DNA of 51,461 nucleotides from a virus, in the IMG/VR virus record IMGVR_UViG_3300034685_000407, positions 1 to 51,461 of that record. The stretch is one strand, 5' to 3'. Positions 1 to 51,461 of the stretch are shown here, in pieces. A program made the position numbers and the translations under genes. Numbering within the stretch: position 1 is the first letter of the stretch; each line of letters opens with the position of its first letter. Under the pieces are notes generated by a model. It worked only from the letters and a program-made list of their open reading frames with translations. It was not told the DNA's origin and ran no database searches.

Positions 1-447
1 CTATACTACTATTGTCTTTATCAAAGGCAGTTCCTTATGACTATCAATAGTGCTGTACTTATTATATTCTTCTCTGGTGATGTATCCTGTTTCCACCATT
101 TTCGTTATAAACTTTTCATCCACAAATTCATCTGCGGCTGACACGATTTTCTTGGATTGACCTTTATCTTTCATTACAGTAATGACCCCATCCACTTCAC
201 GGAAAATGATCTCGCGCATATCAAATATTTCTATTCCTGCCCATATCTCCTGGGTAATTGACACTACTATTATTTTATCTCCCCTTTTAATATATTTTTG
301 GGGGGTTTTATACTTTTCTATCTCTTCCTCATATCTATCTGGCAAGTTTTTCTTAACATATGCCTTAACAGTTTCGGATGCATCATTTAATAGCCATGCT
401 CCTTCCCTAGTCATATTCTGCTTGACTGTTTCAAAATCCTTTGTCAT
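1..447 (-). CDS. Hypothetical protein, 148 aa
   Basis: The reading frame is complete: the TAG stop lies on the first three bases of the window and the ATG is preceded by a strong AAGGAGG site. The protein is charged and soluble, with no signal peptide or membrane segment. An N-terminal helical stretch rich in Lys and Glu is followed by a beta-rich middle (a KIIVVSI strand, then an IFDMREIIF stretch). I do not recognise the family. It lies about 60 bp downstream of a Phd-type antitoxin gene on the same strand and may be co-transcribed with it. It does not resemble RelE, Doc or other usual Phd partners, so a toxin role is not supported. Confidence 0.7.
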   Translation of the reverse strand: MTKDFETVKQNMTREGAWLLNDASETVKAYVKKNLPDRYEEEIEKYKTPQKYIKRGDKIIVVSITQEIWAGIEIFDMREIIFREVDGVITVMKDKGQSKKIVSAADEFVDEKFITKMVETGYITREEYNKYSTIDSHKELPLIKTIVV

Positions 448-509
448 CGCAAAAACCTCCTTCGGTAAACAATTATATCTTAACTCTTATACCTGTAACT
501 TATCAAGTT

Positions 510-695
510 TTAGAGGGAAGTGATTTCTTTATTATTTTCAAGTTTTCTATATTCTTCAAAATCCATCATTACATATTTCGGTTTATTATTTTTCATAATA
601 ACAACTTGCTTCTTTTCATCTACCATCTTGGCTACTTTTGAAAAGTTTTGGTTGGCCTCCGAAATGCTAACAATTTGTTCTGGGTTAATTAGCAC
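510..695 (-). CDS. Phd/YefM-type antitoxin, apparently orphan
   Basis: This 61-aa protein has the layout of the Phd/YefM fold: an early stretch with ISEANQNFSKVAKMVDE (residues about 10-27), then a beta strand with the typical VVIMKNNKPKYVMM pattern and the ending DFEEYRKLE. Family members bind DNA as dimers, repress their own operon and neutralise a RelE/Doc toxin through a C-terminal tail, which is very short here. The start is a GTG after an AGGAGG site. A clear sigma-A promoter lies directly upstream. The next gene downstream does not look like a known toxin, so this may be an orphan antitoxin or a partner of an unknown protein. Confidence 0.8.
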   Translation of the reverse strand: MLINPEQIVSISEANQNFSKVAKMVDEKKQVVIMKNNKPKYVMMDFEEYRKLENNKEITSL

Positions 696-716
696 TTTTA
701 ACCACCTCCTAATGTA

Positions 717-744
717 ATTATATCATATTTTAGGTATAATTCAA
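717..744 (-). promoter_or_regulatory. Sigma-A promoter for the antitoxin gene
   Basis: On the minus strand TTGAAT is followed after 16 bases by a perfect TATAAT, about 22 bases before the antitoxin start codon. Confidence 0.6.
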
Positions 745-768
745 GCTAATATTTTAGGTTATTTCACT

Positions 769-803
769 AAAAAAATCACAGAGATAAAAAATCCCTGTGA
801 TTT
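769..803 (-). terminator. Rho-independent terminator
   Basis: The stem AAATCACAG/CTGTGATTT around an A/T-rich loop is followed by a T run on the minus strand. It ends the small zinc-protein gene upstream. Confidence 0.65.
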
Positions 804-833
804 CTGTCTTAAATGCTTATTGAATATTAGTTT

Positions 834-971
834 CTACTTGCCACATATACAGCATTTTTTCATCCCACTACTCTTAACTTCAGAAACAAATTCCTTTATG
901 CTTACCTTATCCTCTTTAAGCATAGCATCAGTTTTCTCCGATACCTTTCTCTCACAATCGTTACATATCAT
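834..971 (-). CDS. Small zinc-finger-like protein, 45 aa
   Basis: A short reading frame starts at ATG 971 behind a GGGAGATG-type ribosome site. It encodes a protein with a CNDC pair at its N-terminus (residues 3-6) and a CCICGK ending (residues about 40-45), joined by a charged helix. Two CxxC-like knuckles at opposite ends suggest one bound zinc. The function is unknown. It is one of several very small zinc proteins in the window and is followed by a good terminator, which supports its being a real transcription unit. It lies next to the TnpB right end but does not look like a transposon gene. Confidence 0.55.
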   Translation of the reverse strand: MICNDCERKVSEKTDAMLKEDKVSIKEFVSEVKSSGMKKCCICGK

Positions 972-1047
972 GTTCTCATCTCCCTATAGTCGTAGTAGTT
1001 CTATGCTTTTATTCTACAGGTTGAATTGCTTCCCCTGTATCTGGATC

Positions 1048-1180
1048 GTGAACTTACCCCACCTACAAGGGGATGGGGCTTCCTGCTTCTTCGACCTGTT
1101 AAAGATTATTAATCTTTAACCCTACTATCTCCACAGGCTTAATTCCGATAGTTCCTACCGTATTTATCTACAGGCTTACG
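1048..1180 (-). ncRNA. IS200/IS605-type right end with probable omega-RNA scaffold
   Basis: Directly after the TnpB stop the minus strand has the layout typical of TnpB-associated omega-RNA: GTGGCGTAAGCCTGT-type sequence, a second AAGCCTGTGGAG, an imperfect stem with TTAATCTTTAA, GAAGAAGCAGGAAGCC, and a terminal hairpin CCCCATCC/GGTGGGGT ending in AGTTCAC. In this family the RNA covers the end of tnpB and the element end, with the guide read from flanking DNA after the terminal hairpin. The related end at 44269-44303 shares CGTGAACT and the following ACC. Expression is not shown. Confidence 0.6.
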
Positions 1181-1515
1181 CCACTAATATTTTTAGTTCT
1201 TTCAATCCTTGCTTTAGAATATTTTTACTTGCGTTGGTATCTCTGTCGTGCTTAATACCACATTTAGGACATATCCATTCCCTTACGGTCAAGTCCTTAA
1301 CCTCTGCATTTTGATAGCCACATACTGAACATAACTGACTTGAAGGGTAGAAAGTATCTATTTTGTGTACAGTTCTACCATACCATTCAGCCTTATATGT
1401 GAGTAGCCTTGTGAACTCTGACCAACTGCAATCACCTATTCTTTGTGCTAACTTTTCATTCTTCATCATATTTTTTACATTCAAATCTTCAAGTATTAAG
1501 ATATGGTGTGCTAAT
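1176..1515 (-). pseudogene. tnpB: TnpB (IS200/IS605 RNA-guided nuclease), C-terminal fragment
   Basis: Only the last ~110 residues of TnpB are present. They begin near ILILEDLNV (the RuvC-II Glu region), continue through a KAEWYGR segment, include the zinc knuckles CSVCG and CPKCG, and end with [12 protein letters not shown] carrying the last RuvC Asp. The first RuvC Asp and the N-terminal DNA/RNA-binding half are missing, so the protein cannot be an active nuclease. Upstream the frame runs into an unrelated small zinc-protein gene read in another frame. This suggests a partial element insertion or a deletion that joined the two. The right end of the element is intact just downstream. Confidence 0.85.
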
Positions 1516-1788
1516 TTTACAATCCTTTTCGGAGCAACATACTTCTTCATGAAGAACTTCATATCCAAATGGATATTTCTGATCAGCGAATAATCCTCTG
1601 TAGTTGTAGTTACCTTTTTGAACTTCTTTAAATTCAGCATCAGAAGCTTCCTTATATTTAGGATGTTTCTTTTCTTTTGCAGAACAATCTGAACAAATAA
1701 CATCTTCATTCATTTTTGACATTATTCTAGTAGATAAATTTCCTCCACATCTATCACATACTTTTTTTTCATAGAAACTATCTCTCAT
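1516..1788 (-). pseudogene. Small CxxC zinc protein, 3' end disrupted by TnpB remnant
   Basis: The N-terminal part has an intact start (GGAGGAAT ribosome site, ATG at 1788), a CDRCGG knuckle near residue 11 and a CSDC knuckle near residue 33. A typical KHPKYKEA...NYNYRG ending follows, seen in small phage and plasmid zinc proteins. After about residue 70 the sequence no longer resembles that family and runs into DNA belonging to the TnpB fragment, ending at an accidental stop near 1489. The useful zinc domain may still be made. Whether the extra tail matters cannot be judged. Confidence 0.55.
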
Positions 1789-1920
1789 AGCTCTATTCCT
1801 CCTTCATCTTCATAAATTTATTAATAGTACGACTCAAGTATATATAAACAACATCATCATATTCAATAATTTAAATAATATTATGTAAGAGGGGCAGTTT
1901 CCCGCTCCGCTCCTTAATCT

Positions 1921-2823
1921 TTATAAATTCACTACTTCCTTTAATTGAGGTTTAGGTACAAACAAACCCTTCTGCATTTTATAGATATTCTCACGATAAG
2001 CAGTTTTTATTTCATCCAGATCGCATTTACCTGTCATCTGCCCACGTGAATTCCATCCTATTTCATTGGCTATGGCCATAAATACAGAATAATCTTCAAT
2101 TTCAACTTCTTTATATTTTTTCTTAAAGAATATCACACTGGTTTTGCAGGATGTTCCTGAAAAATAAAATGTTTCAGGCGGAAGAGATATTGTTCCCATA
2201 TAATAGCATTCTTCTAATACCCATTTTCTAATTTTGGCACTTTGAGAATTTGCAAGAACCCCATCCGGCATTATAAGTATTGCTTCTCCTCCTTCTTTCA
2301 GACAGTTTACTGCAAGTTCAAGGAAGTATTCCTCTAACTTACCTTTTGCATACCGAAATCCATCTATTGTTTTTGGCCCTTTTCCAAAAGGAGGGTTGCC
2401 TATTATTAAATCCATGGAGTTTTTAAATTTGTCCATGTACTCAAGAGCATCTCCTCTTATAATATTAGCTTCTGGATAACATACTGAAGCTAGTTTGGCA
2501 AGTTCACTGGACAATTCAATGCCTGTAACATTTATATCTTTATTTTTTTTATAAAGAGCATTAATAAAAGCACCTGCTCCACAGGAAAATTCCAACACAT
2601 TTGCTCCATTTGGTATGTCTATCATATCAACCATGAACTCTGTTACCACCTGCGGCGTAAAAAATTGAGTATTGTCTCCCCAGGTAATTCCGCCGTATCC
2701 AGTATGTGATTGTTTCAATTCTTCTACTTCCCCGTCAGTGAGCGGCCTTGTATCAGCTAACTTTATCAGTTCTTTTGCCCTCTCTATTCCATTCCATCTT
2801 GAGTGTTCAATTCTCCTATTCAT
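1921..2823 (-). CDS. N6-adenine DNA methyltransferase, HsdM/Eco57I type, orphan
   Basis: This 300-aa protein would transfer a methyl group from S-adenosylmethionine to adenine N6 in DNA. The order of motifs fits the gamma class: FTPQVV (residues 55-60), SAM-binding motif I VLEFSCGAGAF (76-86), an acidic GIELS strand (101-105) and catalytic NPPF (143-146). A later target-contact region holds TSCKTSVIFF. The usual motif I DPxxGxG appears as EFSCGAG. There is no specificity subunit or endonuclease next to it, so it probably acts alone to protect this element from host restriction or to mark its DNA. The ribosome site is in a GGAGGATTTTTAA leader. Confidence 0.85.
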   Translation of the reverse strand: MNRRIEHSRWNGIERAKELIKLADTRPLTDGEVEELKQSHTGYGGITWGDNTQFFTPQVVTEFMVDMIDIPNGANVLEFSCGAGAFINALYKKNKDINVTGIELSSELAKLASVCYPEANIIRGDALEYMDKFKNSMDLIIGNPPFGKGPKTIDGFRYAKGKLEEYFLELAVNCLKEGGEAILIMPDGVLANSQSAKIRKWVLEECYYMGTISLPPETFYFSGTSCKTSVIFFKKKYKEVEIEDYSVFMAIANEIGWNSRGQMTGKCDLDEIKTAYRENIYKMQKGLFVPKPQLKEVVNL

Positions 2824-2847
2824 CTTAAAAATCCTCCTTCTATCAAT

Positions 2848-3015
2848 TTAATAATTATATTTTATACCTTTTATTCCATTCTTGTTTATGCCTACAAATA
2901 GAATAAAACCTAACACAACAGAAGGTATTGGACTAATTCTTATTGCAGAAACGATAGCCGGCAGAATTAAAAACCCAAATAACAAAGTGAATTTTGATAA
3001 CTTTTTATAATCCAT
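2848..3015 (-). CDS. Small membrane protein, 55 aa
   Basis: A short frame with a GGAGGAGATAGAGT ribosome site and ATG at 3015. The product has two hydrophobic segments (about residues 9-24 and 30-42) separated by a short IRISPIPS turn, and a basic Asn/Lys/Tyr tail. This fits a two-pass hairpin membrane protein. The family is not recognised. It lies between the metallopeptidase-like gene upstream and the methyltransferase downstream, all on the same strand with short gaps, so it is probably in the same transcript. Confidence 0.5.
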   Translation of the reverse strand: MDYKKLSKFTLLFGFLILPAIVSAIRISPIPSVVLGFILFVGINKNGIKGIKYNY

Positions 3016-3031
3016 ACTCTATCTCCTCCCA

Positions 3032-3841
3032 CTATTCAAGAACATAAAAATTTTCTTTCTCAATTACATCTTCGAATATCCTTCGGCAGTAATCTTCTGC
3101 ATCATCTTCTATACCATCTCTACTTAATAGAGAAAATTCTTCTTCATACAAAGGATTAGCCTGATAACTATGTCGCAGCTCATGTATCAATGTTGTAAAC
3201 AGAGCTATGTGTATCTCTTCCCATTCATTTATATAATAGTCGGATTCCTTAATCATATCTTTTATGGTTTTCTTTATGGCCATCATGTTGACTATAACTA
3301 CGCTTTCATAGAAAAGATGTTTTCCTAATTCCTTTTGTAAATCATCCATGAACTCATAGTTATCTAATTCCTTTACTAATTTGTTGTATTCCTTTTTATT
3401 ATTTAGGAAAACAATCTTTTTAACAGTCATAAAAAGGGTTTTATCCAGCAAATTAACTAAAGAAAAGAATTTTTCTTTTTTAATTTTTAAACTATTGAAC
3501 TCAAATAAGTTATTAACATCTAAAGTATCAAGGTAATTAAACTGCACTTCCCTTCCCCATGACTCATCATAAGCAAGTATGTGGCTACTATTTTCCTCCA
3601 ATACTTCAATTTCATAAGATTCTTCAACATCTTTTCTTAAAACGCTTCTGTCCATATAGCCTACTTGCATGTCTGCAGTGCTTACTGGAATTGGTTTTAC
3701 CTTACTTTTAAAATCTCCATTAACAAAATCTTCTGCTGTAATATATCCTATCTTCATATCCTTCATCCTCCCATTTTCATTAATATGACTTCCATACACA
3801 GTTGATATTTTGTTGCATAAATTACTAAATGATGCTTTCAC
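3032..3841 (-). CDS. HExxH metallopeptidase-like protein
   Basis: The C-terminal quarter carries HELRH (residues about 220-224 of 269) within LIHELRHSYQ, the zinc-binding helix of gluzincin/SprT/ImmA-like folds, and a downstream acidic AEDYCRR helix that could give the third ligand. The rest of the protein has no recognised domain and no signal peptide, so it is likely cytoplasmic. GTG at 3841 is the best start because GGAGG sits 8 bases before it. An in-frame TTG 15 bases upstream is only 2 bases from its own Shine-Dalgarno. The substrate is unknown. It may be a regulatory protease or an anti-defence factor, but that is a guess. Confidence 0.55.
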   Translation of the reverse strand: MKASFSNLCNKISTVYGSHINENGRMKDMKIGYITAEDFVNGDFKSKVKPIPVSTADMQVGYMDRSVLRKDVEESYEIEVLEENSSHILAYDESWGREVQFNYLDTLDVNNLFEFNSLKIKKEKFFSLVNLLDKTLFMTVKKIVFLNNKKEYNKLVKELDNYEFMDDLQKELGKHLFYESVVIVNMMAIKKTIKDMIKESDYYINEWEEIHIALFTTLIHELRHSYQANPLYEEEFSLLSRDGIEDDAEDYCRRIFEDVIEKENFYVLE

Positions 3842-3897
3842 ATAATATCCCTCCAATCTCCTTCTTCATCTCAAAAAGTTCCTGTAATATATGTAAA

Positions 3898-3927
3898 AGT
3901 ATAATTATTCTTTTGAGATAATTTCAA
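3898..3927 (-). promoter_or_regulatory. Promoter upstream of the metallopeptidase gene
   Basis: On the minus strand TTGAAA is followed after 18 bases by TATACT, about 55 bases before the gene's start. Confidence 0.5.
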
Positions 3928-4062
3928 ATAAAAATGCACCCTTTGATGGGGGTGAGCGATTGATTATTTTTGTTTTTGTATGTAGAAACTGTAAGGTATA
4001 TAAAAAATACTTGAAAATTAAAAAAATCTTTTCATATCGTTGTTATAAAGGCGGTGATGCGA

Positions 4063-4647
4063 ATGATTAATGGAATACGTTCGTTTAACACAACCATGTT
4101 AAATGAGATATATAAAAAGACAACTTCTATAGAGAAAATATCAGCCAGAATAACAAGTGGAAAGGTTATTAATAGTGCAGGAGACAATCCCGGAGCTATG
4201 TTAAGTATTAGTAGGTTTGATAGTGATATTAGAGAACATCAAACAGTAATGAATAATATTCAAAATGGTATAACCATGATAGATGTTGCTATTGAGGCAC
4301 TTAATACTGTTAAAACTTATAAAGAAAAACTCGAATCAATGTCATTACAGTATGCCTTCGCAACCTCTTCTACTGATAAATCGGCACTGGAGGATAAAGC
4401 AAATCGAATTATTCAAAACATCCAGGATACATTTAATAATACCTTCTATAATGGGAAAAGGCTTTTTAATGGTCAGGAACATTATATTCACACAGGAATG
4501 TACTCCGAAAATTACACGAAGATTAAGTTCGATGACATAGTAATAAAGACTGATGATTTTATTACGGAACCACCTCCTAATCCGGGGACCGGTTCTACTT
4601 CCCCACCGACATCTACTAGAATATCATGCGAGTTACTTGTACTTTAG
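4063..4647 (+). CDS. Truncated flagellin (N-terminal D0-D1 only)
   Basis: The first ~165 residues match the flagellin N-terminal domain: an opening amphipathic helix, then ISSGK-like ARITSGKVINSAGDNPG and a long coiled-coil helix (ISRFDSDIREHQTVMNNIQNG), then NGKRLFNG. In a normal flagellin a variable centre and a C-terminal D0-D1 helix follow. Here the protein ends in a Pro/Thr/Ser-rich linker and a short unrelated tail after ~195 residues. The last 30 bases overlap the end of a convergent gene. Without the C-terminal helix it should not polymerise like a filament subunit. It is either a fragment left by rearrangement or a trimmed protein with another job. Confidence 0.8.
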   Translation: MINGIRSFNTTMLNEIYKKTTSIEKISARITSGKVINSAGDNPGAMLSISRFDSDIREHQTVMNNIQNGITMIDVAIEALNTVKTYKEKLESMSLQYAFATSSTDKSALEDKANRIIQNIQDTFNNTFYNGKRLFNGQEHYIHTGMYSENYTKIKFDDIVIKTDDFITEPPPNPGTGSTSPPTSTRISCELLVL

Positions 4648-4882
4648 CGTCAGGGTACTTTTCTTCGATTTCCGCTATTTTAGATTTTATATACTCAATT
4701 TGCATACTATAAGCATCAGGCTTACTTAAGTACCGCCTCATTTCGTATTTTAACTTCTGTATTAGGGCTTTCGCAACGAATGTTTCATCTTGAATTTCTC
4801 TTAAATCCTTATCGGAATTCACATCTAAAAGTGTTGCTACTACTTCCTCTAAACTTCTCCCTTTTCTGTCAAGCGATTTCAT
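4616..4882 (-). CDS. Hypothetical helical protein, 88 aa
   Basis: ATG 4882 is chosen because AAAAGGAGG lies 9 bases upstream; a TTG further out overlaps that ribosome site. A textbook promoter precedes the gene. The protein is strongly helical and charged (SLEEVVATLLD, then ALIQKLKYEMRRYL, then YIKSKIAEIEEKY), without cysteines or membrane segments. I do not recognise the family. Its 3' end overlaps the end of the truncated flagellin by about 30 bp on the opposite strand, so this gene probably supplied the DNA that cut off the flagellin frame. Confidence 0.65.
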   Translation of the reverse strand: MKSLDRKGRSLEEVVATLLDVNSDKDLREIQDETFVAKALIQKLKYEMRRYLSKPDAYSMQIEYIKSKIAEIEEKYPDAKVQVTRMIF

Positions 4883-4923
4883 ATTGAAAGCACCTCCTTT
4901 TCTATTCAATATTCGCTACTATC

Positions 4924-4952
4924 ACTATATCATAATTTTATATTTATGTCAA
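4924..4952 (-). promoter_or_regulatory. Strong sigma-A promoter
   Basis: On the minus strand a consensus TTGACA is followed after exactly 17 bases by TATAGT. It drives the 88-aa gene. Confidence 0.75.
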
Positions 4953-5083
4953 TTATACTTTAACGTACTTATTTTTTCGTAATATACACATTTTGGTATA
5001 GCTATTGATATTTATAATTATGGTCAGAATTATGAATTATATGCTATAATATATTTAAAAATACAAATTGGAGAAGGTGTTAT

Positions 5084-6058
5084 ATGAATAACGATATTTT
5101 AATAGAATACATAGATATGTTTAAAGACTATTTATCTTTAAGAAACAAATCACAAAGAACGATTTCTGAATACGGGTATGATCTCTATATGTTTAACAAT
5201 TTCCTTGATGAAAAAGGACTTCTTAATAAAATTCAGTCCATTAATGATATTAATGAACGAATGATAGAAAAGTTCATCATTTATTTAAGAAATGAAAAGA
5301 AAAACTCTGTGGGAGAACCTCTATCCCCTACAACCATCAAAAGAAAGTTTTTTGCCATAAGTTCTTTTTTTAAATTTCTTATAAGAAAGAAGTATTTTAT
5401 CGGAGAAAATCCTACAAAGTACATAGACATGATTACTACCACAACATTAAGCACCCACACTTATCTTTCAATAGGACAAGCACAGCAGCTCATATCTAAT
5501 ATAGATACAAAATATAAAGAAAGAGATACTCTTATAATCGGACTTATGCTATTAATGGGACTTCGTGTAAGCGAAGTAGCTAAACTTAATATTGGAGACA
5601 TAGATAGTTTCAATAAAACCATTACAATTCATGGGAAAGGCGATAAAGAACGAACTATTCCCTACTCTGCCGAAATCGAAAAATACATTTTGGACTATCT
5701 TGCTTGTAGAGAGAACATAACATCTTTATCTGATAAAAATGCTTTATTTATTTCCAGAAACCATAAGAGGATAACCGTAAGAAGAATTCAAAAACTTACA
5801 GCAGAGTTAGTAAACCAATTAGGATTTAATATTGGAAAGGAGAATGAACCATCCAGAAAAAAGATAACTTGTCACAAACTGCGTCATACTTTCGGTACAT
5901 TATCTGTTCAAAATGGTGTTGACATACTAACTCTTAAAGATATACTTGGTCATTCTACAATTAATACAACGCAAATATATGCTAAAGCATCAAATGCTCA
6001 AATTAAAAATGCTATAGAAAATAATCCTGTTTATAACAGGCCTATGTTAAATGAATAA
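5084..6058 (+). CDS. Tyrosine recombinase/integrase, XerC/XerD type
   Basis: This 324-aa protein has the two-domain layout of phage-type integrases. An N-terminal SAM-like core-binding domain (residues ~5-110) includes KSQRTISEYGYDL, and a catalytic domain follows. Active-site residues are visible: Arg161 in GLRVSEVAKL, Lys in HGKGDKER (~186), HKLRH (His264, Arg267), His290 in LGHS and nucleophile Tyr299 in TQIYAK. It would cut and rejoin DNA at specific sites, either to resolve dimers of a large replicon or to integrate it. No repeated attachment site is obvious nearby. A GGAGAAGG ribosome site precedes the ATG and a TATAAT lies near 5045. Confidence 0.9.
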   Translation: MNNDILIEYIDMFKDYLSLRNKSQRTISEYGYDLYMFNNFLDEKGLLNKIQSINDINERMIEKFIIYLRNEKKNSVGEPLSPTTIKRKFFAISSFFKFLIRKKYFIGENPTKYIDMITTTTLSTHTYLSIGQAQQLISNIDTKYKERDTLIIGLMLLMGLRVSEVAKLNIGDIDSFNKTITIHGKGDKERTIPYSAEIEKYILDYLACRENITSLSDKNALFISRNHKRITVRRIQKLTAELVNQLGFNIGKENEPSRKKITCHKLRHTFGTLSVQNGVDILTLKDILGHSTINTTQIYAKASNAQIKNAIENNPVYNRPMLNE

Positions 6059-6086
6059 AACTTTTTATTTTAGGGAGGTATTATAT

Positions 6087-6398
6087 ATGGTATATGAAGA
6101 TTACATAAGCAAATTCAATATTGATATTAATGGACTTTTTACACCTGAAGAAGTGTCTAGTGAACTATCAGATAAAGTGTTTTTCCAACTCGGTTTTGAT
6201 CCTGTATTCTCACCAATGGATTTAGAAAAACTCGAACTGCGTGATCCTAAAGAATGGAATAGAATTACTTCTTCCCTAGAAGAAATAGAATTAAGAATAG
6301 CTATGGACTGCTACTTTGAGGAAAGAGAGCTATTAGAAAAAGATATAAATAAAAATATCGGATTAATAATGGAACTAATCAACTATGTGCAGAACTAA
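6087..6398 (+). CDS. Hypothetical acidic protein, 103 aa
   Basis: The ATG at 6087 follows GGGAGG by 8 bases, and the gene begins 28 bases after the recombinase stop, so the two are probably co-transcribed. The product is acidic and helical, with a FTPEEVSSEL stretch and a long Glu-rich helix (EEIELRIAMDCYFEERELL). No known domain is recognised. A clear terminator follows. Position suggests a recombination accessory role, but nothing in the sequence proves it. Confidence 0.6.
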   Translation: MVYEDYISKFNIDINGLFTPEEVSSELSDKVFFQLGFDPVFSPMDLEKLELRDPKEWNRITSSLEEIELRIAMDCYFEERELLEKDINKNIGLIMELINYVQN

Positions 6399-6423
6399 AG
6401 GTGGATCTCTCCACCTTTTTTAT
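6397..6423 (+). terminator. Rho-independent terminator
   Basis: Stem AAAGGTGGA/TCCACCTTT with a short loop and a run of T, right after the stop codon of the 103-aa gene. Confidence 0.8.
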
Positions 6424-6491
6424 TTTTATCCCAAAATCACTTTAATACTTTTGCCTTTTATTTCTGTCCTTGTCGCCTTTTTCCGTACAAT

Positions 6492-6520
6492 TTGATTTTT
6501 TCTATGTTTTGCTATACAAT
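6492..6520 (+). promoter_or_regulatory. Promoter for the secA-like gene
   Basis: TTGATT, 17-base spacer, TACAAT, 40 bases upstream of the TTG start. Confidence 0.55.
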
Positions 6521-6559
6521 TACATAGATACAACAATTTCTATGGAAGGGGTGGTTCTG

Positions 6560-9097
6560 TTGAGTATATTAAAAATGTTTGATTCTAGTGAGCGTTTTCT
6601 CAAGAAAAATAAACGCACACTTCAACATATATTAAGACTTGAAGAAGAAATATCTAAACTATCTGATATTGACTTAAAGAATAAAACAATTGAGTTTAAG
6701 GAAAGATTAAAAAATGGAGAAACCGAAGATGATATACTGCCAGAAGTATTTGCTGTTTGCAGAGAAGCCGGCTGGAGAACTCTTAAAATGAAGCACTTCC
6801 CGGTTCAGCTTTTAGGCGGAATTGCCCTTCATCAAGGAAATATTGCTGAAATGAAAACTGGTGAAGGTAAAACCTTGGTTGTAACACTTCCTGCATATTT
6901 AAATGCTTTAACTGGAAAAGGTGTTCATATAGTTACTGTCAATGAATATCTAGCGAAAAGAGATAAGGAGCAAATGGGACAAATATTCGAATTCCTTGGG
7001 CTTACAGTTGGACTTATATATAATCAGCAGCCAACAGACGAAAAGAAAAGAGCCTACCAGTGCGATATAACATATGGAACTAATAGTGAGTATGGGTTTG
7101 ATTATTTGAGAGACCATATGGTAACCTCTCCGGCACAAAAGGTCCAAAGAGGGCTTAACTACACAATAATAGATGAAGTAGACAGCGTTCTTATTGATGA
7201 AGCAAGAACCCCTCTAATCATTACAAGTCCAAAATCAAAGTCTCCAGAACTCTATATAAAAGCTAATGAATTCATCAAGACATTATCAAAAGAGGATGTC
7301 AATTATTTTGAAAAAGATAAAGCAGTATCTCTCACAGAAAGCGGTATAGAAAAGGCGGAGAAATTTTTTGGTATAGAAAACCTTGCAGACCTTCAAAATA
7401 TAACGATAAATCATCATATAAATGTAGCCCTAAAAGCTCACTATATCACCAAAAGAGATATTGATTACATTATTAAGAATGGCAAAGTCATCCTAATTGA
7501 TCAATTCACTGGTCGTTTAGCTTTTGGCAAACAGTATAGCAATGGTCTTCATCAAGGAATTGAAGCCAAGGAAGGACTTGATATACACCCAGAAAACGCT
7601 ACTGATGCTACTATTACTTATCAAAATTATTTTAAAATGTACAATAAAGCATCCGGCATGACTGGTACAGCCCTTACCGAACTCTCTGAATTTAGACAAA
7701 TTTATGGTCTTGATGTTATTGTTATACCAACAAATAAGCCGGTTATTAGAAAAGATCTTCCTGATTTAGTTTATAAAACTCAAATGGGTAAGTATCACGC
7801 TATTATAAAGGCTATTAAGGAAAGGTATGAGAATGGTCAGCCTGTTCTCGTTGGAACTACTAGCGTGGAAAAATCGGAACTGTTAAGTAATATGCTTAAT
7901 AAAGAAAGCATACCTCATCAGGTTCTAAATGCAAAATTTCACGAAATTGAAGCGTACATTGTTGCCCAGGCCGGAAGATATAAAATGGTTACTATAGCAA
8001 CAAACATGGCTGGTCGTGGTACTGATATTCTACTTGGAGGAAATGCAGAATATCTTGCTGAAGAAGAATTCGTTAAAAAACACGGATTTAAACCTAGTCA
8101 TATAGATGAACATTTAGAGCTTGAAGAAGATGCTAAAATTAGTATGATCTCCGATTTTGAATCGTTAAAAGACCATTTTAAATATATAACAGAAAAAGAA
8201 AAAGAACTCGTTCTCAAGGCAGGTGGATTGTGTGTAATTGGTACTGAACGTCATGAGGCCAGACGTATTGATAATCAACTCCGTGGTCGCTCTGGTCGTC
8301 AAGGAGACCCAGGAGAATCAATATTCTTCTTATCTCTGGAAGATGATTTATTAAGATTATTTGGCGGAGATAAGGTGCAGGCATTGGCTGAAACATTGAA
8401 GTTAGGAGATGATACCCCTATTTCATCAGGTTTCTTATCAAACTTGGTTGAAAATGCCCAGAAAAAGTTAGAAGGTATGAATTTCGGCATTAGAAAAAAT
8501 GTTTTTGACTTTGATAGTATAGTAAGTGTTCAAAGAAAGCATATCTATGAGGATAGGGATAAGGTACTAGATATGAACGCTGACGAACTTCAAGAAGTTG
8601 TTAATACTATGGCCAGTTCTATAATTAATCAAATGGTTGATGGAGTTTGTTCTGTTGATTTAGTCCCTGACGACTGGGATTTAGATAGTTTAATGAAGGA
8701 ATATGAAAAACTCTTTGGAATAAATGTTTTAAATGAAGTAAAGGAAGCTAATGGAGTAGATGAAATAAAGAATGTCCTCTTAACTGCTGCATCTAATCGA
8801 TTAGGTGAATTAACTAAATCATTTACTGATAAAGAAGATTTGTGCAGATTCTTTCGTACTATCATGCTTAATAGTGTTGATGTTTTATGGAAAAACCACA
8901 TAGAAAATATTGAGGAATTAAAGCAAGGTATTGGTCTTCGCAGCTATGGTCAGAAGGACCCCAAAATGGCATTTCATTTTGAAAGCTATGAAATGTACAA
9001 GCAGATGATAGAGCAAATAGCATACGACACCCTATTAAATATTTATCACGCACAAATAATTGAACATAGTGAGCCAGTTGAAGAAGTTGCTGGTTAA
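6560..9097 (+). CDS. secA: SecA preprotein translocase ATPase, lacking the C-terminal zinc tail
   Basis: SecA drives proteins through SecYEG with ATP. The protein (845 aa) has Walker A GEGKT (~101-105), a DEVDSVLIDEARTPLI Walker B block (~204-219), the TAxITYQNYF/MTGTA region, the second nucleotide-binding fold (VGTTSVEKSE, TNMAGRGTDI) and the helical scaffold through a GxRSYGQKDP-like segment. The TTG start at 6560 is chosen because GGAAGGGGTGG precedes it; the longer frame upstream covers the promoter. The C-terminus stops at EHSEPVEEVAG. The usual CxCxSGKKYK(K)C zinc/SecB-binding tail is absent. Presence on an accessory element suggests a second SecA-like copy for special export, though one window cannot show where the host copy is. 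Confidence 0.93.
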   Translation: MSILKMFDSSERFLKKNKRTLQHILRLEEEISKLSDIDLKNKTIEFKERLKNGETEDDILPEVFAVCREAGWRTLKMKHFPVQLLGGIALHQGNIAEMKTGEGKTLVVTLPAYLNALTGKGVHIVTVNEYLAKRDKEQMGQIFEFLGLTVGLIYNQQPTDEKKRAYQCDITYGTNSEYGFDYLRDHMVTSPAQKVQRGLNYTIIDEVDSVLIDEARTPLIITSPKSKSPELYIKANEFIKTLSKEDVNYFEKDKAVSLTESGIEKAEKFFGIENLADLQNITINHHINVALKAHYITKRDIDYIIKNGKVILIDQFTGRLAFGKQYSNGLHQGIEAKEGLDIHPENATDATITYQNYFKMYNKASGMTGTALTELSEFRQIYGLDVIVIPTNKPVIRKDLPDLVYKTQMGKYHAIIKAIKERYENGQPVLVGTTSVEKSELLSNMLNKESIPHQVLNAKFHEIEAYIVAQAGRYKMVTIATNMAGRGTDILLGGNAEYLAEEEFVKKHGFKPSHIDEHLELEEDAKISMISDFESLKDHFKYITEKEKELVLKAGGLCVIGTERHEARRIDNQLRGRSGRQGDPGESIFFLSLEDDLLRLFGGDKVQALAETLKLGDDTPISSGFLSNLVENAQKKLEGMNFGIRKNVFDFDSIVSVQRKHIYEDRDKVLDMNADELQEVVNTMASSIINQMVDGVCSVDLVPDDWDLDSLMKEYEKLFGINVLNEVKEANGVDEIKNVLLTAASNRLGELTKSFTDKEDLCRFFRTIMLNSVDVLWKNHIENIEELKQGIGLRSYGQKDPKMAFHFESYEMYKQMIEQIAYDTLLNIYHAQIIEHSEPVEEVAG

Positions 9098-9098
9098 A

Positions 9099-9131
9099 TA
9101 AAAAAGGCATTTCATTAGAGATGCCTTTTTT
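9099..9131. terminator. Rho-independent terminator after secA
   Basis: Stem AAAAGGCAT/ATGCCTTTT with loop TTCATTAGAG, followed by T residues; it could act in both directions. Confidence 0.8.
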
Positions 9132-9147
9132 ACTACATATCAAATAC

Positions 9148-9177
9148 TTGAAACATTTTAGAGTCATGCTCTACTAT
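9148..9177 (+). promoter_or_regulatory. Promoter
   Basis: TTGAAA, 18-base spacer, TACTAT, about 55 bases upstream of the TTG start at 9231. Confidence 0.45.
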
Positions 9178-9230
9178 GTATTTATAGAAATATATAGGAG
9201 ATATTTCAAGATAACGAAGGAGGCTTTATA

Positions 9231-9440
9231 TTGGCAACGAAGATATGTGTTGTAGATTCAAAAAACACATCCTACATCTTCCATTGTTCGGGAGAAATAG
9301 TAATAAACAAAAAATTTAAAGGATTAGGTAGACTTCTTACACCTATTGCCGAAATAGGATTAAGAAAGCCTGTATTTTTCATTTTAGAGGGACAAAAACT
9401 TAAGACAGATGTTCTAAAGGCTTGTGCGATTGATGATTAA
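9231..9440 (+). CDS. Hypothetical protein, 69 aa
   Basis: The TTG start follows GAAGGAGG by 7 bases. The small protein has alternating beta-strand-like segments (KICVVDSK, SYIFHCSGEIVI, PVFFILEGQKL) and two cysteines that are not spaced as a zinc knuckle. The family is not recognised. It stands alone, between a terminator with its own promoter and a hairpin AAAGGCG/CGCCTTT at 9464-9485 that may be a weak terminator. Confidence 0.6.
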   Translation: MATKICVVDSKNTSYIFHCSGEIVINKKFKGLGRLLTPIAEIGLRKPVFFILEGQKLKTDVLKACAIDD

Positions 9441-9602
9441 TAATCAGTCGTACATACCAACACAAAGGCGGTGACTATCGCCTTTACATTATTTATCAAA
9501 TAGGAGGAATATGTATGAAAGTTAGTGGATTATGAAAGTGAATATTATCTTACAAGTAGTTTTTAGGTAATTAAATGTAATCATACTAAAAATACTGTAT
9601 AG

Positions 9603-9645
9603 AAAAAATTAAAGGTATAGCATTAGCTATACCTTTAATCATTTT
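9603..9645. terminator. Bidirectional terminator
   Basis: Perfect 12-bp stem TTAAAGGTATAG/CTATACCTTTAA. A short stretch before it (9505-9575) holds only tiny frames behind an AGGAGG site (a 6-codon and an overlapping 12-codon frame), perhaps the remains of a gene. Confidence 0.8.
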
Positions 9646-9652
9646 GGAGTTA

Positions 9653-9979
9653 TTATTCTATATTACATTCCTTAATAATATGCTCAATTCTCTTCATAAA
9701 AGCCTCTATATTATCCTCTATATCAAAAGTTGTATTTAATAGCGTATTATACACATCATCGCATATAACACAAGGATTTACATTAGGATGTTTTTTAATT
9801 TCAGTAATCGTGGTTGATTCCTCTCTACCATTATTGAATCCTTCTTTGTAACTGCTATTACCTATTATGAGAATTGCTTTTCCGAAAACCACATTTATTT
9901 CATTAACATTGTTCCATGAGTTCTCTTGCAGGGTGATTTTAATTACTATGTCGCTGGTCTTTTTTATATTAAAACCCAT
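9653..9979 (-). CDS. Hypothetical protein, 108 aa
   Basis: ATG 9979 lies 7 bases after AGGAGG. The product is a small soluble protein with beta-strand-like segments (DIVIKITLQ, AILIIGNS), a CVIC pair near residue 72 and a C-terminal amphipathic helix ending near Cys106. The family is not recognised. It directly follows the Rad50/SbcC-like gene by 14 bp, so it shares that transcript. A DNA-metabolism role is possible from position only. Confidence 0.6.
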   Translation of the reverse strand: MGFNIKKTSDIVIKITLQENSWNNVNEINVVFGKAILIIGNSSYKEGFNNGREESTTITEIKKHPNVNPCVICDDVYNTLLNTTFDIEDNIEAFMKRIEHIIKECNIE

Positions 9980-9993
9980 CAATCAACCTCCTA

Positions 9994-11859
9994 CTATATC
10001 TCGTTTATATTTCCATCCTCAACAAAGAATACTTTACTTCCTTGTATTTGCTTCAAAGTAGAAGCCACACCTTTATCTTCATTAGTAGCTATAATGAAGA
10101 TGCTTTCATAATTGCCCTTAATGTGATCAATTAATTCAAGGAATAGTTTAGTATTCTCCTGATCTAATATTTCAGCATCATCAACAAATAGAATTTTAGC
10201 ATTAGTCAAATTATTGATGGCATCCTGCAGTATAATACCTATTCTCAATTTCTCACTATTTGATAAAGCATTGAGATTCATGATACCACTCTTGTTTTCA
10301 ACAAGAATATCAAAATTATCATCAAAACTAAACTTTATCTTATATACACCATTGGTAAGTATTGAGAGTGTTTTATTGCAGTAATCCTGAATTGGAGATA
10401 TGATTTTTTCAAGCACTCTTGCTTTAATACCTTTAGGACTAAACTCTTTAACAAGATACTCGTAAAGGTCCACCATACCTACGGACTTTTCGTATTCTAC
10501 TACCAGTTTATCATAATTTTCTTTAGCCTTCACCCATTCATTATGAAGATTTTGTAAGTCTTTCTGCTTCTTTATTTCATCTTGATATTGTTCCATTTCA
10601 TTGTTAAGAGCAGTTTTGTCCTGAACTTTTATACTCTTTAAGTCTTTAGTTAATTGCTTCTTCTGTTCAGTTTGCTCATCTAACTCGTTAGCTAATTTAA
10701 TTTGAAGCTCCAGGTTATCCTTTTTCTTCTTAAGGCCATCTACTTTTGTATTAAGAAGATTGATATTACTTTCAGCAGTAGCAATCTGCTTTTCATTATC
10801 CTCAACCTGTTTTTCCAAATCAGATATAAGGAATGTTTTATCAGTATTGCACACTATTTTATCACTTAACGGACAAACAGAAGTGCTTACCTTCTTTATA
10901 ATGTCATTTAAGTTCTTATTCTGGCTCTTCAATACATTAAAAGTTGCCTTATGTTTTTCAAGTTCCTTATTAGCTTCATTTATTTCAGTAACATATCCAA
11001 AGATAGTCTCTTCCGCCTCTGCAAGATTAACATTAGGGTCAATCTTCTTTTTTAGATCCTCTATCTTTTGTTCAGCCTTTTCTATATAGCTAGAAAGCCT
11101 GTCTCTCTGTTTAACCTGCTCATCAATAACAGCAATTTTCTTAAGAACGTCTTCTCTTTTTACATTAAGATTTTCTAGTTCTTTATTAACTGCCGCTATG
11201 TCTACTCCGCTACTTGCCGGAATTGTCCCTATAGCATCCAATTTTGCTTTGAGATTTGCAGAATCCTTTTTAACATTTTTTCTTGTCGCAAAGAATTCAT
11301 TATAGGTTTTGTCTAAAACCTCAATTGGTACATTGGTTGGTAGTGCATCAAGAACAATATCTTTAGCCGCATCGGATGGATTATCCATATACGAAATTAT
11401 ATTTTGAGGTGTCAAAACAGCGCTTGTAAGTCTGAATAAAAAATCCTTCTGTTCATTAGGCTTCATGTTCATAAACTTTGAAGAGTTGATTACACAACTT
11501 AATGCATCATAAGACAAACCAAATTCATCTAGTATTTCTTTTTGAACTTCTTTGTCTGGAATCTTACTACTATTGAGTTCTACATAGCTGCCTCTTTCTT
11601 TGATAACACGCTTTAGTGTACCCATAGTTTCAATTTCAACTTCTACTAAACCTTCTTTTTCACCATGTTTAATAAGGTCTTTAGCATATTTTCCTCCTGG
11701 TGTCCACTCATTTTCTCCTGTTATAGCTAATTCTAAAGCACCCTTGACTGATGTTTTCCCAGCATTATTCTTTCCAATAAAGAAATTCACAAGGTCAAAC
11801 ACCATAAAGCTCTTCTTATGGTTTCTAAAATTAGTTAACTCCAAATTTTCAATTTTCAT
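9994..11859 (-). CDS. SbcC/Rad50-like SMC-family ATPase
   Basis: This 621-aa protein has an N-terminal ABC half with Walker A GKNNAGKTS (residues 29-37), two long coiled coils (about 190-330 and 360-480) and a C-terminal half with signature-like NALSNSEKLRIGI and Walker B ILFVDDAEILD (from 556). At the apex between the coils is CPLSDKIVC, a two-cysteine loop like the Rad50 zinc hook but with wider spacing than CxxC. The second acidic residue of Walker B is Asp rather than the usual Glu. Family members tether and process DNA ends with an SbcD nuclease; none is in this window. It resembles phage T4 gp46/SbcC. A conserved ATGATGATGAAGGAGGA leader precedes it. Confidence 0.85.
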   Translation of the reverse strand: MKIENLELTNFRNHKKSFMVFDLVNFFIGKNNAGKTSVKGALELAITGENEWTPGGKYAKDLIKHGEKEGLVEVEIETMGTLKRVIKERGSYVELNSSKIPDKEVQKEILDEFGLSYDALSCVINSSKFMNMKPNEQKDFLFRLTSAVLTPQNIISYMDNPSDAAKDIVLDALPTNVPIEVLDKTYNEFFATRKNVKKDSANLKAKLDAIGTIPASSGVDIAAVNKELENLNVKREDVLKKIAVIDEQVKQRDRLSSYIEKAEQKIEDLKKKIDPNVNLAEAEETIFGYVTEINEANKELEKHKATFNVLKSQNKNLNDIIKKVSTSVCPLSDKIVCNTDKTFLISDLEKQVEDNEKQIATAESNINLLNTKVDGLKKKKDNLELQIKLANELDEQTEQKKQLTKDLKSIKVQDKTALNNEMEQYQDEIKKQKDLQNLHNEWVKAKENYDKLVVEYEKSVGMVDLYEYLVKEFSPKGIKARVLEKIISPIQDYCNKTLSILTNGVYKIKFSFDDNFDILVENKSGIMNLNALSNSEKLRIGIILQDAINNLTNAKILFVDDAEILDQENTKLFLELIDHIKGNYESIFIIATNEDKGVASTLKQIQGSKVFFVEDGNINEI

Positions 11860-11949
11860 AAATAAATTCCTCCTTCATCATCATAAAAAATATATTTTGA
11901 GATATTTTTATTATCAAATTAGATATTAGGTAATTTCAAGTTAATCTAA

Positions 11950-11984
11950 AAATAAAAGACTATGCGGATTTTCCCGATAGCCTT
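11950..11984 (-). terminator. Terminator-like hairpin
   Basis: On the minus strand AAGGCTAT pairs with ATAGTCTT through an imperfect stem, followed by TTTTATTTTT. It ends the VWA-module transcript. Confidence 0.55.
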
Positions 11985-11994
11985 ATAATCTATC

Positions 11995-12729
11995 TTATCG
12001 TAATAACAACTCTGCCTTACTCTTAAATTCTTCTTCGCCTGTTTTTGCTATTTCAGTTAATAATGTTATAACTTTTTCTTCATTAAAGTCCGTTTCTTTC
12101 ACAATGTCTGAAATATCGTTAGAGGTACGCAATGCTTTTTTAGTAAGAGCAACCTCATATTCAAATACATTTGATTTAGCTTCTTCTAGTAGCTCGGCCT
12201 TTGGGTAATAATATCTAATATCACTATTCGTCTCAAGCGGACTAGCCTTTGGATTTTCAAGATCATAATACTCTATTAGTATGCTTTTAGCTTCCATAAT
12301 TTCACGTACGGTATAATTAGCCTCTTGGCTGCTATTTAACATTTTTCCAAAATCTTTGAAATATAATAAATGCATAGCAAGATAGTATTCAAGATTTGAG
12401 AGCCATCTTAAATTCTCTTCCTTACTCATGTCAATAGGAAATGGCTTTAAGTTTTGAATCATTGCTAATTCATAGTAAGGGTTAAGACATACTGTAATGG
12501 GCTTGTGTGCTGGAAACCTATCTATATCTTCCGGGTCTTGAATTTCTTTAATAAATATTTTGTTCGACAACATCTCTCTTTTTAATTCATCTTTGATAAT
12601 CAATACATTATTTTTAAGAGCATTTTTATTTTTCACATTCCCTCTTGCCTTTGCCATAGAATTTATAGTAGCTTTTATTGCAGTTATTCCATATTGCTTA
12701 ACCTTTTCTATTTTTGCCTTCTTTGCCAT
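11995..12729 (-). CDS. Hypothetical partner of VWA protein, 244 aa
   Basis: The ATG follows AAGGAG by 11 bases and the gene starts 8 bp after the VWA gene ends, so the two are almost certainly co-translated. The N-terminal ~50 residues are very basic (MAKKAKIEKVKQYG..., KARGNVKNKNALKNN), suggesting nucleic-acid contact. The rest is helical and acidic. No catalytic motif is recognised. VWA proteins are often found with an AAA+ ATPase; this protein has no Walker motif, so the pair is not a MoxR/VWA system. Confidence 0.6.
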   Translation of the reverse strand: MAKKAKIEKVKQYGITAIKATINSMAKARGNVKNKNALKNNVLIIKDELKREMLSNKIFIKEIQDPEDIDRFPAHKPITVCLNPYYELAMIQNLKPFPIDMSKEENLRWLSNLEYYLAMHLLYFKDFGKMLNSSQEANYTVREIMEAKSILIEYYDLENPKASPLETNSDIRYYYPKAELLEEAKSNVFEYEVALTKKALRTSNDISDIVKETDFNEEKVITLLTEIAKTGEEEFKSKAELLLR

Positions 12730-12737
12730 ATATCACA

Positions 12738-13988
12738 TCACTCCTTCATTATAAATTCCTGAATTATTTCTACAAGTTTCTCTGCTTCTCCATAGAAATA
12801 ATATATATTTTTAAATTTTGATGGGTGGTCATTCTTACTATTTATAAACCACACCACAAGCCTTGAGTTTACAAACCTTGTCCTGAACTCTTTTATTAAA
12901 TTATATATATCTGTATAACCGTCTGTTATAAACAGCACAGTATCTTTTTCATCTATAGAATACAGTATTTTTGTACATTCACATCTCTTACTTAACGATA
13001 CCAAATTTAAGGGGTAATTATCAAATTCTACTACCTCTTCAGCTACAAAAAACTTTTGAATACAATCAACCCCTGCATGAGAGAGGTACTCCATAAATAA
13101 CCCTACTCCATCTAAATTATGTTTCATGGAATAAGATGTATCTATAAACATCTTTGTGTTTTTACTGATAAACCTTTCACTATTGGGAGATAATTTTACA
13201 GGAAGAATATCTCTTACTCTTCTTATATCATGAAAATTATTGGGGCAAAGCCTTTTCGCTCCTGCTTCCTGAACTGCCTCTGGTATTCCTTCCGGAAACA
13301 CCTCTGTTAATAATACTAGGTCATTTACTGTAGAGTTTGGAATGCACTCTGTAATTATCTTCTCTTTTTCTGTATCCAAAAGCTCATATAAATACCTTCT
13401 TATATCACTTATTCCTATTTTGTAATCTCGAATTAATTCAATGTGTTCTTTGGCTTTGAATAAGCCTTTCAGGAAATCCGTTTTTAATTTTAATATAACT
13501 CTTCTTTTAGGCAGGTAATCCTCATTGTAGAGAATATATTGGGTATTTATAATAACTCGCACACCCATTTTTTTTTCTGCTTTAAAATGAATTCTAGTCA
13601 TAACTTCATGCAAAAATATTTTATAGTTTATAGCAACTTCTTCTTTGAGATTTCTTATAAGCCAGTCTGAAATTACGGCTGAAACTGTCTTATTCATAGG
13701 TATATCTATAATCATTAACGCTCTCCAAAAAATCATTAAGTGCTTTATATTCTCAATTTCTTTCATGAATAGAGAAGGGAATTCCTTCTTGTTTATATAT
13801 AGAGCCACAGCTACACATCTTGGAATATTAATCTTGGATATACTGTTTTGCCCATATAATTCATTCGTAATTTCATCGAGTGAAAAATTTTTAAGCATTT
13901 TGTAGCTTGATATTATTGTTTTATCCATACTGGCATAATAATTCCTGCCTATAAGTCCATACCGAAACATATTGCCTAATGAATTCAT
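12738..13988 (-). CDS. VWA-domain protein with helical N-terminus (possibly TROVE/Ro60-like)
   Basis: The C-terminal ~135 residues form a von Willebrand A domain: the metal-site motif FIDTSYSM (DxSxS, ~282-287) followed by alternating strands and helices, with VLFITDGYTD giving the second metal loop. The preceding ~280 residues are helical. This order (helical repeat then VWA) is that of TROVE/Ro60 RNA-binding proteins, but I see no certain TROVE motif, so that match is a guess. The ATG at 13988 follows GGGGAG by 8 bases. The gene heads a two-gene operon. A metal-dependent adhesion or RNA-handling role is possible. Confidence 0.65.
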   Translation of the reverse strand: MNSLGNMFRYGLIGRNYYASMDKTIISSYKMLKNFSLDEITNELYGQNSISKINIPRCVAVALYINKKEFPSLFMKEIENIKHLMIFWRALMIIDIPMNKTVSAVISDWLIRNLKEEVAINYKIFLHEVMTRIHFKAEKKMGVRVIINTQYILYNEDYLPKRRVILKLKTDFLKGLFKAKEHIELIRDYKIGISDIRRYLYELLDTEKEKIITECIPNSTVNDLVLLTEVFPEGIPEAVQEAGAKRLCPNNFHDIRRVRDILPVKLSPNSERFISKNTKMFIDTSYSMKHNLDGVGLFMEYLSHAGVDCIQKFFVAEEVVEFDNYPLNLVSLSKRCECTKILYSIDEKDTVLFITDGYTDIYNLIKEFRTRFVNSRLVVWFINSKNDHPSKFKNIYYFYGEAEKLVEIIQEFIMKE

Positions 13989-14007
13989 AACTATCACTCC
14001 CCTTTTA

Positions 14008-14043
14008 TACTAAAAAAGTGATGTATCTCTACATCACTTTTTT
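14008..14043. terminator. Bidirectional terminator
   Basis: Perfect stem AAAAAAGTGATGTA/TACATCACTTTTTT around TCTC. The stop codon of the methyltransferase gene lies inside it. Confidence 0.8.
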
Positions 14044-14772
14044 AGTCAATTCATCGTTTATTCTTTTTATGGCATTCTTGTAATAGTCCTGTGATAGTTC
14101 AAACCCACAAAACCTTCTATTCGTTCTTATACATGCAATCGGAGTTGAAGCACTACCAATAAAAGGGTCCATTACAAGATCATTTTCATTACTTGATAAG
14201 AGAATAAATTTTTCAATGAGTTCTGGATTTTTCTCATTTGGATGAATTCTCTTTCTAATATGATTGTTTTTTATATTTGCTTTATAGTTAGGAGGAATAA
14301 CTGATGGATACTGATAAGTAAAATCTTTAGGATTTTTATTTCGCTTATCCCTTTTCCAACTTTCACTTGCCGGAATCCAATCAACGGCATTTAATCTTTT
14401 TGCTTTTCCTTTGCTTGCAAAGATTACAAGCTGCAAATCGAAACCAAAATTGTTCTTTAAATACCTATTATTTATATATACTTGAGTAGATAGTAAATTG
14501 TTAAATTCAAATACTTCTTTTACTGCACTTACCCATTTATCTACCTCAAGCGTAGGAATGAAAATATAAATATGTGCATTTTCTTTTAGCACTCTATGCA
14601 TCTCATAAAGCCATTCTTTATATATCTCAAATACATTTTTATCATCATAAAATTTAGAATTACAAAAATTTACCCCATAAGGAGGATCTGTAATAATGAG
14701 ATCCACACTCTCATTCTTATACTTTTTTACTCCGGCAAGAAAATCTTCATTATATATAGTGCTTATTCCCAT
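14029..14772 (-). CDS. DNA methyltransferase, beta class (DPPY), orphan
   Basis: The order of motifs is that of beta-class N6-adenine/N4-cytosine methyltransferases: catalytic DPPYGVNF near residue 31, a HRVLKENAHIYIF strand, and C-terminal SAM motif MDPFIGSAST near residue 210, then FELSQDYYKNAIKRI. The ATG at 14772 is favoured because GAGGTGAGGGG lies just before it. The length, 247 aa, is normal for phage-type enzymes. There is no endonuclease partner. With the methyltransferases at 17329-19509 and 22103 it forms a set that may protect element DNA from several restriction systems. Confidence 0.88.
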   Translation of the reverse strand: MGISTIYNEDFLAGVKKYKNESVDLIITDPPYGVNFCNSKFYDDKNVFEIYKEWLYEMHRVLKENAHIYIFIPTLEVDKWVSAVKEVFEFNNLLSTQVYINNRYLKNNFGFDLQLVIFASKGKAKRLNAVDWIPASESWKRDKRNKNPKDFTYQYPSVIPPNYKANIKNNHIRKRIHPNEKNPELIEKFILLSSNENDLVMDPFIGSASTPIACIRTNRRFCGFELSQDYYKNAIKRINDELTKKVM

Positions 14773-14797
14773 ACCCCTCACCTCTTTTGCTTGAATA

Positions 14798-14822
14798 TAA
14801 AAAAAGTGGCCACGCCACCTTT
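14798..14822 (-). terminator. Terminator-like hairpin
   Basis: On the minus strand AAGGTGGC pairs with GCCACTT and is followed by TTTTT; it lies just upstream of the methyltransferase leader. Confidence 0.5.
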
Positions 14823-14865
14823 GTGTTGATTATCAAATAAGATTTTGATATTATTCAAGTTTTTT

Positions 14866-14894
14866 TTGATTTTCTTCGCATAATCTGGTATAAT
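14866..14894 (+). promoter_or_regulatory. Promoter for the NlpC/P60 gene
   Basis: TTGATT, 17-base spacer, perfect TATAAT. It leaves a ~60-base leader before the GTG start at 14961. Confidence 0.65.
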
Positions 14895-14960
14895 TTGTCC
14901 CGTAAATAAAATTTCGATTGTTGCGGAAATTTAGGTCATATTAAAAGGAGGGGATAGCGG

Positions 14961-15989
14961 GTGAATAAAAAAATATTATGTATTACTTTACTTATAGCAT
15001 TATCGCTAAATTCAACTGCTGCCTTCGCCAATCCAGTAAGTAGTGGGATACAAGGCATACAGCAGCATATAAATAATACAAACACTCAACGAAGCAGAAT
15101 AGAAATAGAAGAGAAAATTCAAATGCTTGATAACGAAATTCAAAACGCTATGATAGAAATAGATAATGGGAAAGAAAAAATCGCAGAAATTGAACAAAAC
15201 ATTACTGACACACAAACCGAAATTGATAAAATACAAAAAGAAGCTAATGACTACTCTGAAGTTTGTAAAGAAAGAATGAGAGTGTTATATATAAACGGCA
15301 GCCATTCTTATATAGAAGTTTTATTAGACTCTGAAGGGATTGGCGATTTTATTTCCAGATTAGAGATGATAAAAAAGATTTTAAAATTTGATAAACAAAC
15401 TATGGAAGAATATAAAGTAAAGTTAGATACGATTGAAGCTAAAAAGAAAGAGCTTGAGGAAAAGAAAACCGAATTAGCTTCTATACAAGAAAAAAATGAA
15501 GAAAAACTTAAGTCTCTCGAAAAATCAAAAGAGGAGCAGCAACGCATACTTGCGTCATATAGACCCACAACCGTAAATCAGGAAGAGGTAAATAGAATTT
15601 TATCATCATTATCTTCTAATAAAGTTCCTCTATCTAGGCGTGGAAGTATATCTTCATCTGCAGTAGTTAATTACGCAACTAATTTTTTAGGAACTCCTTA
15701 TGTATGGGGAGGAACTTCCCCAAGCGGATTTGACTGCTCTGGTTTTACACAATATGTGTACAGGCATTTTGGTGTAAATCTACCAAGAGTAGCTTCTGAT
15801 CAACAACAAGTTGGATACAATGTTTCAATATCAGACCTGCGCCCAGGAGATTTAGTATTTGTTGGGTATCCAGCGCATCATGTAGGCATTTATGTAGGAA
15901 ATGGTTATATGATACACGCACCACAGACTGGAGATGTAGTTAAATTATCTCCTATAAGGTCTGGTTCAAATGCCAGAAGAGTAAATTAA
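14961..15989 (+). CDS. Secreted NlpC/P60 peptidoglycan endopeptidase with coiled coil
   Basis: The protein would cut peptide stems of the host wall. A signal peptide (KKILCITLLIALSLNSTAAFA, cut near residue 23) leads to a long coiled coil (~30-190), as in PcsB/CwlO-type hydrolases, and then an NlpC/P60 domain (~225-342). Catalytic Cys259 lies in DCSGF, His307 in HHVGIYVG and His319 in IHAP. GTG 14961 is the start, following AAGGAGGGG. The gene stands alone between its own promoter and a terminator. The coiled coil in relatives is controlled by FtsEX, so a regulated remodelling role is as likely as lysis. Confidence 0.9.
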   Translation: MNKKILCITLLIALSLNSTAAFANPVSSGIQGIQQHINNTNTQRSRIEIEEKIQMLDNEIQNAMIEIDNGKEKIAEIEQNITDTQTEIDKIQKEANDYSEVCKERMRVLYINGSHSYIEVLLDSEGIGDFISRLEMIKKILKFDKQTMEEYKVKLDTIEAKKKELEEKKTELASIQEKNEEKLKSLEKSKEEQQRILASYRPTTVNQEEVNRILSSLSSNKVPLSRRGSISSSAVVNYATNFLGTPYVWGGTSPSGFDCSGFTQYVYRHFGVNLPRVASDQQQVGYNVSISDLRPGDLVFVGYPAHHVGIYVGNGYMIHAPQTGDVVKLSPIRSGSNARRVN

Positions 15990-16020
15990 AAGAGAAGGAA
16001 TTTTATCCTTCTCTTTTTTC
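15986..16020. terminator. Bidirectional terminator
   Basis: Stem AAAAGAGAAGGA/TCCTTCTCTTTT between the convergent NlpC/P60 and DHFR genes. Confidence 0.85.
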
Positions 16021-16497
16021 ATATATAGCAAAACCATACTTGTATTCACCTATTTCATGACCTCTTATCATCTGTTTTTTATCCCATATATCAGCATCAA
16101 TGTTGGGGAAAAACGTGTCTGCATCAAATGAGTGAAAAATATGTGTGATATATAACCTATCCGCATACGGCATTAATTGTTTGTATATGGATGCTCCTCC
16201 ACATATAAATACTTCTTTATTATCAAGATTAACTTCATTAATTTTTTCAAATAGCTCATCTATACTATGAACTACTATAACCCCTTCTAACTCTATATTT
16301 TTCGTTGTCATTACTATATTAATTCTGTTAGATAGAGGTCTTTTGGGAAGGGATAAATAAGTATTATATCCCATAACTACAATATTCCCATCAGTAATTT
16401 TTTTAAAATACTGCAAATCCTCTTTTATATGACACAACAAACTATTGTCCTTTCCTATCCCCATTCTTTCATCTATGGCAGCAATAAAGCTTATCAT
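16003..16497 (-). CDS. Dihydrofolate reductase
   Basis: Reduces dihydrofolate with NADPH and so recycles the folate used by thymidylate synthase. The 164-aa protein opens with the ISFIAAIDERMGIGKDNSLL strand-loop, has catalytic Asp27 in HIKEDLQYFK, the NADPH-contact VMGYNTYLSLP and the ICGGASIYKQLMPYAD loop. The usual LPW triad is LLC here, an unusual cysteine in place of tryptophan. ATG 16497 follows GAGGAG by 7 bases, and the ribosome site overlaps the thymidylate synthase stop codon (ATGAGGAG), so the two genes are translationally coupled. Confidence 0.93.
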   Translation of the reverse strand: MISFIAAIDERMGIGKDNSLLCHIKEDLQYFKKITDGNIVVMGYNTYLSLPKRPLSNRINIVMTTKNIELEGVIVVHSIDELFEKINEVNLDNKEVFICGGASIYKQLMPYADRLYITHIFHSFDADTFFPNIDADIWDKKQMIRGHEIGEYKYGFAIYEKREG

Positions 16498-16508
16498 CGT
16501 AGAACTCC

Positions 16509-17336
16509 TCATATTCCAAGTTCAAAAGATAACTGTGGTTTAACTGGTTCATAATCTACCATCTTAAAGTCATCTATTGTAAAATCATAAAAGTTAGTTT
16601 TATTTGTATCTAATATAAGTTGCGGTTTCTTCCTGCTTGGAGTTCTTGACAATAATATTTGAGCCTGTTCGAAGTGTCTGTCATATATATGAAGATTTTG
16701 AGTAAAATGAGCGAACTTTCCGGGCTTTAACCCTACATGCTTTGCAACCATTAAAAGTAAAGCCACATACTGCATTTTATTAATATGGCCGGCCACAAGA
16801 TAATCTGAACTTCGTTGAATAAGTGTCATATCAAGATATTCTCCTCTTGCACACCATAATGTCTGGAATGCACAAGGAAATAATCCCTCTGTCTCCTCAA
16901 AATCTTCGTATTGGTATAGATCTATTATATGTCTCCTGCCATAAGGTTCATTTTTTAACCCATTTAGAAGTTTGTTCATTAAATCGTATTTCCTAACAGT
17001 AGCTCCATACCTCTGTCCTATAGTTCTGTTCCCAATATCCCACTCATTCCACCAATCAACACCATATTTATTTTTTAAAAGGTCTAGGTCAGATGATTGA
17101 TCCTGATATATCCAAAGTATTTCCTTTACGCCACCCTTCCAAGCTATAGGTCGTAAAGTGGTGATTGGAAATTCTCCTTTATTTAAGTCATATTCCTCAT
17201 ATTTTTGGTTTACAAACAATGTATAAGCAGGAGTCCCGTCTTTATATACAGGTCGTACTTTTTCTCCGGCAGTGCTTGTCCCTGTTTCCATTATTTCTTT
17301 AATTGTATCTATAAATATTCTATCTGCATTATTCAT
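16509..17336 (-). CDS. thyA: Thymidylate synthase (ThyA type)
   Basis: Converts dUMP to dTMP with methylene-tetrahydrofolate. The 275-aa protein has the conserved RPIAWKGGVKEILW segment, the GQRYGA loop, YGRRHI, nucleophile Cys155 in LFPCAFQTLW, the QRSSDYLVAGHINKMQY folate/dUMP block and the HIYDRH motif. LPPC is LFPC and the expected His after Cys is Ala, a minor active-site change. ATG 17336 is preferred because GGGG lies 11 bases before it; an earlier ATG is too close. The start overlaps the end of the decayed methyltransferase frame. DHFR follows directly, giving a thymidylate operon common on large phages. Confidence 0.93.
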   Translation of the reverse strand: MNNADRIFIDTIKEIMETGTSTAGEKVRPVYKDGTPAYTLFVNQKYEEYDLNKGEFPITTLRPIAWKGGVKEILWIYQDQSSDLDLLKNKYGVDWWNEWDIGNRTIGQRYGATVRKYDLMNKLLNGLKNEPYGRRHIIDLYQYEDFEETEGLFPCAFQTLWCARGEYLDMTLIQRSSDYLVAGHINKMQYVALLLMVAKHVGLKPGKFAHFTQNLHIYDRHFEQAQILLSRTPSRKKPQLILDTNKTNFYDFTIDDFKMVDYEPVKPQLSFELGI

Positions 17337-18249
17337 TATATGCATCGCCCCTTTCAATAAAATAGTCTTTATTCATAGTCGGGTTAAGCCCAGTAAGTTT
17401 ATTAATAGAAGTAGTAGACAAAATAAAATATTCGCTATTTAGTTCAAACCCTACATAATACCTTCTATTCAAAATAGCAGCTATTGCAGTTCTTGCACTT
17501 CACATAAAAGGATCAAGTACATAATCCCCTTCTTCACTAAAAGCCTTTATGAAGAAATCAGGTAATCCTAACGGAAATACCGCCGGATGCCACTTATTAT
17601 CCGAATACTGATTTATTGAATTATTTATAGCTAAATGGTTTGACGGGTGTGCTATCTTTCTGTTTTTCATATGTTCAGAATTACTATACTGAAAACCGCT
17701 TCCATTTTTCGTTTGTCCTGAAAATTTTCTATACGCCCTCTTTTTACTTTCTTCTTTTATTGGCGTAGCTACATTGTCTGGAAATATCTTTATGTCTGTT
17801 GTTTTGGCAAAATGGTATACTGGCTCCCATGCATTTTTAAATCTATTCTTATACCTTCCAGGAACACCTTTTTTAGTCCAACAGAAAGTATCAATCAGCT
17901 TAAAACCCACATCTTTACAGAGCATCAATACTAGCTCCATTACATAAAGACTTTTTTCTCCGTTTATGGTATGTTCCTTTATATTAAGGAAGAAACTCCC
18001 GTCATTTTTTAATACACGATATATTTCCAATGCTATTGGTCTAAACCAATCTAAATAATTCTCCTCTTTTATTCCTCCATAGGTATTTTTGCGCCTGTCT
18101 GCATAAGGAGGAGATGTCACAACAAGCTGAATTGAATCGCTTTTTATATTTTGTAATCCAATACGACAATCTTGATTAAGAACTACTCCATAATCAGTTT
18201 CTTGTCTTAAAACCTTTGGTATATTATTAAAAATTTCATCTATATTATC
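17329..18249 (-). pseudogene. TSPPY-type DNA methyltransferase, decayed (internal TGA, no start codon)
   Basis: The frame carries TSPPYADRR (the N4-cytosine/beta-class catalytic motif), a YRVLKNDGSFFLNIKEH strand and the final SAM motif YVLDPFM. Then TGA at 17500-17502 stands exactly where the Gly of DPFxG is expected. The same frame continues after it with SARTAIAAILNRRYYVGFEL, which is the normal family ending, down to a stop at 17329. At the 5' end the good AGGGGGTGAT ribosome site is followed by no ATG, GTG or TTG in the right frame. A single GGA-to-TGA change plus a lost start suggests a recently dead gene. Readthrough cannot be excluded. Confidence 0.8.
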
Positions 18250-18260
18250 ACCCCCTATGT

Positions 18261-18288
18261 AAAAAAAGAGAGTCGCTACTCTCTTTTC
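18261..18288 (-). terminator. Terminator
   Basis: On the minus strand AAAAGAGAG pairs with CTCTCTTTT across a short loop, followed by a T run. Confidence 0.75.
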
Positions 18289-18327
18289 TATAGTTTTAGG
18301 GTGTCATCAAAACTGTTAAACTAAATT

Positions 18328-19509
18328 TTATCTCCTTTTAGCTTGATGTTCCTTTATCCTCTTAAGGCATATGTCATAGTAAGTTTTCTCTCTTTCAAAG
18401 CCTATATAGTTGATGCCAAGTTCAATGCAGGCCAATGCATGGGTTCCACTTCCTGCAAACGGGTCCATACTAATGCCCCCTACTGGAGTAACTAAAGATA
18501 CTAAATGCTTGATAAGAGCCGTAGGTTTTACTGTAGGATGGTTATTGTATTTGCCACGTTCCTTTCCACTTGCTTTAGCACAGTAGAAGAATCTTGACGC
18601 TCCTCCTTCATCACCATATGTTACCTGAACATCTCCAGCCTTTCCTAGTCCTCCGTGTTCAACAAATGAGCCTTCTTTTCTTCTAGTACAATTGCTGCCA
18701 CTTTTTAAAATGCCAGTTTGCTTATCAAGTATAGTCCCGGCTATTTCATCAAATATAACATTGGCCGGAAATCTCCCAACACGGCTTTCTCCTTTATAAT
18801 TTTCTGGACTAACGTAATCATGAAGATATGTGTTTCCCGACCCTTTTCTTGTGCCGACTGTTTTTATAACAGCATCACCTATTCTATTACCATCTATATT
18901 AAAAGCACCGGTCCCCCATTTTAAAACATTTTCGGCAACCGTTCTTTCAGATAGCGGTTTTCTTGCAACACAAATGGGTTCATTAGCTGGTTTTATTAGG
19001 CTTTTCCAGCCTTCCCATTGTCTTGCTTTCTCTTCTATATCTTGGCTACTATCTATTTTATTAATAGCTTTACTAATATCTATCCCCTTCGGGAACCCCT
19101 GTGAATATATCCAGCTCATAAACCCAGTAATCTGCTGCTGATCAATTAGCTTCTTTAGGCCATTAATCTGTTCTTCAGATAAAGAGTTTATAAAGTTTAA
19201 CAGTTCTTGACTTCCATCATAAAAATAGTCAATTTTATCTCTGATTTCAAAGCCGGCATCTTCAATAGCACAAGCCATTCTGTGATAGGTTCTTGTCCCA
19301 CTAAATGCCAAAAGGTATCCTCCAGGTCTTAAAACCCTATAACACTCATGCCAGAAATCTGTACTGTAAGCTATCCCTGTTTTATCCCATGCTTTGCCCA
19401 TGAAACCTAACTCATATGGCGGATCTGTTACAATACTGTGTGCAAAGTTTTCTGGATACTCACGAAGGCCAATTTTACAATCTATATTGTGAATTTGATT
19501 AATTTGCAT
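18328..19509 (-). CDS. DNA methyltransferase, beta class, large phage-type
   Basis: This 393-aa protein has catalytic TDPPYELGFMGKAWD near residue 30 and C-terminal SAM motif MDPFAGSGT near residue 355. The order is that of beta-class N6A/N4C enzymes. Between them is a long insertion (~100-310) that probably recognises the target and includes NHPTVKPTALIKHLV, the usual phage-type prelude to motif I. The start follows a GGGGGG ribosome site. The next gene upstream on the same strand is a split PD-(D/E)XK-like nuclease gene, so this could be the methylase half of a restriction-modification pair, though spacing and function are not proven. Confidence 0.88.
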   Translation of the reverse strand: MQINQIHNIDCKIGLREYPENFAHSIVTDPPYELGFMGKAWDKTGIAYSTDFWHECYRVLRPGGYLLAFSGTRTYHRMACAIEDAGFEIRDKIDYFYDGSQELLNFINSLSEEQINGLKKLIDQQQITGFMSWIYSQGFPKGIDISKAINKIDSSQDIEEKARQWEGWKSLIKPANEPICVARKPLSERTVAENVLKWGTGAFNIDGNRIGDAVIKTVGTRKGSGNTYLHDYVSPENYKGESRVGRFPANVIFDEIAGTILDKQTGILKSGSNCTRRKEGSFVEHGGLGKAGDVQVTYGDEGGASRFFYCAKASGKERGKYNNHPTVKPTALIKHLVSLVTPVGGISMDPFAGSGTHALACIELGINYIGFEREKTYYDICLKRIKEHQAKRR

Positions 19510-19534
19510 ATAGTCCCCCCTTTCTTTGGGTATG

Positions 19535-19556
19535 TAAAAAAGCCCCTACGGGCTAC
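19535..19556 (-). terminator. Terminator after the nuclease-like gene
   Basis: On the minus strand AGCCC pairs with GGGCT, followed by TTTTTTA. Confidence 0.6.
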
Positions 19557-19573
19557 CCCTAAAGTGGGGGGAA

Positions 19574-20232
19574 CTATGCAGATATGTTTTTATTGAAATG
19601 TTGTTTGATTTCATCTCTAAATTCATCAAAAGATGATAATGGATTGAGAAGGAATTGTGCTATTTCATACATTCCTGCTCTCCCTCTTACCGGGAAATAT
19701 GTCTTGTCATCCCTATACCGCTTATCTCCACATTTGTAAAAAGCACTTGTTTCGAGAAATTCTTTTTTGGGAAGCCATCCACATACAGTTAATATGTTTT
19801 TATCTATATTTAAACTTGTAAAAAGATAGGCCTCTGTATTAAAATGAGCCTGACTTCCCATAAAATTATGTGCATAATGGTCTTTCATATGTTTTTATCT
19901 ATATTTAAACTTGTAAAAAGATAGGCCTCTGTATTAAAATGAGCCTGACTTCCCATAAAATTATGTGCATAATGGTCTTTCATAGGTACAGTTCTACCCA
20001 TTGTTTTAACATCTATTGTTGTGCCGCAAATTATTAAGTCTATTCCTTTATCAAACCCATCTCCTTTAGGTCTTTCATATCCAAGTGCATCAGCTACAAC
20101 AACTTGTCCTATAATTCCAGTTCTTTGTTGATAATAATTGCCGTCAGCATCACCTCTGTGGCCAAAACTAACTGTCTTTAGCAGTGTTTCTACATATTGT
20201 ATTTGTTCTGTATTTACCTGTATATCAAACAT
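19574..20232 (-). pseudogene. PD-(D/E)XK-like nuclease gene split by a 95-bp tandem duplication
   Basis: Two abutting frames share the 30-odd residues that start MKDHYAHNFMG. Removing one 95-bp copy restores a single 187-aa frame from 20232 to 19574. The N-terminal half has a GIIGQVVVADALG helix like the GxxGE helix of this fold (Gln instead of Glu) and GIDLIICGTTIDVKT (Asp65, Asp74, Lys76), a core that resembles Holliday-junction resolvases and restriction enzymes. As it stands, the upstream half stops at TGA 19885-19887 and the downstream half begins at an overlapping ATG (ATGA), so coupled translation of two pieces is possible. The methyltransferase gene follows. The nuclease call is a motif guess. 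Confidence 0.7.
19792..19984. repeat. Perfect 95-bp tandem duplication
   Basis: Bases 19792-19886 recur at 19887-19981 with a 95-bp offset, and 3 more matching bases. The unit is not a multiple of three, so it frameshifts the nuclease-like gene. Lack of any difference between copies implies a very recent event or an assembly or sequencing artefact. Confidence 0.92.
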
Positions 20233-20341
20233 TGTTCATACCACCCCTGTTGCTTATATTAATGTCTTTCTGCTCCATGGCAGATTAAACATATGTAAGG
20301 GTGATATGAGGCTGCAAATTATGTTAAGCCATCATATTCAA

Positions 20342-21229
20342 CTATTTAATTGTTTTAATCAATTGCTCTTTTAGGTCATTCCACTCAAATTTTTCACATA
20401 GCTCATAAAGACTCATATAAGTCCCACATCCACTACAGAAAAATGCTGGGTTTTTCCCTTTAAAAAATACTGCAGAAGGTACTTTATCACCATTTGCGTG
20501 TTTGTCCGGGAACAAACAATGACACACCATTTTATCATCTCTCTCATAAGCAATTTCTAATTTCTTTCTCATATACTTATAAATAGATTCTTCGTCTAAC
20601 TGACCAGATGTAATATCTATTAAAATATCTGCCTTGGGTTTTTTCGGCTTCTTTGGAAGAGGCGGAAGAATCGCATTTATATCTTCATAGGTATATCTTA
20701 TTTCAGGATTAAATTTTACGCATTGTACAAGAATAGGTTCTTTTTTCACGTGATAGAAATTAGGCATTCTCATTGTTCTGCTTTCATTTTTTATTTGTGT
20801 ATCAGCATTAAAGTAAAGAGCCAATCTTTCTTGTATATTCCTAAACTTTTTTACAGGAACATCATCAACAAGGAAATAGCAATGAAGTGATTTTCTTGTT
20901 TTTACGATGATTGAAGGCTCAATTGGACTTTTCACAATCATTTCTAACTGTTCATCAAATGAAAGATTATCATTTTCAAAAAATACTGCATTTATTCGTT
21001 TAATGTACTTATCATACTGTCCTCCATAGTTGACGGTAAAATGCACACCACAATTATTCTTCAGGTTTTTCTCTGCCATTTCCTCACGGTATTTATCTAT
21101 TTCCTTTAGTGGAAACTCATACATTTTAGGGAATATTTTTTTGCTTTTTCTATCTGAATATACCCTCATGCAGACATTTTCATCTTCATGATAAAATGCA
21201 TTAAGGAATTCAAATTCTGATATAGCCAA
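20342..21229 (-). CDS. AEP-type primase/polymerase fused to CHC2-like zinc finger
   Basis: This 295-aa protein appears to start new DNA strands. The N-terminal ~190 residues look like the archaeo-eukaryotic primase (PrimPol/RepB-like) fold, with acidic NAVFFENDNLSFDEQ, the SLHCYFLVD His strand and the RTMRMPNFYHVK block. The C-terminal region has a CHC2-like zinc finger: CHC...FPDKH...PSAVFF...FFCSGCG. The start is taken as TTG 21229, 8 bases after GGGAGG. An upstream in-frame TTG at 21301 is rejected because it overlaps a -35 box and has no ribosome site. Best fit is an element-encoded replication primase. Confidence 0.72.
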   Translation of the reverse strand: MAISEFEFLNAFYHEDENVCMRVYSDRKSKKIFPKMYEFPLKEIDKYREEMAEKNLKNNCGVHFTVNYGGQYDKYIKRINAVFFENDNLSFDEQLEMIVKSPIEPSIIVKTRKSLHCYFLVDDVPVKKFRNIQERLALYFNADTQIKNESRTMRMPNFYHVKKEPILVQCVKFNPEIRYTYEDINAILPPLPKKPKKPKADILIDITSGQLDEESIYKYMRKKLEIAYERDDKMVCHCLFPDKHANGDKVPSAVFFKGKNPAFFCSGCGTYMSLYELCEKFEWNDLKEQLIKTIK

Positions 21230-21272
21230 TTGTGCCACCTCCCTTAAAAAAGAATCATTTTCCACTTTTATA

Positions 21273-21301
21273 ATTATATCAGATTTTACTTCCTCATTCA
21301 A
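21273..21301 (-). promoter_or_regulatory. Promoter for the primase gene
   Basis: On the minus strand TTGAAT, 17-base spacer, perfect TATAAT, with the shared ATAAAATTTGA context. It overlaps the longer reading frame and so rules out the upstream start. Confidence 0.7.
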
Positions 21302-21318
21302 ATTTTATAAAATAACAA

Positions 21319-21349
21319 AAAATAGCGATGGATTTCACCACCGCTATTT
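21319..21349 (-). terminator. Terminator
   Basis: On the minus strand AAATAGCGGTGG pairs with CCATCGCTATTT (one mismatch), followed by T. Confidence 0.7.
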
Positions 21350-21394
21350 GTAAATGATAAGATGTCTCTATTCGCAATCTATTTGCATTGCGAA

Positions 21395-21742
21395 CTAGTT
21401 ATTTATGTCAAACGACACTGATTCTGAATAATATCCATTAGATTCTCCATACCATCGAATAGTCACATACCCTTGCACTGTAGCGATTTTATAAAATGTC
21501 CAAGTATTACTTCCCCAATCTGTATCTCCGCTGTTGGAAGATTCTTCTGCCATTATTATTGGCGTACCAACCAAAACAGTTAAATCACCACATATATCTT
21601 CAATCTTTACTTTCTCACAACAATCTTGTTCATGATACATACGGTATTCTGTACCATCTTCGCAATAAAAATAAATTTCATCCTTTTGCTCATTTACTTT
21701 TATATCTGTTAATATTTTACCTACCAAAATATCTATTTCCAT
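21395..21742 (-). CDS. DUF7448-type hypothetical protein, 115 aa
   Basis: The sequence matches my memory of a compact family in large Firmicute phages and plasmids: an opening [19 protein letters not shown] stretch, [44 protein letters not shown] and GYYSESV. The double cysteine and following acidic loop are typical. No catalytic role is known to me. ATG 21742 follows GGAGGGAGAG by 6 bases. A Phe/Trp-rich beta fold suggests a binding protein. Confidence 0.7.
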
Positions 21743-21811
21743 AATTATCTCTCCCTCCACTTATTACGCAATTTCTTCAGAATACTGATTACTTTATTTT
21801 TAAAAGACGAA

Positions 21812-21979
21812 CTATTGACCTCTTGAATATATGAATTTTTTAAGCACTAATTTTGCCATATTTTCATCCATAGATTCTACTATGTCAGAAACTTCACTCA
21901 TAGATTGAGTTTCTTTCAATTTTATAAATAAATCATTTGCTTTGTTTTGCTCTTCAAACATCTTTTCCATTTCATCCAT
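21812..21979 (-). CDS. Hypothetical helical protein, 55 aa
   Basis: A short acidic frame behind AAGGAGGAATTATTAAA (ATG at 21979). The product begins MDEMEKMFEEQNKAND, is helical throughout and ends in a basic KKFIYSRGQ tail. There are no cysteines and no membrane segment. The clear ribosome site and full length make it likely to be a real gene. Upstream, 22002-22030, GACACAAT/ATTGTGTC forms an inverted repeat that could be an operator or weak terminator. Confidence 0.5.
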   Translation of the reverse strand: MDEMEKMFEEQNKANDLFIKLKETQSMSEVSDIVESMDENMAKLVLKKFIYSRGQ

Positions 21980-22102
21980 TTTAATAATTCCTCCTTAATT
22001 TTAGGACACAATAATTTCATATTGTGTCACTTAACTGCGGAAAGACTTCAATTTAAAAATGTCCTCCGCATTTAAAGTTACATATCCTTTATAAACAACC
22101 TT

Positions 22103-23194
22103 TTATGCTGCCAGTCTAACTGTTTTTGTATCAACTTTCTCGAATTCAGTAGGAAAAGCATTAATAACCTGTCTTATCTTTTCTTTGACATGATTATTAT
22201 TTTTAGCCTTTGGATGTTCCTTTATTTCTTCATAAATTTCATCTCTTGTTGCTTTACCACCCAATTTCTCAATAACTGATTGAATTAGACTTCTCCACTT
22301 AATGTTGGCTGATTTCATAACATTAACCTCTGCTTTCTTTACCACCATACATTTTATTATATAATCATCATTTTTCCTGATGATTACTAAATACTCATGC
22401 TGGATAGGAATAAATTTGCCAGAGTATTTAATCGTATCCGAGATACAGTTAAACTGACGCTTAATGATAACATTCTCCAAATCTCCATAGATGTCCATAT
22501 TCTTAAACATGCTGTAGTATCTGCCTTTGCTCCTTGAGTCGCCTATTAGATAACATACTCTGCCGCCTTTTCTTAATCCTTGGTATATATTTGCTTGTAC
22601 TTGATTAAACCATCTAGTAAAAGCATCTTCATCCTGTATCCAACTACCATCGTCAGGATTAGGAGCATCCCCCCACATTTTTCCCGAATACTGTGGCATA
22701 TTTGAACCAGGATATACAAAATAAGGCGGATGCACAAATATGAAATCTGCACTTCTTGGCAGTTCATCCTTAAGAGCATTGAACCCACCATATTTAGGAT
22801 TAAGGTCTAATAGCATATGGTCTACACCAAGATCTACGCAAACATCTCCCATAGTGCCGCCCCCAGCCATTGGATCAATAACAAACTTTGGTTTAAAGTG
22901 GTTTATCAAATCCTTTATTAATAGCCCGGAGCAATTGCCTCTCCATGAAGTTTGTCCATATTTCCCTCTTGCAAAATATGAGGCAATAGAAGATAATCCT
23001 GTTGCTTCTTGCAAAGCAAAGTTCTTTGCATTAAGATTACCAATCATTTTCTTGCCATCAGCATATTCAACTAAAACTTCCTTAACCGGGGAATATTTAT
23101 TAGGATATTCCTTTACCTCCAAATTTATAACTCCATTAAGATATGGAGCTATTTTGCGAAAATCTGCATCACTCAAAAATACATTATTAGCCAT
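22103..23194 (-). CDS. DNA methyltransferase (HPPY type) with C-terminal winged helix
   Basis: The 363-aa protein has SAM motif VIDPMAGGGTMGDV (~105-118) before catalytic FVHPPYFVYPG (~153-163), so the motif order is gamma-like with an HPPY catalytic block. The final ~75 residues form a small helix-turn-helix segment (IQSVIEKLGGKATRDEIYEEI), which probably reads the target. A GRVCYLIGDS strand lies in the core. The start follows AAGGAGGATTTTTAA in the conserved leader. It is the fourth intact methyltransferase of the window and again has no nuclease partner. Confidence 0.8.
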   Translation of the reverse strand: MANNVFLSDADFRKIAPYLNGVINLEVKEYPNKYSPVKEVLVEYADGKKMIGNLNAKNFALQEATGLSSIASYFARGKYGQTSWRGNCSGLLIKDLINHFKPKFVIDPMAGGGTMGDVCVDLGVDHMLLDLNPKYGGFNALKDELPRSADFIFVHPPYFVYPGSNMPQYSGKMWGDAPNPDDGSWIQDEDAFTRWFNQVQANIYQGLRKGGRVCYLIGDSRSKGRYYSMFKNMDIYGDLENVIIKRQFNCISDTIKYSGKFIPIQHEYLVIIRKNDDYIIKCMVVKKAEVNVMKSANIKWRSLIQSVIEKLGGKATRDEIYEEIKEHPKAKNNNHVKEKIRQVINAFPTEFEKVDTKTVRLAA

Positions 23195-23342
23195 TTAAAA
23201 ATCCTCCTTCATCATCTTAAAAATATTAATTATGATGTATTTATTTTTAACCATGAAGGCTCTATATTTCAAGTAATTTTTACGAACCATCATTGTACGA
23301 TCATATTATATAAAGTTTCAGTATATTGATCCAATTTTACTC

Positions 23343-23370
23343 AAAAAAAGTAAGTGCAAGAACACTTACT
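23343..23370 (-). terminator. Terminator
   Basis: On the minus strand AGTAAGTG/CACTTACT hairpin followed by TTTTTT; it ends the membrane-protein gene and abuts the next promoter. Confidence 0.75.
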
Positions 23371-23378
23371 AACACTAG

Positions 23379-23879
23379 CTATATTTTACGATGAGGTAAT
23401 TTTCGGTCAAAGAATATAATCCATTCTTTTTCCCATCTTTCTACTTCACAAGGCGTTTTAATTCCGGTCTTTGAAATCGCAAAAATAGTTGCCCCTTGAT
23501 ATTCCATACCAGCCTCGTATTCATTGGAAAACCTGAATAAATGACCACTTACACATTTAACATGGGTAAGAGCTATTCCACTAAAAGAATATACGCCTGG
23601 CTCTTCATAAACCCGCATCTCTTTTCTTCCGTCTTTCATAGTGAATTCTAATATGATAGGTTCTTTAGGGTCCACTTCAAGAATATGAATTTGAAATCTT
23701 CCTTCTAGGGATAAATCTGCCTCTGATAGATATTTACTTCTATTACTCACATACTCCCTGCCTCTATCTAATCTTTCACGCAACAACTGTACCTGATATT
23801 CGTAAATTGATTTTATCAGCCAGAATTCTGCTATTAAAAGTATTGCCGCAGCTAGAACTACAATCCATATCTTCACCAT
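23379..23879 (-). CDS. Membrane-anchored hypothetical protein, 166 aa
   Basis: One N-terminal transmembrane helix (residues ~5-24, IWIVVLAAAILLIAEFWLI) is followed by a short basic juxtamembrane helix (LLRERLDRGREYV) and a beta-rich soluble part with ILEFTMKDGRKEMRVYEEPGVYSFSG. This fits an N-in, C-out or C-in anchored protein; topology cannot be fixed. The ATG (or the GTG one codon later, better spaced from AGGAGG) is the start. The family is not recognised. Confidence 0.6.
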   Translation of the reverse strand: MVKIWIVVLAAAILLIAEFWLIKSIYEYQVQLLRERLDRGREYVSNRSKYLSEADLSLEGRFQIHILEVDPKEPIILEFTMKDGRKEMRVYEEPGVYSFSGIALTHVKCVSGHLFRFSNEYEAGMEYQGATIFAISKTGIKTPCEVERWEKEWIIFFDRKLPHRKI

Positions 23880-23960
23880 ACCACCTCCTATGCCTTTTTA
23901 ATTATATCATAATATTTCCTGTTATTCTTGTTTTACTACATAATTATAAGCATATACAAC

Positions 23961-23992
23961 AATAAGCTACAGAATTTCTCCTGTAGCTTATT
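23961..23992 (-). terminator. Terminator
   Basis: Stem AATAAGCTACAG/CTGTAGCTTATT just after the macro-domain stop. Confidence 0.7.
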
Positions 23993-24002
23993 TGTTTTTC
24001 TA

Positions 24003-24485
24003 TTAAAATTCTCTAATAAAAGCATCTAAAATATCACAGATTGTAGCTTCTATTCCATACTTCTTCTCTAAATTTGGAATAATCCTCTTGTAAATTTCAG
24101 CAACTTCTCCCAAAGGAGCTTTTCCTATTTTTGTTCCAAGTCCAGGTATAGCAATGGTTTTGCATGATAGTTGATTGGCTCTATCGAAAATAGCATATAG
24201 ACACTTTTCAACAGTTTCAAGACTACATCTTTGTCCAGGCATCTTCATCGTTACTGCATGAATAATATACCTGCACTTTAACTTTCCAGCCTTTGTATAA
24301 TAAGTTTTCCCAGTGTCAAATCTATATCTTACGCATAGGCTAATCGCTTCCTTCTCTATTTCAAATCCGCCAACCTTTTTAATTGCTCCAGCTACTCCTG
24401 CTCCCATGCACCCTACATACCCATTGGCCGCATTTATAATAGCATCTACTTGCAGTTTTGTTATATCTCCTTTTACTACTTTCAT
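24003..24485 (-). CDS. Macro-domain protein
   Basis: Macro domains bind ADP-ribose and often remove it from proteins or nucleic acids, or clear O-acetyl-ADP-ribose. The 160-aa protein has KGDITKLQVDAIINAANGYV, the GxG(V/I)AGAI loop in GAGVAGAIKKVGG, the HAV strand and IPGLGTKIGKAP (the Pro-Gly loop near the distal ribose). ATG 24485 follows AAGGAG by 8 bases. It ends the transcript of the SSSSS-tag cluster's downstream part and overlaps its upstream neighbour's stop closely. On a mobile element it could undo host ADP-ribosylation defence; that is inference. Confidence 0.87.
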   Translation of the reverse strand: MKVVKGDITKLQVDAIINAANGYVGCMGAGVAGAIKKVGGFEIEKEAISLCVRYRFDTGKTYYTKAGKLKCRYIIHAVTMKMPGQRCSLETVEKCLYAIFDRANQLSCKTIAIPGLGTKIGKAPLGEVAEIYKRIIPNLEKKYGIEATICDILDAFIREF

Positions 24486-24490
24486 ACCCT

Positions 24491-24862
24491 TCACTCCTTA
24501 TCAGAAAAATTTGTTCCATCATGCTTATTAATTTCTTCTATAACTTCTTGTACGGCATTATTTAGAACATTTTCCTTTATAGTTTTAAACGCCATATCGT
24601 ATCCTTCAAGGCCACCAAAGTCTATAAGACCTGTATTTCCACAATTAGTACATTTCCATGGAATTGTTCCTCCAAACCCCATTGCTTGGGACATTTTAGG
24701 TTGATCCTTATATTTGTTATATGGTGCAGGGAGTTTTTCCGCCCTGTCTCCCAACCCTCTAGGATACCATTTACCATAACTTTGTATAGCACCTTTGTGT
24801 CCACACTTTAAGCATCTTACATCTTCTTTAACTTCATATAGGCTAACACCTTCGTAGCTCAT
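24491..24862 (-). CDS. Two-knuckle zinc protein, 123 aa
   Basis: Starts at ATG 24862 behind AAGGAGGAG in the conserved ATGATGATGAAGGAGG leader. The protein has CLKCGHKG (residues ~17-24) and CTNCGN (~76-81), probably one zinc ribbon with an inserted basic, Tyr- and Pro-rich loop (GKWYPRGLGDRAEKLPAPYNKY), and ends in a helix. The next upstream tagged frame reads through a terminator, this gene's leader and its start codon in the same frame. A 198-aa fusion is therefore formally possible. The leader and ribosome site argue for a separate start here. Confidence 0.65.
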   Translation of the reverse strand: MSYEGVSLYEVKEDVRCLKCGHKGAIQSYGKWYPRGLGDRAEKLPAPYNKYKDQPKMSQAMGFGGTIPWKCTNCGNTGLIDFGGLEGYDMAFKTIKENVLNNAVQEVIEEINKHDGTNFSDKE

Positions 24863-25087
24863 ATACTTCTCCTCCTTCATCATCATAAAAATAATATTGA
24901 TATATTCTAACATTAACAGTTTTATTAAAACGACATCAAGTTTTACATAAAAAAAGGGAATAGGTGTGCTGTCTATTCCCATCTTTTCACTAGCAGTAAT
25001 ATACTTCTTCAAATCCTCTTTAGATATTCCGTAGCACACGAAACTTGAAGAGCTACTATTTGTAACAAAATCCAATCTAACTTTCAT
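24863..25087 (-). pseudogene. Truncated SSSSS-tag protein (copy A)
   Basis: The frame opens with a perfect tag (KVRLDFVTNSSSSSF, residues 2-16) and ~25 more residues with YGISKEDLKKYIT. Then it enters the stem of a terminator (24956-24980) without a stop. The codons after residue ~38 come from non-coding terminator, promoter and leader sequence, so the original C-terminal part has been lost. The ATG at 25087 is 1 base after the stop of copy B, showing tight coupling. Expression would give either a short tag peptide or the 198-aa readthrough product. Confidence 0.6.
24948..24980 (-). terminator. Terminator inside the copy-A reading frame
   Basis: Minus-strand stem GGGAATAG/CTATTCCC followed by TTTTTTT. 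It lies within an open frame, and the next promoter-like region follows at once. Confidence 0.8.
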
Positions 25088-25088
25088 C

Positions 25089-25466
25089 CTAAAACCCCCC
25101 ATCTTTATTAATAATTAACTCATCAGACGTATACATAAGGTTCATATCACAAAACAATGCCTCTATACCCTCATCATTACAAGCACTTCCTATATATACA
25201 AACATTCCTTTTTTGATAATATCTTGAATATCTTTTGGAAGTCCCGAAATATCATCTTCATAATAATATCGAAGAAGGTCTTGGGTAGACATTTTTTCGG
25301 ATAACCTAACAATGCATTGTGCTAAATCTTCCGCAATTGAGTATATTGGAGACTCTTTTGGGACTTTAAATATATTGAGTAGCATTTCCTTGCTTAATTC
25401 TTCTTTTGATCCAATTACAAAACTCGAACTGCTTGAGTTTGTAACAAAATCCATTCTTATTTTCAT
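25089..25466 (-). CDS. SSSSS-tag protein, copy B (125 aa)
   Basis: MKIRMDFVTNSSSSSFVIG is followed by a helical, acidic body of ~105 residues (KEELSKEMLLNIFKVPKESP, LSEKMSTQDLLRYYYEDD, a FVYIGSACNDEGIEALF strand-loop). The body has no similarity visible to me with the other copies. ATG 25466 follows GGGGAG by 8 bases. A perfect terminator lies only ~30 bases upstream, so this gene depends on readthrough from the long transcript. The stop is one base from copy A's ATG. Serines are coded TCA AGC AGT TCG AGT. Confidence 0.75.
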   Translation of the reverse strand: MKIRMDFVTNSSSSSFVIGSKEELSKEMLLNIFKVPKESPIYSIAEDLAQCIVRLSEKMSTQDLLRYYYEDDISGLPKDIQDIIKKGMFVYIGSACNDEGIEALFCDMNLMYTSDELIINKDGGF

Positions 25467-25496
25467 AGACATCACTCCCCTACAACTTCATTAAGA

Positions 25497-25523
25497 AAAG
25501 TAGCTGGAATTTCCAGCTACCTA
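25497..25523 (-). terminator. Intra-cluster terminator
   Basis: Perfect stem GTAGCTGGAA/TTCCAGCTAC followed on the minus strand by TTTTCTT, between copies C and B. It may set a step-down in expression. Confidence 0.8.
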
Positions 25524-25524
25524 T

Positions 25525-25854
25525 TTATTCCCCCACTTCTCCGTAGTGAAGCCCTATATCAGAGATGTCGATGTCTACATCATACTCCTTTTTAATAAGA
25601 TCCTTGAAGTATTCTTTTATTTGAGGAAGTGTCATTTCATCCATTAAACCCTCAATGTCAATTCCTGCATAGTAGGGTTCACTATAACACCCATAGAAAT
25701 TAACTACCTTTCCTTCATCTACACCATAACTGCATTCAAATTCACTTTTTCCCTCTTTTTGACCAAGGGTTTCAATTATGGAGCTGTCAGATACTCCTAT
25801 TATAAGGAATGAACTACTTGAACTATTCGTAACGAAATCTATTCTTACTTTCAT
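25525..25854 (-). CDS. SSSSS-tag protein, copy C (109 aa)
   Basis: Tag MKVRIDFVTNSSSSSFLIIG, then an acidic body with beta-rich SEFECSYGVDEGKVVNFYG, a short helix (LPQIKEYFKDLIKKEY) and a DVDIDISDIGLHYGE ending. The start follows GGGGGAATATAG. The stop is 26 bases before the intra-cluster terminator. Serine codons are AGT TCA AGT AGT TCA. The body is unlike copies B, D, E and F, so the common part is only the tag. Function unknown. Confidence 0.75.
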   Translation of the reverse strand: MKVRIDFVTNSSSSSFLIIGVSDSSIIETLGQKEGKSEFECSYGVDEGKVVNFYGCYSEPYYAGIDIEGLMDEMTLPQIKEYFKDLIKKEYDVDIDISDIGLHYGEVGE

Positions 25855-25867
25855 CTATATTCCCCCT

Positions 25868-26248
25868 TTAATCATCTGATAATATAATTACAGACTCTCC
25901 ATCAGATATTGAACGTAGAAAGCCTGGCATTGTTTCGTCTCCGTACTCTACGGAAATTTCTCCAATAGCAAAACCTTGGTTAATTTTATCCAGCCACTCA
26001 TCATATCTTCTTTTTGCCCACTCATCCTCTGCAAGCATTTCATCAATGGTTTCATAGCCATAGTATTCAAGAAAATATTTATCTAAATCCTCTTTTGACT
26101 TAATTGCGGATAACATATTTACAAATCCCTCAACCAGCTTTTTAGCAAACATCGGCAGCTTATTTGTTTCATCCTCTGAAAGTTGCTTAAAGGCTACCAC
26201 ATAGCTACTTGAACTAGAGTTAGTTACAAAATCCAACCTTACTTTCAT
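25868..26248 (-). CDS. SSSSS-tag protein, copy D (126 aa)
   Basis: Tag MKVRLDFVTNSSSSSYVV (Tyr replaces the usual Phe after the serines), then a long helical acidic body with FAKKLVEGFVNMLSAIKSKEDLD and DEWAKRRYDEWLDKI, ending in a DGESVIILSDD strand. ATG 26248 follows AAAGGGG by 7 bases; a longer in-frame start upstream runs back through the spacer and into the end of copy E and is rejected. Serines are coded TCT AGT TCA AGT AGC. No metal site is visible. Confidence 0.75.
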   Translation of the reverse strand: MKVRLDFVTNSSSSSYVVAFKQLSEDETNKLPMFAKKLVEGFVNMLSAIKSKEDLDKYFLEYYGYETIDEMLAEDEWAKRRYDEWLDKINQGFAIGEISVEYGDETMPGFLRSISDGESVIILSDD

Positions 26249-26300
26249 GTGCATTTCCCCTTTCTTGCTAGAATAATATAGGGGGAAAGTATCCCCCATC

Positions 26301-26822
26301 TTATCCGATATGTTTTGAGAATTCATCATAGGAGTCAAAGTTTTCTTTAACTTCTTTTAACAAATCTTCCATCTTCAACTCATACTTTTTCATAATATAC
26401 TTAAGAGCATCTTCTTCTGTTAATACACTCCTGGTACAAACAGGACAAATCTCCTTTGGAACAGAATCCCTATCCATGTTATCAAATACATCATCGATAA
26501 CATCTTCATCCCCTTCTTCAACCAGTGCTTTTAACTGTTCTTCCTTCTCTTCTAGTTTTTCTTTATAATAATCATAGTCTGGATCATCCTTTAACTCTTC
26601 TTTGTAATATTCAATCTGTCCATTTAGATAGTTAATAGCTGCTGTCTTTTTCATATCATCTGTTAATTTAAGATGATGTTCGCAAAATACATGCCCATTT
26701 TCACATTCATACATTCCTGCATCCTCAAGGCACATATCCATTCCGCTTTCAACAGAACCGCATATTATACATATAAAACTTGAACTTGAGGAATTTGTTA
26801 CAAAATCCAATCTAACTTTCAT
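26301..26822 (-). CDS. SSSSS-tag protein, copy E, zinc-finger body (173 aa)
   Basis: Tag MKVRLDFVTNSSSSSFICIICG runs directly into a first zinc knuckle (CIICG, ~18-22), followed by CLED..YECENGHVFCEHH (Cys/His-rich, ~31-51) and a distant CPVC (~125-128). These could bind two zinc ions in a RING-like arrangement. The middle is a highly charged coiled coil (YYKEELKDDPDYDYYKEKLEEKEEQLKAL). ATG 26822 follows GGAGGTGTTAGGAT. A GGGGG/CCCCC hairpin lies just after the stop (26280-26296). It is the only copy with an obvious metal-binding body. Confidence 0.8.
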   Translation of the reverse strand: MKVRLDFVTNSSSSSFICIICGSVESGMDMCLEDAGMYECENGHVFCEHHLKLTDDMKKTAAINYLNGQIEYYKEELKDDPDYDYYKEKLEEKEEQLKALVEEGDEDVIDDVFDNMDRDSVPKEICPVCTRSVLTEEDALKYIMKKYELKMEDLLKEVKENFDSYDEFSKHIG

Positions 26823-26838
26823 ATCCTAACACCTCCAA

Positions 26839-27150
26839 TTACATACCTTCATAGGCTTCCTCATCACTACTGAAGTGACCGCCATTCATATTTACCTTAT
26901 CCATGTCAACTCCAATAGCCTCAAAGAAATCCTCAATCATGAAATTATTAAGGAATGTCCAGCCTTTAAATAGCTTGTCTGTTTCAGTTATGCTCCAATC
27001 ATATGACTCTTCAAATAAGTCTAAATTAAGTCTTTTAGCTTCTTCGTTTAAATTCCTCATTTGCTCAATTTGTTTATCTGTTAAATCCTTTTTTAACACA
27101 ATAAAACTTGAACTTGAAGAGTTTGTTACAAAGTCCTGCCTTATTCTCAC
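26839..27150 (-). CDS. SSSSS-tag protein, copy F (103 aa)
   Basis: The most diverged tag: MRIRQDFVTNSSSSSFIV from a GTG at 27150 (GGAAGGAG 9 bases upstream). The body has a Leu/Glu-rich helix (KKDLTDKQIEQMRNLNEEAK), then SYDWSITETDKLF, WTFLNNFMIEDFFEAIGVD and an acidic end. It is first in the run after the GNAT gene (16-bp gap). Serines are coded TCT TCA AGT TCA AGT. Bodies of other copies do not align with it by eye. Confidence 0.75.
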   Translation of the reverse strand: MRIRQDFVTNSSSSSFIVLKKDLTDKQIEQMRNLNEEAKRLNLDLFEESYDWSITETDKLFKGWTFLNNFMIEDFFEAIGVDMDKVNMNGGHFSSDEEAYEGM

Positions 27151-27166
27151 CAAAACACACTCCTTC

Positions 27167-27631
27167 CTACTCTTTTAGTGTTCCATTGTATACATACTCC
27201 CCAATACCATCTACATAATAATTCTCTATTTTTTCATAAATCTGAAAACCATATTTGTTAAATAGCGAAGAGTATGCATTAATTCTTCGTGACGATACAG
27301 TAATGAGAGGTCTAATGCATTGTAAATATCGCATACTTTCCTCAAGTAACTCTCTACCCAAGCCTTGTTTTTGGTATTTAGGCAGCACCATAAGACAGCA
27401 AATTTTCTTTTCTTCCTTTTTTAATATAGAAACTGCTGCTATCTCACCTTTTATATCTATCACAATTATTTCTCTAGTATGGTTTTTAATTCCCTGTACA
27501 ACTTTATCCCAGTACCAGCTCTCAAACTTCGGGTAATCAATTATTAAAAAATTTAAGATTTCATATATTCTTTCTATATAATTATCAAATTGATTACCCT
27601 CTAGTTTTGAAACATATATATGATTGCTCAT
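27167..27631 (-). CDS. GNAT-family N-acetyltransferase
   Basis: The 154-aa protein has the GNAT layout: a central strand (REIIVIDIKGEIAAVSIL, ~55-72), a CCLMVLPKYQKQGLGRELL block with the acetyl-CoA pyrophosphate loop QKQGLG, and a tail with NKYGFQIYEKI, the usual conserved end. The substrate is not apparent; it may be a peptide amine or small molecule. It lies 9 bp after the radical-SAM gene and 16 bp before tagged copy F, so it belongs to this operon. That makes peptide acetylation a reasonable hypothesis. Confidence 0.88.
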   Translation of the reverse strand: MSNHIYVSKLEGNQFDNYIERIYEILNFLIIDYPKFESWYWDKVVQGIKNHTREIIVIDIKGEIAAVSILKKEEKKICCLMVLPKYQKQGLGRELLEESMRYLQCIRPLITVSSRRINAYSSLFNKYGFQIYEKIENYYVDGIGEYVYNGTLKE

Positions 27632-27640
27632 ATCTGTTTT

Positions 27641-28720
27641 TTATCTTAAATCCTTCTCTTTTCTGCCACAAAGCACAATACTTCTTCTAATTGGGCAACC
27701 TCCCAAACAATGAAGTCTTTCATGGCAACCAGAGCATGAATTTTTAAAGTGGCTTCTGAATTCTTCAAACTGCACTGAATCCCAAGCATTTTTTATTGTG
27801 TCATTTGAAATATCATAAGCCCAATGGAGTTCTTGATTATCAAAACTACATGGAATAGCCTTCATGTCTGATGTTATATACATTGACCATCTTCCTGCTT
27901 CACAAGTATCAAAACTTGTCCTGTCAAGGTTTGAGGTTAAATTGATAAGAGCAGGAACATTGCAACTATCAAAGCCAATTTTAAAGCCAAATTTATTGTT
28001 ATCTATGAGTTCAAAGAACTCTTTAACTCTTGGATCATCAATTTTTAGTACATTATCCTCTCTTCCAAGCCCAACAGGTTTGTGAAGCAGGAATATCACT
28101 GCATTAATTCCTTCTGGGAAGCCGTTATTCTTAAGCCTATCAATAGCCTCATCTATTGAGTTATTTCCAAGCACATAATGGATATTGGTCTTAATCCCAG
28201 CTTCAAGCAGCATCTTAATAGCTTTCATTGTGTGTTCTTGACGATACCAACTGATAGCTACTGCCCCACAATATCTCTTACAAATATCTATAATTTCTGG
28301 AGTGAAACCTAGCCCAGAACTTGTGAAATTAGGCACTATTTCATTTTCCCTGCAGTATTTTAAAATTTCCTCAAAGTCCTCGTGCTGATCAACGTCTCCT
28401 CTACCGCCCAAAGCTAATTGGTAGGTCTTTCCCTTACATTCATCTACTATTCTCTTGAAATTTTCAAGGGACATATTTGGATGATGTGTTTTTAGACCGT
28501 TTTGATAGCATTGAACACCTGATTTCATGCAAAGACCTGATTTACCATGCACACAATGTCCCATTATTCCCACATCTATAAGTTCTGGAAAAGATGTCAT
28601 AAATGGGTCTACCCCTGTATCTCTTCCATTTTCTATAACTCCGCTTCTTACATAGAAACCAGTTTTTGTATCAAATATAGATATGAATTTATTTTCCTTG
28701 TCCATTTTTTTAATTAACAT
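27641..28720 (-). CDS. Radical SAM enzyme with SPASM-like C-terminus
   Basis: The 359-aa protein heads the tagged-gene operon. The iron-sulfur/SAM region near residues 55-75 has GHCVHGKSGLCMKSGVQC, a cysteine cluster with unusual spacing rather than CxxxCxxC. LALGGRGDVDQHEDF resembles the GGxGDP motif, and later strands (FTSSGLG, AISWYRQEH, NIHYVLG) build the partial TIM barrel. The C-terminus has SMYITSDMKAIPCSFD, then CSGCHERLHCLGGCP, which is SPASM-like and would hold auxiliary clusters. SPASM enzymes commonly modify ribosomal peptides. A good leader and GGAGGAATGG site precede the ATG. Confidence 0.85.
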   Translation of the reverse strand: MLIKKMDKENKFISIFDTKTGFYVRSGVIENGRDTGVDPFMTSFPELIDVGIMGHCVHGKSGLCMKSGVQCYQNGLKTHHPNMSLENFKRIVDECKGKTYQLALGGRGDVDQHEDFEEILKYCRENEIVPNFTSSGLGFTPEIIDICKRYCGAVAISWYRQEHTMKAIKMLLEAGIKTNIHYVLGNNSIDEAIDRLKNNGFPEGINAVIFLLHKPVGLGREDNVLKIDDPRVKEFFELIDNNKFGFKIGFDSCNVPALINLTSNLDRTSFDTCEAGRWSMYITSDMKAIPCSFDNQELHWAYDISNDTIKNAWDSVQFEEFRSHFKNSCSGCHERLHCLGGCPIRRSIVLCGRKEKDLR

Positions 28721-28852
28721 AGTCCATTCCTCCTAAACATCTTAAAAATACTCCTAGCTATTGATAGAACTATGTTTCCCTGCTCTACCAATATTTTAAT
28801 TTTATCATAATATTCCCTGTAAGTCTAATTTTACTAGAATGTTATTGCATAA

Positions 28853-28878
28853 AAAAGCATGAGCTAACGCCCATGCCT
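28853..28878 (-). terminator. Terminator after the thymidine kinase gene
   Basis: Minus-strand stem GCATGGGC/GCTCATGC followed by TTTTTT. Confidence 0.75.
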
Positions 28879-28893
28879 GTAAAAAATCATTTC

Positions 28894-29496
28894 TTATTCA
28901 ATCTTTTTTATAGCTTTTCTTTTGAATTTCATATAACAACACCTACAAACTGGCTTATATGATTCATTGCCGCCTATTTTAATTTGCTCTCCTTCAAATT
29001 CAGGATTTCCGTCTATAACTCGCATATTCATAGTAGCCTTTTTATTACAATAAATGCATACTGTCTTTAGTTCCTGTATCTTATCAGCATAGAGAAGTAA
29101 TGCCCTGCTGCCTTCAAACAGGTTGTTTTTAAAGTCATTCTTTAGGCCATAACATATTACTGGTATATTTAACATATCAACTATATTAGCAAGTATTAAA
29201 ATGTACTTCTCATCTATAAACTGTGCTTCATCAACAAATATACAATGTGGAGACTCGTCTTGTGCCAATCTGAATGCATCAACTCTTTCTATAAGATAGG
29301 CTTCTCTTTTTAATCCCAGCCGTGTTGATATAATTCCTGTTGTTGCGTTACTTGAAATTTTGCCACACCTTGTATCCTTTTCAGTAGTAAATAAAAGGAC
29401 ATTCTTATCCTGGCTTTCATAGTTATGAGCTGATTTTAGTAAGTCGAGCGACTTCCCACTATCCATTGTCGAATAGATGAAGTAAAGTCTTGCCAT
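28894..29496 (-). CDS. tdk: Thymidine kinase (type II)
   Basis: Phosphorylates thymidine with ATP. The 200-aa protein opens ARLYFIYSTMDSGKSLDLL (Walker A near residues 9-16). It has the FVDEAQFID Walker B/catalytic block and an AYDKI-like YADKIQELKTVCIYC segment, where CxxC and the later CRCC give the structural zinc. MRVIDGNPEF and the nearby basic lid fit the family. ATG 29496 follows AAGGGGGG by 6 bases. With thymidylate synthase and DHFR it ensures dTTP supply. It is followed by a terminator. Confidence 0.93.
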   Translation of the reverse strand: MARLYFIYSTMDSGKSLDLLKSAHNYESQDKNVLLFTTEKDTRCGKISSNATTGIISTRLGLKREAYLIERVDAFRLAQDESPHCIFVDEAQFIDEKYILILANIVDMLNIPVICYGLKNDFKNNLFEGSRALLLYADKIQELKTVCIYCNKKATMNMRVIDGNPEFEGEQIKIGGNESYKPVCRCCYMKFKRKAIKKIE

Positions 29497-29584
29497 ATCC
29501 ATCCCCCCTTTGGTGTTTCCCCTAATTCCTCCTGGAATTTGGTATGTACAATAAATTAAGCATGGGGGACCCATGCCTAACTTA

Positions 29585-30118
29585 TTAATAACATCCTATT
29601 TCTATTGCTTGGTTATTTTCCAATAAAAACAAAGTACACGGAGATCCATACTCGGATATGAACCTTTCAGCATTCTCTTTATCGTCAAAATAAAGCGAAT
29701 ATCCATTTAGGTCATATAGGTCAACTACATATTTTTCTCCTCTGTTCTCTGCTATCATTTCATCAAAAATACCTAGAAATACATTAGCTTCATACAAGTC
29801 AATTTCATTGTAGAAAGCGTTGCCGTGAAGTATTGATTTAGCAACCTCATACTCCATTTCTCCTAATTCTTCCTTATTGGGGATTAAAGCATAATACTCT
29901 TTAATCCTTTCTAAAAGCTCCCATATTGTCCTTGGTTTTTCGTGTTCTTGCAAAAACTTATCTATTGCCGGCATAAAGAGCGGTACTCTTTCCTCACCAC
30001 TTACTTCTTTAAAATACTGGCTATACGCATTAACCTTTATAGCTGCTGATTTTATAGAGTCAAGAACATACATAGTTTCAACCACTACTTCCATTACATC
30101 TTGATGCATTATATACAT
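29585..30118 (-). CDS. Hypothetical protein, 177 aa
   Basis: ATG 30118 follows GGGAGGAATTTAT. The N-terminal half is helical (VMEVVVETMYVLDSIKSAAIKV, then IWELLERIKEYYALI). The C-terminal ~80 residues alternate short strands and helices (VVDLYDLNGYSLYFDD, CTLFLLENNQAIEIG). The protein is acidic, without cysteine pairs or membrane segments. The family is not recognised. A weak hairpin (29560-29580) separates it from thymidine kinase; it might belong to the same long minus-strand transcript. Confidence 0.6.
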   Translation of the reverse strand: MYIMHQDVMEVVVETMYVLDSIKSAAIKVNAYSQYFKEVSGEERVPLFMPAIDKFLQEHEKPRTIWELLERIKEYYALIPNKEELGEMEYEVAKSILHGNAFYNEIDLYEANVFLGIFDEMIAENRGEKYVVDLYDLNGYSLYFDDKENAERFISEYGSPCTLFLLENNQAIEIGCY

Positions 30119-30183
30119 ATAAATTCCTCCCATTTCATTTTTTCATTTATTTCTTTACCGTATCTTTATCTTCAAAGAATTCA

Positions 30184-30333
30184 CTATGAATTTTGCTCTT
30201 TCTTGATTTTTTCAGTAAATTTATATTTCTTACAGTCTGGACAATAATATTTATTAACTCCTTGCTCAATTAAATTTATTCTTTCTAAATCATTTTTGTC
30301 GTTATAAACAAATCCACATTGACATTTTTTCAT
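30184..30333 (-). CDS. Small zinc-ribbon protein, 49 aa
   Basis: A short frame with AAGGAGGAGATTATT before ATG 30333. The product has CQCG (residues 4-7) and CPDC (31-34) separated by a charged helix, a classic one-zinc ribbon, and ends in a Lys-rich tail. It is one of several tiny zinc proteins of this element. Partners or DNA binding are unknown. It starts 18 bp after the 197-aa gene ends, so it is in the same transcript. Confidence 0.6.
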   Translation of the reverse strand: MKKCQCGFVYNDKNDLERINLIEQGVNKYYCPDCKKYKFTEKIKKEQNS

Positions 30334-30350
30334 AATAATCTCCTCCTTGA

Positions 30351-30944
30351 TTATCTTCCCATTATTTCATTAGTCATCTTAACTGCCTCATTTACAACTT
30401 TTTTCGCACTAAAGTCGTCATGCTTATCAACACCTTGTTTTTCATACATAGCATTTCGTATTTTAGCAACCAATTCTCCTAAAAATAGCCCTCCAAACAA
30501 GCCTTCGTTGAACCTTGTTTCATAAGAGATTCTATCGTACACAATATCATATATTATTGTCATAGATGTTTTTCTCTTCTTCATCTTAATATATCGCTTG
30601 TCCCTGGACATAACATCTTTATAAAACCCATACTCTTTACATACCTCTTTGAAGTATTCAATATTTTGAAGTTGTTCTTCTGTATGAGGCTTCCTTTTAG
30701 GTTTTTTGATGCTAATTAATTTATTTGCTATTTCTTCATCTGTAGATAAACCATCAATGAATTTATCCCACTCATCCTTATGCACTATGAAATTATTAAG
30801 AGTTCCCTTTTTTCTAATCTCATTAGGAATACAGATTAAATAAAAAGATTCTCCTTCAAGTACCCATTGATTACATAGCTTACATGCCTCTTTCCAATGA
30901 AACGACCCTTTCATTTCTTTGTTTTGAAATATCCAATTGCTCAC
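30351..30944 (-). CDS. Hypothetical protein, 197 aa
   Basis: The GTG start lies just after the conserved TTTTTATGATGATGAAGGATGAG leader. A CxxC pair (CKLCNQW, ~21-27) lies early, then ESFYLICIPNEIRKKG, a basic KKPKRKPHTEEQLQ segment, RYIKMKKRKTSMTIIYDIVYDRISYETRF and a helical tail. The function is unknown. The CxxC is single, so a metal site would need a partner. It heads a short operon with the zinc-ribbon gene. Confidence 0.6.
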   Translation of the reverse strand: MSNWIFQNKEMKGSFHWKEACKLCNQWVLEGESFYLICIPNEIRKKGTLNNFIVHKDEWDKFIDGLSTDEEIANKLISIKKPKRKPHTEEQLQNIEYFKEVCKEYGFYKDVMSRDKRYIKMKKRKTSMTIIYDIVYDRISYETRFNEGLFGGLFLGELVAKIRNAMYEKQGVDKHDDFSAKKVVNEAVKMTNEIMGR

Positions 30945-31038
30945 AAAAACTCATCCTTCATCATCATAAAAATAATCGTCATTTATATGATAAAATTATC
31001 AAATGACGATTTTGGTTTTCAAGTTTTATGTGTGTTCA

Positions 31039-31400
31039 TCAACTATAATGGATTTTTACGAAATTCTTTTCTCCTTCTGTTATGTCTATATAAGAAATAC
31101 CCTCATATGTTCCGGTTAATTTGATACTGCTATTACGGTATCTTATTGCCCACTTTTTACTTAAATCTACTTCTGCTACATAAGCGACCCCTTCAAAACC
31201 GCACATTTTTTAGTTGTTTTTATTCCATTATAAAAGAGATATTCCCCGTATTTTTCCGCACGTTCTTTAACAAATGCAACTACATTCCTGTCAAGACGGC
31301 AGTTCAAATCTTTAAAATCGCTATAGCCTAATGATTTTATTAATATCAAGAATTCTTCCTTTGGCTGAAATGAATTCGAATATAAAACTATTTCTTCCAT
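31039..31400 (-). pseudogene. Small protein gene with a -1 frameshift at an A6 run
   Basis: An upstream frame (start 31400, GGAGGG site) encodes EEIVLYSNSFQPKEEFLILI... and reaches ACTAAAAAATG at 31204-31213. In its own frame it ends 8 codons later. One base back, a second frame begins at the ATG of that run and continues ~55 codons, with EGVAYVAEVDLSKKWAIRY, KLTGTYEGISYIDI and a clean stop at 31039. Together they make a plausible 120-aa beta-rich protein. Causes: a lost or gained A, slippage during decoding, or a sequencing error. The frameshift would restore exactly one continuous frame. Confidence 0.65.
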
Positions 31401-31434
31401 ATCTCCCTCCAATATTATCTATGCTATAACCTTT

Positions 31435-31701
31435 CTACACTCTATCCACTATAAGTTTATATCCTTTAACATCTATTATTTTAACTTTGTTCCCTTTTCG
31501 TATAACCTCTTTCCCGCTATGGCTTACAGCTATCCACCAGCTTTCTCCAAGCATCACCTTTCCTGTTCCTTTTTTGGTATCAATTTCTTCAAACACTATA
31601 ACTTCTTTACCAATTAACTTATGTTGCTTTGGTTGGGAAAGGCTTTTTTCTTTTATTTTAAAGAGGTTCTTTACTGCACCTAATATATTTACTATTATCA
31701 T
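31435..31701 (-). CDS. NfeD-like OB-fold protein, 88 aa
   Basis: The C-terminal ~60 residues match the NfeD soluble domain: a LIGKEVIVFEEIDTKKGTGKV strand pair, the GESWWIAVSHSG core with WW, KGNKVKIIDVKGYKLIV. The N-terminus is a short hydrophobic stretch (IIVNILGAVKNLF), too weak to call a membrane helix. In NfeD family members this domain follows membrane helices and partners stomatin-like proteins; neither is nearby. It is therefore a stand-alone domain, perhaps linked to membrane-raft proteins of the host. Confidence 0.8.
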   Translation of the reverse strand: MIIVNILGAVKNLFKIKEKSLSQPKQHKLIGKEVIVFEEIDTKKGTGKVMLGESWWIAVSHSGKEVIRKGNKVKIIDVKGYKLIVDRV

Positions 31702-31806
31702 TATCTGTCATCCCTCCCTAACAACTTTCATATTTACACTTCAATTTTAGTTGGTTTTATAAACAAAGTCAAAGAACACTCACTATTATGTACGACTTAA
31801 TAATAT

Positions 31807-31835
31807 TTGTTACTTACGGTAATTTCTGATATAAT
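31807..31835 (+). promoter_or_regulatory. Promoter for the amidase gene
   Basis: TTGTTA, 17-base spacer, perfect TATAAT, about 33 bases upstream of the ATG. Confidence 0.7.
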
Positions 31836-31868
31836 CAAAGAATAATAGTTCAATAAAGGGGGATTTGT

Positions 31869-32900
31869 ATGAAGTTTTTAATTTATTTACTTATTAGTCT
31901 AATGGGATTTACAAATGTACCCTCCACTTCATTAAGCCAAAACAATACCTATATTATTGATCAACAGAGTTCCATCATCAAAGAAGTTGTTTCTCCGCAG
32001 CTTCCTAGTGTTGAACAGGATGATGAAATTGTATCTGGAGTTACTTTATCTACTAAAAATCAATATTGGGATAAAATTACACTGAAGGGGCAGACAAATG
32101 TGGTTTATAAAGAGAAGTGTGGGGCAGAAGCATTAATTATTGAACTCCCGGCTAATTTTATTAAAGAAGATGAAATTGGGTTTTCCTCTATACGAAGTAG
32201 TGCCATAAAAGATTTTGACATAAAAACTATTGAGGGTCATCAATATTTATTCATTCAATATCCTAGAAATTATGCAAGTAGGGTATATAAGGATACATTA
32301 GATGACACCACTCTCCATATAGACGTGGCGAAATCTCAAAATCCTTATAAATATAAAGTTGTTATAGATCCGGGACATGGAGGTTATGATCCAGGGGCTA
32401 CAAAAGACGGAGTTGATGAAAAAAATGTTGTTTTAGATATTTCTCTTCGTATGGAACATCGCTTAAAGGATATGGGGATAGATGTAGTATATACAAGAAA
32501 AAATGATGTTTTCGTGGACCTTCCTGATAGATCTTTCTTATCTAATAGAGTTCAACCGGATGCTTTTGTTTCCGTACACGATAACTCAAACGAAGATACT
32601 TCACCGAATGGCATCGCAACCTATATGTATTCCCCTAATGGATACCAAACATCTCAAAGATTGAAATTAGCTACCAGCATTCAATCTGAACTTATGAAGG
32701 AGTTTCCGACATGGACAGACCTTGGAATATTACAGGATAACTTTAGTGTATTGAGAAGAACTAAACAACCAAGTGTGCTTGTAGAGTTTGGATTTATTTC
32801 AAATGCAAAAGATAGAGAAATGCTATCCAATCCTCAAATAAGGGATAAGGCCGCTGTAGCCATAAGCAATGGTATTGAGAAATACTTAATAACAAAGTAA
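31869..32900 (+). CDS. N-acetylmuramoyl-L-alanine amidase (Amidase_3), secreted
   Basis: Cuts the bond between glycan and stem peptide in the host wall. An N-terminal signal segment (KFLIYLLISLMGFTNV) leads to a ~140-residue beta-rich domain resembling AMIN, then Amidase_3 from ~160. Zinc ligands are His170 in DPGHGG, Glu185 (VDEKNVV) and His237 in SVHDNS; catalytic Glu lies in VLVEFGFISN (~311). The usual SIHxNA is VHDNS. ATG 31869 follows AAAGGGGG. The gene has its own promoter and a terminator and stands alone on the + strand. It could be lysin-like or a remodelling enzyme. Confidence 0.92.
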   Translation: MKFLIYLLISLMGFTNVPSTSLSQNNTYIIDQQSSIIKEVVSPQLPSVEQDDEIVSGVTLSTKNQYWDKITLKGQTNVVYKEKCGAEALIIELPANFIKEDEIGFSSIRSSAIKDFDIKTIEGHQYLFIQYPRNYASRVYKDTLDDTTLHIDVAKSQNPYKYKVVIDPGHGGYDPGATKDGVDEKNVVLDISLRMEHRLKDMGIDVVYTRKNDVFVDLPDRSFLSNRVQPDAFVSVHDNSNEDTSPNGIATYMYSPNGYQTSQRLKLATSIQSELMKEFPTWTDLGILQDNFSVLRRTKQPSVLVEFGFISNAKDREMLSNPQIRDKAAVAISNGIEKYLITK

Positions 32901-32901
32901 A

Positions 32902-32933
32902 ATATAGCACTCTGTTAAGGGTGCTTTTTTATT
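32902..32933 (+). terminator. Terminator after the amidase gene
   Basis: AGCAC/GTGCT hairpin followed by TTTTTT. Confidence 0.7.
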
Positions 32934-32935
32934 CA

Positions 32936-32972
32936 AAAAAAGGATACCTCTTTTAAAGGTATCCTTTTAAAA
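32936..32972 (-). terminator. Terminator for the convergent gene
   Basis: AAAGGATACCTCTTT/AAAGGTATCCTTT hairpin with T run on the minus strand. Confidence 0.75.
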
Positions 32973-33001
32973 CACAACTTTGACTCTATCTTCCATACTA
33001 A

Positions 33002-33346
33002 TTACATAAACTCTTTTACTGATAAATTAAGTTCAAAGGTCATTCCGCAGCCATGAATACATAAATCTTCACAAGTTGATGGGTATGAACCATCTCTGCT
33101 AATATCTATCCAAAAGTCTAATTCCCAGCCATTATTTTGAAATTCCTCATTATCATATCCGAATTCTTTCATGAGTTGTAATAATGTATATGGTCGAAGT
33201 TCGGTATCACTCAAGTTAAGACAAAATTCTTTATTATCCATGTTCTCTATTTGCTCAATAGTTAGGCTTTCCATCTTATTTAGAAAATTTTGTATAATTG
33301 GCTTGAATTTTGTTCTAACTTCATCTGTTAATTCCCATCTGTTCAT
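33002..33346 (-). CDS. Hypothetical protein, 114 aa
   Basis: An acidic soluble protein with a helical N-terminal half (EVRTKFKPIIQNFLNKM, LTIEQIENMDNKEF) and a C-terminal cysteine group (STCEDLCIHGCGM) that could bind metal. It lies 17 bp after the zinc-finger gene at 33364 and probably shares its promoter. No clear ribosome site is visible beyond a weak AAAGGAAAG. The family is not recognised. Confidence 0.6.
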   Translation of the reverse strand: MNRWELTDEVRTKFKPIIQNFLNKMESLTIEQIENMDNKEFCLNLSDTELRPYTLLQLMKEFGYDNEEFQNNGWELDFWIDISRDGSYPSTCEDLCIHGCGMTFELNLSVKEFM

Positions 33347-33363
33347 ATTCCATTACTTTCCTT

Positions 33364-33681
33364 TTAGTATGGAGTTTTGGTCTTTTTTACATTTAAGACT
33401 GATACTACAAACCTGTCTGGCTTATGCTTCTCAATCTTGAATTTATAATGCTGGTAGCTGGTCTTGAATTCCCACTTGTATCCTGTAAAATTTGTTTCAG
33501 GATAATTAGTCATAAGTTCTGTAATCTTATCTAGTACCTTCTCATATAAATCCACATTCATTCTATTGAAGCATTTTGGATAAGTAGAACAACTATAAAA
33601 GCATCCCCACTGTCCTTCTTTGATTACTAAATCATTTCCGCAATCGCCACATTTTAGCTGTATAAGATCCCACTTTATCAT
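33364..33681 (-). CDS. Topoisomerase-type C4 zinc-finger protein, 105 aa
   Basis: Begins with a zf-C4 topoisomerase-like module: LKCGDCGNDLVIKEGQWGCF...CSTYPKCFNRM (four Cys spaced CxxC and C-x6-C, residues ~11-42). The rest is basic and beta-rich (YKWEFKTSYQHYKFKIEKHK). In topoisomerase I this finger binds single-stranded DNA. A role beside the element's topoisomerase genes is attractive but not shown. The start follows GGAGGGATAATAC in a leader like the one before the HNH gene. Confidence 0.75.
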   Translation of the reverse strand: MIKWDLIQLKCGDCGNDLVIKEGQWGCFYSCSTYPKCFNRMNVDLYEKVLDKITELMTNYPETNFTGYKWEFKTSYQHYKFKIEKHKPDRFVVSVLNVKKTKTPY

Positions 33682-33773
33682 GTATTATCCCTCCTGTATT
33701 TAACCGTGTTTTGCAGTATTAAAATCTATATTTATCATATTTTTCTATGTCATACGGTTTATTCTGTAAGTTA

Positions 33774-33802
33774 ATTATAGAACTTTTGAACATCAACTGC
33801 AA
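33774..33802 (-). promoter_or_regulatory. Promoter with AGTAAAATTTG context
   Basis: Minus-strand TTGCAG, 17-base spacer, TATAAT, after the gyrA-like gene's terminator. Drives 33364-33681. Confidence 0.65.
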
Positions 33803-33829
33803 ATTTTACTTAAAAAAAGATAAGCAAAT

Positions 33830-33854
33830 AAAAAAAGGACTGATTATTCAGTCC
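33830..33854 (-). terminator. Terminator overlapping the end of the gyrA-like gene
   Basis: Minus-strand stem GGACTGA/TCAGTCC followed by TTTTTTT. Confidence 0.8.
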
Positions 33855-35976
33855 CTAATAGTCTTATAACATTGTCATTCTTAAAAAGCTTTATTCCTTT
33901 TCCGCCTCTGCCTTGTTTCTTGATTTGGCTTACCATAACTTTTTCTATTCCTTTAGAAGTTTCTATATTTATTACCCCATCATCTTTTTCAGAAGGTAGT
34001 GCGATTGCCCCAATCACCATATCTCCATCTTCTAGCTTGATGCCTCTAACCCCGGAGGCTACTCTTCCAATTTGCCTAATATCAGTGTGATCAAATCTTA
34101 TTACAAAACCATTTTGCGTAATTAATACTATATCATTTGGAATATTTCCAAACATTATATTTATAACCTTCGCTTTTCCTATAAGCTTGATTGCTTGAGA
34201 ATTGCTCTTTACTGCTCTATACTCTTTGAATGCACTCTTCTTTATTTGACCATCGGAGGTTATGAAAAGCACATCTTCCTCATCGGTATATTCATCTTCA
34301 TTACATAGGTTAATTACCGTACTATCTATAGATTGAGGGAAATTCATTCCATTATATTTTAGTGTGTTTCCATCATTATCAAACACATAAATATTTTTAG
34401 TGGAATCTGTCTTTAAGGTTATTCCCTTATCCCCATTATAATTTTCTGATAATTTTTTTACTTTGCCTTTTCCATTTATCTGCAGAGTGAATTTCTCAAC
34501 TTTTGTCTTTAGCTCTATTTTATCAAACTCTTTTATAAGAGTTTTTCTTTCATCATTATACTTTTCCTTGATTGTGAGAAGTTCTGCCTCTACCTCTTTT
34601 AATATATTTTTTTCATTGGAAAGTATTGCTTTAAGACTTTTAATGAGTTTTTCAACATCCTTTAATTCGCTTTGTAGTGTTTTGATTTCAAGTGCTGTTA
34701 ATCTTTGCAATCTTAAATCTAATATTGCTTGAGACTGTTCAACACTAAAACCAAAGTCTTTCATGAGTTTATCTTTAGCAGCCTTTGGATTTTTACTGCT
34801 CCTTATAGCTGCTATAACATCATCAACTACACTAACAGCCTTAATAAGTCCTTCTAAAATATGTTTTCTAGCAGTTGCTTTCGCTAAATCATACTCTGTT
34901 CTTTTAGCTATTATCTCTTTAGTGTGATTAATAAACTCTCTAATCATATCGATAATGGATAAAACTTTTGGCTTTCCGTTTATAAGTGCTACTAAATTGT
35001 AACTAAAACTGCTTTGTAACTCTGTTTCTGCAAACAATTCTGTAAGTAGTTTCTCCGCATTCCCACCCTTATCCATCTCAATTACAATTCTTAATCCTGA
35101 TTTATCTGTTTCATCTCTTAATTCAACGACATCATCCTCTTTACGACCTTCTATATAACTTGCCATTTTAGTAAGTAATGAGGCTTTGCTTACTTTGTAT
35201 GGTAGTTCAGTAATTACAATCTGTCTCTTATCCTCTGGCAATTCTTCAATTAACACTTTTGCTCTTATTTGAACAGAGCCATTGCCTGTTTCATAACATT
35301 TTTCTAATCCTTCAGGAGATACAATTCCTCCGGTTGGAAAGTCGGGACCTTTTATATAATTCAATAGTTCCTTTATTGTTATATTCGAATTCTTTATATA
35401 AGCACAGATAGCATCTATGGCTTCTCCAAGATTATGTGGTGGTATATTACTCGCAATACCTACTGCAATACCAGATGTTCCATTAACAATAAGATTTGGG
35501 AACATTGTAGGCAAAACACTTGGTTCTTTTAAAGAATCATCAAAATTTAATTGCCATGAAACTGTATTTTTATCTATATCTTTAAGCATCTCTACTGCTA
35601 TTTTAGACATACGAGCTTCGGTATAACGCATAGCAGCCGCAGAATCATCAATTGTTCCAATATTTCCATGCCCCTCTACTAACACATATCTTCTATTAAA
35701 TGGCTGGGCCATATTAATCATTGCTTCATACACCGCAGTATCCCCGTGTGGATGATACTTACCTAGCACATCTCCAACAACTCTTGCACTTTTTCTGAAT
35801 GGCTTATCTGGTTCTAAACCTAACTCATGCATAGCATAAAGAATTCTTCGCTGAACAGGTTTTAAACCATCTCTTATATCCGGCAAGGCTCTGCTTTCTA
35901 TAACTTCTCGCGCATAATCTATAAAGCTTTCAGATATTATATCGTTAATTGGTCTTTCTATAATTTTTTCAGCCAT
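33844..35976 (-). CDS. DNA gyrase/topoisomerase IV subunit A
   Basis: Cuts and rejoins both DNA strands through Tyr118 ([10 protein letters not shown]). The protein (710 aa) has the winged helix with [12 protein letters not shown], the tower, [22 protein letters not shown], a long coiled coil (~430-490) and beta-propeller blades. A GyrA-box-like QGRGGKG sits in the last blade (~695), unlike the usual first-blade place, so gyrase versus ParC cannot be decided. The quinolone-site pair is Thr80/Glu84. At 710 aa it is shorter than most GyrA (~800+). The matching B subunit is 1.3 kb upstream. Confidence 0.92.
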
Positions 35977-36103
35977 ACATCCACTCCCCTTTCTATTTAA
36001 TCCTCATTTTCTATATTATTCGGTTTTTATTCTACCATTCATTTTTTGGTTAGTCAAACTACAGCATTTATATTTACAAGAACTATAAAACAATATACCT
36101 TAA

Positions 36104-36132
36104 TTGTATTTTCCGACCTTTTGTGATATTAT
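36104..36132 (+). promoter_or_regulatory. Promoter for the HTH gene
   Basis: TTGTAT, 17-base spacer, TATTAT with TG at the extended -10 position. Confidence 0.55.
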
Positions 36133-36170
36133 TGATTCATAAAAACTTATAGCATGAAGGAGGGAGAGAA

Positions 36171-36458
36171 ATGCTTGACACAAAGGATTGTCCCTATAAT
36201 GAATTGATAAAGCCAGCTCCTTATAAACTTGACCTTCCTTTATTCTGTCAATTCTTCGAGTTTGTAAGAACTTCGCATAATATAAGTGTTGATGATTTAG
36301 CACATCATCTTGGAATAAAGAAAGAGTATATAGATAATCTTGAAAATGGATTTTTGTGGGGCAATATACAGCATATAGATCTTTTAAAGGTAGAACGTTT
36401 TTTTAATTTAAAAAAAGGGTGTTTGAAAAAATATCTCAAACAAACCCTTTCAATTTAA
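36171..36458 (+). CDS. XRE-like helix-turn-helix protein, 95 aa
   Basis: ATG 36171 follows AAGGAGGGAG. The centre is a helix-turn-helix (FVRTSHNISVDDLAHHLGIKKEYIDNLENG, residues ~27-57) with the typical Leu-Gly-Ile turn and Asn-Leu-Glu-Asn-Gly end of XRE repressors, with extra residues either side. It is the only + strand gene between the two topoisomerase genes, so it might control them. It converges on the next minus-strand gene with one base between. Confidence 0.78.
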   Translation: MLDTKDCPYNELIKPAPYKLDLPLFCQFFEFVRTSHNISVDDLAHHLGIKKEYIDNLENGFLWGNIQHIDLLKVERFFNLKKGCLKKYLKQTLSI

Positions 36459-36686
36459 CTATTTATCTGATGGATTTTTACCATCTTCATCATCTGAATC
36501 AGAAGCAGCCTTAATCTTTTTATCTTTTATGAAGTATGTTCTGATAAGGCTAAATATAATTAATATTGTTGCTAATAGTGATAGTGCTAATACATAAGGA
36601 TCCTGAATAAATCCTAGTAACAACATTACAATAATTGTTTCTACAACACATATAAATAATTTCTTATTTTTGTTTTTATTTTCCAT
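36459..36686 (-). CDS. Small two-pass membrane protein, 75 aa
   Basis: ATG 36686 follows GGAGGTGGTAAC. Two hydrophobic helices (KLFICVVETIIVMLLLGF, ~9-27; VLALSLLATILIIFSLI, ~32-48) flank a short QDP turn. Basic residues before the first and after the second helix suggest both ends inside. A highly acidic tail (DSDDEDGKNPSDK) follows. The family is not recognised; it is separate from the topoisomerase genes in function. Confidence 0.65.
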   Translation of the reverse strand: MENKNKNKKLFICVVETIIVMLLLGFIQDPYVLALSLLATILIIFSLIRTYFIKDKKIKAASDSDDEDGKNPSDK

Positions 36687-36777
36687 GTTACCACCTCCAA
36701 GGTCATTAAAATGATAGTTTGATGTTACCAATTTGAATAATATAAAGTCAAATTTTACTGGTAACTCACAGTATGTA

Positions 36778-36806
36778 AAAGCACGGAAGTTTTACCGTGC
36801 TTTATT
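36778..36806 (-). terminator. Terminator
   Basis: Minus-strand stem AAAGCACGG/CCGTGCTTT followed by T. Confidence 0.75.
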
Positions 36807-36832
36807 CATAGAATAGTACACATCTCATAACA

Positions 36833-36973
36833 TTAAAATCTATTTAATAATGATAACAACAAAGTTTGTTGATTTTGTAGTTCTGCCACTTGATTAGTAA
36901 TCTGGTGTTTAAGAACATCTTTGGTTATAAATGAAACTACTAAATTTTCAACACTGTCCTTCCTCTCTATATT
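36833..36973 (-). other. In-frame extension after the TAA of the Cys-rich gene
   Basis: The 46 codons after the Cys-rich protein's TAA stay open in the same frame and encode a hydrophobic helical segment (ENLVVSFITKDVLKH, then LQNQQTLLLSLLNRF). There is an AGGAAGG ribosome-like site before it but no ATG, GTG or TTG in the right frame. It may be a gene that lost its start, a readthrough extension, or chance. Confidence 0.35.
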
Positions 36974-37159
36974 TTATACATATACATCTATTCTAGCACC
37001 TTTCGTATTTGTCTTACACTTACATTCAACGCATGGTTCTTGACACTTGCATTGATGGTCCTCTTGTTTTTTATTCTTCTTTTTATTATCCTTATCTGTA
37101 TTATCGTTATTTTTTGAAACATTTGGATAATTTGTTGTCGGAATAACCTTGTTTATCAT
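36974..37159 (-). CDS. Cys-rich, Lys/Asn-rich small protein, 61 aa
   Basis: ATG follows AGGAGGGGGTTTT. After a Thr/Asn-rich start and a KKKNKK basic stretch comes a dense cysteine knot-like segment (CKCQEPCVECKCK, five cysteines in 13 residues, ~37-49), then a short hydrophobic end (IDVYV). Spacing fits metal clusters or disulfides. The product resembles secreted or spore-coat type Cys motifs only loosely. It shares a promoter (37225) with no other clear gene. Confidence 0.6.
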   Translation of the reverse strand: MINKVIPTTNYPNVSKNNDNTDKDNKKKNKKQEDHQCKCQEPCVECKCKTNTKGARIDVYV

Positions 37160-37224
37160 AAAACCCCCTCCTTACTTAAATGCTATGTATATCCAGGGGC
37201 ATACTTCTTATTATGTCTTGTTAT

Positions 37225-37253
37225 ATTATCTCATTTTTTTCTATCACATTCAA
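37225..37253 (-). promoter_or_regulatory. Promoter with AGTAAAATTTGA context
   Basis: Minus-strand TTGAAT, 17-base spacer, GATAAT, between the gyrB-like terminator and the Cys-rich gene. Confidence 0.6.
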
Positions 37254-37269
37254 ATTTTACTCACAATAA

Positions 37270-37294
37270 TAAAAGGTGGCCTTTTAGCCACCTC
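37270..37294 (-). terminator. Terminator after the gyrB-like gene
   Basis: Minus-strand AGGTGGC/GCCACCT stem followed by TTTTA. Confidence 0.7.
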
Positions 37295-37296
37295 TA

Positions 37297-39195
37297 TTAC
37301 ATATTTTCCTGTAGATATACTTTTCTTGGTTCTACTTTACTTCCCATAAAAATGCTAAATAAAGTATCCGCTGTAGCTGCATCATCAAGACTTACTCTTA
37401 CAAGAGTTCTATTATTAGGGTCCATAGTAGTTTCCCACAATTGTTCTGGGTTCATTTCTCCAAGTCCCTTATACCTTTGTATTGTGTAAGTTTTTCCGAT
37501 TTTTTGTTTAGCTTTTTCTAAATCCTTATCTGTATAAGCATATTCAATTTTATTATTATTAAATACTTTATATAATGGAGGTTGGGCTATATAAATATAT
37601 CCCTCTTCAATAAGAGGCCTCATATATCTATAGAAGAAAGTTAATAATATAAGTCTAATATGCGCTCCGTCAACATCGGCATCTGTAGCAATAATAATTT
37701 TATGATAATTTATTTCCTCTATCCTAAAATCATTACCTATTCCTCCGCCAATACTCTTTATTAAACTTCTCATCTCTTCATTTTCAAGGATAGCTTTTAT
37801 GCTCTTTTTCTCAACATTTAATGGCTTACCTTTTAACGGCAATACTGCCTGGGTTCTTCTATTTCTACCTTGTTTAGCAGAGCCTCCTGCTGAATCTCCT
37901 TCAACAATGAAAATTTCTTTTTCTTCAGGATTTTTAGATGAGCAATTCGCAAGTTTTCCTACTGTTAATACGGAAGTAGCATTAAGTTTACTTTTCTTTC
38001 TTGCTATATCTCTTGCGGCCTTCGCTGCTTCTCTGCTATCAAAAGCATTCAAAATCTTATCCATTATATCTTTGGATGCTTTTTTATTTTTCTGTAAAAA
38101 GTCAAGAAGCCCTTCGTAAATTATATTAAATACAACCCCTTTGGCTTCTGGATTTCCTAACTTTGTTTTAGTCTGCCCCTCAAATTGAGTATTTGTCATT
38201 TTAACAGATAATACTGCAGTTAATCCTTCGGTTGTATCACTACCCTGTAACGAAACTTCCTTTTTCCCTCTCTGCTTTTGAGAATTTTGTATCTTTATGA
38301 ATTCATTGAAGGCTCTTGTCAATGCTCCTCTAAAGCCGGCATCATGAGTACCGCCTTCCGTAGTGATAATATTATTAACAAAAGAATATATGTTTTCTGA
38401 ATAACCTTTTGTGTATTGAAGAGCCGCCTCCACAATAATATTGTCTTTTTCTCCTGATATATAAATTACATTGTTATTTACTACATCTTTACTCTCATTA
38501 ATAAATTCTACAAACTGCTTTAATCCTCCATCGTATCTGAATGTCTCTTTCCTGTTTTTGTGTTTATCTATAAGGTTTATGCATATACCTTTATTTAGAA
38601 AAGCTAATTCCCGTAACCTATTCTTTAAGGTATCATATTTGAATTCGATTGTCTCAAATATGGTATCATCCGGGAAAAAAGTTACAGTAGTCCCCGTCTT
38701 ATTATCTTTCCCTACTACAGCAATTTCTTTGATAAGCTTTGTTCTCTCATATCTTAATTCGTAGATATTTCCATCCCTGCTTATTCTAATATTTACCCAT
38801 TTAGATAACGCATTGACAACCGATGCTCCTACTCCATGAAGACCTCCTGATGTTTTATAGGAGTTATTATTAAATTTTCCACCAGCTCCAATAACCTCAA
38901 ACACAAGCCTGACTGCTGGTATTTTCTTTTGAGGGTGTAGATCCACTGGGATACCACGCCCATTGTCTGTAACTGTAATAGAACCATCCTCATTCATAAG
39001 AACATTGATTTCATCGGCGTATCCATTGGTAGCTTCATCTATAGAGTTATCTACAATCTCCCATACAAGATGATGAAGCCCACGACTGCCTGTTCCACCT
39101 ATATACATACCAGGTCTTTGTCTTACATGGGCAAGTCCTTCTACTACTTGTATGGCTTCTGCATTATAATTTTTATCTTCTATTTTTTTATTCAT
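37297..39195 (-). CDS. DNA gyrase/topoisomerase IV subunit B
   Basis: ATPase partner of the A subunit. The 632-aa protein has the GHKL site (VWEIVDNSIDEA near residue 45, DNGRGIPV ~75, GGLHGVGASVVNA ~115), a transducer, and a TOPRIM domain with IVEGDSAGGSAKQGR (~420), DADVDGAHIR (~500) and a YIAQPPLYKV end; NRTLVRVSL is near the C-terminus. ATG 39195 follows GGGGGTATCT; an upstream in-frame extension covers the preceding gene. It lies in one operon with the 74-aa gene at 39216. Confidence 0.92.
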   Translation of the reverse strand: MNKKIEDKNYNAEAIQVVEGLAHVRQRPGMYIGGTGSRGLHHLVWEIVDNSIDEATNGYADEINVLMNEDGSITVTDNGRGIPVDLHPQKKIPAVRLVFEVIGAGGKFNNNSYKTSGGLHGVGASVVNALSKWVNIRISRDGNIYELRYERTKLIKEIAVVGKDNKTGTTVTFFPDDTIFETIEFKYDTLKNRLRELAFLNKGICINLIDKHKNRKETFRYDGGLKQFVEFINESKDVVNNNVIYISGEKDNIIVEAALQYTKGYSENIYSFVNNIITTEGGTHDAGFRGALTRAFNEFIKIQNSQKQRGKKEVSLQGSDTTEGLTAVLSVKMTNTQFEGQTKTKLGNPEAKGVVFNIIYEGLLDFLQKNKKASKDIMDKILNAFDSREAAKAARDIARKKSKLNATSVLTVGKLANCSSKNPEEKEIFIVEGDSAGGSAKQGRNRRTQAVLPLKGKPLNVEKKSIKAILENEEMRSLIKSIGGGIGNDFRIEEINYHKIIIATDADVDGAHIRLILLTFFYRYMRPLIEEGYIYIAQPPLYKVFNNNKIEYAYTDKDLEKAKQKIGKTYTIQRYKGLGEMNPEQLWETTMDPNNRTLVRVSLDDAATADTLFSIFMGSKVEPRKVYLQENM

Positions 39196-39215
39196 AGATA
39201 CCCCCTTTAAAGCCA

Positions 39216-39440
39216 TTAGTTCAGTATCTCTCTGATTAGTGGTCTGTCTATTTCTGTTACCATGTACAACCCTTTGTCTATGTTCGCTATACACTTATCC
39301 CACTTATCTCCTTTGGCTTTTCTGTATTCAACTAATAATGTTTTTAAATCTGCTATAGCATCCTTCTCTGACGGAGCTATAACTTCAAAAGCAGTTTCTT
39401 TAACATTTATATAAAATACTTTATATTTAGTAACTTGCAA
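39216..39440 (-). CDS. Hypothetical protein, 74 aa
   Basis: TTG 39440 is chosen because AAAGGAGGGG precedes it by 5-8 bases; the ATG further up (39494) sits on top of the transcription start. The protein has a VTKYKVFYINVKETAFEVIAP strand pair, an EKDAIADLKTLLVEYRKA helix and ends YMVTEIDRPLIREIL. No known domain. It starts just below a strong promoter with an operator-like inverted repeat and precedes the B-subunit gene by 20 bp. Confidence 0.6.
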   Translation of the reverse strand: MQVTKYKVFYINVKETAFEVIAPSEKDAIADLKTLLVEYRKAKGDKWDKCIANIDKGLYMVTEIDRPLIREILN

Positions 39441-39499
39441 CGTCTGCCCCTCCTTTTGTTGTGTTATTTTATCTGTTTTTTCTGTGTCATTCATAAATC

Positions 39500-39528
39500 A
39501 TTTTATCATTGACAATATTTCGTGTCAA
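39500..39528 (-). promoter_or_regulatory. Strong promoter with overlapping inverted-repeat operator
   Basis: Minus-strand TTGACA, 17-base spacer, TAAAAT. The -35 is one arm of TTGACA-N8-TGTCAA (39509-39528), so a dimeric regulator could block it; the adjacent divergent PadR-like gene is a natural candidate. The regulator's own TATAAT is at 39567-39572. Confidence 0.65.
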
Positions 39529-39625
39529 ATTTACGCAAATAGCTTATGTTATATATGTAAATAGTGTATAATTAGTTTATATGTTCATATTAGTTACGAT
39601 GGATTATGGAAGGAGTGGTATATTG

Positions 39626-40540
39626 ATGCAACCAAAAGAAAGAGAGAGGATGTTTTTCGGAATTTCTGATATGAGTGCATGGAAATTCGTAGGAACTAAT
39701 ATACTTAATATTTTATATCTGCTCCAAGATAAGAAGGATCTTCACGGCAGAGGATTACAGCAATTATTATGGGGAATCTTTGATGAAATATGGACCCCTG
39801 GCAATGACCTAACTTATACAATACTAAATACATATGAAGAAGAAGGCTATGTTAAAAGCTACTGGGAAGACAACCAAGATCCAAATAGAAGATATATACG
39901 TTATTACAAAATTACTGATCAGGGAATAGAATATCTCCACAGTCTAAAGTCCTCTTTTTATGACACTTTGAACCTAATGCAGAAAATCTTTGAGCATTCT
40001 TTGGAATTCATATGGGGAGATGATATAACTCAACCGCCCCCAAGTAATTCTAAACCAATTTCATCTTCGACCTTCACTACGATAAATGTTCTAAATTATA
40101 TGTTCAGAAGAAAATACAAACTGGTTGATGAAACAACGATTAGTATGTTAAATAACCCCACTAACGCAATAGCTATTAATGCATGGGTTTATGGAAAAGA
40201 GATTAAGGATATGCTTGAAGATAATTATAATGGTGTATGGAAACCATCTGATGGAGTTCTATATCCTTTATTATCAAAACTTGATACAGCCGAGTATTTA
40301 AAAAGCAGGTGGTCTAACAATGAAGAGGAAGGATTTAAGAAAAAAAGAACTGTTAGGGAATATGTAATTACAAAAAAGGGAGAAGATTATTTAAAAGAAT
40401 TAATTTCTCCAGAAGCAGGTCTAAAAAATAAGATACTGCAATTACGAACTCTCTGCTCAAAATCTATTAATATCATATATGGAAACAGCACAGCTAATAT
40501 TTCTAATGTGCAGCGACTCATAACTAAATATTGTGAATAG
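39626..40540 (+). CDS. Double winged-helix regulator (tandem PadR-like domains)
   Basis: Two PadR-like winged helices lie in one chain of 304 aa. The first (~20-105) has LNILYLLQDKKDLHGRGLQQLL, YTILNTYEEEGYVKSYWEDN and RYIRYYKITDQGIEYL. The second (~165-255) has YGKEIKDMLEDNYNGVWKPSDGVLYPLLSKLD and REYVITKKGEDYL. PadR proteins usually act as dimers of one domain each; a covalent pair could bind an asymmetric or inverted operator. ATG 39626 follows AAGGAG; earlier ATG is nearly at the transcript start. The divergent inverted repeat is 100 bp away. Confidence 0.8.
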   Translation: MQPKERERMFFGISDMSAWKFVGTNILNILYLLQDKKDLHGRGLQQLLWGIFDEIWTPGNDLTYTILNTYEEEGYVKSYWEDNQDPNRRYIRYYKITDQGIEYLHSLKSSFYDTLNLMQKIFEHSLEFIWGDDITQPPPSNSKPISSSTFTTINVLNYMFRRKYKLVDETTISMLNNPTNAIAINAWVYGKEIKDMLEDNYNGVWKPSDGVLYPLLSKLDTAEYLKSRWSNNEEEGFKKKRTVREYVITKKGEDYLKELISPEAGLKNKILQLRTLCSKSINIIYGNSTANISNVQRLITKYCE

Positions 40541-40544
40541 ATAA

Positions 40545-40572
40545 AGCCAGAGTTAACTCTGGCTTTACATTT
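40545..40572. terminator. Bidirectional terminator
   Basis: Stem AAAGCCAGAGTT/AACTCTGGCTTT between convergent genes. Confidence 0.85.
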
Positions 40573-40574
40573 TA

Positions 40575-40748
40575 TTATTTTGGAGAATTTAACTTTTCTG
40601 AAACAAATTTAGTAAATAAATATAATTCTTTTAATGAAATATCACTTTTATCACTCAATTCTTTTCTTAATTCTTCATTATCAATTCCGCAAAAATCTAT
40701 TATATACTGCACCATATATGTCCTATCTGACAAACTGGCATCTCTCAT
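40575..40748 (-). CDS. Hypothetical protein, 57 aa
   Basis: The start ATG overlaps the DUF192 stop codon by one base (TAATG), a sign of translational coupling. The product opens MRDASLSDRTYMVQYIID and is helical and acidic, with ELYLFTKFVSEKL at the end and one Cys near residue 20. The family is not recognised. It ends just before a bidirectional terminator. Confidence 0.55.
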   Translation of the reverse strand: MRDASLSDRTYMVQYIIDFCGIDNEELRKELSDKSDISLKELYLFTKFVSEKLNSPK

Positions 40749-41104
40749 TAACTCACCATTCTAAATAGTACGGGTTCAAAATCAATTGTTCCTGCCGGCA
40801 ACTCTATTGTATATTTTGCTTTACGGTGTCCCATATCTAATCTCCATGGTTTTATATTTTTAGTTACTTTTACTACATTCAGGTCTTTATCTACATATAT
40901 CACATCTATAGCAAACCTCATAAACATCATATGAATAGAGCTACATGGAGATAATAATAATGCATATTTATCCGGTAGTTGTTTTTGTCCCATAAGCCCT
41001 AAAAATCGAGTATAGAAGTTATCTGCTATGCTTACTTTTTCTGCTACAATATGTTCATTCCCCGCTTTATCGGTTAAGATAATCTTTTTATCTTCAAATA
41101 TCAA
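40748..41104 (-). CDS. DUF192-family protein, 118 aa
   Basis: The sequence has typical DUF192 landmarks: SIADNFYTRFLGLMGQKQL near residue 25, LLLSPCSSIHMMFMRFAIDVIYVDKDLNVVKV (~49-79) and the YTIELPAGTID ending. Members in Firmicutes are often found near pilus or secretion genes; the prepilin peptidase 1.7 kb upstream is in line with that. Start is TTG 41104, after GGAGGCG by 10 bases. The molecular job of DUF192 is not settled. It lies 20 bp after the radical-SAM gene and is coupled with a 57-aa gene downstream. Confidence 0.85.
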   Translation of the reverse strand: MIFEDKKIILTDKAGNEHIVAEKVSIADNFYTRFLGLMGQKQLPDKYALLLSPCSSIHMMFMRFAIDVIYVDKDLNVVKVTKNIKPWRLDMGHRKAKYTIELPAGTIDFEPVLFRMVS

Positions 41105-41124
41105 TCTTTATTCGCCTCCATTCA

Positions 41125-41826
41125 TTATCTAATACTTACATTCCCTTTAGGATCTACTAATATAATACCTTTATTAGAAGCAGTTACTATTTTAGCGTAT
41201 CTATCATACTTTCTTTTGATAAAATCAAGTGCTTCCGATAGTTCTTTTCTATCAGGAATCATATAAGGGTAAGTTTTTACACGCCCAAGATTTTCTATCT
41301 CTGGGAAACCTATTTTCACAACACCCATACTTACTAAATCATCAACCGTTTCATCAAGAGTATAGATATTCACTCCAGATGGCGGAACATATACTTCAAC
41401 ATCCAAGTTCATATTTAAACAATGTCTTATTGCATAATTTACTTTCATATGGGAATCCTCAATCCTTGTGATGTGATTATGAATATTAGGAATACTGTTA
41501 TGATAATAAAAAATCACTTTATCAACCTTAAAAGCCTTTAAAGTTTTTAACTTCATAAGTGCATTTTCGGCATATCCTGTCGTATAAAGTACAACCTCGT
41601 GTTTATTATTTTTGAGCCACCATATCACATCTTCTAAATTATCAGAAAGTAACGGCTCTCCCCCTGTCAGTCCTACTTTTTCACATTCATAATTTTGCAA
41701 AATGGATTTAATCTTATCTAATGATAAAATATCTGTTTCTTTACTATCTGCATTGACTGGACAGTGAAAACAATTAAGAAGACACTTGTGGGTTAATTCA
41801 AACCTTATTTCTTTATACTTTTCCAT
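41125..41826 (-). CDS. Small radical SAM protein
   Basis: The classical CxxxCxxC motif is CLLNCFHC (residues ~15-22). GLTGGEPLLSD is the SAM-binding GGE motif near residue 55, then a VVLYTTGYAENAL strand, and later EVYVPPSG and GFPEIENLG continue the barrel. The protein is ~233 aa, lacking a SPASM extension. Substrate is unknown. ATG 41826 follows GGGGGTGG by 6 bases. It lies in an operon with DUF192. It differs fully from the SPASM enzyme at 27641, so the element has two unrelated radical-SAM enzymes. Confidence 0.85.
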   Translation of the reverse strand: MEKYKEIRFELTHKCLLNCFHCPVNADSKETDILSLDKIKSILQNYECEKVGLTGGEPLLSDNLEDVIWWLKNNKHEVVLYTTGYAENALMKLKTLKAFKVDKVIFYYHNSIPNIHNHITRIEDSHMKVNYAIRHCLNMNLDVEVYVPPSGVNIYTLDETVDDLVSMGVVKIGFPEIENLGRVKTYPYMIPDRKELSEALDFIKRKYDRYAKIVTASNKGIILVDPKGNVSIR

Positions 41827-41847
41827 AAGGACCACCCCCTAATTTGA

Positions 41848-42582
41848 TCAAGCAACCATTTTTTTATTTAAGAATTCTTTAAATTGAAACGCTGTATTAT
41901 GCCCGTATCCATATTCTCTATGAAATTCATCATGACAATCTTTACACATCGTTACTCCATTATTTATATCTAAACGTTTATCTTCATAATCAGCATAACT
42001 GAATAGATGATGGACATGAATGTATTTAATTTTTCTTTTTAGACCACAACTTACACAGGTATAATCATCTCTTTTCAATACTGCTGTTCGCCATCTTCTA
42101 TACTCGGGGCTTTTCCTTTGATTTTCATAGTCATCCTTCGAAATGTTTGGATTATTAAGTGGATGATTTATCCCAGCCTTTTTCTTATCAGCACATCTTT
42201 TACATCCTTTTTCTCCATGTACAAGATCTGTGTAACTAATATATGTTTCATAACCGCAGTGACACATATATCTCAATTTGGTATGAGCATTATAATATTC
42301 GCTTTCTGATGATAATAGCTTGTACCCACGCTGCCAAAATGCTCTTATAACTACATCGAAAGAAATCTTTCTATTTTTTGCCCTTTCTTTGTTAGCACAC
42401 TTTGGACACTTTTTTCCTTTCATAAGATTGTTTAATGTTTTTGTACCTACATAACCGCAGACTTTGCATCTATATTTTAGAGGTTTGCTAGTATCTTCGT
42501 ATTTAACAGCCAATAGCTCTAAATTATGCAGGCCGAATAGAGCCTTGGCTGTTTCAAGGCTATATTTTTTATATCTACCCAT
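41848..42582 (-). CDS. HNH endonuclease with N-terminal zinc modules
   Basis: The 244-aa protein starts with zinc-ribbon repeats: CKVCGYVG...CPKC (~39-63) and CHCGYETYIS...CKRC (~105-130), often found in homing endonucleases as DNA-binding arms. The C-terminal HNH has CVSCG, HVHHLFSYADY (~192-203, catalytic His) and NNGVTMCKDCHDEFH. It probably makes a site-specific cut and may spread its own gene. No intron or intein sits next to it, so it is free-standing. It follows TTTCCTCC-type leader (minus GGAGGAAA). Confidence 0.88.
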   Translation of the reverse strand: MGRYKKYSLETAKALFGLHNLELLAVKYEDTSKPLKYRCKVCGYVGTKTLNNLMKGKKCPKCANKERAKNRKISFDVVIRAFWQRGYKLLSSESEYYNAHTKLRYMCHCGYETYISYTDLVHGEKGCKRCADKKKAGINHPLNNPNISKDDYENQRKSPEYRRWRTAVLKRDDYTCVSCGLKRKIKYIHVHHLFSYADYEDKRLDINNGVTMCKDCHDEFHREYGYGHNTAFQFKEFLNKKMVA

Positions 42583-42683
42583 ATAATTTCCTCCGTATTT
42601 AACTTTGTTTTGCTGTGTTGTACCCGCAAGGTACTTCAGTATTCTTCATAAAATAAATAGCTGTTGATAGCTTTTCATCTTTT

Positions 42684-42712
42684 ATTATGTCTTAATTTTC
42701 TACATTATTCAA
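42684..42712 (-). promoter_or_regulatory. Promoter with AGTAAAATTTGA context
   Basis: Minus-strand TTGAAT, 17-base spacer, CATAAT, upstream of the HNH gene. Confidence 0.6.
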
Positions 42713-42735
42713 ATTTTACTTTAAGTTGTATGAAT

Positions 42736-42778
42736 AAATAAAAAAGACCCTATAAGCATTGCTTATAGAGTCCTAATA
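42736..42778 (-). terminator. Terminator after the prepilin peptidase gene
   Basis: Minus-strand ACTCTATAAGCA/TGCTTATAGGGT stem followed by TTTTTTA. Confidence 0.8.
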
Positions 42779-42779
42779 A

Positions 42780-43244
42780 TTATCTTAAATACCACAGAAA
42801 TTCAGAATTTGTTACCATTTGCTGCCCATAAATCAACACAAGCATTGTAGCTACCGCAATAGATGGTCCAAAGGGTATGTGTTCCTTGATCTTTTTCCTT
42901 TTCATAATTATATATCCGATACCCATAATTGAGCCGAGTACGAAGGATAAATACATAGTCAAAATAGTAAACTTCCAGCCTAAAAAGAATCCGATTAGAG
43001 CCATCAGTTTAATATCTCCTCCACCCATACCCCAAAACGCTAAAATGGTAAAAAACACTCCTCCTATTAAAAAACCTGCTATAGAACTTTTGATGGATAC
43101 ATTATTGTATCCACATAGGCTGAACAGGATAATGAAGCCAAGTCCTAATATAATAGGTTCGTTATCTATCTCCTGCCTTTTCAAATCTGTATATGTTATT
43201 ATTATCAAAATCGCAGCTAAAATTATATCTCTCATTACTATCAC
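42780..43244 (-). CDS. Prepilin peptidase, short (TadV/CpaA type)
   Basis: Cuts leader peptides from type IV prepilins in the membrane. The 154-aa protein is very hydrophobic with ~5-6 membrane segments. The two catalytic Asp are in TYTDLKRQEI (~20) and GGGDIKLMALIGFFLGW (~75). It lacks the N-terminal zinc/methylase domain of PilD, so it is of the CpaA/TadV kind. GTG 43244 (GGAGG 9 bases before) is the best start. Prepilin substrates are not in this window, so they may be elsewhere on the element or in the host. Confidence 0.88.
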   Translation of the reverse strand: MIVMRDIILAAILIIITYTDLKRQEIDNEPIILGLGFIILFSLCGYNNVSIKSSIAGFLIGGVFFTILAFWGMGGGDIKLMALIGFFLGWKFTILTMYLSFVLGSIMGIGYIIMKRKKIKEHIPFGPSIAVATMLVLIYGQQMVTNSEFLWYLR

Positions 43245-43276
43245 TACTATCACCCTCCCGAATATTGATTAATTTT

Positions 43277-43305
43277 ATTCTATCTCAAATTTCCACAACG
43301 TACAA
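43277..43305 (-). promoter_or_regulatory. Promoter with AGTAAAATTTG context
   Basis: Minus-strand TTGTAC, 17-base spacer, TAGAAT, upstream of the prepilin peptidase. Confidence 0.55.
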
Positions 43306-43329
43306 ATTTTACTCATAGAAAAATATAAA

Positions 43330-43686
43330 TCAATTACTTTTATTCTTTGTTTTTCTACTGTGTAATTCATCACTCATCAATATATACACTTCAAGAAAAT
43401 AAGGATAATCTTGTGCCATAGGGTATTCCTCCCACATTTTATCTAACTTTTGTTCAATAAATTCTTGTGGCAAAGCTTTCAACAGTTCTCTTGTTTTTGG
43501 ATACCAATTGTCTCCTTGACCTAATCCATCTTCTTTTGTAAATGTGGTTAGTCCAAGTTCCTTCTGGATGTACTTAAGCTGCTGTTCTTCATTTAATTTT
43601 TGATGAGTTTTTGTAGTTGTTTCTTCTAAATCCACTGTTAAGAACCATACTATTAATAATCCCGCTATTGTATATAAAAAAATCAT
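43330..43686 (-). CDS. Membrane-anchored hypothetical protein, 118 aa
   Basis: One N-terminal hydrophobic helix (IFLYTIAGLLIVWFLTV, ~2-18) anchors a soluble, acidic, helical body with KLNEEQQLKYIQKELGL and PQEFIEQKLDKMWEEYPMAQDYPYFLEVYIL. No cysteines. It starts 16 bp after the RHH gene ends, on the same strand. The family is not recognised. It might be a small envelope or coupling protein linked to the pilus peptidase, but that is only position. Confidence 0.6.
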   Translation of the reverse strand: MIFLYTIAGLLIVWFLTVDLEETTTKTHQKLNEEQQLKYIQKELGLTTFTKEDGLGQGDNWYPKTRELLKALPQEFIEQKLDKMWEEYPMAQDYPYFLEVYILMSDELHSRKTKNKSN

Positions 43687-43701
43687 CTACATTCATTTCC
43701 C

Positions 43702-43989
43702 CTATGAAAAATATGAATTCAATACATTTCTTACATATTTAGAAATAGACATTGAATTTTTTTCAGCTAGTGCCTCAACTGTTTTATAGGTTTTTTCATC
43801 AACAGTCATCATAAGCGTCTTCGCATCCTTTGAATTGTATAAATAATCTTCCTTCGAATCAAAATGGCTCTTAATTACAAACAACATTACTTTCGTTACA
43901 GTAGAAAAATTATTAGCCTTTTTATACTCTACAATTTTTTCATATAAATCGTATGAAATAGTTGTCCATATTTTATTTTGCTGTTTCAT
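43702..43989 (-). CDS. Tandem ribbon-helix-helix protein, 95 aa
   Basis: Two RHH-like units are joined in one chain: KIWTTISYDLYEKIVEYKKANNFSTVTKVMLFVIKSHF (first, described by its strand IWTTIS and helices) and TLMMTVDEKTYKTVEALAEKN with MSISKYVRNVLNSYF. Each would give a strand and two helices, so the chain may form a pseudo-dimer that binds DNA. ATG 43989 follows AAAGAGGTG by 6 bases. A clear promoter precedes it. It could repress its own operon, including the membrane protein downstream. Confidence 0.7.
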   Translation of the reverse strand: MKQQNKIWTTISYDLYEKIVEYKKANNFSTVTKVMLFVIKSHFDSKEDYLYNSKDAKTLMMTVDEKTYKTVEALAEKNSMSISKYVRNVLNSYFS

Positions 43990-44034
43990 AAGCATCACCT
44001 CTTTAACAAAATAAATATTTTATCCTGTGCTGAA

Positions 44035-44064
44035 ACTATATCTATTGTTTCTAAAACTTTTCAA
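44035..44064 (-). promoter_or_regulatory. Promoter for the RHH gene
   Basis: Minus-strand TTGAAA, 18-base spacer, TATAGT, about 45 bases before the start. Confidence 0.55.
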
Positions 44065-44098
44065 GTTTTTTTAAAGTTTTTTGTGTATTATTGGAAAA

Positions 44099-44137
44099 TA
44101 AAAAAGCCTGTACCATAATTGATACAGGCTTTTCATA
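44099..44137. terminator. Bidirectional terminator
   Basis: Stem AAAAGCCTGTA/TACAGGCTTTT. Confidence 0.85.
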
Positions 44138-44149
44138 TTGAGCTGACTT

Positions 44150-44510
44150 ATGTAGGGGTGAGTGAACTTCTATATTCACTCAAAGTTTTAGATAAAACCT
44201 AAATAGGGATACCCCTATTTAAGCTGTTTGTTTATGTGGCGGGCTATAGTATAGCCAATAAGCCATTCGTGAACTACCTCCACTTATAGAAGCGGTGGCT
44301 TCGTGGTCAAGGCAACTTCTGTTACCAGATTACCCACGCTCAAAGGGCTGTTCCTTCCCCAGATATACCAATTACATGGTTTATTTTAGCTTGGTTTTCG
44401 CTATAATAATAATTATATCATAAAGGAAGGTTTTGTCAATCAACATTCATCACCCACTTATAGAAGTGGGCGACTTCTGTTGCTGTTTATGTTAAATATA
44501 GCCTATATAA
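44150..44510 (-). mobile_element. Non-autonomous IS200/IS605-like element (PATE-like) with structured ends
   Basis: No gene lies in 44000-44540. On the minus strand the end near 44269-44303 (GAAGCCACCGC...GCGG hairpin, then AGTTCAC) resembles the right end next to tnpB at 1048. A sister hairpin with CCCACTT/AAGTGGG lies at 44453-44470 and both share CCACTTATAGAAG. Between them are TGAGCGTGGGTAATCTGG-like bases typical of omega-RNA scaffolds. Three further stems (GAGTGAA/TTCACTC near 44160, AAATAGGG/CCCTATTT near 44201, palindrome GGCTATAGTATAGCC at 44242) lie outside the right end. Transposase-free, so movement would need an outside TnpA. Confidence 0.5.
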
Positions 44511-44542
44511 CTTCTTTTTCATAATACACTCCATCCCTCACT

Positions 44543-44836
44543 TTATGCACATTTTAGTTCTGTCCACTCAATTCCATGCTCTGCTACCCATTGAGCTATT
44601 AAATACCTATGGCAATGAACATAATCCTTTTCATAGCATATAAGACAAATATCTTTGCCATTCTTTAATTCGGTGAGTAATCCATCAAGAGCATTCCTTA
44701 AGTCTTCTCTGCTGGTCATTTCTCTCCTAAACCTTATTACATAATAGCCCCAATCACTATTCTCCTTATATTGAAAGAGAAGTGATTTGCTTGGTGATAG
44801 GTCTGGTCTGTGTATTATATCCTTATTCTTTTCCTT
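44543..44836 (-). pseudogene. DUF488-family protein, N-terminus missing
   Basis: A 97-codon frame with no start codon after an intact AAGGAGGGG leader. It contains PDLSPSKSLLFQYKENSDWGYY, EMTSREDLRNALDGLL, then ICLICYEKDYVHCHRYLIAQW, the conserved DUF488 ending with Cys and two His. The first ~50-60 residues expected of the family are gone. A TAA lies just before the frame, so the leader and frame are joined by a deletion. The PATE-like element lies 30 bp downstream. An internal ATG near codon 40 has no ribosome site. Confidence 0.8.
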
Positions 44837-44959
44837 TTATAAGTTATTTTTAACTGTTAAATCCCCTCCTTAATCATCTTTATAATTACAGAATTAGCTA
44901 CTAATTGTAGTAATTCGGTATGTAGAAGGGGGTATTCCCCCTTTAAATAGTAGAGGTGC

Positions 44960-47173
44960 TTATATTCTCTCTTTTAATTTTGAGTTTCTTGTTTCAACCT
45001 TATTGTTCTTTACAGCCATAGCTAAAGCTTTTTTCTGCCCTATTAGAATAACTTTCTTTTTAGCACGAGTTACGCCAGTATAAAACATATTTCTCTGTAG
45101 AAATAGATAGTGCTGCGTAGTTACAGGGATAATTACAATATCGTACTCACATCCCTGGCTTTTATGAATTGTGGTTGCATATGCAAGGTCAAGGTCCTCA
45201 AAATCATCTCTTATATAATCTATATCTTTATCGCTTATATTTATTGTTGCTAAATACTCATCATCCTGTCTATCAATAGACTTTATAATTCCCACATCAC
45301 CATTATATACCTCTTTATTATAGTCATTTCTGTACTGCATAACCTTATCATTTACACGAAAAGTCTTTTTTCCAAAGAATATCTCAAGAGCAGACTTTTT
45401 AGGATTTATAACATCCTGCAGTAATTGGTTTAAATTATCTACCCCAGTTGATGTTCTTGTCCTAAATGGACTCAACACTTGGATTTTATTAATGTCCTTG
45501 CACCTTGCATACTCTTTCATTACCTGCTGTTTGATGATTTCAGGCAATCTTTCATTATCATCTTCCTCAATAAAAATGAAGTCATCAGAGTATTCAAGTT
45601 TGTGTTGACCCTTATTGATTAGGTTCGCATTAATGACTATCTTGCTTGTATTAGCTTGTCTAAATATCTCATTTAGCATTACTACAGGAACTTTTCTACT
45701 ATCTATCAAATCTCTGAATACATTACCTGCACCTACTGATGGTAGCTGGTCTGCATCTCCGACAAAAATAACCTTTGTTTTAAGATCAATTGCTTTTAAA
45801 AGTTTTGTCATAAGCAGCATATCAATCATGGATCCTTCATCTATGATTAACAGGTCCGCTTCTATAGGGTTATTCTCATTCCTATTGCAAACTATCCTAT
45901 CCCCATCTGTAGAATACTTATATTCAAGAGTTCTATGAATTGTTTTAGCTTCAATTCCAGTAGATTCTTCCATTCTTTTGGCTGCACGACCAGTTGGAGC
46001 GGCTAACACTATTCTGCCATGAGGGAAATTTCTTTTATACACCTCAATGATACCTTTGATGATAGTTGTCTTTCCTGTTCCAGGACCACCTGTTATTACT
46101 GCAATATTTGTAGTTCCAGATAATCTCATAGCATCTTTTTGCTTTGGAGTATAAGCTATGTTATTTTTCTTTTCCAAATCAGAGATGATGCTATCTATAT
46201 CCAACTTATATTTTGCCGGAATAGAGTGTATCATTTGAGACAACTTGAAGCCACAGTATTTTTCACATCCATAATATATTGGAAGGTATATATCTGTATC
46301 TTCTATCACTAACTCTTCATTTTCCTGCATCTGTTCAAGAATTGGAATAATATCCTCTTTAGTGATTTCTCCCTCATTGGTGTTGAGTATCTTTTTAATT
46401 CTTATCAAAAGGCTTCTTCTCGTAACAAAGAGGTGTCCATCCTTTTCGGCAGCCTCTGTTAATACATGAATTATACCAGCCTTGATTCTCTCAATATGCT
46501 TAAAATCAATATTACAAGCTCTTGCAATCTGATCTGCAGTTTTAAATCCAAAACCATCTATATCCTTACATAATCTATAAGGGTTTTCTTTTAATAACTC
46601 AATGGCCTTATCTTGATACCTTTTATAAATCTTTATAACCTTTTTGTTTGATACATTATAAGGTTTCAGCATAAACATAAGATCATTCAGGTATTCATAC
46701 TGCCTATAAGACTTTGATATAGTTTCCACCTTGCTTTTAGATATACCTTTTATCTCTATTAACAGTTCTGGACTATACTTAATAACATCCAAAGTTTTAC
46801 TTCCAAACCTTTCAGTTATAAGTTTAGCTGTTTTTTCGCCTATTCCTTTAAAAAGACCACTACTTAAATATTTAACCATTGCCTCGTTAGATGTAGCTTC
46901 AGGTAGTAATTCCTTTGCCTCATTCACAGAAAATCTCCACCCGTACTGGGGATGCTTTGTCCACTTTCCGGTTAACTGAAGTTCCTGATTAATAACTGCT
47001 CTCATAAAACTACCTACTGCAACAAATGTGTTTTCATATATAGTGTGTCTTGCAAATTCGGGGATTTCCTCCGATTTCAACACAACTATAGCGAAATTTT
47101 TGCCTTCATCCATTTTAAGAATTTTTGACACTGTACCTACTATTTGAACATTTTCATTTTTTATTGTTTCCAT
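44960..47173 (-). CDS. RecD2-like helicase, copy 1
   Basis: A 5'-3' DNA helicase of superfamily 1B. The protein (737 aa) has the N-terminal OB-like and helix-hairpin-helix repeats (SGLFKGIGEKTAKLI, IKGISKSKVETI, IDGFGFKTADQIA), Walker A GGPGTGKTT (~360), motif Ia APTGRAAKRM, DEGS at motif II, GDADQLPSVGAG (III) and YATTIHKSQGCEYD with TGVTRAKKKV (V-VI). ATG 47173 follows AAGGAGG by 8 bases. Motif II is DEGS instead of the DEAS/DESS usual here. Without RecBC it fits RecD2 or phage Dda-like roles in replication or repair. Confidence 0.9.
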   Translation of the reverse strand: METIKNENVQIVGTVSKILKMDEGKNFAIVVLKSEEIPEFARHTIYENTFVAVGSFMRAVINQELQLTGKWTKHPQYGWRFSVNEAKELLPEATSNEAMVKYLSSGLFKGIGEKTAKLITERFGSKTLDVIKYSPELLIEIKGISKSKVETISKSYRQYEYLNDLMFMLKPYNVSNKKVIKIYKRYQDKAIELLKENPYRLCKDIDGFGFKTADQIARACNIDFKHIERIKAGIIHVLTEAAEKDGHLFVTRRSLLIRIKKILNTNEGEITKEDIIPILEQMQENEELVIEDTDIYLPIYYGCEKYCGFKLSQMIHSIPAKYKLDIDSIISDLEKKNNIAYTPKQKDAMRLSGTTNIAVITGGPGTGKTTIIKGIIEVYKRNFPHGRIVLAAPTGRAAKRMEESTGIEAKTIHRTLEYKYSTDGDRIVCNRNENNPIEADLLIIDEGSMIDMLLMTKLLKAIDLKTKVIFVGDADQLPSVGAGNVFRDLIDSRKVPVVMLNEIFRQANTSKIVINANLINKGQHKLEYSDDFIFIEEDDNERLPEIIKQQVMKEYARCKDINKIQVLSPFRTRTSTGVDNLNQLLQDVINPKKSALEIFFGKKTFRVNDKVMQYRNDYNKEVYNGDVGIIKSIDRQDDEYLATINISDKDIDYIRDDFEDLDLAYATTIHKSQGCEYDIVIIPVTTQHYLFLQRNMFYTGVTRAKKKVILIGQKKALAMAVKNNKVETRNSKLKERI

Positions 47174-47227
47174 ATTTTTTTCCTCCTTAAACCACTCAAT
47201 TATCTTCTTCTGTCCCATAACACTGCA

Positions 47228-47323
47228 TTAAATACTCTTACAAATCACAGAAAATTTATAAACTAAATCATTGATGAATTCATTAACACGAAAATACATT
47301 TCTTCACAATTGATTCTCAACAT
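47228..47323 (-). CDS. Possible small protein, 31 aa
   Basis: A short frame with GGAGGATGTTGTCT before ATG 47323, located between the terminator of helicase copy 2 and the start of helicase copy 1. The product, starting MLRINCEEMYFRV, has a mixed hydrophobic helix and Cys at residues 6 and 28. It could be a leader peptide or chance. It would be translated upstream of helicase copy 1. Confidence 0.35.
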   Translation of the reverse strand: MLRINCEEMYFRVNEFINDLVYKFSVICKSI

Positions 47324-47349
47324 AGACAACATCCTCCAACTCCCAAATT

Positions 47350-47382
47350 GTTAAAAAAGTAGCCCATAGTTGAGCTACTTTA
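47350..47382 (-). terminator. Terminator after helicase copy 2
   Basis: Minus-strand AAAGTAGCTC/GGGCTACTTT stem followed by TTTT; the stop codon lies inside the upstream arm. Confidence 0.75.
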
Positions 47383-49600
47383 TAATTCTTTCATCCAGTT
47401 TAGAGAAACGGCTATTTATTCTATTATTTCTAATAGCATACTTGAGAGCCTTTAAATCTCCAATTAAGACAACCTTTTTCTTCGCACGGGTAATTCCAGT
47501 ATAAACAAGGTTTCTTTGAAGCATTCTCTTATGTTGCATTGATAGTGGAATTATGACAGTATCGTATTCGCAACCTTGACTCTTATGAATTGTAGTCGCA
47601 TACGCAAGTTGAAGCTCATCCAACTCATCCTTGAAAAATTCCACTTCTTCATCTTCCATTTTGATTAGAAGAGTTGAGTTACCAAAATCAACATTTTGAA
47701 TTATCCCTATATCTCCATTAAAAACCTCTTTGTCATAGTTGTTTTTATATTGCATAACCTTGTCATATCTTCGGAAAACCCTTTGCCCATAATGTAATTC
47801 AGGTTTATTGCTGGCCTTTGGATTCAAGTCGTCTTGCAATACTATATTTAATTGATCTACTCCAGTTTCAGTCTTTTTCCTAAATGGACTTAAAACCTGA
47901 ACCTCATTTATATCTTTTACTCGCATTAATTCCTTCTTGAAATATTCACTTATAAGACATGGAATATTATTAGGGTCTTTTTCCTCGATAAATACAAAGT
48001 CCTCTGCATACTCCAACTCATCTTCTCCATGATTGATTTTAGAAGAGTTAATTATTATTTTGCTTGTATCTTTCTGACGGAAAATTTCGTTTAAGTATAC
48101 AACAGGAACAATGCCACTAGCTATAACATCTTTCAGAACATTACCTGCACCTACTGATGGCAGCTGGTCAGTATCTCCAACCATAATCAACATAGTGTTT
48201 GGTTTTACTGCTCTTAAAAATGTAGCAAATAGAAGAATATCTACCATAGAACTTTCATCCATAATTATTAAGTCTGCATCTATAGGGTTTTTCTCATCCC
48301 TACCGCAAAAAACTCCATCAGATGATGGTCTGTACTCTAGCAATCTATGAATCGTTTTAGCTTCTAATTTAGTAGCTTCCTGCATTCTTTTAGCTGCTCT
48401 ACCTGTTGGCGCACATAAACTAATCTTACAACCAGAGAAATTCTTCTTAAATATATCTATAATTCCTTTGATTATAGTAGTTTTCCCTGTTCCAGGACCC
48501 CCTGTTATAACCATCATATTTGTTGAAGGCATTGTTTTAAAAGCTTCCTTCTGTTTATCTGCATACTTGATTTTGTACTTCTGTTCAAGTTCAGTAATGG
48601 TTGTGTTTATGTTGTAGTTAAACTTCCTTGGTTTTGCATTAAGTATAAGTTTAACTTTTTTTGCAGCCATTGTTTCACTTGCATGATACAAAGGAAGATA
48701 TACAGAACTATCCGATTCTATAATTAAGTCTTTGGCATTATTCATGTCAATACTTACTCTTATAATGTTGTTTTTATCAACTTCCCCCTGTATTTCTGCC
48801 CCCTGAAGGACTTTTTGTGCTTTTTGAACCATTACATCAAAAGGTAAATATACATGGCCTTCCGCATTTGCACATTCATTAAGAGTATAAATAATACCAG
48901 CTCTTATTCTGAAATCATCATTTGGGTTTATTCCACAAACTCTAGCAATTGCATCGGCAGTTTTAAAACCAATCCCTTCTATGTCATCACATAATCTATA
49001 TGGATTTGCTATTATTTTTTCCATAGCATTATCTCCATACTGCTGACTGATTTTTACTATTTTCCCTGTAGGGATGTGATATGGTTTTAATGAAAGCATT
49101 AGCTTTTCAAGGTGTTCTGATTTTCTATAAGAGTCCACAATAGCTGATGCCTTACCACTTGATATTCCCCTTATAGTAGATAATTGTTTAGGATCGTTTT
49201 TGATTATATCAATTGCGTCTTCTCCAAATTTATCTACTATATTTGTAGCTGTCTTTTTTCCTATTCCTTTAAATAATCCACTGCTCAAATATTCAATTAT
49301 TGCTTCCCTAGAATTAGGCATGACTTCTTCATAATATTTAACCGTAAATCTCCAACCATATTTAGTATGTTTTGTCCAAGTACCTGTTAAATTAAATTTT
49401 TGTCCCTCAACAACGCGCAAGAAGCTCCCAATACCTACAAAATTATTAGGATATTTAGAATCCCTTGCAAAATCGGGGATACCATCGCTTTTAAAAGCGA
49501 TAATCGCGCTATTTGCTTTATCATCCTTAAAAAGAATTCTTGTTACTATCCCCTCAATTACTACTTGTTCATCTTTTGTCGCAACATTAACTACTCCCAT
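47375..49600 (-). CDS. RecD2-like helicase, copy 2
   Basis: Paralog of the gene at 44960, with the same order of parts: OB-like start (IVTRILFKDDKANSAIIAFKS by pattern), HhH repeats (SGLFKGIGKKTATNIV, IRGISSGKASAIV, IEGIGFKTADAIA), Walker A GGPGTGKTT (~367), MDESSMVD, GDTDQLPSVGAG, YATTIHKSQGCEYD, TGITRAKKKV. The two copies are alike throughout, which points to tandem duplication and divergence. Here motif II is DESS. ATG 49600 follows AAGGAGGG by 8 bases, with a promoter directly upstream and its own terminator. Confidence 0.9.
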   Translation of the reverse strand: MGVVNVATKDEQVVIEGIVTRILFKDDKANSAIIAFKSDGIPDFARDSKYPNNFVGIGSFLRVVEGQKFNLTGTWTKHTKYGWRFTVKYYEEVMPNSREAIIEYLSSGLFKGIGKKTATNIVDKFGEDAIDIIKNDPKQLSTIRGISSGKASAIVDSYRKSEHLEKLMLSLKPYHIPTGKIVKISQQYGDNAMEKIIANPYRLCDDIEGIGFKTADAIARVCGINPNDDFRIRAGIIYTLNECANAEGHVYLPFDVMVQKAQKVLQGAEIQGEVDKNNIIRVSIDMNNAKDLIIESDSSVYLPLYHASETMAAKKVKLILNAKPRKFNYNINTTITELEQKYKIKYADKQKEAFKTMPSTNMMVITGGPGTGKTTIIKGIIDIFKKNFSGCKISLCAPTGRAAKRMQEATKLEAKTIHRLLEYRPSSDGVFCGRDEKNPIDADLIIMDESSMVDILLFATFLRAVKPNTMLIMVGDTDQLPSVGAGNVLKDVIASGIVPVVYLNEIFRQKDTSKIIINSSKINHGEDELEYAEDFVFIEEKDPNNIPCLISEYFKKELMRVKDINEVQVLSPFRKKTETGVDQLNIVLQDDLNPKASNKPELHYGQRVFRRYDKVMQYKNNYDKEVFNGDIGIIQNVDFGNSTLLIKMEDEEVEFFKDELDELQLAYATTIHKSQGCEYDTVIIPLSMQHKRMLQRNLVYTGITRAKKKVVLIGDLKALKYAIRNNRINSRFSKLDERIIK

Positions 49601-49627
49601 TGCGTTCCCTCCTTATTGGCTACTTTA

Positions 49628-49657
49628 ATTATATCATATTATTATATATCGGTCTAA
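49628..49657 (-). promoter_or_regulatory. Promoter for helicase copy 2
   Basis: Minus-strand TTAGAC, 18-base spacer, perfect TATAAT. Confidence 0.55.
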
Positions 49658-49661
49658 TTTT

Positions 49662-49706
49662 TCAGGATAAAACGCAATTTACCTCTACTTTTCTTATTAT
49701 TCTCAT
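49662..49706 (-). CDS. Possible 14-aa peptide with strong ribosome site
   Basis: AAAGGAGGTTTTTGA followed by ATG, 13 more codons and TGA, then at once the promoter of helicase copy 2. The ribosome site is among the best in the window. Either a leader peptide, a regulatory micro-ORF or the start of a deleted gene. Confidence 0.3.
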   Translation of the reverse strand: MRIIRKVEVNCVLS

Positions 49707-49799
49707 TCAAAAACCTCCTTTATCTTCTTTATAAAACCTAAACATTTGTGTATATCATTACATTACCCGTTGAATTTAGTATTTTTCAAGAAAACATAA

Positions 49800-49837
49800 C
49801 AAAAAAATAGAGTGATGCTTTAACACCACTCTATTTA
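49800..49837 (-). terminator. Terminator after the SleB-like gene
   Basis: Minus-strand AATAGAGTGGTG/CATCACTCTATT stem followed by TTTTT. Confidence 0.8.
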
Positions 49838-50607
49838 TAAAACCAGTGATTACCTATTCTTTTTACAAATGTTTTTGTCTTTGGAATAGTGAGATCATCA
49901 GCCGTATTTTTGTTTAAAAAATACAATGTCCCGGATGGCACTGCTTGTTCACCATCTAATGCTGCTCTTACAGCATTTTTAACAGATTGCGATGGCGATA
50001 CTTTATATATACTGCCTGTGCCTACTGGAGAAAATTGTCCTCTCTGAAATATTACACCATGTATAGTATTCGGAAAACTGCTTGAAGACACTCTGTTTAA
50101 TACTACATTAGCAACGGCCACTTGTCCTTCATAAGGTTCTCCACCTGCTTCCGCCATAACTATTTTTTCAAGTAATTGAGTGTCCATTTCTATTGGGCTT
50201 CCTCCACGACTTACCACATACCTTGGCTTTTGAGCCTCTTTTTTCTTTAATTCTGCTTTTGCAGCTTCTTCTTTTTGTCTAGCTTCTGATTCAAGTCTTA
50301 TTTTTTTATTTCGTTCTGCTGTTTGCAAAACAATATCATCTGAATTGCTTTTAAGTATACTTGTTGTAACTACTATTGTTTCCATCTTTTCTATTTCTTT
50401 TTTCTCTGCAGTAATTGATTGCTCCTGTACGGCTTGTATCCTTCCGGCACTATATACTGTAATACTTTTAAATGCAATAACACTCACTATCCCAATTCCT
50501 AAACATCCTGCTATTATTGATACCGCTATTTTCTCTCTTTTCTTTTTCAAGTATTCATAACTGTATCCTGTATAATCACTCGTTTTTTCAAAGATTTTTT
50601 TTAGCAT
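49831..50607 (-). CDS. Membrane-anchored SleB-like cell wall hydrolase
   Basis: Hydrolase_2 (SleB) proteins cleave cortex or wall glycan. The 258-aa protein has one membrane helix (~28-47), a coiled, Lys/Glu-rich linker (~95-128) and the catalytic domain with MAEAGGEPYEGQVAVANVVLNRV (Glu153 catalytic by family pattern), then FPNTIHGVIFQRGQFSPVGTGSIY. N-terminal basic residues suggest the tail is inside and the domain outside. Start follows GGGGGGAT. It is one of three wall hydrolases here. Use in spores, host entry or lysis is open. Confidence 0.88.
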   Translation of the reverse strand: MLKKIFEKTSDYTGYSYEYLKKKREKIAVSIIAGCLGIGIVSVIAFKSITVYSAGRIQAVQEQSITAEKKEIEKMETIVVTTSILKSNSDDIVLQTAERNKKIRLESEARQKEEAAKAELKKKEAQKPRYVVSRGGSPIEMDTQLLEKIVMAEAGGEPYEGQVAVANVVLNRVSSSSFPNTIHGVIFQRGQFSPVGTGSIYKVSPSQSVKNAVRAALDGEQAVPSGTLYFLNKNTADDLTIPKTKTFVKRIGNHWFYK

Positions 50608-50708
50608 ATCATATCCCCCCTTAATCTTCTCTACAAACCGCCTTTAACTGTTCTGTGAAATAATATCCAAAGAAACCGATATTTTTCAAGTTTTTAAAAG
50701 CATAAAGA

Positions 50709-50731
50709 AGAAAGAGGGTATATCACCCTCT
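50709..50731 (-). terminator. Terminator
   Basis: Minus-strand AGAGGGT/ACCCTCT stem followed by TTCTT. Confidence 0.6.
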
Positions 50732-50738
50732 AAAAAAG

Positions 50739-51065
50739 CTATTTTTCATTAAATTTAAGCATAAAATCAACTTCTTCTTTAATTTCATCCCAATTGGCCT
50801 GGGATATGCTAATATTGCCTTTCACTTTCATTTCCACTTTGTTTTCCACAGTTGGTTCTGACAAATATCCATCTACTACGACAGAACCATCAGCGATAGT
50901 ATAGAATTTATTTTTTCCTTTTGGTCCCAAACCCTTCTTTTCTGCATCAGATTTGTTTCCTATCCTGATGCTGGATTTTTTGTATCTTGGAACTTTTAGT
51001 TCTATGCCACAGCCATCTACAGAGATTATCTTATAGAGTTTGTCATCAAATTTTCTTGTAAACAC
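50739..51065 (-). CDS. Hypothetical beta-rich protein, 108 aa
   Basis: GTG start with AAAGGAG 8 bases upstream. The protein alternates strands (KLYKIISVDGCGIELKVP, NKFYTIADGSVVVDGYL, NKVEMKVKGNISIS) with a Lys/Gly-rich loop in the middle and a short C-terminal helix. It may be a small OB- or SH3-like fold. The family is not recognised. It stands between the edge fragment genes and the SleB-like gene, with its own TATAAT near 51101. Confidence 0.55.
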   Translation of the reverse strand: MFTRKFDDKLYKIISVDGCGIELKVPRYKKSSIRIGNKSDAEKKGLGPKGKNKFYTIADGSVVVDGYLSEPTVENKVEMKVKGNISISQANWDEIKEEVDFMLKFNEK

Positions 51066-51120
51066 TCCTCCATCTCCTTTCTTTCAGCATCATACTTTTA
51101 TTATATCATATTTTTCTATG

Positions 51121-51372
51121 TTATTCTATTTTTAATATTTTGTCATTAAAGCTGTTTACTATATCTCTAGCAGCAACCACTCCAGAAATAGACGCTTGAA
51201 TAACACCTCTTGTAATCCCTGCCCCATCACCTATGCAATACAATCCATTAATGTCTGTTTCTAGGTTATTATTAACCTTAATCCTTGATGAATAGAACTT
51301 AACCTCTACACCATATAAAAGCGTATTTTTGCCATCAATACCGGGACAAATCTTATCAAGAGCTTTAATGGA
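51121..51372 (-). pseudogene. C-terminal fragment of an FAD-dependent dehydrogenase (COG2509-like)
   Basis: The frame gives SIKALDKICPGID, NTLLYGVEVKFYSSRI, then ETDINGLYCIGDGAGITRGVIQASISGVVAARDI, which is the FAD-binding C-terminal end of this oxidoreductase family. The protein is normally 450+ residues; only ~84 codons remain. At its 5' side a 1-base frame change joins it to an unrelated HD-domain start. Confidence 0.8.
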
Positions 51373-51461
51373 TGTAAGATATAAGGCTCTCCTCCTTTAT
51401 CTACTTGTCCACTATGAGCATTTGTAGCTATTTTGATTGCAGTATCTAATAAATTTCTCAT
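51373..51461 (-). pseudogene. N-terminal fragment of an HD-domain (SpoT/MESH1-like) protein
   Basis: From the last bases of the window an ATG opens a frame with LLDTAIKIATNAHSGQVDKGG and EPYILHP. This matches the start of HD hydrolases that act on (p)ppGpp, with the first metal-binding His in NAHSGQ. Within ~30 codons it meets the oxidoreductase fragment out of frame. Upstream sequence lies outside the window. Confidence 0.6.

What the first reader, a model, noticed from the sequence alone, without database searches (positions are those of the whole stretch)
24863..27150. Cluster of six genes sharing only an N-terminal M-K-V-R-x-D-F-V-T-N-S5-F tag
Six consecutive minus-strand genes begin with nearly the same 16-18 residues and then carry bodies that do not align with one another (acidic helical, zinc-finger, beta-rich). 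A constant head on variable bodies looks like a delivery, modification or recognition tag. I recall similar tags on hypothetical proteins of many Firmicutes and phages with no known function. A whole tandem set on one element, next to modifying enzymes, may be a processed or modified protein family.
Basis: partly seen in the sequence, partly recalled or inferred. Interest (0 to 1): 0.88.

Follow-up and report, generated by a model that had tools for sequence, protein, structure and literature searches.

The report
Enzyme-linked N-terminal protein tag cassette
Six neighbouring viral genes make proteins with the same 16-residue head on different bodies, and that head is found in bacteria, archaea and viruses alongside one family of radical enzyme, which points to an undescribed protein-modification system used in bacterial defence operons and carried by phages.

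Summary
Six adjacent minus-strand genes (24491-27153) share M[KR][IV]RxDFVTNSSSSS[FY]; their bodies differ. The head is not specific to Firmicutes: capped scans hit 117 cellular and 120 viral stretches. Ser codons split about evenly between AGY and TCN, so selection acts on the protein. Bodies 20-40% identical keep heads 83-86% identical.

The recurrent partner is one radical SAM/SPASM family, here 27641-28720. It lies on the same strand as tag genes in all 143 cases, next door in 109. Fetching loci by the enzyme alone finds tag genes within 10 kb in 63 of 80, plus 6 with variant tags. Head type follows enzyme type. Pseudo-T-even phages such as RB16 carry enzyme and tag genes 20 kb apart. In several phyla the pair closes a conserved operon behind an Avs-like STAND/NACHT protein.

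Best reading: the enzyme modifies the head, and the modified head is a common part bolted onto different bodies. Shown: conservation, linkage, predicted enzyme fold (nearest SuiB, PqqE, SkfB, anSME), low-confidence head in one model. Inferred: catalysis on the head, chemistry, a role in phage-host conflict. The GNAT and macro-domain neighbours are not conserved. No family model or paper in the libraries searched describes it.

The parts
27641..28720 (-). Radical SAM/SPASM enzyme, the predicted modifier of the head. Cluster motif CX7CX6CY (GHCVHGKSGLCMKSGVQCY) instead of CX3CX2C; seven-Cys SPASM C-terminus
   Evidence: Pfam SPASM above cut-off, Radical_SAM just below; family alignment; AF2 pLDDT 95.6; Foldseek best SuiB, PqqE, SkfB, anSME
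27167..27631 (-). GNAT acetyltransferase between the enzyme and the tag genes; in this operon, not a conserved partner
   Evidence: Pfam PF13508; gaps 9 and 16 bp; no homologue in 200 related viral loci
26839..27150 (-). Tagged protein T1 (103-104 aa), head MRIRQDFVTNSSSSSF; a recurrent tagged family (23 members)
26301..26822 (-). Tagged protein T2 (173 aa), head plus CxxC zinc-type body; recurrent tagged family (22 members)
25868..26248 (-). Tagged protein T3 (126 aa); recurrent tagged family (10 members)
25525..25854 (-). Tagged protein T4 (109 aa)
25089..25466 (-). Tagged protein T5 (125 aa); same body family as the tagged proteins of the cellular STAND operons and of the stand-alone tag-enzyme pairs of Lachnospiraceae (89-member cluster)
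   Evidence: AF2 pLDDT 87.9, residues 1-9 below 50; no PDB or BFVD fold match
24491..25087 (-). Tagged protein T6 (198 aa), two CxxC pairs; no relative among the loci fetched
24003..24494 (-). Macro-domain protein directly after T6; in the operon, not a conserved partner
   Evidence: Pfam PF01661 2e-23; gap about 2 bp from its likely ATG; no homologue in related loci

Best explanation
This is a mobile two-part cassette: a dedicated radical SAM/SPASM maturase and one or several substrate proteins whose first 16 residues are its recognition and modification site. The enzyme most likely makes an irreversible change inside residues 6-16, such as a cross-link involving Phe7 or Phe16, oxidation of serine, or epimerisation. 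The finished head then serves as a common docking or reactive part, and the variable body decides what it is attached to. In bacteria and archaea the pair often closes a STAND/NACHT defence-type operon or stands alone; viruses carry arrays of tagged proteins with their own enzyme, probably for use against, or in place of, the host's version. Shown: head conservation, protein-level selection, enzyme linkage, predicted enzyme fold, operon structure. Inferred: that the head is the enzyme's target (about 0.85), that the change is in the head and not the body (about 0.75), a role in phage-host conflict (about 0.6). The exact chemistry is not known.
For: One enzyme family sits beside tag genes in 139 loci, same strand in 143 of 143, adjacent in 109. 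The reverse test, fetching by enzyme alone, gives strict tags in 63 of 80 loci and variant tags in 6 more, 178 of 183 on the enzyme's strand. Whole-genome co-occurrence: in 150 Lachnospiraceae the tag is in 3 genomes and the enzyme in the same 3 plus one; 28 of 40 tag-bearing viral contigs have the enzyme at 1e-78 or better; isolated phages with enzyme 173, with RB16 tag protein 175, in the same host groups, though in RB16 the genes are 20 kb apart. Head type follows enzyme type: CYQ enzymes with D6/T9 104 of 109, non-STAND CYK enzymes with G6/S9 59 of 61, STAND operons mostly with Thr14. The head is the only feature all substrates share and stays 83-86% identical where bodies are 20-40% identical. 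AF2 gives residues 1-9 very low confidence. Closest solved enzymes act on peptides or proteins. Apart from scattered DNA methylase and RecD2 matches, only the enzyme and tagged genes of the window recur in related loci.
Against: No mass shift has been measured. The tag-seeded loci were fetched by the tag, so their bodies carry it by ascertainment (the enzyme-seeded test is free of this). Eleven of 80 enzyme loci and 12 of 40 viral contigs show no partner; some are fragments, but two negative contigs exceed 200 kb. Enzyme/head correspondence follows clades of the tree, so it may be shared descent rather than co-adaptation. Linkage alone does not say which residue is changed. The conflict role rests on operon company.
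Confidence: 0.65

Rival explanations
1. RiPP-like leader model: the head is only a leader that brings each protein to the enzyme, and the modification is made in the variable body.
For: In most known systems with SuiB-like enzymes the conserved N-terminal part is the leader and the core lies C-terminal (established knowledge); closest fold is SuiB.
Against: Bodies are mostly 100-200 aa and up to 919 aa, including LRR_5 and BRCT domains, with no shared residue besides the head. Leaders usually drift; this head is almost fixed and rich in modifiable side chains.
Confidence: 0.13
2. The head is a docking or delivery signal used as it is, for a scaffold, shell or the enzyme itself, and the enzyme's own product is something else, such as a small molecule.
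For: Low-confidence, probably disordered and very conserved N-terminus. SPASM-type enzymes also act on small molecules (BtrN is among the matches). Some tag loci lie beside major vault protein or vWA genes.
Against: Head residues change with enzyme clade. No shell or scaffold recurs; only the enzyme does.
Confidence: 0.12
3. A plain paralogous family: all tagged proteins descend from one ancestor, the bodies have drifted, and the head is just the conserved start of one fold.
For: In the T5 model the first strand begins at residue 13, inside the head; some body clusters may be distant relatives.
Against: Tagged proteins with LRR_5 (6e-26) and BRCT (7e-9) domains are not one fold. Residues 1-9 have pLDDT below 50 although they hold several near-invariant positions.
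Confidence: 0.07
4. A DNA or RNA element at the gene start (translation enhancer, recombination site).
For: Tandem genes with a similar 5' end.
Against: Serine codons are split about evenly between AGY and TCN at four of five positions (all five mix both), with 66 combinations in 439 genes. Conservation between archaea, bacteria and viruses is at protein level.
Confidence: 0.01

Closest known systems
SuiB/SuiA (streptide) and other SPASM radical SAM peptide maturases (SkfB, CteB, PqqE, anSME)
   Same: Closest solved structures by sequence profile and by fold; one enzyme next to its likely substrate gene; SPASM Cys pattern.
   Different: No NCBIfam equivalog is reached (34.5 bits against cut-off 400 for the best). 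Likely substrates are whole folded proteins with the shared site at the N-terminus. The first Cys motif varies within the family (CX3CX2C, longer first gaps in viruses, CX7CX6C).
Peptide-modifying radical SAM systems in NTP-dependent conflict systems (FxSxx, RxD, FtsH-associated; eLife 2020, PMC7159879)
   Same: Radical SAM enzyme with a small substrate gene in conflict operons, some with vWA/MoxR or STAND-like partners.
   Different: There the more conserved motif is a C-terminal peptide released by a peptidase; here it is an N-terminal head, and the tag is not mentioned in the passages read.
AVAST (Avs) STAND/NACHT anti-phage systems
   Same: In 29 cellular loci the tag-enzyme pair lies behind a NACHT/STAND protein; the three examples scanned score with PADLOC Avs2 (best 1e-24), some loci with an Avs1a/LmuA-like metallo-beta-lactamase gene upstream.
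   Different: No PADLOC model matches the small gene or the tagged protein scanned; NCBIfam Avs2 is far under its cut-off (69.5 of 1000). The window has no STAND gene near the array.
phrog_7397 and phrog_7293
   Same: Unnamed phage families that catch the head (89 of 133 tagged representatives) and the enzyme (7.7e-27).
   Different: Both are annotated as unknown function.

Membership tests
Radical SAM superfamily | Three cysteines binding the catalytic [4Fe-4S] cluster, canonically CX3CX2C | tested here: not met
   Window spacing is CX7CX6CY; three cysteines are present and the first and third are invariant in the family, while other members keep CX3CX2C. The canonical spacing, not the cysteines, is what fails
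Radical SAM superfamily | Radical SAM (partial TIM barrel) fold | tested here: met
   AF2 pLDDT 95.6, Foldseek SuiB 2e-12, PqqE, SkfB, anSME, viperin; a prediction, not a structure
Radical SAM superfamily | Reductive cleavage of SAM | not testable with these tools
   Needs biochemistry
SPASM subfamily | Seven-Cys SPASM region | tested here: met
   PF13186 26.4 bits over cut-off 21.5; Cys at 273 and 291 and the CX2CX5CX3C run from 332 by reading the translation; 273, 291 and 332 conserved
RiPP precursor/maturase pair | Dedicated maturase gene next to substrate gene | tested here: met
RiPP precursor/maturase pair | Short precursor with leader and C-terminal core | tested here: not met
   Tagged proteins have median 135 aa and reach 919 aa, T5 is modelled as folded, common part is N-terminal
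RiPP precursor/maturase pair | Modified, released peptide product | not testable with these tools
   Needs mass spectrometry
AVAST (Avs) defence system | STAND/NACHT sensor-effector gene in the locus | tested here: not met
   None seen among the window genes examined near the array; present in 29 cellular loci that hold tag and enzyme
FxSxx-type conflict peptide systems | Conserved motif at the C-terminus of the precursor | tested here: not met
   Motif is at the N-terminus: 443 of 471 position-free matches have Met six residues before the Phe, the rest are alternative starts, a Met at position 5, or cut off

The most novel reading that the evidence does not exclude
An undescribed post-translational system in which a radical SAM enzyme installs a new structure in a fixed N-terminal head shared by many otherwise unrelated folded proteins, working as an interchangeable part in STAND/NACHT immunity of bacteria and archaea and copied as multi-gene arrays by their viruses.
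Probability: 0.5. Interest if true: 0.93.

Novelty: new variant of a known kind. Interest (0 to 1): 0.86.

Why it matters
Radical SAM maturases are known for short peptides and a few single proteins. Here one enzyme family appears to serve a portable N-terminal head on dozens of protein families from archaea to phages, which would turn many 'hypothetical proteins' into members of one system. The cellular form is tied to STAND/NACHT immune-type operons, so the head may be a missing part of how such sensors are triggered or armed. RB16 and RB43 are E. coli phages that carry both genes, so the idea can be tested directly.

Tried and rejected
GNAT, macro domain, thymidine kinase and the second radical SAM gene (41125-41835) as partners: no homologue in related loci. 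tblastn with the bare head in phages and plasmids: phages none, plasmids 7 weak hits, probably because the low-complexity filter masks the serine run; not used. T1 in isolated phages: no match. Pfam, NCBIfam and PDB for the head: nothing. Fold search with the T5 body: no meaningful match. Vault shell as a general partner: major vault protein homologues in only 3 viral loci. DNA/RNA-level explanation: rejected by codon use. Phylum-wide test in the Methanosarcina phylum had no power: only the seed genome has either gene. Papers: nine searches, none found describing the head or its link to this enzyme; subscription papers and preprints are mostly not held.

Full report
What is there. The window is a virus record of 51,461 bases. 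Six adjacent minus-strand genes at 24491-27153 begin with M[KR][IV]RxDFVTNSSSSS[FY]. They form a tight run, enzyme (27641-28720), GNAT (27167-27631), T1 to T6, macro domain (24003-24494), with gaps of 1-58 bp. A six-frame search for NSSS finds the full run only at these six genes, and a reversed control pattern gives nothing. The serine run is written with different codons in each copy.

How widespread. A position-free motif search over those 1.93 Mb found 471 matches; 443 have Met exactly six residues before the Phe and the rest are alternative starts, a Met at position 5, or cut-off ends. Among 439 distinct tagged proteins, positions 6 and 9 go together: D-T 215, G-S 168, D-S 16, G-T 12. The scan pattern itself fixed K2, F7, V8, N10 and F16, so conservation there is partly by selection; homologues found by their bodies instead still carry the strict head in 236 of 249 cases, with nine variants (such as DYVTN, FVGN), three cut off or misplaced and one lost, though these loci too were fetched by tag or enzyme. 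Serine codons at positions 11-13 and 15 are close to half AGY and half TCN; at position 14 AGY is commoner and Thr is frequent. Bodies 20-40% identical have heads 83-86% identical.

Bodies. Single-linkage blastp makes 152 groups. Representatives include LRR_5 and BRCT domains, and the head is the only shared part. T1, T2, T3 and T5 each belong to a recurrent tagged family, so viruses carry a repertoire, not random fusions. T5 belongs to the largest family, the one found in cellular operons. Its AF2 model has a confident body without a known relative and residues 1-9 at pLDDT below 50.

The partner. Clustering all genes near tags gives one outstanding neighbour: a radical SAM/SPASM family in 139 loci, 91 cellular and 48 viral, always on the tag's strand, next door in 109 of 143. 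Reversing the search, the enzyme alone brought in 80 viral loci of which 63 hold strict tags within 10 kb and 6 more hold variants; 178 of 183 tags are on the enzyme's strand. Of 40 tag-bearing viral contigs, most picked because the stretch held lacked the enzyme, 28 encode it; negatives are mostly under 135 kb but include 162, 215 and 222 kb. In 150 Lachnospiraceae genomes the tag occurs in three and the enzyme in those three plus one shorter match; leaving out the seed genome this overlap has a chance of about 3e-4 (hand calculation). In 50,697 phage records the enzyme is in 173 and the RB16 tag protein in 175, with nearly the same host counts, consistent with the same phages. In RB16 the enzyme (RB16p156) and the tag genes (RB16p111, p106) are about 20 kb apart, so the link is not only shared operon position.

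The enzyme. AF2 gives pLDDT 95.6; Foldseek and profile searches both put SuiB first, with PqqE, SkfB and anSME (and CteB by fold) behind it. No NCBIfam equivalog comes near its cut-off. The first cysteine motif varies in the family: CX3CX2CY, longer first gaps with CX2CYK in viruses, CX7CX6CYQ in Firmicutes and the window. Head type tracks enzyme type and is clustered on the enzyme tree (12 changes against 39 shuffled). The tree shows four blocks: a mostly viral G-S clade, a mostly STAND-operon clade over several phyla, a mostly viral D-T clade that includes a Lokiarchaeote, and a Firmicute/viral clade with the window.

Operon company. In 29 cellular loci with the enzyme the order is STAND/NACHT protein, usually a small gene of about 140 aa, tag gene, enzyme, overlapping or nearly so in almost all. 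Hosts include Bacteroidota, Pseudomonadota, Cyanobacteriota, Verrucomicrobiota, Campylobacterota, Omnitrophota, Bacillota and methanogens. Three large proteins scanned match PADLOC Avs2 at 1e-15 to 1e-24, and some loci start with a metallo-beta-lactamase protein matching Avs1a and LmuA. Other Firmicute loci pair the enzyme with one tag gene alone, or lie with MoxR-like and vWA (DUF2201) genes and long LRR tagged proteins. Of the window's neighbourhood, little but the enzyme and tag genes recurs among related loci.

Mechanism. A single enzyme with substrates that share only the head most simply modifies the head. The chemistry cannot be read from sequence; candidates by analogy are a cross-link at Phe7 or Phe16, oxidation of serine to formylglycine as by anSME, or epimerisation as by EpeE. 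The modified head would be a common connector; in the STAND operon it could gate or arm the sensor, and viral arrays could compete with, imitate or exploit it. These last steps are inference.

Novelty. No Pfam or NCBIfam model, solved structure or paper found here describes the head; two PHROG families of unknown function catch the two parts separately. The nearest published idea found is that conflict systems carry radical SAM-modified peptides, with a C-terminal motif (PMC7159879). It is filed as a new variant of radical SAM modification systems; if the modified head proves to be a shared immune part it would deserve a higher rank.

Noticed in passing
window 6470-9097 (+) and 4054-4647 (+): A full-length SecA-like translocase ATPase and a flagellin-like N-terminal fragment (both by reading the translation) on a record classed as viral.
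   Followed up: no
window 33844-35976 and 37297-39294 (-): DNA gyrase/topoisomerase IV A and B subunits near each other on the viral record.
   Followed up: partly
window 44960-47218 and 47375-49600 (-): Two adjacent RecD2-like helicase paralogues (first confirmed by Pfam; second by reading).
   Followed up: partly
window 41125-41835 and 40748-41104 (-): A second radical SAM protein (MoaA-like) beside a DUF192 protein; not found in other tag loci.
   Followed up: partly
L141:5997-8405, L231:1862-4270, L148:1-1389: Major vault protein homologues (MVP shoulder and repeat domains) in viral contigs close to a tagged gene.
   Followed up: partly
L204 (RB16), L202 (RB43), L152: A protein of about 720-740 aa, annotated as vWA-like in RB16 (RB16p109), near the tag genes in RB16, RB43 and one other virus; vWA (DUF2201) genes also neighbour tag genes in Firmicutes.
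   Followed up: partly
viral contigs G377, G381, G363, G370, G385, G387: The enzyme match reads through one or two TAA, TAG or TGA codons, which may mean recoded stop codons in these phages.
   Followed up: no
L139, about position 7139 (+): A T1-family paralogue whose head has shrunk to MKIEPSSF, on a 214 kb contig where the enzyme was not found.
   Followed up: partly
L014, L015, L017, L052 and others: A small gene of about 125-170 aa between STAND and tag genes in 28 loci, with no Pfam, NCBIfam or PADLOC match in the examples scanned.
   Followed up: partly

Follow-up and report, generated by a model that had tools for sequence, protein, structure and literature searches.

The window analysed here is a virus record of 51,461 bp from IMG/VR (IMGVR_UViG_3300034685_000407). 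It contains nine consecutive minus-strand genes: a gene for a radical SAM/SPASM enzyme, a GNAT acetyltransferase gene, six genes whose products share an N-terminal tag, and a macro-domain gene (Table 1). The gaps along the run are 9, 16, 16, 52, 13, 58, 1 and -4 bp. The original prediction had placed the enzyme, the GNAT gene and the tagged copies F, E, D and C on one strand with gaps of 9-52 bp. This is confirmed, but the run had been ended too early, as copies B and A and the macro-domain gene continue it.

In the window the tag reads M-K-Φ-R-x-D-F-V-T-N-S-S-S-S-S-F. On the minus strand we count six in-frame occurrences of its motif; shuffles gave a mean of 0.12 and never reached six. The starts of the tagged genes (27150, 26822, 26248, 25854, 25466 and 25087) were set by a rule that holds for the family, namely that F is residue 7. 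By this rule copy F begins at the GTG codon at 27150 and not at the TTG codon at 27153.

Table 1. Genes and other features of the run, with their positions in the window and the basis of each assignment.
Feature	Position	Strand	Basis
Radical SAM/SPASM enzyme, 359 aa	27641..28720	-	Pfam, alignment of 130 relatives, AlphaFold, PDB comparison
GNAT acetyltransferase	27167..27631	-	Pfam GNAT domain above cut-off; not found next to the other copies
Tagged protein F, GTG start, MRIRQDFVTNSSSSSF	26839..27150	-	Start, RBS, gap; body family
Tagged protein E, MKVRLDFVTNSSSSSF, CxxC/zinc-ribbon-like body	26301..26822	-	Body family, alignment, model
Tagged protein D, MKVRLDFVTNSSSSSY	25868..26248	-	Start/gap analysis; body family
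Tagged protein C, MKVRIDFVTNSSSSSF	25525..25854	-	Start/gap analysis
Tagged protein B, MKIRMDFVTNSSSSSF	25089..25466	-	Start/gap analysis
Tagged protein A, MKVRLDFVTNSSSSSF	24491..25087	-	Start/gap analysis
Macro-domain protein	24003..24494	-	Pfam Macro 2e-23; 4-bp overlap with tagged gene A
Terminator-like hairpin after thymidine kinase gene	28855..28878	-	Consensus scan only
Terminator-like hairpin between tagged genes C and B	25498..25522	-	Consensus scan only

Since a hairpin lies behind the thymidine kinase gene, the enzyme gene is probably the first of its own transcript. The second hairpin, an 11-bp inverted repeat with terminator-like features, parts tagged genes C and B; it is a possible attenuator and could lower the expression of the last genes. 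The macro-domain gene is probably co-transcribed with tagged gene A, and ADP-ribose chemistry thereby adjoins the tag operon in the window. As a neighbour of other enzyme-tag loci, the macro-domain gene did not recur.

The Pfam Radical_SAM model gave 27.8 bits for the enzyme, just below its cut-off of 29.5, and the SPASM model gave 26.4 bits, above its cut-off of 21.5. As the mark of a radical SAM enzyme we took a three-cysteine RS site on a partial TIM barrel, and as that of a SPASM domain the seven-cysteine motif CX9-15GX4C-CX2CX5CX3C-C. Both were found: the barrel is present in the AlphaFold model (pLDDT 94.6, pTM 0.92), the RS site consists of C56, C64 and C71, and all seven SPASM cysteines are there (C273-x17-C291, C329-x2-C332-x5-C338-x3-C342 and C351). 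Compared with the PDB, the model matched SuiB best (Z 26.4 over 321 residues); further matches were SkfB (Z 23.8), CteB (5why, 21.8), anSME (21.5), PqqE (20.6) and EpeE (17.0). Judged by the predicted fold, the nearest solved structures are thus SPASM enzymes that modify peptides or proteins. With the NCBIfam equivalogs, on the other hand, the best score of the enzyme was 34.5 bits against a cut-off of 400, and none of 56 members fitted any equivalog.

The atypical cysteine layout noticed in the original prediction is real, as the RS site has the spacing CX7CX6C instead of the canonical CX3CX2C. However, it does not mark the system. Among 130 non-redundant relatives the spacing is CX7CX6C in 84, CX3CX2C in 23 and CX3CX3C in 12, with C56 and C71 invariant and C64 present in 92. 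Tags are also found beside the CX3CX2C and CX3CX3C lineages, and so the unusual spacing is, as far as the alignment tells, an insertion specific to one lineage.

All 130 relatives have an additional cysteine, C253 (within GFDSC), and so does the enzyme of Klebsiella phage Miro; it is also found in the enzymes of Vibrio phage D479 and of alphaproteobacteria. Four SPASM cysteines (C329, C338, C342 and C351), which by analogy with anSME would mainly be ligands of auxiliary cluster II, are missing from 23 of the 130 relatives; this leaves the RS site, C253, C273, C291 and C332 as the common core. In the model about 46 residues precede the barrel, so that a full RRE (PqqD-like) recognition domain seems unlikely, although the alignment with SuiB starts at residue 1. 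One 80%-identical enzyme gene (L009, 7998-9086) has no ATG, GTG or TTG codon where its relatives start; a good RBS lies ahead of an ATT codon, which is a possible rare start.

The original prediction had counted the GNAT gene as part of the system, and this was not borne out. A tblastn search over the loci found no GNAT homologue near the other copies, and a phmmer search of 1,948 neighbouring proteins with E up to 10 returned only the window protein itself. The GNAT gene is local cargo that the system as a whole does not conserve. No family of untagged genes is shared throughout the locus set; repeated neighbours, namely phage structural genes and an HTH regulator, are confined to single lineages. 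These results bear on the idea that the enzyme, with or without the GNAT protein, makes a small molecule for which the tagged proteins are carriers or targets. Some SPASM/Twitch enzymes do use small molecules, and BlsE, DesII and BtrN are in the list of fold matches. But since the GNAT gene is unique to the window and no other biosynthetic gene recurs, we regard this explanation as very improbable.

Across the family the tag can be written as M-K-Φ-[RK]-x-[DGS]-[FYH]-V-[TS]-N-S-S-S-[ST]-S-F, that is, 16 residues at the extreme N-terminus. Residue 7 is F, Y or H in 319 of 323 distinct tagged proteins. Not one of the 323 departs from the N-S-S core, although the search would have accepted Ser, Thr or Ala at each serine position; the third serine of the core has a single exception, a Cys. 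Two relatives outside this set have NSSD. Used by itself as a tblastn query, the tag gave no matches, probably owing to the low-complexity filter. At each core serine both Ser codon families are in use, which means that selection acts on the protein.

The bodies behind the tag are diverse. They form 61 BLAST clusters, and a profile comparison of the 14 largest body families found 2 of 91 pairs to be related; the bodies may nevertheless share deeper folds. Pfam and Foldseek gave no confident match for them. In the body families of copies F, E and D the tag is carried by 13 of 14, 20 of 21 and 25 of 26 members, respectively. The model of the copy E family is folded from about residue 13, with a pLDDT below 50 for residues 1-9, while half of the invariant residues of this family sit in the tag. 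A tail that is predicted to be disordered and yet is invariant resembles the target of an enzyme.

The same arrangement could be read differently, with the tag as a RiPP-like leader or docking sequence to which the enzyme binds while it modifies residues of the body. RiPP precursors usually have a constant N-terminal region ahead of a variable one, and the leader-binding SuiB and CteB are among the nearest structures. We consider this reading unlikely, as the bodies are long (the substrate-like genes encode a median of 142 aa) and fall into some 60 clusters in which we found no shared pattern of conserved residues, as the body of copy E is modelled as a folded domain, and as neither a leader peptidase nor an exporter recurs beside the enzyme-tag pair.

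We then turn to the question of how strictly enzyme and tag occur together. Of 197 confirmed loci with enzyme relatives in 84,980 species genomes of bacteria and archaea, we kept 80; IMG/VR contributed 43 viral loci, some of which are near-duplicates. With the strict motif there is a tag gene at 75 of the 80 bacterial and 34 of the 43 viral enzyme loci. All 109 of these lie on the strand of the enzyme, and 103 lie within 1 kb. When relaxed tags (GFVTNSSS, SFVTNSSS, HVTNSSS) are included, the numbers rise to 77 of 80 and 40 of 43. At the other six loci the contig ends less than 0.5 kb from the enzyme, and two of these six end inside an upstream gene that resembles the body of a tagged family. 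An unbiased set of 291 genomes, drawn from a single bacterial class, contained five enzyme-bearing members, each with a tag no more than 2 kb away. Matches to the strict DNA pattern came from five of the 291 genomes, three times at the enzyme and twice by chance (at a ribosomal-protein locus and in a motif containing a stop). A search of 299 genomes from the family of one enzyme-bearing genome (G008) gave five enzyme copies, again all with a tag.

The pairing also holds in the opposite direction. For 75 viral loci retrieved by the tag only, the enzyme was found in the flank of 64 and elsewhere on the contig of another 3 (67 of 75). The eight loci without an enzyme are on five contigs of 8-36 kb and on three of 111, 121 and 331 kb. 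These three long contigs (L139, L140 and L149) have tag genes with no enzyme detected; they may rely on an enzyme of the host, or the contigs may be incomplete. The co-occurrence check proposed in the original prediction was thus strongly positive for this SPASM subfamily, in genomes of bacteria and contigs of IMG/VR as well as in plasmids and cultured phages. This is the opposite of the outcome that would have counted against the prediction, a subfamily that usually occurs without tag genes.

A few large contigs with tags and no detected enzyme would fit a tag that is an unmodified sorting or interaction signal, the genes being neighbours because they serve one process, with no relation of enzyme and substrate between them. 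Against such a signal stand the near-obligate pairing in both directions and the tag residues that track the enzyme lineage (see below), as well as the peptide or protein substrates of those SPASM enzymes that have been characterised to date (PMC5491770). We therefore hold this explanation to be very improbable.

The pairing persists at 30-40% enzyme identity, in plasmids, Clostridia and T4-like phages, with tags in which T is replaced by S (FVSNSSS). For example, an alphaproteobacterial enzyme with 36-39% identity is found on pAt-type plasmids of Agrobacterium, in Rhodobacter and in Rhizobium. The proteins beside it start with MKIKLDFVSNSSSTSF, which indicates that Ser may stand in place of Thr in the tag. 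A pattern that permits only Thr misses the tags of T4-like phages, whereas a Thr/Ser pattern finds two in Klebsiella phage Miro and five in Vibrio phage D479. The two tagged proteins of Miro (MKIRSGFVSNSSSSSF) are encoded about 20 kb from the enzyme, and both are also present in the E. coli phages RB16 and Lw1. In Lw1 the enzyme gene occupies 89191-90342 of KC801932.2, and the tagged proteins are Lw1_gp111 and gp116. In D479 the enzyme is VPHD479_0104, which is 57% identical to that of Miro; another gene close to the tags of this phage, of 386 aa, was considered as the enzyme and rejected. In T4-like phages generally, 20 kb lie between tags and enzyme, or the two belong to different clusters.

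A search of 50,697 phage records found the Miro enzyme in 173, its tag protein 1 in 174 and its tag protein 2 in 175, all in the same host genera; these matching counts reflect one clade and are not independent support. D479 is the examined enzyme match outside the Miro clade, and it has tags as well. In the PHROG collection, family 7293 of the RB43/Slopekvirus T4-like phages is homologous to the window enzyme (7.7e-27, about 30% identical), and family 7397 is the tagged Miro protein CPT_Miro119, with the window tags matching its first 30 or so positions. Both are listed there as of unknown function and are not linked together. Unlike the adjacent genes of the window, those of RB43/Slopekvirus lie about 20 kb apart, and their tag is FVSNSSS. 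Another tagged protein, CPT_Miro114 (L240 380-850(-); also in L241 and L242), matches PHROG 132, 'head-tail adaptor', with 1.1e-9; it might be a part of the virion, or the annotation might be misleading.

Tag and enzyme also vary together. Tags of the same locus agree at position -3 (R or K) and at position -1 (D or not) to a degree that was reached in 0 of 5000 permutations, while at positions -4, 0 and +9 we saw no agreement beyond the permutations. Position -3 follows the enzyme lineage, with 149 R versus 2 K beside CX7CX6C enzymes and 1 R versus 28 K beside CX3CX2C enzymes. Shared descent within a locus could account for part of this. As the sole cause it is weakened, however, because the bodies are unrelated and because the body family of copy E carries different tags at different loci (KSF in L137, LAH in L125 and xDF elsewhere).

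Taken together, we think it likely that these genes form a two-part protein-modification system in which the SPASM maturase acts on the N-terminal tag, and the enzyme is probably an undescribed tag-modifying radical SAM enzyme. The original prediction had left the choice between tag and bodies as the modified part; the tag is the better putative target, being the only feature that the proteins share and one that varies with the enzyme lineage. Against this reading weigh the three long tagged contigs without a detected enzyme, the separation of tags and enzyme in the T4-like phages, whose joint distribution is that of one clade, and the part that shared descent could have in the lineage-matched tag residues.

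In the mechanism that we propose, the short SPASM enzyme, which has no obvious RiPP recognition domain, would recognise the disordered tail of 16 residues, and hydrogen abstraction would begin on at least one residue of the [TS]-N-S-S-S core. This could end in an epimerisation, in a formylglycine-type oxidation of Ser, Thr or Asn, or in a tag-internal crosslink that uses F7 and the core. For an epimerisation, the common cysteine core together with C253 would permit a thiol hydrogen donor. Epimerisation leaves the mass of a protein unchanged, so an epimerase would be invisible to a comparison of masses after co-expression. The modified tail would then be a shared functional handle, with each body supplying its own specificity, and the gene context suggests a role in phage-host conflict.

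Several known systems can be compared with this proposal. The SPASM protein maturase anSME converts Ser or Cys to formylglycine in a short motif of a larger protein (PMC5491770). The window enzyme is likewise a SPASM enzyme, close to anSME in fold, with a short motif in larger proteins as its putative target. However, the tag core V-T/S-N-S-S-S lacks the sulfatase-type C/S-x-P/A-x-R motif, C253 lies upstream of the first SPASM cysteine and not at the position of Cys-261 in anSME, and the NCBIfam anSME model gives 12.6 against a cut-off of 349. The SPASM RiPP maturases SuiB, SkfB and CteB are the best structural and profile matches. Their substrates consist of leader and core peptides, whereas here a constant tail of 16 residues sits on folded proteins, and the stretch before the barrel of the window enzyme is short by comparison. 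With the epimerase EpeE in mind, the common cysteine core can be described as the RS site, about one auxiliary cluster and a free-looking cysteine, which would allow EpeE-like chemistry.

For another conflict system, Aravind and colleagues have predicted that a peptide effector is modified by a radical SAM enzyme (PMC7159879). As described in the searched text of that paper, the likeness lies in a radical SAM enzyme, a separately encoded effector and an adjoining NTPase; on the other hand, those systems are FtsH-type ternary ones, and the text searched contains no such tag (PMC7159879). The libraries and literature that we searched gave no family name or paper for the tag or for the enzyme-tag pair, and the pair was not described in the literature on radical SAM enzymes with NACHT/STAND proteins, on phage RiPPs or on RB43-type phages.

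Some sister lineages have operons that combine the pair with a NACHT/STAND NTPase. In two Clostridia (L213 3991-8916(-) and L214 3739-8501(-)) the pair occurs with a trypsin-like protease and an Avs2-like/NACHT NTPase, and on plasmids of Agrobacterium, Rhodobacter and Rhizobium (L225-L228) it lies behind a SMEK-NACHT NTPase. These operons look like a candidate NLR-type defence system. No such NTPase was seen beside the pair in the window; they are present in sister lineages only. A search of two bacterial families added no members to the STAND-linked enzyme subfamily. It is possible, though doubtful, that the enzyme and tag make up a widespread, cargo-independent system in which a single radical SAM chemistry on the [TS]NSSS tail provides many unrelated proteins of phages and bacteria with a common head, reactive or binding, for use in phage-host conflict and, in some bacteria, in connection with NLR-type NTPases.

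If the tag is indeed modified, this would give a function class to an orphan radical SAM family of gut Clostridia, large phages and T4-like phages, and also to dozens of families of small, uncharacterised proteins with nothing but the tag in common. It would further suggest that the same modified tail is used by NLR-like NTPases and by phages. The N-terminal 16 residues would be a specific peptide in which to seek new chemistry, and versions open to direct testing are found in RB16 and Lw1, two classic phages that can be grown on laboratory E. coli. As a minor observation, the NACHT/STAND operons of L213, L214 and L225-L228 each hold a further small gene, with a product of 120-146 aa.
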